Virus record (IMG/VR): IMGVR_UViG_3300030451_006566
Location: 1-28,643 of that record
From: a virus
Reading direction: 5' to 3' (one strand)
Length of the DNA stretch: 28,643 nt
Below the pieces are notes generated by a model. It made no database searches, was not told where the DNA came from, and saw nothing but the letters and a program-made list of their open reading frames with translations. The position numbers and the translations under genes were made by a program. Shown in pieces: positions 1 to 28,643 of this stretch. The number at the start of each line of letters is the position of its first letter. Position 1 is the stretch's first letter.

Positions 1-50
1 GCGGACTATTCCTTTCACCAACGGAATGCGTCTGGCAGGATGACAACTCT

Positions 51-67
51 GGGGGACTAATTCCCCC
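51..67 (+). terminator. G5/C5 hairpin, probable terminator of the upstream gene
   Basis: Five G (51-55) pair perfectly with five C (63-67) across a 7-base loop, ACTAATT. A T-rich stretch (TTGTTTTC) begins a few bases later but not directly after the stem, so this is not a textbook intrinsic terminator. It lies 30 bases before the nucleotidyltransferase start and could instead stabilise mRNA ends. A very similar hairpin follows that gene at 1037-1055. Confidence 0.45.
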
Positions 68-97
68 CTCAATTGTTTTCACTTTTCTTCTTCAATT

Positions 98-1009
98 ATG
101 ACCAAAATTCTTCACATCGAACACCCCGAAGATACCATCCTCACAGGTGACACTTCTTTCCTGCAATCTATCAAGACAAAGCAACATCTTTCTATGAAGA
201 TTGATGGTGCTCCTGCTATTGTTTGGGGCATCAATCCTGCGACTGGAAACTTCTTCGTGGGCACCAAATCTGTGTTCAATAAAGTGAAGATTAAGATCAA
301 CGAATCTCACCAGGACATTGATGCTAACCACACCGGCATCGTTGCAACTATTCTCCACAATTGCTACGACTATCTGCCACAAACCAACGGCATTCTTCAG
401 GGTGATTTTATTGGTTTCGGTGGTTCTGATGAGTATACACCAAACACCATTACTTACAAATTCCCTAACATCGTGCGGGAGGAAATCATCATTGCTCCGC
501 ATACACTTTATGAAGCAGAATCTGACCTGCGTGATGCTATCGCACGTCCCCTAGATTATGTCATCACTGATACTCCCTACTGTAAGTTCGTTAAGAGTGA
601 TGCCTACATTTATTCCGGTTGGTATCATGAACTAGGTGAAGAGTTTGAGTTACCTCCCGTTGTGAATATGATTGAGGAACTGATGCAAACCGTTGAGTTC
701 GTGATTGATAAGGAAGCAGAACAAATTAAGAAAAATGTTAATCGTTCTATTCGTGAGGGTTATGCACTAACTAACGACGATTTTCTGGGTAATGAGTCAC
801 TCATGCACCTCTACGGGTTGATGATAGTTTTGAAGGATGATCTTCGTTCTCAGTGTCGTCAACTCAACGGACCCGAAGCATACCTCAACGGTGAAAGAAT
901 CTCTGGTGAGGGTTATGTAATGCACAATGAGTTCGGTACATTTAAGTTGGTCAATCGTCGGTCCTTCAGTGTTGCTAACTTCAACAACCCTAAGTATGCA
1001 ACAGTCTGA
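98..1009 (+). CDS. ATP-dependent ligase-like nucleotidyltransferase (DUF6267-like phage family)
   Basis: This 303-residue protein has the motif set of the covalent nucleotidyltransferase superfamily (DNA/RNA ligases and capping enzymes). Motif I is LSMKIDGAPAIVWG, with the expected AMP-accepting lysine at K34 and KxDG at 34-37. A motif III-like segment LQGDFIGFGG lies at 100-109, a motif IV-like EGYV at 271-274, and a motif V-like FKLV at 282-285, with K283 the likely phosphate-contacting lysine. No OB-fold domain follows, since the protein ends 18 residues after motif V, so it would be a catalytic core only. Related proteins are annotated as DUF6267 or hypothetical in T4-like cyanophages; that name is from memory. 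Substrate is unknown: RNA repair, DNA end sealing or protein AMPylation are all possible. The start is ATG at 98 with no visible Shine-Dalgarno. The gene stands alone between two G/C hairpins, so it may be a separate transcript. Confidence 0.75.
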   Translation: MTKILHIEHPEDTILTGDTSFLQSIKTKQHLSMKIDGAPAIVWGINPATGNFFVGTKSVFNKVKIKINESHQDIDANHTGIVATILHNCYDYLPQTNGILQGDFIGFGGSDEYTPNTITYKFPNIVREEIIIAPHTLYEAESDLRDAIARPLDYVITDTPYCKFVKSDAYIYSGWYHELGEEFELPPVVNMIEELMQTVEFVIDKEAEQIKKNVNRSIREGYALTNDDFLGNESLMHLYGLMIVLKDDLRSQCRQLNGPEAYLNGERISGEGYVMHNEFGTFKLVNRRSFSVANFNNPKYATV

Positions 1010-1036
1010 TAATCATTCGTTCGTGATATCAGCAGT

Positions 1037-1055
1037 GGGGGGTTATATGCCCCCC
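1037..1055 (+). terminator. G6/C6 hairpin, probable terminator after the nucleotidyltransferase gene
   Basis: Six G (1037-1042) pair with six C (1050-1055) around the loop TTATATG. It begins 28 bases after the stop codon of the gene at 98-1009. The following bases (TTATGTGTTG) are only weakly T-rich. Its architecture matches the hairpin at 51-67. The remaining stretch to 1193 is AT-rich spacer with a 12-base A7T5 run (1149-1160 region) and no convincing gene or promoter. Confidence 0.45.
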
Positions 1056-1193
1056 TTATGTGTTGCCCGCCGTGCCCCCGTATATAAAAACCCCCTACTT
1101 CCCTAAGCTATAAACGACCCCAATCGACTTCTCTATAACACTCTAATAAAAAAAATTTTTCATATATAAAAACATGCGATAGGATTCAAAGAT

Positions 1194-1364
1194 ATGCAAA
1201 AAAATCCGCAGGAAAATTTTACGACCATAGACATCGATCCAGTATCTGGGGAGTATCTCATCACCATACCACAATGGATCTGTGATGAGAACGGATGGTA
1301 CGAGGGAGTAGAAGTAAACATCGAGGTCGATGGAGACTCTATCATAATTCAAAGTATTGACTAA
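1194..1364 (+). CDS. Small AbrB/SpoVT-like swapped-hairpin protein
   Basis: This 56-residue protein has a layout typical of AbrB/MazE/SpoVT swapped-hairpin beta barrels. A strand ending in YLITIPQWI (21-29) precedes a short helix or turn, then GWYEGVEVNIEVDGDSIII (34-52), which matches the family pattern in which a glycine-containing hydrophobic-E-G turn leads into paired acidic strands. The fold assignment is from pattern recognition alone. Full-length AbrB-type transcription factors and MazE-type antitoxins carry extra domains, which are absent here, so a DNA-binding or antitoxin role is only a possibility. The ATG at 1194 has an AGGA at 1181-1184, nine bases upstream. A sigma70-like promoter for the next gene overlaps its last codons. 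It was too short to stand out in ordinary ORF screening, but its codon pattern matches its neighbours. Confidence 0.6.
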   Translation: MQKNPQENFTTIDIDPVSGEYLITIPQWICDENGWYEGVEVNIEVDGDSIIIQSID

Positions 1365-1385
1365 GTATAGATAGAGTGTTATGAT
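1357..1385 (+). promoter_or_regulatory. Sigma70-like promoter ahead of the glycosyltransferase
   Basis: A -35 box TTGACT (1357-1362) and a -10 box TATGAT (1380-1385) each match the sigma70 consensus at five of six positions, with the optimal 17-base spacing. Transcription would start near 1392, giving a leader of roughly 16 bases before the ATG at 1408. The -35 box overlaps the last codons of the preceding 56-residue gene. In T4-like cyanophages, early genes are read from such host-type promoters, so this may be an early or middle promoter. Confidence 0.5.
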
Positions 1386-1407
1386 ATTGACGTAGTTACT
1401 TACAGTT

Positions 1408-2166
1408 ATGGCTAAAGGATTTACTGTTAAAGCAAAGGCACCCAAAAAGTCTGAGAGTACTCAAGAATGGGACTATGATAAGGCAAAGCAAATGATCAGA
1501 GGCAAGACTGTGGTCTTTTGTCTACCTGGTAGAGGAGTATCTTATACGTATCTCAAAAATTTTGTACAACTTTGTTTTGATTTGGTACAGGCAGGAGCAA
1601 GCATTCAGATCTCGCAAGATTATTCATCAATGGTGAATTTTGCAAGGTGCAAGTGTTTAGGTGCGAATGTACTGCGAGGACCGGATCAGATTCCCTGGGA
1701 CGGAAAGTTGCACTATGATTATCAGTTATGGATTGATAGTGATATTGTATTCAACACTGAGAAGTTCTGGCAGTTGGTACTGATGGATCAAGACATTGCC
1801 AGTGGATGGTACATGACTGAGGACGGTCGTACCACAAGTGTTGCACACTGGATGGATGAGGATGACTTCCGTAACAATGGTGGAGTCATGAATCATGAAA
1901 CGGCAGAAACGATGCCAAAACGTAAGAAACCATTTACTGTAGACTATGCAGGATTTGGATGGTTGCTGATTAAGCACGGAGTCTTTGAGCATTCTGAGAT
2001 GAAGTATCCATGGTTTGCACCAAAGATGCAAGTCTTTGAATCTGGAGAGGTACAGGATATGTGTGGAGAAGATGTATCATTCTGTCTCGATGCAAAAGAA
2101 GCAGGTTTTGAAATCTGGTGCGATCCTCGTATCAGAGTTGGTCACGAGAAGACAAGGGTTATCTGA
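1408..2166 (+). CDS. GT-A fold glycosyltransferase (family 2-like)
   Basis: This 252-residue protein resembles nucleotide-sugar-dependent GT-A glycosyltransferases. A beta strand VVFCLPGRG (35-43) opens the fold. LWIDSDIVF (107-115) holds a DxD motif at D110-D112, which binds the metal and sugar nucleotide in this fold. GEDVSFCLDAKEAGFEIW (220-237) supplies the usual catalytic acidic pair E221-D222, and H246 in RVGHE is the expected late metal ligand. No membrane segment is seen, so it should act in the infected cell's cytoplasm. The sugar and acceptor are not readable from sequence; phage DNA, virion proteins or host surface glycans are candidates. The start has no clear Shine-Dalgarno, but a good sigma70-like promoter ends 22 bases before it. 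Its stop TGA overlaps the next ATG by one base, so the two are translationally linked. Confidence 0.8.
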   Translation: MAKGFTVKAKAPKKSESTQEWDYDKAKQMIRGKTVVFCLPGRGVSYTYLKNFVQLCFDLVQAGASIQISQDYSSMVNFARCKCLGANVLRGPDQIPWDGKLHYDYQLWIDSDIVFNTEKFWQLVLMDQDIASGWYMTEDGRTTSVAHWMDEDDFRNNGGVMNHETAETMPKRKKPFTVDYAGFGWLLIKHGVFEHSEMKYPWFAPKMQVFESGEVQDMCGEDVSFCLDAKEAGFEIWCDPRIRVGHEKTRVI

Positions 2167-2327
2167 TGTCACTGACAAGATATACAATTCTCCACAAAGA
2201 AAAAATTCTGTATAAGAACTTGACGGAGGAAGAATATTTTGATATTATGGAGGACCTTTCTATAGAGTATTATCAGAAGGGTTCTCCAAGACCTCAAGAT
2301 CTTGAAACAAAAATCATTAAATTATAA
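2166..2327 (+). CDS. Conserved small cyanophage-type protein, unknown function
   Basis: This 53-residue protein starts at an ATG that shares its A with the glycosyltransferase stop (TGATG). An AAGGG site at 2154-2158 lies seven bases upstream. A longer version from ATG 2118 would overlap the glycosyltransferase by 49 bases and is less likely. Visible features are a short strand (RYTILHKEKILYKNL), an acidic helix around EEEYFDIMEDLSIEYYQ (22-38) and a basic tail. The pattern is reminiscent of small hypothetical proteins repeatedly seen in T4-like cyanophages, but I cannot assign a function. It lies directly before a Shine-Dalgarno-led small basic gene. Confidence 0.7.
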   Translation: MSLTRYTILHKEKILYKNLTEEEYFDIMEDLSIEYYQKGSPRPQDLETKIIKL

Positions 2328-2331
2328 GGAG
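2326..2331 (+). promoter_or_regulatory. Shine-Dalgarno site AAGGAG
   Basis: AAGGAG overlaps the TAA stop of the preceding 53-residue gene and lies four bases before the ATG at 2336. It is one of the few strong ribosome sites in the window and fixes the start of the 49-residue basic protein. Confidence 0.7.
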
Positions 2332-2335
2332 TATT

Positions 2336-2485
2336 ATGGCAGTTCGTTCAAAGGTTGGTTTGGTCAAGGACGGTTTTATGCCGGGCAAACCGAAAAAGTC
2401 TCGTCAAGGTGAAGGTAAGAATACAAAGTACTCGGCAACCTCGCGTAACTCGGCTCGTAAACGTTATCGGGGACAGGGACGATAA
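2336..2485 (+). CDS. Small highly basic protein, unknown function
   Basis: This 49-residue protein is rich in lysine and arginine (16 of 49 residues) with almost no acidic residues. It is low in hydrophobic content, glycine- and serine-rich, and probably unstructured when free. Segments KDGFMPGKPKKSRQ (11-24) and a C-terminal NSARKRYRGQGR resemble nucleic-acid- or capsid-binding tails. I recall similar short basic proteins in cyanophage genomes, always labelled hypothetical. Nucleic acid binding is an inference from composition only. The start is secured by AAGGAG at 2326-2331. It was too short for routine ORF calling. Confidence 0.7.
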   Translation: MAVRSKVGLVKDGFMPGKPKKSRQGEGKNTKYSATSRNSARKRYRGQGR

Positions 2486-2512
2486 TATATACATTTAGTT
2501 TTGTAACGTCAC

Positions 2513-3190
2513 ATGGCATGTTTGATTGCTAATCTTCCTTCGATGGAAGTATGGGTTAGAAAAGAATATCTAACCGACCATCAAAGTGGGCACGGTGAAT
2601 TTGTTAAGGGCGTCTGGGTTTCGGTTAAATCGATTCCTGGACGTGCTTTTTATTTTGAGACATATTTACCAGAGTATGCGGCAATGTATGATAAATTGCC
2701 TATTAGTGCCTTTGTCTCGGACCCTGAGACCCCTTCACCGGACATGAGTCTTCCAAACCTACAGTTTTGGAATTGTATGGACTACGGGGTCGTTTCGGTG
2801 GACAAGAAATTCATTGGTTCAATGGACTTTGAGTGTTATACAAGGGATCATGGTAATGTAAAAGGCACTTATGTCTGTACAATTGATAATTATCATCATG
2901 ATCCAGACTATGTTGACTATGCAACAAGTGAAAATCCTGCCGAACACAAGTCACATAACCTAATTGAACTTGAAAATGGGCAGTATGCATTGTATCCAAA
3001 CAACAGATTACGCATTTATGACAATAGTTTGACACCTGTTGACCCTAAAATGCCCGATTTTAAGGTTTCTACGCAATATTATCAGGTTGAAAATGGAAAT
3101 GAACGACTTGGAATGGGTCGTGAGGACGAATATTTCTGGAAAACGGCAAAAGAACGTGAAAATTCACCTGAAGATGGTGAAAATAAATAA
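2513..3190 (+). CDS. Conserved T4-like cyanophage protein, unknown function (upstream of gp25)
   Basis: This 225-residue soluble protein has no signal peptide or membrane segment. Its core includes IEVW-type and GVWVSVKSIPGRAFYFETYL (33-52), followed by KLPISAFVS, an aromatic-rich QFWNCMDYGVV, CTIDNYHHDPDYVDYA and YALYPNNRLRIYD. The C-terminal 30 residues are charged and probably disordered. I recall close relatives in Synechococcus and Prochlorococcus myoviruses just upstream of the baseplate genes, always without a function. Position suggests a role in late infection or assembly, but that is inference. No Shine-Dalgarno precedes the ATG at 2513. It is the last gene of the less AT-rich part of the window before a short spacer. 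Confidence 0.75.
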   Translation: MACLIANLPSMEVWVRKEYLTDHQSGHGEFVKGVWVSVKSIPGRAFYFETYLPEYAAMYDKLPISAFVSDPETPSPDMSLPNLQFWNCMDYGVVSVDKKFIGSMDFECYTRDHGNVKGTYVCTIDNYHHDPDYVDYATSENPAEHKSHNLIELENGQYALYPNNRLRIYDNSLTPVDPKMPDFKVSTQYYQVENGNERLGMGREDEYFWKTAKERENSPEDGENK

Positions 3191-3220
3191 AAAATAGGGA
3201 TAGCAACCCCTCAAAAAGTT

Positions 3221-3240
3221 CTGTTTTTCTTAAACAGGAG
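3221..3240 (+). promoter_or_regulatory. Hairpin overlapping the ribosome site of the 58-residue gene
   Basis: CTGTTT (3221-3226) and AAACAG (3232-3237) form a perfect six-base stem with loop TTCTT. The 3' arm includes the first two bases of the AGGAG ribosome site (3236-3240), which lies four bases before ATG 3245. Pairing could limit ribosome access, as in T4 mRNA leaders, but the stem has only two G-C pairs and would be weak. Confidence 0.4.
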
Positions 3241-3244
3241 CAAA

Positions 3245-3421
3245 ATGGGCAATTCACCTGTCGATAGAGACAAAAATTACATGAGAGAGGTGTGGGGAAC
3301 CACGAGTTTAACGTCAGATTACTGGTCACTGCCACGAAAAACAGAAGATCCGGAAGAAAGAGTGATTCAAGAGATTATGCACGACGATTTGAAGTTAGGA
3401 CAGAAGAATCTTCAAGAATAA
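3245..3421 (+). CDS. Small acidic conserved protein, unknown function
   Basis: This 58-residue protein begins at ATG 3245, with AGGAG four bases upstream. Recognisable parts are NYMREVWGTTSLTSDYWSLP (11-30), containing three tryptophan/tyrosine anchor positions, and a helical acidic tail EDPEERVIQEIMHDDLK (34-50). No known domain is evident. It sits three bases before the late promoter at 3424, so it is the last gene before the baseplate cluster and probably belongs to the upstream transcript. A hairpin overlaps its ribosome site. It was too short for routine ORF calling, but both frame and ribosome site support it. Confidence 0.65.
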   Translation: MGNSPVDRDKNYMREVWGTTSLTSDYWSLPRKTEDPEERVIQEIMHDDLKLGQKNLQE

Positions 3422-3423
3422 GG

Positions 3424-3431
3424 TATAAATA
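3424..3431 (+). promoter_or_regulatory. T4-type late promoter for the gp25-gp6-giant unit
   Basis: An exact TATAAATA octamer, the T4 late promoter -10 element read by the phage gp55 sigma factor, lies 22 bases before the gp25 start codon. The same octamer recurs before gp8 (17363) and before the gene at 26351. It marks the change to the AT-rich virion block. Confidence 0.75.
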
Positions 3432-3453
3432 AAATTACGAAAACTCTTAAAAG

Positions 3454-3855
3454 ATGGCAATTCAGAGGATATCAAGGGTATTTAAGGACATTAATTTGTC
3501 TTTTGAGCCACATCCTGTGACAAAAGACTTACAAGTACTTAAAAATGAGAACGCAATTCGTCGTTCTGTGAGAAATATTGTCGAAACCATCCCAACAGAG
3601 AGATTTTTTAACTCTTTGTTGGGTTCTGACGTAAGAAGCAGTCTATTTGAATTTGTTGATTTTGGTACAGCATCTGCAATTCAAGATCAAATTCAAATTG
3701 CAATTGAAAATTTTGAAGAAAGAGTCGAAAATTTGATCGTTGAAGTAAATCCAGCACCAGATAATAATTCTTTCAATGTTACAGTCATATTTGATATCAT
3801 TGGTCAAGAGTTTCCAACACAAGAATATTCATTCCTCTTAGAGGCAACAAGATAA
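3454..3855 (+). CDS. 25: Baseplate wedge subunit gp25
   Basis: This 133-residue protein is about the size of T4 gp25 (132 residues) and belongs to the gp25/lysozyme-like family found in all contractile injection systems. The family core is visible: ENAIRRSVRNIVETIPTERF (32-51), the segment that contacts gp6 and the sheath initiator, followed by GSDVRSSLFEFVD (57-69). The C-terminal half is a beta-rich end with SFNVTVIFDI. It helps close the wedge around the hub and connects to the tail tube/sheath start. It directly follows an exact late promoter, and its stop is one base before the gp6 start, as in a translationally coupled late operon. Confidence 0.92.
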   Translation: MAIQRISRVFKDINLSFEPHPVTKDLQVLKNENAIRRSVRNIVETIPTERFFNSLLGSDVRSSLFEFVDFGTASAIQDQIQIAIENFEERVENLIVEVNPAPDNNSFNVTVIFDIIGQEFPTQEYSFLLEATR

Positions 3856-3856
3856 A

Positions 3857-5749
3857 ATGCCTTTTACAAAGTATACAAATCTAGATTTTGATCAGATAAA
3901 GACTTCTATCAAAGACTATCTCCGTGCAAACTCTACGTTTACGGATTTTGACTTTGAGGGATCAAATTTTTCTGTTTTAATTGATACATTAGCATATAAC
4001 TCTTATATTACCGCATTCAACTCTAACATGGTTGTGAATGAATCCTTTTTGGATTCTGCTACATTAAGAGAGAATGTAGTATCTCTTGCAGGAAATATCG
4101 GATATTTACCACGATCTAGAACTGCATCAAAAGCTCAAATATCTTTTAATGTAACAACAAACGTAGATACCCCCACGTTAACCCTTAAGGCTGGAATAGT
4201 ATGTGTGGGTAATGCCAATGACTCCTCGTATACATTTGCTATTCCTGAAGACATAATAGCAAATGTAGTTGATGGTTCTGCATCATTTAATAATATCGAT
4301 GTATTTCAAGGTATATTTCTAACAAAACAATTTCTTTATGATGGATCTTTAGATCAGAGATTTATTTTAAATAACTCTTTCATTGATACATCAACTATTA
4401 GAGTTTATATTAGTAAATCTCAAACCACAAGAGGTATTGAGTACTCTTTGTCTGAAAATATTTTTGATATTACCAACAATTCAAGAATATTTTTTATTGG
4501 TGAAATACAAGATGAAAAATATGAATTAAGATTTGGTGATGGAATTATAGGAAAGAAACTTGGAGAAGATAATGATGGCAATTATATCAATGTAGATTAT
4601 ATTATAACTGATGGTAAAGATGGAAATGGTGCAAGTAATTTTTCTTTTTCTGGAACTTTAGTATCCGCATCTGATTCTATCATAGATCCGGGAAATATTA
4701 TCATCACAACGAATCAGGCATCTAATAATGGTGGTAATATTGAACCTATAGATTCTATAAAGTATTATGCTCCAAGATTATATTCTTCTCAATATAGAGC
4801 AGTTACATCCAGAGACTACGAAGCTATAATTAAAAAAATATATCCAAATACAGAGTCTGTTTCTGTTGTTGGTGGAGAGCAACTTGATCCTCCGCAGTTT
4901 GGAACAGTTCAAATAAGTATCAAACCTAAAAACGGAAGTTTTGTTTCTGATTTTAATAAAGATCAAATTTTATCAAAAATTAAACAATATTCAGTATCTG
5001 GAATCAATCAAAAAATAACAGATCTAAAAATTCTTTATGTTGAATTAAATAGTTCGATTTATTATAATTATTCTTTAATATCAAGTCCAAATTCACTTAA
5101 AACATCTGTAATAAACTCACTTGAAAAATATTCAAAGTCCGTAGATTTAAATAAGTTTGGAGGAAGATTTAAATATAGTAAAGTTCAACAAATTATTGAT
5201 AATACTGACACTTCTATCACATCCAATATAACTAAAATTACCATACGCAGAGATTTGAAAGCTGTCTTGAATTCACCTGTTCAATATGAATTATGTTATG
5301 GTAATAGATTTCACGTTGAATCGGAAGGTAAGAATATAAAATCTACAGGATTTAAAATTTTAGGTGAGTCCTCCACTGTATATCTCACAGACGTGCCAAA
5401 TGCTGATAGAACTTCTGGTATTTTATCATTATTTAAAATTGTCAATGGAAGTCCTATCACAGTCGGAAATGAAGTAGGAACAGTTGATTACGAAAAAGGT
5501 GAACTTATTTTTGGACCTTTAAATATTACTGAAACAGAAGTTTCTGGTAGTGTTGTAGAAATTCAAGCATTCCCTGAATCAAATGACGTTGTTGGTTTGA
5601 GAGATTTATATATCTCCCTAAGTATTCCAAAAAGTGAGATAAATATGATAAGAGACGTAATTGCATCTGGTGATGAGATATCAGGAACCAGATTTGTCAG
5701 TGATTTTTACACATCAAGTTATTCAAACGGTAGCCTAGTAAGAAAGTAA
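3857..5749 (+). CDS. 6: Baseplate wedge subunit gp6 (J-like family)
   Basis: This 630-residue protein is close to the length of T4 gp6 (660). The N-terminal helical part (about 10-90) contains GSNFSVLIDTLAYNSYI (35-51) and LRENVVSLAGNIGYLP (70-85), the most recognisable signature of gp6/phage P2 gpJ-like baseplate proteins. A central J-like region near 305-365 has PRLYSSQYRAVTSRDYEAII and GGEQLDPPQFGTVQISIKP. The gp6 dimers form the ring that binds the wedge to gp25 and gp53 around the hub. The gene is followed one base later by the giant gp7-like gene, matching the T4 gene order 6-7-8. Confidence 0.92.
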   Translation: MPFTKYTNLDFDQIKTSIKDYLRANSTFTDFDFEGSNFSVLIDTLAYNSYITAFNSNMVVNESFLDSATLRENVVSLAGNIGYLPRSRTASKAQISFNVTTNVDTPTLTLKAGIVCVGNANDSSYTFAIPEDIIANVVDGSASFNNIDVFQGIFLTKQFLYDGSLDQRFILNNSFIDTSTIRVYISKSQTTRGIEYSLSENIFDITNNSRIFFIGEIQDEKYELRFGDGIIGKKLGEDNDGNYINVDYIITDGKDGNGASNFSFSGTLVSASDSIIDPGNIIITTNQASNNGGNIEPIDSIKYYAPRLYSSQYRAVTSRDYEAIIKKIYPNTESVSVVGGEQLDPPQFGTVQISIKPKNGSFVSDFNKDQILSKIKQYSVSGINQKITDLKILYVELNSSIYYNYSLISSPNSLKTSVINSLEKYSKSVDLNKFGGRFKYSKVQQIIDNTDTSITSNITKITIRRDLKAVLNSPVQYELCYGNRFHVESEGKNIKSTGFKILGESSTVYLTDVPNADRTSGILSLFKIVNGSPITVGNEVGTVDYEKGELIFGPLNITETEVSGSVVEIQAFPESNDVVGLRDLYISLSIPKSEINMIRDVIASGDEISGTRFVSDFYTSSYSNGSLVRK

Positions 5750-5750
5750 T

Positions 5751-8700
5751 ATGATACAAACTGGAATTGAATCTAGAGTCAAGATTCAGGATATTGTTGC
5801 AAATCAATTACCAGAGTTTGTTTTGGATGAAAGTCCCAAAACAATAGACTTTTTAAAGCAATATTATATTTCTCAAGAATATCAAGGTGGTCCAGTTGAT
5901 ATTAGTGATAATTTAGATCAATATTTAAGGGTAGATAATTTAAAACCAGAAGTTATTGTTGATAGTGTATTATTAACTAATGATATAACTTCTAGTGATA
6001 CAATAATTCAAGTTTCAAGTACAAAAGGATTTCCTAATCAATATGGTCTTTTAAAGATAGATGAAGAAATTATTACCTATACTGGAATAACAACTAATTC
6101 TTTTACAGGATGTATTCGTGGTTTTAGTGGAATTTCTGAATTAAATCAGGAATCTAATGATGATTTAGTATTTTCTACTTCAACTGCGTCACAACATACT
6201 TCAAATACTGATGTTAAAAATTTAAGTTCTTTATTTTTAAAAGAATTTTATAAAAAATTAAAAACAACTTTTACTCCAGGATTAGAAAATATTAAATTTG
6301 CTGACGAAATTGATGCTAGTAATTTTATAAAAAGAGCTAAAGATTTCTATGCATCCAAGGGGACAGATGAGGCAATAAAAATTCTTTTCAAAGTTATTTT
6401 TGCAGAGTCTCCGTCTATCGTAAATTTAGAGAATTATCTTGTTAAACCCTCATCTGCAAACTATGTCAGACGAGAGGTTGTGGTAGCAGAAGTAGTCTCT
6501 GGAGAACCACTTAGAATAATTGGAGAGACACTCGTAAAAACTACAGATGAAAACACAAAAGCTTCTATCTCATCGGTTGAACCTTTTACAAGAAAGGGAA
6601 AAACTTTTTATGTAATTGAATTTTATGTCAGTAATGATGGAAGATCTTCTGTAGAAGGTAACTTTGTTATCACACCTAACACAAAATTAACTGAAACTGC
6701 ATCCATTGGAGATTCTATTATAAATGTTGATTCAACTCTCAGTTTTCCAGAATCTGGAAATTTAGTTTCTGGTAATAATACGATTTCATACACCGGAAAA
6801 AGTGTTAATCAATTTTTTGGATGCACTGGCATTTTATCCACATTAAATTCGGCATCAAATATCAGATCAAATGATACTTATTTTTCTTATGAAAATGGTG
6901 ATCTCAATAAAAAAGTAGAAATTATTATTCTTGGAGTAATTGATGATATAAAAGAAAAAAACGAAGATTTTAAAGTCAGTGAAGGTGATATAATCACAAT
7001 AAAAAATTTTGGTGATAAAATTGAAAATAATCGTTCAAATTGGAAAGAAATTTTTGCAAATTCTTTAATATACAATACAAGTGCAAGATATGAAATATTA
7101 GATAATAGTTCAAATAAGTTATCTTCTCCGATTGATAGATCAAGTTTAAAGGTAGGAGATGAAGTTGAAATATTAACTAGAGGAAATCAAAATCCTATAT
7201 TTTCCTCAAACCCCATTTATATTCTAAGTATTGATAAAGAACAAAATACTTTAACTTTAGAAAATAGACCAAATTTGGGGGAAAATCAAAAATATGATAT
7301 TAGAAGAAAATTAAATAAAACAAAATCTTCTGGATTTGAATTTGAATCAAATTCGGTTATATCAGATATTCTGAATCTTTATGTTGATGATGATGAATAT
7401 GCTTACATTGCTTCAAATTCTTTACCATCAATAACCAGAAATGATTTTTCAGTTAATGATTATAGGTTAGATATTCAAGCAAATGTTAAAACAATTAGCA
7501 TTTCAAGCACAACTAATTTATCTGATTTTTCTGATGAGGTTTATAATTCAATTATTGTAAGTGATGTTCCTTTTTTAACTGGTGATGTAATTTTTTATGA
7601 TCCCGAAGAAGTTCCTTTGGTTGGATTAGTTACCGGAACATATTTTGTAGAAAAAGTATCAAATACTAAGTTCAAACTATATGGATCACGATCACTGATT
7701 TCATCTGGAAATAATTTAACATTTACACCACCACTAACAGGAATAGGAACTCATACTTTTACTTTAAATTCTCAAAAAGATTCCGTACTCGGAATACAAA
7801 AGATTTTAAGAAAAATACCTTTAGAAAAAAATATACAGTTGGGAAGTGAAGAAACAGTTCCTGGAACAACAGGAATATTGATAAATGGTGTTGAAATTCA
7901 AAATTATAAATCAAGTGATGTAGTATATTTTGGACCAATTGAAAGTGTTGAAGTTTTATCGGGTGGAGAAAATTTTGATGTTATTAATATTCCAAAAATA
8001 GAAGTTTCTGCTGGTATTGGTACATCTTCAGTATTGGCAAAAATTCAACCTGTAATTAGTGGAAAATTTGAAAAAGTTTATATTGATTCTCAAGATTATG
8101 ATATTGACAAAATTGTATCTGTTGAAATTTCAGGTGGAAATGGAAAAGGAGCAGTTATTGAACCCGTTTTAGTCAATAAACCAAGAAGTGTTTTATTTAA
8201 TGCAGATGAATCAACATCTGGAGGTGGTGTTGATTTATCAACTAATCAGATTTCATTTTTAACTGATCATAATTTTGTCAACGGACAACAAGTAATTTAT
8301 AATTCATTAGGTAATGAACCTATATTCATCGGAGATGGATCCTATAATTTTGGATTACCAGACAATTCATCATACTTTGTCGGAGTCACCAATAATAAAA
8401 CAATTAAATTATATTATAATTTAAATGATCAACAGTCCGAAAACAATCCTGTTGGAATTTTTACAGGATCCTTAGGAAGTCATAGATTTTCAACTGTAAT
8501 TACAAAAAAACAAATAGATTATGTAAAAATTATTGACGGTGGAGAAGGATATACAAATAGAAAGTTGGTTGTAAAATCTTCAGGTATATCAACTACAGAA
8601 AATACAGTAAACTTTAAAAATCATGGATTCAATGATGGAGAATTAGTTGATTATAATTATGAAGTTTCCGAGATTTCAGGAATCTCTACAACAAATCAAT

Positions 8701-11700
8701 ATTATATTTTAAAAATAAATGATGATTCATTTAGATTATGTGATGCTGGTGTTGCTGGAACCATAACCTCAAATTATGACAGAAAAAATTATGAAAAGTT
8801 TAATTCAACAGGATCTGGATATCAATATTTTTCATATCCTGAAATTTCAGTTTCAATAAAATATTCCACAATAGGTATAGGTACAACTACACAAGAAAAA
8901 AAGGAGTTAGTAGCAACTCCTGTTGTTAAGGGACAAATCATAGATGGATACGTATATGAGTCCGGAACTGGATATGGATCAACAATTATAAACTATGAAG
9001 ATAAACCAACTTTAACAATTCAGAACGGTAAATTTGCTCAACTGACACCTATTGTTGTAGATGGTAGGATTACTAACGTCTCTGTCAGTTATCAAGGAAT
9101 TGAATATAATTCAGTTCCTGACTTAATAGTGTCTGGTTCTGGTATTGGAGCGGAATTAAGGGCTGTAATTGATAATGGTAGAATAAGTGAGGTCATAGTA
9201 TTGAATACTGGTATTGGTTATTCTTCATCAAATACTAGTATACAAGTTGTTTCATCCGGAAAAAATGCAATCATTGATCCTCAAATTAGAAAATTAACAG
9301 TTAATGATAATTCTGATAGATTTTCTACTGGAGAAGTTTTAAAACTAGGAAAAGATAAACTTCAATATTCCATATCAAAATATTTTGAATCTTTAAGAGG
9401 TTCTTTCTTAGAAGATGGATCTTTATCTGGAATAATTGGATGGGCATATGATGGAAATCCAATTTATGGACCATATGGATATGTTGATCCAGGTAATATA
9501 TCTTCAGGATTAAAAACATTAAATTCTGGATATGTTCTTGATATTACAAATGTTACGGATAGACCTTCAGGTTTTCAAGATGGATTTTTTATTGAAGATT
9601 ATAAATTTGATAATAGTGGAGATCTTGATGAATATAACGGAAGATATGAAAAAAATGACGAATTTCCTAATGGAGTATATGCATATCATGCAACGATAGA
9701 TGAATTTCCATATTTTATAGGTAATAAATATCGATCAAAATTAATCTCTGATTCAAATCTCAACCAATCATTTGATTTTAACAATTCTAACTTATTAAGA
9801 AATACTTTTCCATATAAAGTATCTGATAATAATGCAGATTATGATTTTATAAATGAAACAAGTGATGTTTTAGATCAAAAAATAGAAGTATTATCAGTTA
9901 CATCAGGTCCTATAGAATCAGTTGAAATACAAAATTCTGGTGACAATTACAAAGTTAATGATAAATTAATTTTTGATAATGAAAATACATCTGGAAACGG
10001 TTTAAATGTAAATGTAAAATCTATTAAGGGAAAAAATATTGTTGATGTAAATACAAACTCAGTTTTATTATCAGATTCTATTTTTACATGGGACTCCTCA
10101 AATAAAATTAAAGTTTCAATTATTCCAAATCATAATCTTTCAAATTTGGATTATGTAACAGTTACAGGTTTCTCAACTATTTTATCTGAATTGAATGGAT
10201 CACATAGAATTTCAGTTTTATCTAATCCAGATGCAAGATGTTTATCGACAATAGCATCTTCATCTTTAGGATTTACAACAGAAATTTATGTTTCCCCCAT
10301 TTCAGATCAAATATCTGTCGGAAGTAGTATTGGTATCGGTACTGAAATATTGAGAGTTATTGGAGTATTTAATAATGATAATATTCTTAGGGTTGAAAGA
10401 GGATTATCAGGAGTATCACATGCAGTTGGATCTGCTGTATCTTTCTTGTCTGATTCATTTGTAATTTCAAAATCTGTTGATAAGTTTACATCAAAAGTTA
10501 ATACCACTAGATTTTTTAATCCAAAAGAATCTATTGGAGTATCTACAATAAGTGGAGTAGGATATAGCACATCATTTATTTTTGGAAATAATACAATAAC
10601 CAAAAGCATTCCATCTAAAAGCATTAGTATTGAAAATCATTCATTTACAACAAATCAATCTGTTGTTTATACTTCTAATGGAACAAATATTTCCGTATCT
10701 ACTGATGGATTAGATTCATCCAAATTTGATCTTCCAACTAATCTTTTTATTGTAAATAGAAATCCAAATCTCATAGGTTTGAAAACTGCAATTGATGGAA
10801 ATGAACTATTCTTCCATACAAATGGAGATGATAATGATGAATATTCACTTGAGTCAAAATATACTCAAATTCTTGGAGATGTTGAAAAAAATGAGGTAAC
10901 AGTCTCTGTTTCCACATCTCATGAACTTCAAAGTGGTGATGATATAACATTAAATATCAAACCAAATCTTTCGGTAGGTATTGGTACTTCAACTGCTGTC
11001 AGAGTTCTTTATAATTCTGAGATTAATGCTATTGTTGTAGATCCTATTGGATTTAATTCTACAGGAATTAATACAATAACAAATGAGGTTACAATTTTAG
11101 ATCATGGTTTAGAAACTGGAAATAAAGTTCTTTATGAGGATAATAATTATAATGAATATTTTGTGTACAAGATCAATAATAATAAATTTAAACTATGTGA
11201 AACATATTTTGATTCTCAACAGAATCCACCAACTGTTGTAAGTTTTGCTAGCACTGGAAGTTCTTCTCAAACAATATCATTAATAAATCCGGAAATTAAT
11301 CTGATTAGAAATAATAATTTAGTATTTGATTTATCGGATTCTTCTTTAACTGGATATGAATTTAAACTTTATAAGGATCCTAAATTTGAAAATGAGTTTA
11401 TCTCTACTGGATCTACGAGTAATTTCTTAATATCCGAAATTGGATCTCCAGGTCTTTCTAGTACATCATCTTTAACTTTAAATTATATTTCTAACATTCC
11501 AGAGGAACTTTACTATACCATTGAAAAAAATGGAGTTTTAGTCAATCCGGATATTGATACAAAAAATAATTCAAAAATTAAATATATTGATAGTAAGTAT
11601 AATAATACTTATAGTATAACTGATGTAGAAACGACTTCTTTTAAAATTAATTTACAACAAAAACCAGAAAAACTATCGTATAGTTCAGCAGAATGTGATA

Positions 11701-14700
11701 ATTTGAATTATTTTACATCATCATCTTTTGCATCAGGACCAGTAAATTCATTTAATATTTTATCATTTGGATCAGGATACAAAGACCTACCAAAACTTAA
11801 ATCGGTAGAAACGACTGATGGTGTTGATTTAATCGTAAATTGTAAGTCCAATTTGATTGGATTGATCAATGAAAAAAATATTATAAACAACAGATTTACT
11901 TATTCTCCAGATAAAACATTAAGACCCCAAGCCAATGTATCTCCAAATATTGAATTAAAAGATTTTAATACGATAAATGATATTTTAATCATTAGTAGTG
12001 GTGAGGGATACGTAACACCACCATTATTAAAACTAATTAATTCTTCTACAAGAGAAACTATTGACTCTGGATTGATAAACTTAAATTTGACAGGATCTGC
12101 CATATCTTCAATTGATGTAGAAGTAGAACCCGTTGGTCTTCCTGACGAATCGGTTGAAATTTTTGCTACTAATAATACTAATGGAGTATCTGTTATAGAG
12201 GTTGAATCCTCAAATTCTGGTATATTTACATGCACAATATCAACTCCAGGTATTGGAAATACTTTTCCATTCCAACCTTTTAATATTGGAGACAAAGTTT
12301 ATGTTGAAGGAATTGTAAAAAATAGTGTTCATGGTACAGGGTTTAACTCCGAGGACTATGGTTTCAAATTCTTTGACGTAAGTAATTATTTTAAAACAGG
12401 AATCAATGATAAAGTTGAACTAAACGTCTCTGGTTTATCGACAAATACTGGTATAGCCAATACAGTTCAAAATTATTCGGGTGTTATTATTAATAAAAAT
12501 GAATATCCTGAATTCAAAGTAATTCAAAAAGAATCTAAGTTTCTTATAGGAGAATCTATATCATCTAATGGTGTGATAAGAGATTTAGTGGTCACAGAAA
12601 ATATAGGTAATGGGTTAAAGGTTTTTGGAAATTATAAATTATCCATTGGAGAAAAAATTAAAGGAATTGAATCAGGATCTGAAGGTACTATCAACTCACT
12701 CAACTTAAATGAAGCTATTTTTGACGTAAACTTTTCAAATTTAAAAGATATCGGATGGAATACTGAAATAGGTAAGTTGAGTGAAGACTACCAAGTAATT
12801 CAAGATAATGATTATTATCAAAACTTATCATATTCAGTAAAAAGTTCAGTAACATATAAAGATCAACAAGCACCCGTTGAAAGTTTAGTTCACACTAGTG
12901 GATTGAAAAATTTTGCAGATACCGGTATAACATCTTCAGTGAGTGCTGGTTTAGACGATACTAAGGACGGATTTATTGCCATATATGATTTAATCTCGCA
13001 ACAACGAGTTGACACTATTAACAATTTTGATAATGTTTTTGATGAAGATATTGTTAATTCAACATCAAAGTTTTTGAAAATGGAGAACGTTAAACTCACT
13101 AATTTTAATGAATTTAAAAATTTAAATGTATTAAAAATTGATGATCTTAGTAAAAGGTTTTCCAATTCAGAAGCAGAAAATACTGAATTTTTGACAGTTG
13201 AAGAAGTAGATGATAAAACTTATTATAATTATTTGTTTAAAGTTACATCTACAGATGAAAGAGAAATTCAGTTCACTGATCTTACTATTTTAAGTAATGG
13301 AATTGAGACAGTTATTGTTGAAAACGAATCTTTACATAATTCTAATATTCCATTAGGAAATTTTGACATAGATGAAAATGAGTTTTCAGAAACATTTTTA
13401 AAATTTTTCCCAGAAGATCCATTTAATAAAGATTATGATGTTAAATTAATTCAGCAAACATTTAATGATACTTTCTCTGGTGTTGGAACTCAATCGGTAG
13501 GATTTACAAGTCTAACAGGATCCTCTGTTTCGGGAATAGGAACTACTACGATATGTTCTTTCAATTCGGATCATTTTGAGTCAATTTATATAAATGTACA
13601 AGTCTTGAATGAAGTAACAGATGACATGAATTACGTGAGATTATATGTTGCTCATGATGGTTCAAACTCATACATGTCCGAATATTTTATTGATAATAAT
13701 TTAAGTGCAACGACTGGTAACCAAATAGGAACATTTTCTTCTGATCTGAATAATGGAGTATTATCTATTATACATGAAAATGTAGATTCTGATCAACTTA
13801 CAATTAGATCTAATATCGTAGGATTTGGGTCAACCGCTCTAGGAATAGGAACTTATAGATTCAAATCATCTGAACAATCAGACGGTCAAGAAAGAAGTGT
13901 AGTTTACGATTCTGATTTTAAAACCACAGTATCTTTAGCTTCGACCATTATAAATTCCTTAGACAAGAGTTTATTCAATTCTTCAAAATCTTTAGTTCAA
14001 GTAAGTGCAGGATCAACAAAAGCACTTCACCAAGTTATGATGGTATTTGATGGTATTGATGTTTATACTCAACAATTACCATTCCTTTCAGTATCTAATA
14101 CAGATACTTTAGATAGTGTATCTGGTATAGGAACATTTGGTGCTAGTATTTCTGGATCAAATATTATTTTAGAATTTTATCCAGATGATCAAAATCAACA
14201 AATTGATATAGAAATTTTCAATAAATCTTTCTATTCTAGATTGGATGTGGCAAATGACTATAATGATTTAACATATGGTTCAGTTGTTGAAAAAGTTGAT
14301 GAAAAATTCTATAATGCTATTAATGGTGATAGAATTAATAGAACCAATTTTGCATTAACATCAAATAATATTCCAATTTTCTCTAAAACATTTAATCCAA
14401 ATTCTGTTTCCTTAGCATCCACATCTGGATTATTTTCAATAGATGATCATTTCTTTATGACCGGTGAAGAATTGATCTACACTCCAGATTCTACAATTGT
14501 TGGTGTTGGAACCAGTTCAATGATGATAAATGCAACTGATGTTTTACCATCTAGAGTATATGCTATAAAAGTGACAGAAGATACTTTTAAAGTTGCAATA
14601 ACAACGACCGCAGCTGCAAATGGTATTGGAGTAACTTTTACATCTCTTGGTGAGGGAAATGCTCATAGATTTACAATGAAGGAGAAAAATTCAAAGTGCA

Positions 14701-17354
14701 TAATCGATGTTGATGAACTTGTTCAATATCCATTAAGATTTACTGGAACTACACATAGTCTAGTGGAAAATTTATCGATTGGTGCAACAATTGCATCTTT
14801 AAGTGGAATATCTTCAATAAATCCAACCGATCTATTGTTGATAGATGATGAATACATGAAAGTAACTAACGTTGGATTGGGAACAACTAGTACAGGTCCT
14901 ATTATTAAAACTGGTAATATAAAACTTGTTGAACTTGATAGAGGAGTTGTTGGATCCTCCGCAAGTGCTCACTCAAACTCATCAACAGTATCAGTTTTTA
15001 GAGGATCATTTAATATAGTTGATGATGAAATACATTTTTCAGAAGCTCCAAGAGGAAATCCTCAAATCGATAGGACAGAATCAAATTTAAATTTTGAAAC
15101 ATCTTCATTTGGTGGTAGAGTATTTTTACAATCAAATTATGATAATAATAAAATTTATGATGATATATCCAATCAGTTTACAGGAATAGGAAGAACATAT
15201 AGTTTAACAGTTGGTGGATCTAATACAACTGGACTTGGAACCGATGGTGGAAGAGGACTTGTTTTCATCAACAACATTTATCAATCTCCCAAAACTGATA
15301 ATAATCCTACTAGGTTCAATTATGAAATAGTATCTACAGCATCAGGAATAACAACTGTTGAGTTTTCTGGTATAACAAGATTTGAAGATCCTACAGAATA
15401 TATTGTTTCTGATTATGATATAAATCAAAATGAAAGTCCAAGAGGGGGTATCATTGTTTCATTCGGATCTACACCTGGACTTGGATTTGCTCCACTTGTG
15501 GGTGCTTCTGTAACTGCAGTTGTTGGTGCTGGAGGATCTATTGTATCTGTCGGACTGGGAACTACCGACAATCTTGGATCTGGATATAATGGATTGGTCT
15601 CTATTGGAGTGACTGTTTTTGAAGAAGGTCATTCTGGAACTCCGGCAGAAATAACGGCAACAGCAAATGTTGGTGCTGGTGGAACTTTAACTTTCAATAT
15701 TGTAAATGCAGGAACAGGATACACCAGTCCATCCATATTCGTATCGGATCCATCATATGAAAATCTACCTGTAATTGGTATTTCAAGAGAAGGTATTGGA
15801 TCGACTACAGAAACTGGAGTTGGACTATTAATGAATGTAATCGTTGGTGGTTCTACAACTACAGGTATTGGATCAACGTATTTTGAGGTAAAAGAGTTCA
15901 AATTCTCAAGACCAGGATATGGATTTAAAAGAGGTGATGTATTTAAACCAATTGGTATTGTAACTGATTCAACATTATCTTCTCCAATTTCAGAATTTGC
16001 CATAGATGTGGTCGATACATATTCTGATAATTTCGCAGCTTGGGAATTTGGTGAACTTGATTATATTGATTCAGTTAAAAATTTACAGGATGGATCAAGG
16101 GTAAGATTCCCATTAAACTACAATGGAGAACTGTTAAGTTTTGAGGCTAGACGAGGTTCACCTATTTCAGAAAATATGAATAATGTTTTAATTATCTTCA
16201 TAAACGGAGTAATTCAGGAACCAGGAAAAAATTATATTTTCAGAGGTGGTACTTCTTTTGTATTTACCAAAGCACCTTTACCAGAAGATGAAGTTGAAAT
16301 TTATTTCTACAAAGGCGTTGACGGAGTTGATTCTATTTCAAATGATAATCAGAGACCAACAATAAAAGTTGGTGATACACTTCAGGTTATTAGTAATAAT
16401 AATATTGAAAATACGATAACTCAAGATAAACGAATTGCATTTAATATTGCTTTTTCGGATAAAGTTGAAACTAACAAATATTTTGGACAAGGCATTGACT
16501 TGGTGAATCCAAAACCTGTTTCTTGGACAAAGCAAAAAACTGGTAGAAAGGTAAATGGAGATTTTGTAAGTAAATCAAGAGATGTGTTGGAAGCTTTAAT
16601 TTTTCCAACATCTAAAATTATTAAAGATATTTCTATAACTGATACTGATATATTCGTTGATAATGCTGAACTCTTTGGATATGAAGATAATAGAAATCTC
16701 ATAGAAGCTCCCTTAGTCCCATATCCTGATGGATCCAGACCATTTGACGCTTTGATTATTAATGGAATTTCTACAACTGGATTTACAACAGATTTAATAG
16801 AAAAAGTAACTGGATTTAACAACGTAGAGGGATTCTCAGGAATTATAACTGGCATAACAACCACTGCAGGAACAGGAGGAAATCCACTAGCAATTCAGTT
16901 TACTGTTATTGATGACAGCACAGTCACCGGATTTGTTGGATTGGAAACCGGTTATCCAATCTATATCTATGATACTCAAATCGGTAGTGGAGTTACGTCC
17001 ATCAATTCATCTAATTCTGAAGTCGTTGGTATTGGTACAACTTGTGTTGACAATATCTATTACATCTCAGAATATTCATTCACTTCTTTAAATGTAAATA
17101 CATTTATTGGAATCTTAACTTGCAATGTTCATTCTAACACAAATATTTCCGGCATTTCATCATCTGGAAATATTTTAAATCCAATCGGAAAATATTCATG
17201 GGGTAGATTATCCGGAGCATCTAGATCATCAAATCCAATATCTATTGGAGTCACTGGAAATATTATTTCTGGATTAACAACATTTCCAACAATTCAAAGA
17301 AGAGGTGGTGTCAATATAAGAGAAACTGGAGCACTTCCTAAAATTGAAAAATAA
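5751..17354 (+). CDS. Giant modular baseplate protein with gp7-like N-terminus
   Basis: This single uninterrupted frame encodes 3867 residues, more than three times T4 gp7 (1032). It fills the gp7 position between gp6 and gp8. Residues 185-225, including RAKDFYASKGTDEAIKILF, closely resemble the C-terminal wedge-core part of T4 gp7 as I recall it. The rest is beta-rich. It has a repeated anchor module (about 84-130, 317-367, 1507-1570, 3010-3085), an HGF-tGxxVxY module (six copies), GxGY strand modules in several clusters, a YHYH domain (1225-1328), and a fibre-like FINGVIQEPG module (about 3478-3522) with a relative near 3170. At least 16 G(I/V/L)G(T/S) turns mark junctions. No signal peptide or membrane segment is seen. 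It probably replaces gp7 as wedge initiator and supplies peripheral spikes. Function beyond the N-terminus is inference. Confidence 0.85.
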   Translation: MIQTGIESRVKIQDIVANQLPEFVLDESPKTIDFLKQYYISQEYQGGPVDISDNLDQYLRVDNLKPEVIVDSVLLTNDITSSDTIIQVSSTKGFPNQYGLLKIDEEIITYTGITTNSFTGCIRGFSGISELNQESNDDLVFSTSTASQHTSNTDVKNLSSLFLKEFYKKLKTTFTPGLENIKFADEIDASNFIKRAKDFYASKGTDEAIKILFKVIFAESPSIVNLENYLVKPSSANYVRREVVVAEVVSGEPLRIIGETLVKTTDENTKASISSVEPFTRKGKTFYVIEFYVSNDGRSSVEGNFVITPNTKLTETASIGDSIINVDSTLSFPESGNLVSGNNTISYTGKSVNQFFGCTGILSTLNSASNIRSNDTYFSYENGDLNKKVEIIILGVIDDIKEKNEDFKVSEGDIITIKNFGDKIENNRSNWKEIFANSLIYNTSARYEILDNSSNKLSSPIDRSSLKVGDEVEILTRGNQNPIFSSNPIYILSIDKEQNTLTLENRPNLGENQKYDIRRKLNKTKSSGFEFESNSVISDILNLYVDDDEYAYIASNSLPSITRNDFSVNDYRLDIQANVKTISISSTTNLSDFSDEVYNSIIVSDVPFLTGDVIFYDPEEVPLVGLVTGTYFVEKVSNTKFKLYGSRSLISSGNNLTFTPPLTGIGTHTFTLNSQKDSVLGIQKILRKIPLEKNIQLGSEETVPGTTGILINGVEIQNYKSSDVVYFGPIESVEVLSGGENFDVINIPKIEVSAGIGTSSVLAKIQPVISGKFEKVYIDSQDYDIDKIVSVEISGGNGKGAVIEPVLVNKPRSVLFNADESTSGGGVDLSTNQISFLTDHNFVNGQQVIYNSLGNEPIFIGDGSYNFGLPDNSSYFVGVTNNKTIKLYYNLNDQQSENNPVGIFTGSLGSHRFSTVITKKQIDYVKIIDGGEGYTNRKLVVKSSGISTTENTVNFKNHGFNDGELVDYNYEVSEISGISTTNQYYILKINDDSFRLCDAGVAGTITSNYDRKNYEKFNSTGSGYQYFSYPEISVSIKYSTIGIGTTTQEKKELVATPVVKGQIIDGYVYESGTGYGSTIINYEDKPTLTIQNGKFAQLTPIVVDGRITNVSVSYQGIEYNSVPDLIVSGSGIGAELRAVIDNGRISEVIVLNTGIGYSSSNTSIQVVSSGKNAIIDPQIRKLTVNDNSDRFSTGEVLKLGKDKLQYSISKYFESLRGSFLEDGSLSGIIGWAYDGNPIYGPYGYVDPGNISSGLKTLNSGYVLDITNVTDRPSGFQDGFFIEDYKFDNSGDLDEYNGRYEKNDEFPNGVYAYHATIDEFPYFIGNKYRSKLISDSNLNQSFDFNNSNLLRNTFPYKVSDNNADYDFINETSDVLDQKIEVLSVTSGPIESVEIQNSGDNYKVNDKLIFDNENTSGNGLNVNVKSIKGKNIVDVNTNSVLLSDSIFTWDSSNKIKVSIIPNHNLSNLDYVTVTGFSTILSELNGSHRISVLSNPDARCLSTIASSSLGFTTEIYVSPISDQISVGSSIGIGTEILRVIGVFNNDNILRVERGLSGVSHAVGSAVSFLSDSFVISKSVDKFTSKVNTTRFFNPKESIGVSTISGVGYSTSFIFGNNTITKSIPSKSISIENHSFTTNQSVVYTSNGTNISVSTDGLDSSKFDLPTNLFIVNRNPNLIGLKTAIDGNELFFHTNGDDNDEYSLESKYTQILGDVEKNEVTVSVSTSHELQSGDDITLNIKPNLSVGIGTSTAVRVLYNSEINAIVVDPIGFNSTGINTITNEVTILDHGLETGNKVLYEDNNYNEYFVYKINNNKFKLCETYFDSQQNPPTVVSFASTGSSSQTISLINPEINLIRNNNLVFDLSDSSLTGYEFKLYKDPKFENEFISTGSTSNFLISEIGSPGLSSTSSLTLNYISNIPEELYYTIEKNGVLVNPDIDTKNNSKIKYIDSKYNNTYSITDVETTSFKINLQQKPEKLSYSSAECDNLNYFTSSSFASGPVNSFNILSFGSGYKDLPKLKSVETTDGVDLIVNCKSNLIGLINEKNIINNRFTYSPDKTLRPQANVSPNIELKDFNTINDILIISSGEGYVTPPLLKLINSSTRETIDSGLINLNLTGSAISSIDVEVEPVGLPDESVEIFATNNTNGVSVIEVESSNSGIFTCTISTPGIGNTFPFQPFNIGDKVYVEGIVKNSVHGTGFNSEDYGFKFFDVSNYFKTGINDKVELNVSGLSTNTGIANTVQNYSGVIINKNEYPEFKVIQKESKFLIGESISSNGVIRDLVVTENIGNGLKVFGNYKLSIGEKIKGIESGSEGTINSLNLNEAIFDVNFSNLKDIGWNTEIGKLSEDYQVIQDNDYYQNLSYSVKSSVTYKDQQAPVESLVHTSGLKNFADTGITSSVSAGLDDTKDGFIAIYDLISQQRVDTINNFDNVFDEDIVNSTSKFLKMENVKLTNFNEFKNLNVLKIDDLSKRFSNSEAENTEFLTVEEVDDKTYYNYLFKVTSTDEREIQFTDLTILSNGIETVIVENESLHNSNIPLGNFDIDENEFSETFLKFFPEDPFNKDYDVKLIQQTFNDTFSGVGTQSVGFTSLTGSSVSGIGTTTICSFNSDHFESIYINVQVLNEVTDDMNYVRLYVAHDGSNSYMSEYFIDNNLSATTGNQIGTFSSDLNNGVLSIIHENVDSDQLTIRSNIVGFGSTALGIGTYRFKSSEQSDGQERSVVYDSDFKTTVSLASTIINSLDKSLFNSSKSLVQVSAGSTKALHQVMMVFDGIDVYTQQLPFLSVSNTDTLDSVSGIGTFGASISGSNIILEFYPDDQNQQIDIEIFNKSFYSRLDVANDYNDLTYGSVVEKVDEKFYNAINGDRINRTNFALTSNNIPIFSKTFNPNSVSLASTSGLFSIDDHFFMTGEELIYTPDSTIVGVGTSSMMINATDVLPSRVYAIKVTEDTFKVAITTTAAANGIGVTFTSLGEGNAHRFTMKEKNSKCIIDVDELVQYPLRFTGTTHSLVENLSIGATIASLSGISSINPTDLLLIDDEYMKVTNVGLGTTSTGPIIKTGNIKLVELDRGVVGSSASAHSNSSTVSVFRGSFNIVDDEIHFSEAPRGNPQIDRTESNLNFETSSFGGRVFLQSNYDNNKIYDDISNQFTGIGRTYSLTVGGSNTTGLGTDGGRGLVFINNIYQSPKTDNNPTRFNYEIVSTASGITTVEFSGITRFEDPTEYIVSDYDINQNESPRGGIIVSFGSTPGLGFAPLVGASVTAVVGAGGSIVSVGLGTTDNLGSGYNGLVSIGVTVFEEGHSGTPAEITATANVGAGGTLTFNIVNAGTGYTSPSIFVSDPSYENLPVIGISREGIGSTTETGVGLLMNVIVGGSTTTGIGSTYFEVKEFKFSRPGYGFKRGDVFKPIGIVTDSTLSSPISEFAIDVVDTYSDNFAAWEFGELDYIDSVKNLQDGSRVRFPLNYNGELLSFEARRGSPISENMNNVLIIFINGVIQEPGKNYIFRGGTSFVFTKAPLPEDEVEIYFYKGVDGVDSISNDNQRPTIKVGDTLQVISNNNIENTITQDKRIAFNIAFSDKVETNKYFGQGIDLVNPKPVSWTKQKTGRKVNGDFVSKSRDVLEALIFPTSKIIKDISITDTDIFVDNAELFGYEDNRNLIEAPLVPYPDGSRPFDALIINGISTTGFTTDLIEKVTGFNNVEGFSGIITGITTTAGTGGNPLAIQFTVIDDSTVTGFVGLETGYPIYIYDTQIGSGVTSINSSNSEVVGIGTTCVDNIYYISEYSFTSLNVNTFIGILTCNVHSNTNISGISSSGNILNPIGKYSWGRLSGASRSSNPISIGVTGNIISGLTTFPTIQRRGGVNIRETGALPKIEK
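6303..6425 (+). other. gp7-homologous wedge segment inside the giant protein
   Basis: Residues about 185-225 include FYASKGTDEAIKILFKVIF (199-217). I recall a matching FYSTKG-x(5)-KFLFKVLY stretch in the C-terminal part of T4 gp7, where it interacts with gp6 and gp53. This makes the giant protein the gp7 counterpart, with the homologous part moved to the N-terminus. The comparison is from memory and needs a profile search. Confidence 0.55.
8931..9290 (+). repeat. GxGY beta-module array in the giant protein
   Basis: Residues 1061-1180 hold three consecutive copies of one short unit. Each has an aliphatic strand ending in GxGY or a near variant (SGTGYGSTI, YQGIEYNSVP, NTGIGYSSSN), a loop, then a second strand leading to DGRITNVSV or NGRISEVIV. 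Diverged copies occur near 7942, 8518, 9910, 11755, 11980 and 15530, and in gp8 and the 2399-residue protein. Confidence 0.6.
9423..9734 (+). other. YHYH domain embedded in the giant protein
   Basis: Residues 1225-1328 match the YHYH domain pattern. The first signature is IIGWAYDGNPIYGPYGYVDP (1228-1247). The second is DEYNGRY followed by GVYAYHATIDEFPY (1308-1321), where the name-giving Y-H-Y-H is Y1310-A-Y1312-H1313. Free-standing YHYH proteins are bacterial and eukaryotic extracellular proteins of unclear function. Its location in a baseplate protein suggests a surface-binding role, which is inference. Confidence 0.75.
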
Positions 17355-17362
17355 TATTGTCT

Positions 17363-17370
17363 TATAAATA
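17363..17370 (+). promoter_or_regulatory. T4-type late promoter for gp8 and the DUF4815 gene
   Basis: An exact TATAAATA lies in the 33-base gap between the giant gene and gp8, with the gp8 ATG 18 bases downstream. The following TCT is shared with the site at 26316-26323 (TATAAATATCT). Confidence 0.75.
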
Positions 17371-17387
17371 TCTAAAAAACAATTAAT

Positions 17388-18893
17388 ATGGCTGCATTCG
17401 TAACAGATCAATTTAGAATACTGAATGCTGGTTCTTTTGTAGAGTCTATCAGTAATAATTCTTACTACGTTTTTTTGGGGTTGTCAAATCCGGATGCATC
17501 TGGGTTTGGTAGATTAAATGACTGGAATTCAAGTACAACGAATAATCCCGTTGATAACTTTCAATATCTGAGTCATTATAGAGACACTAGTTTATTTGGT
17601 AAAAAAATAACTACAGAAAATGCAAGAAGAGTAATAAGAAAAATTGAATGGGTTTCAAATAATCAATATGATATGTATCGTCATGATTATGGACAAAACA
17701 ATCAAGCACCATTTAGTAAAGCTTTAAAATTATATGAAGCAGATTATTATATTATTACTAGTGAATTTAAAGTTTATATCTGTATAGAAAATGGAACATC
17801 GGGATTAAATCCCACTGTACCTAGATCAACATTTGAACCCACACATACCGATATAGAACCTGTCCTATATGCAGACGGATATAAATGGAAATATTTGTTT
17901 AGAGTTTCTCCTGCCGATGTTATAAAATTTGACTCAACAGAATTTATAATTGTACCAAATGATTGGACAACCACTGTGGATAGTGATATTAAAATTATTA
18001 GGGATGGTGGTAATTCGGAAGTTAATAATAATCAAATAAAAACCGTATATATTGAAAATGGTGGTACAAATTATAGTGATGCTACCCATTCTATTCTAGG
18101 TGACGGTACCGGTGGAGAAGTTTCTATAGAAACAACTAATGGTAAAATAACAAATGTTATTGTAACTCAAGGTGGAAAGGGATACACTTACGGAATAATT
18201 GATTTAAGCACTAATTCAGGTGCAGGATCAAAATTAATACCAATAATTCCTCCTTCGAAAGGTCATGGATCTAACATTTATCAAGAATTAGGTACTGATA
18301 AAGTTCTATTATATGCAAGATTTGATGAATCCACTAAAGATTTTCCTATAGACACTAAATTTTCTCAGGTTGGTGTAATTAAAAATCCAGAAGAGTTTGC
18401 AGGAACTGGAGTCACTTTCACAGGTAACACATTTTCTTCATTATTTTCGGTTGGATTAACTACTTCTAGAACTGTCACTATTGGAGAAGAAATAACTCAA
18501 AATCAAGGAAATAATGTTGTTGCAAAAGGATATGTTGCTTCATTTGATTCTGAGACAAAGATTTTAAAATATTATCAAGATAGATCATTATGTTTTGGTA
18601 ACGAAGTTGATCAAACTCAAAGTTTGCTTACATCAAATATTATTTCTTTCAATAATACTTCAAATATTGCGTTTACACAATCTGGTGGAGCAAGTAGTAT
18701 TGATTCTACATTAAATGGAAGTGTAATATTAATTAATTCTAAACAAGTTAATTTAGGATCTACTTTTGAAAACGGTCTTTCAAATCCCGAGATAAATAAA
18801 AAGACAGGGGATATAATTTACATTGATAATAGACCCATTGTTCAAAGAGACTCTAGACAAAAAGAAGACGTTAAAATCATTCTGGAATTCTAA
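17388..18893 (+). CDS. 8: Baseplate wedge subunit gp8, enlarged
   Basis: This 501-residue protein is a gp8 homologue; T4 gp8 has 334 residues. Diagnostic stretches are the N-terminal NNSYYVFLGLSNPD (23-36), a central DGYKWKYLFRVSPADVIKF (163-181) followed by the IIVPNDW segment, and the C-terminal GDIIYIDNRPIVQRDSR (474-490), which matches the gp8 end pattern GEMIYMENRPP. The excess length is explained largely by an insertion around 216-290 that contains GxGY modules (ENGGTNYSDATHSI and TQGGKGYTYGI) like those of the giant gene just upstream. The gp8 dimers bind gp7 and gp10 in the T4 wedge. The gene follows an exact late promoter and precedes the DUF4815 gene by six bases. Some annotations would label it only structural protein. 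Confidence 0.88.
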   Translation: MAAFVTDQFRILNAGSFVESISNNSYYVFLGLSNPDASGFGRLNDWNSSTTNNPVDNFQYLSHYRDTSLFGKKITTENARRVIRKIEWVSNNQYDMYRHDYGQNNQAPFSKALKLYEADYYIITSEFKVYICIENGTSGLNPTVPRSTFEPTHTDIEPVLYADGYKWKYLFRVSPADVIKFDSTEFIIVPNDWTTTVDSDIKIIRDGGNSEVNNNQIKTVYIENGGTNYSDATHSILGDGTGGEVSIETTNGKITNVIVTQGGKGYTYGIIDLSTNSGAGSKLIPIIPPSKGHGSNIYQELGTDKVLLYARFDESTKDFPIDTKFSQVGVIKNPEEFAGTGVTFTGNTFSSLFSVGLTTSRTVTIGEEITQNQGNNVVAKGYVASFDSETKILKYYQDRSLCFGNEVDQTQSLLTSNIISFNNTSNIAFTQSGGASSIDSTLNGSVILINSKQVNLGSTFENGLSNPEINKKTGDIIYIDNRPIVQRDSRQKEDVKIILEF

Positions 18894-18899
18894 AAAAAG

Positions 18900-21800
18900 A
18901 TGGCACAAAAAACCGACTTAAATATCAGTCCATATTATGATGACTTTGATGAAAGTAAAAATTTTTATAAGGTTTTATTTAAACCAGGATTTCCAGTTCA
19001 GGCTAGAGAACTAACGACTCTTCAGTCTATTTTACAAAATCAAGTCGAATCTTTTGGTAGTAATATTTTTAAAGAAGGTTCCATGGTTTTACCTGGAGCT
19101 ATAACATTTGACAATGATTATTCTGCCGTAAAATTAAATTCAATAAATTTAGGCACAGACATTTCATTATACATCAAAAATTTTATTGGAAAAACTATAA
19201 CAGGACAAAATTCTGGAGTAAAAGCAACAGTTAAGGATGTAGTCTTTCCAAGTGATAGTGATTTAATAAAATACATAACAATTTATGTAAAATATTCTCA
19301 AGCAGGAGATAATTCAGAGACTACATCATTTGAAGATGGTGAATCACTTTTTGCTGATGAAAATGTTTCATATGGTAGTATTACTATTCCATCGGGAACT
19401 GTTTTTGCAACAACTATTGAGGTAGATTCTACAGCAATAGGTTCTGCTGTATCCATTGATAATGGAGTGTATTTCGTAAGAGGACATTTTGTTGACGTAT
19501 CAAAAGAAACCCTCATATTAGATTATTATAATAATAATTCATCATATAGAGTTGGTTTAAAAGTAACAGAAGCAACTGTTAATGCTAAAGATGATGATAC
19601 ATTGTTTGACAATGCAAAAGGATTTACTAACTTCGCTGCACCAGGGGCAGATAGATTAAAAATTTCATTAAGTTTGACAAAAAAATCATTAACTGATTTT
19701 AACGATACCGACTTTATAGAAATACTTAGAGTTGATGATGGAAAAATAAAAAAAGTAATTGATAAAACAGTTTATAATGTAATTAGAGATTACATCGCTG
19801 AAAGAACTTTTGATGAATCTGGACATTATACTGTTGATGAATTTGTATTAAATGTTTCAAATTCATTGAATGATAGAATTGATAATGATGGATTATTTTT
19901 AGAAAACGAAACTACAGATGAAGGAAATAATCCTTCTGATGATCTAATGTGTGTTCAGGTATCACCTGGCAAAGCATATGTTGCTGGATATGATGTTGAA
20001 CTAGATTCAACTGCAACAATTGATGTTGAAAAACCAAGGGATACTGAAAATGTAGACAGTATTACTGTTCCTTTCGAAATGGGACATCTTTTGAGAGTTA
20101 ATAATGTTGCTGGTGCTCCGAAAGAAAACGAAACTTTAACTTTAAAATCACAATTTAAAGCAGATACCGGTGGTCAAAAGGTTATTGGACAAGCTAGAGT
20201 TTATACATTTAATTTAACAGATGCTGCATATTCAAATGCAGAATCGCAATGGGATCTATATCTTTATGATATTCAAACCTATACATCATTAACATTCAAT
20301 AGAAGTGTAACATCATCTGAGATTCCTGCAACATCCTTTATACAAGGCAAAAGCAGTGGAGCAAGTGGTTTTGTAGTTTCTGCAGTAAATGGTTCATCTT
20401 TAGACATTTATCAAACTTCCGGAACTTTTGTAGAAGATGAGCAGTTAATTGTCAATGGAGTTGATGTATCATTATCCTTATCTAGTTTTGTTGTTTATTC
20501 TACCAGAGACATTAAATCTGTAGCACAAAATGCCTCTGGATTTCCTGTATTTCAAGCAGATACTGTATTAACTAGAAAACAAATCGACGGAATTAGTCAA
20601 GCAAACTTTACAAACTCTACAGGCATCTTCACAAGTCCCGGAAAACTGTTCACTGATATTAAAGTTGGCGATGTTATCAGATATCAAGATGGATCTAATT
20701 TAAGATATAATAGAGTTAGTTCTGTGAATGGAAATTTAACTTCCATAACAGTTAGAGCAATAACTGATGTAACTGGAGTTTTTGTTGGAGGAAAGGCAGG
20801 AGACGGAACATACAATATTGAACTCGCGGTTCCAGAATTAAAAAATAATGATAATGGATTCCTCTATGCAAATCTTCCCGATTCTAACATCTCATCAGTT
20901 GATTTATCAGATTCTCAACTTTCAATTACTAGACAAATTACTGGAGAATCAACTGACCAGACTGGACAACTGACGTTTGATTTGTCATCAGTATCCGGAA
21001 TAACAAATGCATTTTTTGACTCATTTGATCAAGAAAGATATTCTGTTCACTATAATAATGGAGAAATTGGTGCAATAACCTCTGATGCTTTCACACTAAA
21101 TGGGAATACAGTAACTATCGAAGGATTACTTGGATCTCAATCTAATATAGTTGTTAACACTACCCTTAAAAAGAACGGTATTCAAAGTAAAATTAAAGAA
21201 TATAGTAGAAGCTCTGTCAATATTGTAAACTTATCAACACTAGCAAGATCTGGTACAGCAGCGAGTGATTCAATTAATGATGGATTAACTTACAATCAGT
21301 TTTATGGTTTGAGAGTTCAAGACGATAAAATATCTTTGAACGTACCTGATGTGGTAAAAGTTTTAGCAGTTTACGAATCAACTGATACGGCAGATCCTAT
21401 TTTAGATAGAGTTCAATTTTCACCAATATCACAAATTGATGATGATGCCATTATTGGTGAGAATATCATAGGTTCAGATAGTGGTGCATTAGCCAGAATA
21501 GTTTTAAATTCATCATCTACTCCTTCAGTTCCTTCAAACAATATTGGAATTGTTTATCTCAATGATAAAAAATTGACTGTTGGAGAAACAGTAACTTTTA
21601 AAGAATCTGGTATAATTTCTACAGTAGAAACATTGACATTAGGAAAATTTAAAAATATAACAAATAATTTTAATTTAGATAAAGGTCAAAGAAATGATTA
21701 CTATGATTATTCAAGATTAGTTAGAGTAGGATCTCAAGTTCCAGAAAGAAGACTTCTGGTAGTATATGATCATTTTACTGTTCCATCATCAGATAATGGA

Positions 21801-24800
21801 GATGTATTTACTGTTCTCAGTTATGATTCGGATAGATTTTCTGAAGATATTCCCAACATTGGACCTATTGGATCTAATCAAGTCAGAGCATCTGATACCT
21901 TAGATTTTAGACCAAGAGTTCAAGATTTTACAGTAACAACATCATCTCCATTTGATTTTGCATCAAGGAATTTTGGATCAGATCCAAAATTTACATTAAA
22001 ACCCGGAGAATCATCTTTAATTGGTTATGATTTTTATCTACCTAGAATTGATAAAGTATTTTTGGATAAATTTGGAAGCGTAATTGTAAGAAAAGGAGTT
22101 TCTTCCTTAGAACCGGTTCCACCTATAAATGAAGAAGTTGATTTAATGCAATTAGCTGAGATTCGTCTTCCAGCATATTTGTATGACACAGATGATGTTG
22201 AAATTAGAGCAATTGATAATAGAAGATATACCATGAGAGATATTGGTAATCTTGAAGATAGAATAGAAAATTTGGAAAGATTTACATCTCTAAGTTTATT
22301 GGAAATTAACACAGAATCTTTAAGAGTTGAAGATACTGAAGGAAATAATAGATTTAAAAGTGGAATATTTGTAGATGATTTTACGAATACTTTTTCTTCT
22401 GACAGTAGTTTAACAACTGCAAGTATTGTTAACGGTGAACTAAGACCTCTTGCAATAAGAAATTCACTGCAGCAAAGACCAATTCCATCGTTGGAAATTC
22501 CAGAAAATCAATTGGATTTGTCTCAAGATTATGATTTATTAGATCCAAATGTTCAGAAAACTGGAGATGCTATCACTTTAAAGTATGATTCTGTTGATTG
22601 GATTAATCAATCTTTTGCAACAAGAGTAGAGAATGTTAATCCTTTCCATGTTATAGAATATAATGGAGAGATTCGTCTTTCTCCATCTAATGATACTTGG
22701 GTTAGAACTATTAGAATTCCACCTCGAACAGTTCAAAGAAGTGTTAGAAGAACAATAAGAAAAGAAATCAGATCTCATTCATTAAATTTTAACACTCGTG
22801 TTGAAGTAAGTAGAGAAGTTATCGGTAATAGTACGAGAACCGTTCTTGTCTCTTCTGGTAGAGAAAAATATATTAGGTCAAGAAATGTCTCTTTCTTCGG
22901 AACTCTCTTAAGACCACTTGCAAGACATTATCAGTTTTTAGATAATCACAGCAATCTTGATTTTATACCAAAACTTATAGAAATAGCAAATTCTTCTTCT
23001 TTAGAAAACTATGGATCTTCTAATGGTACATTCCAAACAGGAGAAACTATTAGAGTATTCAGAGGTTCAACAAGAATAGGAACATTTAGATTAGCAACTT
23101 CTAATCATAAGGTAGGACCATTTAATTCACCAATATTTAAATATACAACCAATCCATATGTAACATCAGAATTCATTCCCTCTGGATATAGTCAATCATC
23201 TAAAACAATAAACATCGATTTAAATTCACTATCTGCTGAAGCACAAGGACAATTTAATGGTTATATTGAGAAAGGATGCAAAATTGTTGGTCAAACTAGT
23301 GGTGCAATTGCATATGTAAAAGATCTTAGATTAATTTCTGATATAAATGGAGCATTATTTGGATCGTTTTTTATTAAAAATCCACATGTGAATCCTGCAC
23401 CAAATCCAAGAATTCTTACTGGTAAGAAAACTTATAGATTAAGTAGCAGTTCTACTAATCAAGCTCAACTACCAGGAAGCACTTTAATTTCTGCAGGTAA
23501 TGCAACTTATACAGCAAATGGTATTTTCCGTAGAGTTCAATCTGTTACTACCATAACAACAAGAATAACAACAACAATTACAACAAGAAGAGATCCTCTG
23601 GCACAAACTTTTGTTGTTGGCAGGGATATTGAAGCACCTGATTTTAGTGGTGATAATGATGATGATAATGGTGTATTTTTAACAGAAGTAGATTTATTCT
23701 TTGCATCTAAACCAAGTGGAAATGAACCATTAACTGTTCAAATCAGATCAGTTGAACTTGGCATTCCAACTTTAAATATTATTGGAGAACCAAAAACATT
23801 AGAACCAAGTGAAATAGCAACCTCAAGAAATGCTTCTGTTTCAACAAGAGTAAAATTTAACTATCCAATATATCTTGCTCCAGGGCAAGAATATGCTATA
23901 GTTTTAGTCGCTGCTAATTCTGATCAATACGAAGTTTGGACTGCAAAAATGGGTGAAAGAACAATTGAAACTTTAAATCTTCCTAATTCTGAAGCAGTAA
24001 GATATTCTAGACAATTTGCATTAGGTAGTTTGTTTAAATCTCAGAATGGATCCACATGGTCTCCAGCACAAGAATCTGATCTGAAATTTAAATTATATAA
24101 AGCTAAATTCACAGCAAATAGTGGTATAGTTCACTTTGGAAATCCACCACTTGATGAGGGTAATGGATATGTTTCTGTATTACAAGAAAATGCAATTACA
24201 GTATTACCAAAAAATGCAACCCTTGGTATTACAACAATTAGTTCTGGTGATTCTTTAGTCGGTATCTTAACTACAGGTAGAAGAATTGCGGGAGTGGGTA
24301 ATACTTTTGGAACCATTGTTTCTACAGGAAGTAGTGTTTCTAGTGTTACAACAACTAATGCTGGTCTAAATTATACAACTGGAGTAAGAAGCACAACCAA
24401 TGTATTTGGCAGTGGTTCTGGTTTGCAAGTTAATATTGGCAGTGTTGATCAGTCAGATGGTTCTATTACTGGGATAACTGTTAATAATCCGGGAACTGGA
24501 TATGCGACTGGTGACGTTGTTTCGATTGTGAATGGTTCTACTACTGAAACTGGTAGAGATGCTCTTATTACAGTTACTGCTAGTGGTGATATTGATACTT
24601 TATATCTTACAAATGTTCAGGGATCTATACCAACTGGTAATTTAGTTTATTATGATACAGATACAACAACAGTTTCTCTTGCAAATACCGATGTTCTTAG
24701 TTCTGTTGATGATAGTGGCATTTTCTCAGGAAATTATTTACAGGTTCAACATTTCAATCATGGAATGTATGCTAATAATAATAAATTAAAGTTGGTTGAT

Positions 24801-26099
24801 GTTTCATCTGATAGTGCACCAGCAATATTAAACAGTGAACTTTTATCAACTAGTGGAGCATCACAAAAAATAATTGTAGACGATTCAACAATTTTTGAAA
24901 CTTTTGAAGGTCAACTTGTTAGTTCTGCCAATGTTGGATATGTGAAAATTGGAGATGAAATAATTGCATATAATGCAGCAACTTCGGGACAATTAACTAT
25001 TGATTCCAGAGCAGTTGAAGGTGTTGCCGAAGACCATGCAGATGGATCTGAGGTATTTAAATATGAATTAAATGGAATTTCATTAAGAAGAATTAATAAT
25101 GTTGTTTATGATATATCCGATACTGATATTGAAAGTGATTCTTATTATATTGAAGTTGATAGAAGATCAGTTTCATCTATTGAGGGCAAATCAATAGGTA
25201 ATAACAGATTGGTTGATGCAACTTATCCTCAAGTTTCATTTACTAATGAATTAATTTGTGGAGGAAAAAATATTAAAGCATCTGAAAATATTTTATTTAA
25301 TAGAATAAATCCAAGATATAATACTATCTCTCCTGGAAAAGAAACTTCAATATCGTCAAATATTAGAACAACAACCGGAACTAGTATTGATGGTAATGAA
25401 ACATCATTTATATTTAAAAATCAAATAGAACCTGTTATTGTAAATCAGGAAACTGATCTTAATAGTGTTCGTATGGTTTGTTCCAGAGCAAATGAATTAA
25501 ATCAATCAGTATTCGATAATGTTGCTGGAAAGAGGTCATTTTCCTCAACATTAACATTTAACACTACAAATGAAAATCTTTCACCAATGATCTTCTTGAA
25601 TGATTCAACAGTTGAATTTATTTTAGACAATATTAATAGACCAGTAACTGATTATGTTGCAGATTCTTCAACTAATTCAACTATAAATGATCGACATGAA
25701 GCAATATATGTTTCTAATCCAGTTAATCTCGCTCAACCAGCTTCATCCCTTAAAGTGTTATTGTCAGCTTATAGACCAGACTCATCTGATATAAGAGTTC
25801 TTTACAGTTTAGTAAGAGAGGACTCCACTGGTGTTGAACAAGAATTCGAATTGTTCCCTGGATTTAATAATTTACAATCAACCTCACAAGGTTCATTGAG
25901 AGTGATTGACTCATCTCTAAATGATGGCAGACCAGATGTGAGAGTTCCAAATAGTGAAAAAAATCAATATTTGGAATATGAATTTACTGCTAATGATTTA
26001 CCTGACTTTACTGGATATAGAATCAAAATCGTAATGTCATCCACGAACCAAGCACAATATCCAAGAATTAGAGATCTAAGAACATTAGCACTAAAATGA
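18900..26099 (+). CDS. DUF4815-type giant virion protein
   Basis: This 2399-residue protein is of the DUF4815 type known from T4-like cyanophages. The N-terminal signature is NISPYYDDFDESKNFYKVLF (8-27) followed by PGFPVQARELTTLQSILQNQ. A coiled-coil-like stretch RDIGNLEDRIENLERFTSLS lies at 1113-1132. An Arg-rich region (about 1272-1290) precedes a Thr-rich linker near 1545-1563 and then RRDPLAQTFVVG (1563-1574). A beta-sandwich region (GVFLTEVDLFFASKP, and YAIVLVA) follows. Two modules resemble those of the giant gene: a GxGY unit (about 1821-1882) and an anchor module (about 1987-2066). The end TNQAQYPRIRDLRTLALK is the usual conserved terminus. It is probably a peripheral baseplate or fibre-anchoring protein. 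It overlaps the next gene by four bases (ATGA). Confidence 0.85.
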   Translation: MAQKTDLNISPYYDDFDESKNFYKVLFKPGFPVQARELTTLQSILQNQVESFGSNIFKEGSMVLPGAITFDNDYSAVKLNSINLGTDISLYIKNFIGKTITGQNSGVKATVKDVVFPSDSDLIKYITIYVKYSQAGDNSETTSFEDGESLFADENVSYGSITIPSGTVFATTIEVDSTAIGSAVSIDNGVYFVRGHFVDVSKETLILDYYNNNSSYRVGLKVTEATVNAKDDDTLFDNAKGFTNFAAPGADRLKISLSLTKKSLTDFNDTDFIEILRVDDGKIKKVIDKTVYNVIRDYIAERTFDESGHYTVDEFVLNVSNSLNDRIDNDGLFLENETTDEGNNPSDDLMCVQVSPGKAYVAGYDVELDSTATIDVEKPRDTENVDSITVPFEMGHLLRVNNVAGAPKENETLTLKSQFKADTGGQKVIGQARVYTFNLTDAAYSNAESQWDLYLYDIQTYTSLTFNRSVTSSEIPATSFIQGKSSGASGFVVSAVNGSSLDIYQTSGTFVEDEQLIVNGVDVSLSLSSFVVYSTRDIKSVAQNASGFPVFQADTVLTRKQIDGISQANFTNSTGIFTSPGKLFTDIKVGDVIRYQDGSNLRYNRVSSVNGNLTSITVRAITDVTGVFVGGKAGDGTYNIELAVPELKNNDNGFLYANLPDSNISSVDLSDSQLSITRQITGESTDQTGQLTFDLSSVSGITNAFFDSFDQERYSVHYNNGEIGAITSDAFTLNGNTVTIEGLLGSQSNIVVNTTLKKNGIQSKIKEYSRSSVNIVNLSTLARSGTAASDSINDGLTYNQFYGLRVQDDKISLNVPDVVKVLAVYESTDTADPILDRVQFSPISQIDDDAIIGENIIGSDSGALARIVLNSSSTPSVPSNNIGIVYLNDKKLTVGETVTFKESGIISTVETLTLGKFKNITNNFNLDKGQRNDYYDYSRLVRVGSQVPERRLLVVYDHFTVPSSDNGDVFTVLSYDSDRFSEDIPNIGPIGSNQVRASDTLDFRPRVQDFTVTTSSPFDFASRNFGSDPKFTLKPGESSLIGYDFYLPRIDKVFLDKFGSVIVRKGVSSLEPVPPINEEVDLMQLAEIRLPAYLYDTDDVEIRAIDNRRYTMRDIGNLEDRIENLERFTSLSLLEINTESLRVEDTEGNNRFKSGIFVDDFTNTFSSDSSLTTASIVNGELRPLAIRNSLQQRPIPSLEIPENQLDLSQDYDLLDPNVQKTGDAITLKYDSVDWINQSFATRVENVNPFHVIEYNGEIRLSPSNDTWVRTIRIPPRTVQRSVRRTIRKEIRSHSLNFNTRVEVSREVIGNSTRTVLVSSGREKYIRSRNVSFFGTLLRPLARHYQFLDNHSNLDFIPKLIEIANSSSLENYGSSNGTFQTGETIRVFRGSTRIGTFRLATSNHKVGPFNSPIFKYTTNPYVTSEFIPSGYSQSSKTINIDLNSLSAEAQGQFNGYIEKGCKIVGQTSGAIAYVKDLRLISDINGALFGSFFIKNPHVNPAPNPRILTGKKTYRLSSSSTNQAQLPGSTLISAGNATYTANGIFRRVQSVTTITTRITTTITTRRDPLAQTFVVGRDIEAPDFSGDNDDDNGVFLTEVDLFFASKPSGNEPLTVQIRSVELGIPTLNIIGEPKTLEPSEIATSRNASVSTRVKFNYPIYLAPGQEYAIVLVAANSDQYEVWTAKMGERTIETLNLPNSEAVRYSRQFALGSLFKSQNGSTWSPAQESDLKFKLYKAKFTANSGIVHFGNPPLDEGNGYVSVLQENAITVLPKNATLGITTISSGDSLVGILTTGRRIAGVGNTFGTIVSTGSSVSSVTTTNAGLNYTTGVRSTTNVFGSGSGLQVNIGSVDQSDGSITGITVNNPGTGYATGDVVSIVNGSTTETGRDALITVTASGDIDTLYLTNVQGSIPTGNLVYYDTDTTTVSLANTDVLSSVDDSGIFSGNYLQVQHFNHGMYANNNKLKLVDVSSDSAPAILNSELLSTSGASQKIIVDDSTIFETFEGQLVSSANVGYVKIGDEIIAYNAATSGQLTIDSRAVEGVAEDHADGSEVFKYELNGISLRRINNVVYDISDTDIESDSYYIEVDRRSVSSIEGKSIGNNRLVDATYPQVSFTNELICGGKNIKASENILFNRINPRYNTISPGKETSISSNIRTTTGTSIDGNETSFIFKNQIEPVIVNQETDLNSVRMVCSRANELNQSVFDNVAGKRSFSSTLTFNTTNENLSPMIFLNDSTVEFILDNINRPVTDYVADSSTNSTINDRHEAIYVSNPVNLAQPASSLKVLLSAYRPDSSDIRVLYSLVREDSTGVEQEFELFPGFNNLQSTSQGSLRVIDSSLNDGRPDVRVPNSEKNQYLEYEFTANDLPDFTGYRIKIVMSSTNQAQYPRIRDLRTLALK
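23551..23591 (+). repeat. ACA/ACAACA low-complexity tract encoding a Thr-rich linker
   Basis: The DNA repeats AACAACAAGAATAACAAC-type units, encoding TTITTRITTTITTRR just before the RRDPLAQTF segment of the DUF4815 protein. Similar Thr/Val/Arg linkers sit at this position in related phage proteins, from memory. It may be prone to slippage length changes. Confidence 0.5.
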
Positions 26100-26299
26100 A
26101 GAATCTAGTAAAGGTTAAAGATCATCCACATCTATATCGTGATGAAAATACAGGAGCTATAATCAATTACGATACGATTGGTTATAATAAAAGATTGAAT
26201 AAAATTGAAAGTCAAAAATCTCATAAACAAGAATTAGATAAAATGAAAAAAGACATTGAAGAAATAAAGGATCTCTTAAAAGATTTTTTAAAAAAATAA
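26096..26299 (+). CDS. Small coiled-coil protein, probable virion or assembly factor
   Basis: This 67-residue protein starts inside the preceding gene (ATGA, four-base overlap), so it is translationally coupled to the DUF4815 protein. Residues 1-30 form a conserved head (NLVKVKDHPHLYRDENTGAI), and residues 33-67 are a highly charged helix with a heptad pattern (LNKIESQKSHKQELDKMKKD) ending in a lysine tail. A short oligomerising protein or small chaperone of the preceding giant protein would fit; neither is shown. Similar small proteins follow the DUF4815 gene in some cyanophages as I recall. A hairpin follows right after the stop. Confidence 0.7.
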   Translation: MKNLVKVKDHPHLYRDENTGAIINYDTIGYNKRLNKIESQKSHKQELDKMKKDIEEIKDLLKDFLKK

Positions 26300-26313
26300 T
26301 TGCTTGTAGCAAT
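26299..26313 (+). terminator. Short hairpin after the coiled-coil gene
   Basis: ATTGCT (26299-26304) pairs perfectly with AGCAAT (26308-26313) over a three-base loop, starting on the last base of the stop codon. There is no T-run after it, so it may be a weak terminator or mRNA-processing end. The late promoter at 26316 follows two bases later. Confidence 0.35.
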
Positions 26314-26315
26314 CA

Positions 26316-26323
26316 TATAAATA
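26316..26323 (+). promoter_or_regulatory. T4-type late promoter for the gp13/gp14 unit
   Basis: An exact TATAAATA lies in the 51-base gap between two genes, 28 bases before the ATG at 26351. It is followed by TCT, as at 17363. Confidence 0.75.
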
Positions 26324-26350
26324 TCTTTAGGATAATAATTTACAAAAATA

Positions 26351-26701
26351 ATGGCAGTTTATGCATCTAATATTGTGATTGAGCAGGGATTTGATTTCTC
26401 TAGTTCTTTTGCATTAGGTGATTCTAGAACTAATACCGGTATCAACATTACCGGATATGGAGTTACTGCACAATTAAGAAAAAGTCCCACTAGTTCCAAA
26501 TCTGTTTCTTTTGCTTCTACAATCGTAGATTCTGAAGTAGGAATTATAGAACTTTCTTTGACTGATGAGCAAACTTCAGACATTAAACCGGGTCGTTATG
26601 TCTACGATGTTCTTGTAGAAATTGGTGGTTTAGGATCTGGAGGAAAGAAATACAAGGCATTTGAAGGTATGGCTTTAGTAAGAGCGGGGGTAACAAGGTA
26701 A
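26351..26701 (+). CDS. Beta-sandwich virion protein, BppU/Ig-like
   Basis: This 116-residue protein fits the small Ig-like beta-sandwich proteins seen next to neck genes in T4-like cyanophages. Strand-like segments include VIEQGFDFSSSFAL (9-22), YGVTAQLRKS (36-45) and GRYVYDVLVEIG (80-91), closed by FEGMALVRAGVTR (103-116). The pattern of an N-terminal GxDFS strand, a LRK strand and a GRYVYDV strand is shared with phage tail or baseplate attachment domains such as the BppU N-terminus; this is recognition by eye. Its stop codon TAA shares the A with the next ATG (TAATG), so it is translationally coupled to the fibre-like protein. Binding of a fibre to the neck or baseplate is inferred from position. 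Confidence 0.65.
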   Translation: MAVYASNIVIEQGFDFSSSFALGDSRTNTGINITGYGVTAQLRKSPTSSKSVSFASTIVDSEVGIIELSLTDEQTSDIKPGRYVYDVLVEIGGLGSGGKKYKAFEGMALVRAGVTR

Positions 26702-27174
26702 TGTCTATACCAGATAGGATTGGTGGTCAAGGAGTTATACGAGTTCTTTCAAATATAAGTGGAACTTCTACGGCAAAAATTGTCGATTTGAGTGATATTG
26801 ATATATCATCTTTGGCAGATGGATTTGTTCTAGAATATAATGCAAACACGTCAAAATTTATAACAACTGATACTTTTAGATTTTTACGGAACGTAAATGT
26901 CGGTGGTGCTGTTACTGCCGGAAGTATCGATGTATCGGGGGTTACAACTTTCAGAGGTGATTTATATGTAGGTTCTGATTTATACGTCAAAGATCTTATA
27001 ATTTATCAAGATCAATATAATCAAGGTGGAGTTGCATATTTTAATAATGATGGAGAATTGGTTAGTGCTGGAGGCACCTTTAGTACCTTAGAAACAAGTG
27101 GTTTAGTACTAACAATTGATGAGACAACTGGTATTACTAGTTGGACCACCACCCTTGATGGAGGAGAATTCTAA
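26701..27174 (+). CDS. Short fibre-like structural protein
   Basis: This 157-residue protein has a fibre-like layout. Residues 28-56 contain VDLSDIDISSLADGFVLEYN, a motif common in cyanophage tail fibres. Residues 66-92 have a periodic beta pattern (VGGAVTAGSIDVSGVTTFRG then LYVGSDLYVKD) suggestive of a trimeric beta helix. A tail rich in Gly and Thr follows. Its position just before gp13 is that of the T4 fibritin (wac) region, so a whisker or collar fibre is possible, but no wac-like coiled coil is seen. It overlaps its neighbours by one base at both ends (TAATG twice). Confidence 0.65.
   Translation: MSIPDRIGGQGVIRVLSNISGTSTAKIVDLSDIDISSLADGFVLEYNANTSKFITTDTFRFLRNVNVGGAVTAGSIDVSGVTTFRGDLYVGSDLYVKDLIIYQDQYNQGGVAYFNNDGELVSAGGTFSTLETSGLVLTIDETTGITSWTTTLDGGEF
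27160..27166 (+). promoter_or_regulatory. Strong Shine-Dalgarno GGAGGAG for gp13
   Basis: GGAGGAG lies inside the last codons of the fibre-like gene, seven bases before the gp13 ATG at 27174. It is the strongest ribosome site in the virion block and suggests gp13 can be translated well independently of coupling. Confidence 0.7.
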
Positions 27175-28019
27175 TGGCAAAACCGAGCACGAGGCAGGGT
27201 TTGATTGATTATTGTTTGAGACAATTAGGTGCCCCAGTATTAGAAATAAATGTTGATGATGACCAAATAGATGATTTAGTTGATGATACGATTCAGTATT
27301 TTAATGAACGTCATTATGATGGTGTTGAAAGAATGTATCTAAAATATAAAGTATCACAAGATGACATTGATAGAGGAAAAGCAAGTGGAACAGATGGAGT
27401 TGGCATAGTTACTACCACTGGAACTTCAACTAATATATCTGGTTTGGGGACCATCACTTCTAATTTTTATGAAACATCTAATTTTATTCAAGTTCCTGAC
27501 TCAGTAATTGGAGTTGAAAAAATATTTAAATTTGATTCCAGTTCAATTTCTGGTGGAATGTTTAGTATAAAATATCAATTATTTTTAAATGATCTTTATT
27601 ATTTTAACTCGGTTGATCTCCTACAATATTCAATGACTAAAACTTATCTTGAGGATATTGACTTTTTATTAACAACTGATAAACAAATAAGATTTAATAA
27701 AAGGCAAGATAGACTATATTTGGATATAGATTGGAAATCTCAAAGCAAAGATACTTTTTATGTTATAGATTGCCATAGAGCTTTAGATCCAGAATCATTC
27801 ACTCAAATTTATAATGATTCATTTGTTAAAAAATATTTGACTGCAATGATCAAAAGGCAGTGGGGTCAAAATTTAATTAAGTTTAATGGTGTCAAACTTC
27901 CAGGAGGAATTGAATTGAATGGAAGACAAATATATGAAGATGCCATGAGAGACTTGGAAGATATCAAGCAAAGAATGAGTATGGAATATGAACTTCCACC
28001 ATTCGATATGATAGGATAA
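27174..28019 (+). CDS. 13: Neck protein gp13
   Basis: This 281-residue protein corresponds to T4 gp13 (309 residues), which with gp14 forms the neck that seals packaged DNA and joins head to tail. The N-terminus GLIDYCLRQLGAPVLEINVD (9-28) and following DDLVDDTIQYFNERHYDGV are typical of the family. The C-terminal helices (LTAMIKRQWGQNLIKFNGV, and GRQIYEDAMRDLEDIKQRM) complete the gp13 pattern. A short GIGT-like insertion around 72-95 (GIVTTTGTSTNISGLGTI) resembles segments from the giant protein and from fibres. The start is set by GGAGGAG at 27160-27166. It is followed four bases later by gp14, as in T4. Confidence 0.9.
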   Translation: MAKPSTRQGLIDYCLRQLGAPVLEINVDDDQIDDLVDDTIQYFNERHYDGVERMYLKYKVSQDDIDRGKASGTDGVGIVTTTGTSTNISGLGTITSNFYETSNFIQVPDSVIGVEKIFKFDSSSISGGMFSIKYQLFLNDLYYFNSVDLLQYSMTKTYLEDIDFLLTTDKQIRFNKRQDRLYLDIDWKSQSKDTFYVIDCHRALDPESFTQIYNDSFVKKYLTAMIKRQWGQNLIKFNGVKLPGGIELNGRQIYEDAMRDLEDIKQRMSMEYELPPFDMIG

Positions 28020-28023
28020 AATT

Positions 28024-28643
28024 ATGGCATTGAATCCCTATTTTCTTCAAGGATCTTCTGGAGAACAAAATCTTGTACAAGATCTAATAAATGAGCAACT
28101 GAAAATTTATGGAATAGATGTCTATTATATTCCAAGAAAACTTTTAAAAACAGATGATATTCTTAATGAAGTACAATCATCTAAATTTGATGATACCTTT
28201 ATAATTGAAGCTTATTTGAACAACTATGATGGATATGCTCCAGATAGTGACATAATGACAAAATTTGGATTGAGACTTAAGAATGAAATATCATTAGTAA
28301 TCTCAAAGGAAAGATTTGAAGAAATAATATCTCCATATCTGGCAGAAATAATGTCTGTTGCCAAAAATTACTATCCTGGAGAAGATTTAGTAATTACGGA
28401 TAGACCTAAAGAAGGAGACCTTATTTATTTTCCTCTTGGAGAAAGATTATTTGAAATTAAAAGAGTAGAAGTTGAGAAACCTTTTTATCAATTAGGAAAA
28501 AGTTACGTATTTGAACTGTCTTGTGAACTATTTGAATATGAAGATGAAGAAATCAGCACTGGTGTTGCCGAGATTGACGAGACTATGGAGGATGTTGGAT
28601 ACATTACAGATCTGAAACTCGTTGCATTTGGAGAAACTGCTGA
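28024..28643 (+). CDS. 14: Neck protein gp14 (3' end cut by window)
   Basis: The visible 206 codons start at ATG 28024, after an AGGA site at 28013-28016. NPYFLQGSSGEQNLVQDLIN (4-23) and IYGIDVYYIPRKLL (29-42) identify gp14, whose T4 version has 256 residues. The frame is open to the window edge, so about 50 residues are probably missing. It forms the neck with gp13, directly upstream, which supports both assignments. Confidence 0.88.
   Translation, partial: MALNPYFLQGSSGEQNLVQDLINEQLKIYGIDVYYIPRKLLKTDDILNEVQSSKFDDTFIIEAYLNNYDGYAPDSDIMTKFGLRLKNEISLVISKERFEEIISPYLAEIMSVAKNYYPGEDLVITDRPKEGDLIYFPLGERLFEIKRVEVEKPFYQLGKSYVFELSCELFEYEDEEISTGVAEIDETMEDVGYITDLKLVAFGETA

Follow-up and report, generated by a model that had tools for sequence, protein, structure and literature searches.

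The window, that is, the whole stretch of DNA analysed here, comprises 28,643 nucleotides of the viral record IMGVR_UViG_3300030451_006566 (IMG/VR, positions 1 to 28,643) and is a genome fragment; the genes from gp25 to VrlC and the protein segments described below lie on its plus strand. Pfam and PHROG profiles give the gene order gp25-gp6-giant ORF-gp8, with gp25 at 3454..3855 (Pfam GPW_gp25, 3.7e-11), gp6, the expected wedge partner of the giant protein, at 3857..5749 (Pfam Gp6-like_1st, 9e-17; PHROG 219), the giant ORF at 5751..17354 and gp8 at 17388..18893 (Pfam Phage-Gp8, 3.8e-7; PHROG 438, E 1e-150). The giant ORF is a single open frame of 3867 aa without interruption, which starts 1 nt past the stop of gp6 (5749), its end lying 33 nt ahead of gp8 (17388). 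An earlier sequence-only reading of the window had placed this gene in the slot of T4 gene 7 and put its length at more than three times that of T4, and both statements are borne out, since gp6 and gp8 flank the gene and 3867 aa stand against 1032 aa in T4. ORFs of similar length (about 3,690–3,910 aa) were found in 28 other contigs, with about 49–71% identity over the main aligned stretch and many of them aligned over nearly the full length, so the length and frame of the giant ORF cannot be put down to chance or to an assembly artefact.

Two further genes of the window were also characterised. Downstream of gp8, a separate gene at 18900..26099 encodes a VrlC protein of 2399 aa, identified by tblastn to the annotated VrlC of Syn19 and S-BM1 and by a DUF4815 match (1.8e-63), and the giant ORF is free of VrlC and DUF4815 similarity, these matching the ORF at 18900–26099 instead. 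Through its DUF4815 region, the VrlC ORF also reaches by tblastn Salmonella/Klebsiella-type phages as well as the tail proteins of Staphylococcus, Listeria and Bacillus myophages. Upstream, a 225-aa ORF at 2513–3190 matches PHROG 3704 ('ferredoxin', E 5.6e-115) and no family in Pfam, and the gene at the equivalent position in S-SKS1 is annotated PurM.

The family of giant gp7 proteins is already known, and the window gene is a further member of it. PHROG 2885 ('baseplate wedge subunit') is matched with E 0 over residues 2–3268, corresponding to positions 2–3327 of 4179 in the profile, and residues 1–400 used as a query returned 462 phage records, nearly all of them cyanophages and many annotated as 'baseplate wedge initiator' or gp7. 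The P-SSM2 protein annotated gp7 (YP_214343.1) lies in the same slot, carries both of the gp7 segments described below and is 39% identical over about 3,250 residues, although it has 5195 aa against the 3867 aa of the window protein. Judged by sequence, the virus is a T4-like cyanophage with S-SKS1 among its relatives, and the giant ORF is its orthologue of T4 gene 7, rather than the 'gp7 replacement' that had been proposed. The S-SKS1 homologue occupies the same gene position and is 74% identical to the window protein over the first 400 residues, but the reading frames of its record are broken across the giant gene, unlike the single frame in the window. In that record (HQ633071.1, 15001–27387), the start of the giant gp7 is unannotated and four separate frames (707, 1571, 1062 and 592 aa) are present, which suggests either breaks in the deposited sequence or real splitting.

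The same slot after gp6 holds this protein in P-SSM2, S-T4, S-PM2, S-CRM01, Melnitz, phiM7 and Ps15, and the length of the slot protein ranges from 503 aa (Ps15) up to 7,312 aa (P-SSM4). According to record coordinates, it has 3048 aa in S-PM2, 3032 in S-CAM1, 4120 in S-SCSM1, 4749 in S-T4, 6376 in Syn33, 6422 in ACG-2014b, 6817 in ACG-2014d and 7312 in P-SSM4; in S-CRM01, the slot is taken by a 'gp7-like' protein of 1454 aa. It has been reported that the 6619-aa 'baseplate wedge initiator' S-SZBM1_208 is present in virions, with 71 peptides by mass spectrometry (PMC9146016), and that ORF122 of S-CREM2 (about 1937 aa), located among the wedge genes, was recovered in virion proteomics with 91 peptides (PMC10665884).

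The assignment to gp7 rests first of all on the wedge core, which together with the start of the next beta domain occupies residues 158–310 (6222..6680) and matches T4 gp7 723–823. In a single BLASTP comparison, residues 184–223 are 43% identical to T4 gp7 717–758 over 42 columns (E 5e-5). When a profile of residues 152–312 was built with diverse relatives, residues 188–308 aligned with T4 gp7 723–823 at an hhalign E of 1e-10 (3.5e-11 in a second run), the best of 60 column shuffles reaching 0.046 and the reversed profile 0.82; T4 gp6, gp8, gp9 and gp10 gave no comparable match to the same profile. The gp7-like stretch that had been recognised from the letters alone at residues 185–225 is thus real, its T4 counterpart does lie toward the C-terminus, and residues 150–260, where a gp7 match had been expected, contain one. 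As the sole gp7-like part it was an underestimate, because the match runs on to residue 308 and is accompanied by a weak one at about 7–47 and another at 2355–2396.

Several searches that start from known domains or structures were run alongside these profiles. A Pfam scan of the whole giant protein returned YHYH only, so that PF21427 and PF21456 (domains V and VI of T4 gp7) are not among its Pfam matches; these are T4-branch models and are not required of orthologues such as XM1 gp17, and the profile–profile alignment of the core does extend into domain V of T4 gp7. PF21427 also gave no match in seven phage records, in a search run without a positive control, and PDB sequence searches with the single sequence or with profiles of the giant protein found nothing relevant. 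In a Foldseek search with an AlphaFold model of residues 1–620 (mean pLDDT 58), ranks 3 and 4 in the PDB went to the gp7 proteins of a variant of Klebsiella phage KP1 and of T4, with low TM-scores and two unrelated ribosome-processing chains above them, and this ranking may be used as supporting evidence only.

Ahead of the core lies an N-terminal helical segment, residues about 7–60 (5769..5930), which is collinear with T4 gp7 640–680 (the Pfam Gp7_helical region) and is weak when taken alone. With about residues 7–47 aligned, it reaches an hhalign E of 0.005 against the T4 family, collinear with the core-bundle helices at T4 643–689. The phage phiM7 provides a bridge, as its residues 10–208 match positions 643–832 of PHROG 964 (E 9e-7). 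In the AlphaFold model of 1–620, helices are placed at residues 12–60 with low confidence (pLDDT below 50).

The second gp7 segment was found far downstream, at residues 2335–2396 (12753..12938), where hhalign gives a match to T4 gp7 865–899; the segment itself comprises residues 2355–2396 (YYQNLSYSVKSS...LVHTSG). Its profile against the T4 family aligned about 35 residues with T4 gp7 865–899 at E 3.6e-5, where 100 shuffles went no lower than 0.036, and against T4 gp7 alone it gave E 2e-4, with T4 gp6, gp8, gp9 and gp10 at 0.1 or worse. An earlier profile, made mostly of close cyanophage sequences, had reached E 0.016 against T4, and the match became clear after distant relatives were added. 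The same module is common to Melnitz (616–674), phiM7 (936–989), phiM9, Ps15, S-PM2, S-CAM1, P-SSM4 and P-SSM2, the first four being compact relatives that bridge the window protein to T4.

The order from the core to the second segment in the window protein is identical to that in T4, and what differs is the gap between them, which amounts to 127 residues in T4, 309 in Ps15, 440 in Melnitz, 468 in phiM9, 851 in phiM7, 2156 in the window protein and 2279 in P-SSM2. Since the second segment lies so far downstream and the gap has widened, much of the growth is insertion within gp7 and not addition outside it. On these alignments, the new material consists of about 2,000 residues inside gp7, a small module (68–155) within the core region and a C-terminal stretch of about 1,470 residues. 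The earlier picture of a conserved anchor with some 3600 beta residues added outside therefore holds in part: the core is kept and the remainder is mostly beta-rich, but the module at 68–155 interrupts the conserved part and about 2,000 residues are internal.

The inserted material includes repeated modules. The small beta module at residues 68–155 (5952..6215) is inserted between the helical segment and the core, with strands predicted, partly at good confidence; it is missing from phiM7 and Ps15, and at the same insertion site Syn33 has roughly 600 residues, largely of GxGY repeats. In self-comparison, residues 68–142 recur as 306–379 (E 1e-8), and this second copy (6666..6887), also predicted to be beta, follows directly after the core. 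Between the two gp7 segments lies a central block of beta-rich modules, residues about 401–2330 (6951..12740), with GxGY repeats and HGF..YYV repeats. An AlphaFold model of residues 880–1480 (mean pLDDT 56) consists mostly of strands where it is confident, and a fold search with this model against the PDB gave no significant match, the best hits, phage endosialidases at E 0.059, not being counted as evidence. Some of the beta modules are weakly shared by the giant protein with gp8 and VrlC of the same window.

Behind the second segment follows the C-terminal extension, residues 2400–3867 (12948..17351), which is beta-rich in composition. Across 29 full-length orthologues, conservation peaks at residues 1–200, with a second peak at about 3001–3400 (0.75–0.78). 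This latter stretch (window 14751–15950) is the best conserved part outside the N-terminus in the 29 orthologues and belongs to no known family; it is possibly another contact point.

Within the central block, residues 1226–1322 (9426..9716) match the C-terminal half only of the YHYH domain (Pfam PF14240, E 5e-22, profile positions 94–187 of 193). YHYH has been proposed to be a metal-dependent hydrolase with three conserved histidines and an aspartate (PMC7824862). The histidine triad is absent from the window protein, in which a single histidine (1313) occurs within residues 1100–1330; with one histidine and only half of the profile, catalysis by this domain seems unlikely here.

Compact relatives connect the giant proteins with T4 gp7. 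The slot protein of Sinorhizobium phage phiM7 has 1006 aa and links both families, matching PHROG 964 (T4 gp7) at E 9e-7 and, through its core, PHROG 2885 at E 1.7e-21. Stenotrophomonas phage Ps15 has a cluster of gp25, gp6, a 503-aa gp7, gp8 and VrlC, and its slot protein matches T4 gp7, the gp7 of a Vibrio phage and the window protein; this compact gp7 (3989–5500 of the examined locus) corresponds to PHROG 26741, which is listed as of unknown function. The giant proteins grade through forms of 503–1,454 aa that bear the same segments, and through the series formed by phiM7 and Ps15 the giant protein is therefore tied to T4 gp7 by more than one motif. Ps15 gp7 shares with the window protein the neighbours including VrlC, a core (at 91), a second segment (at 400) and a few GxGY-type modules between them, but it is almost eight times shorter, has no insert between helix and core and has a short C-terminus. 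T4 gp7 (1032 aa, PDB 5IV5) shares the gp6/gp8 slot and has the helical, core and 865–899 segments in matching order, but it carries about 640 residues in front, has almost nothing between the core and the second segment and is without beta arms of the kind seen in the window protein.

The direction of change along this series bears on the sequence-only reading that the wedge segment changed from a C-terminal to an N-terminal position and persists as an anchor, everything else having been added outside. The positions of the core (723–823 of 1032 residues in T4, 188–308 of 3867 here) speak for such a relocation, but Ps15, phiM7, Melnitz and XM1 gp17 all begin with the helical segment followed by the core, and it is T4 and phiM9 that have an extra front, with about 640 and about 255 residues, respectively, ahead of the helical segment and core. 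Moreover, the second gp7 segment lies downstream in the T4 order, so the order is unchanged and no permutation has taken place. Relocation is thus improbable and the claim of a 'moved' segment is probably backwards: in the simplest reading, drawn from an unrooted comparison, the N-terminal core would be the old state and T4 would have gained its front part.

The Vibrio phage XM1 supplies a minimal form of the same protein. Its gp17, a T4 gp7 orthologue of 242 aa whose structure has been solved, has the helix-turn-helix of the core bundle at residues 1–48 and binds the tail spike through residues 80–106, inside the first domain, and through the C-terminus at 201–242 (PMC10457771). It resembles the window protein in being a gp7 orthologue with an N-terminal core and extra segments for spike attachment (PMC10457771), and differs in its minimal size, the likeness being drawn from the published description. 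By analogy, the two spike-binding places of XM1 gp17 may be comparable to the insertion sites of the cyanophage proteins.

Another improbable alternative, rated somewhat below relocation, is that the giant ORF chiefly encodes a fibre or receptor-binding protein which captured a gp7 fragment for use as an attachment domain, and that the true gp7 function resides in some other diverged gene. The chain is indeed mostly beta modules, some of them weakly shared with further virion proteins, gp8 and VrlC among them, and a YHYH domain is present, but the gp7 slot is occupied in every relative examined, forms graded from 503 to 1,454 aa carry the same segments, and no other gp7 match exists in complete P-SSM2 and Syn33. 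For these two genomes, which were covered by the whole-genome search, the T4 gp7 profile hits a single place per genome, which lies within the giant ORF, and a separate gp7 elsewhere, as the earlier reading had considered, was thus not found there; the same profile gave no match at 0.001 in the S-PM2 record. Least credible of all is the view that gp7 is missing in cyanophages and replaced by VrlC, a two-layer-baseplate protein, the giant ORF being another structural protein: a 2020 pelagimyophage study states that T4 gp7 is absent and that VrlC is its substitute in pelagi- and cyanomyophages (PMC7029224), and tblastn with T4 gp7 at 1e-5 gave no cyanophage name among the matches listed, but VrlC homologues match a separate ORF downstream of gp8, Ps15 has both gp7 and VrlC in one cluster, and the giant ORF bears the gp7 core.

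The preferred reading, to which a probability of roughly 0.8 is given, is that the giant protein, as orthologue of the T4 gene 7 product, serves as a wedge scaffold, whose two gp7 segments are accompanied by long beta-rich arms. Orthology, gene order, collinear segments and size range are taken from sequence comparison, and we infer the placement and assembly in the wedge, the return of the chain, the copy number and what the arms do. Through the helices at its N-terminus and the core (about 7–60 and 158–310), the giant protein would link a pair of gp6 copies within the core bundle and the trifurcation and, like T4 gp7 and its orthologues, would nucleate each wedge. The second segment (2355–2396) would be packed into that wedge body too, as its T4 counterpart is, so that the roughly 2,000 residues of beta modules between the segments would exit the wedge and come back as a loop or arm, with the further 1,470 or so residues forming a C-terminal arm. 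These arms would most likely make up the outer part of the baseplate and bear, or touch, fibres and parts that bind the host, like the extra segments of XM1 gp17, and a very large baseplate periphery, as proposed earlier, is plausible. More tentatively, cyanophage gp7 in general may be a split scaffold with its wedge-binding segments about 1,600–2,800 residues apart, in which the chain exits and re-enters the wedge as a giant peripheral arm that may replace several baseplate and fibre-adaptor proteins of T4 (gp9–gp12).

This type of cyanophage is very abundant in the sea, and the literature search found no baseplate structure for a T4-like marine cyanophage. The presence of VrlC as a separate gene in the window, the occurrence of both proteins in Ps15 and the gp7 profile match inside the giant ORF together argue that the 2020 statement of gp7 absence and VrlC substitution (PMC7029224) needs correction, and the two-segment layout accounts for the published view that cyanophages lack gp7. 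The same layout amounts to a testable prediction of the points at which the chain enters and exits the wedge. It also suggests that T4, in which the N-terminal part is long, may be less suitable than other phages as a model for gp7 architecture in general.
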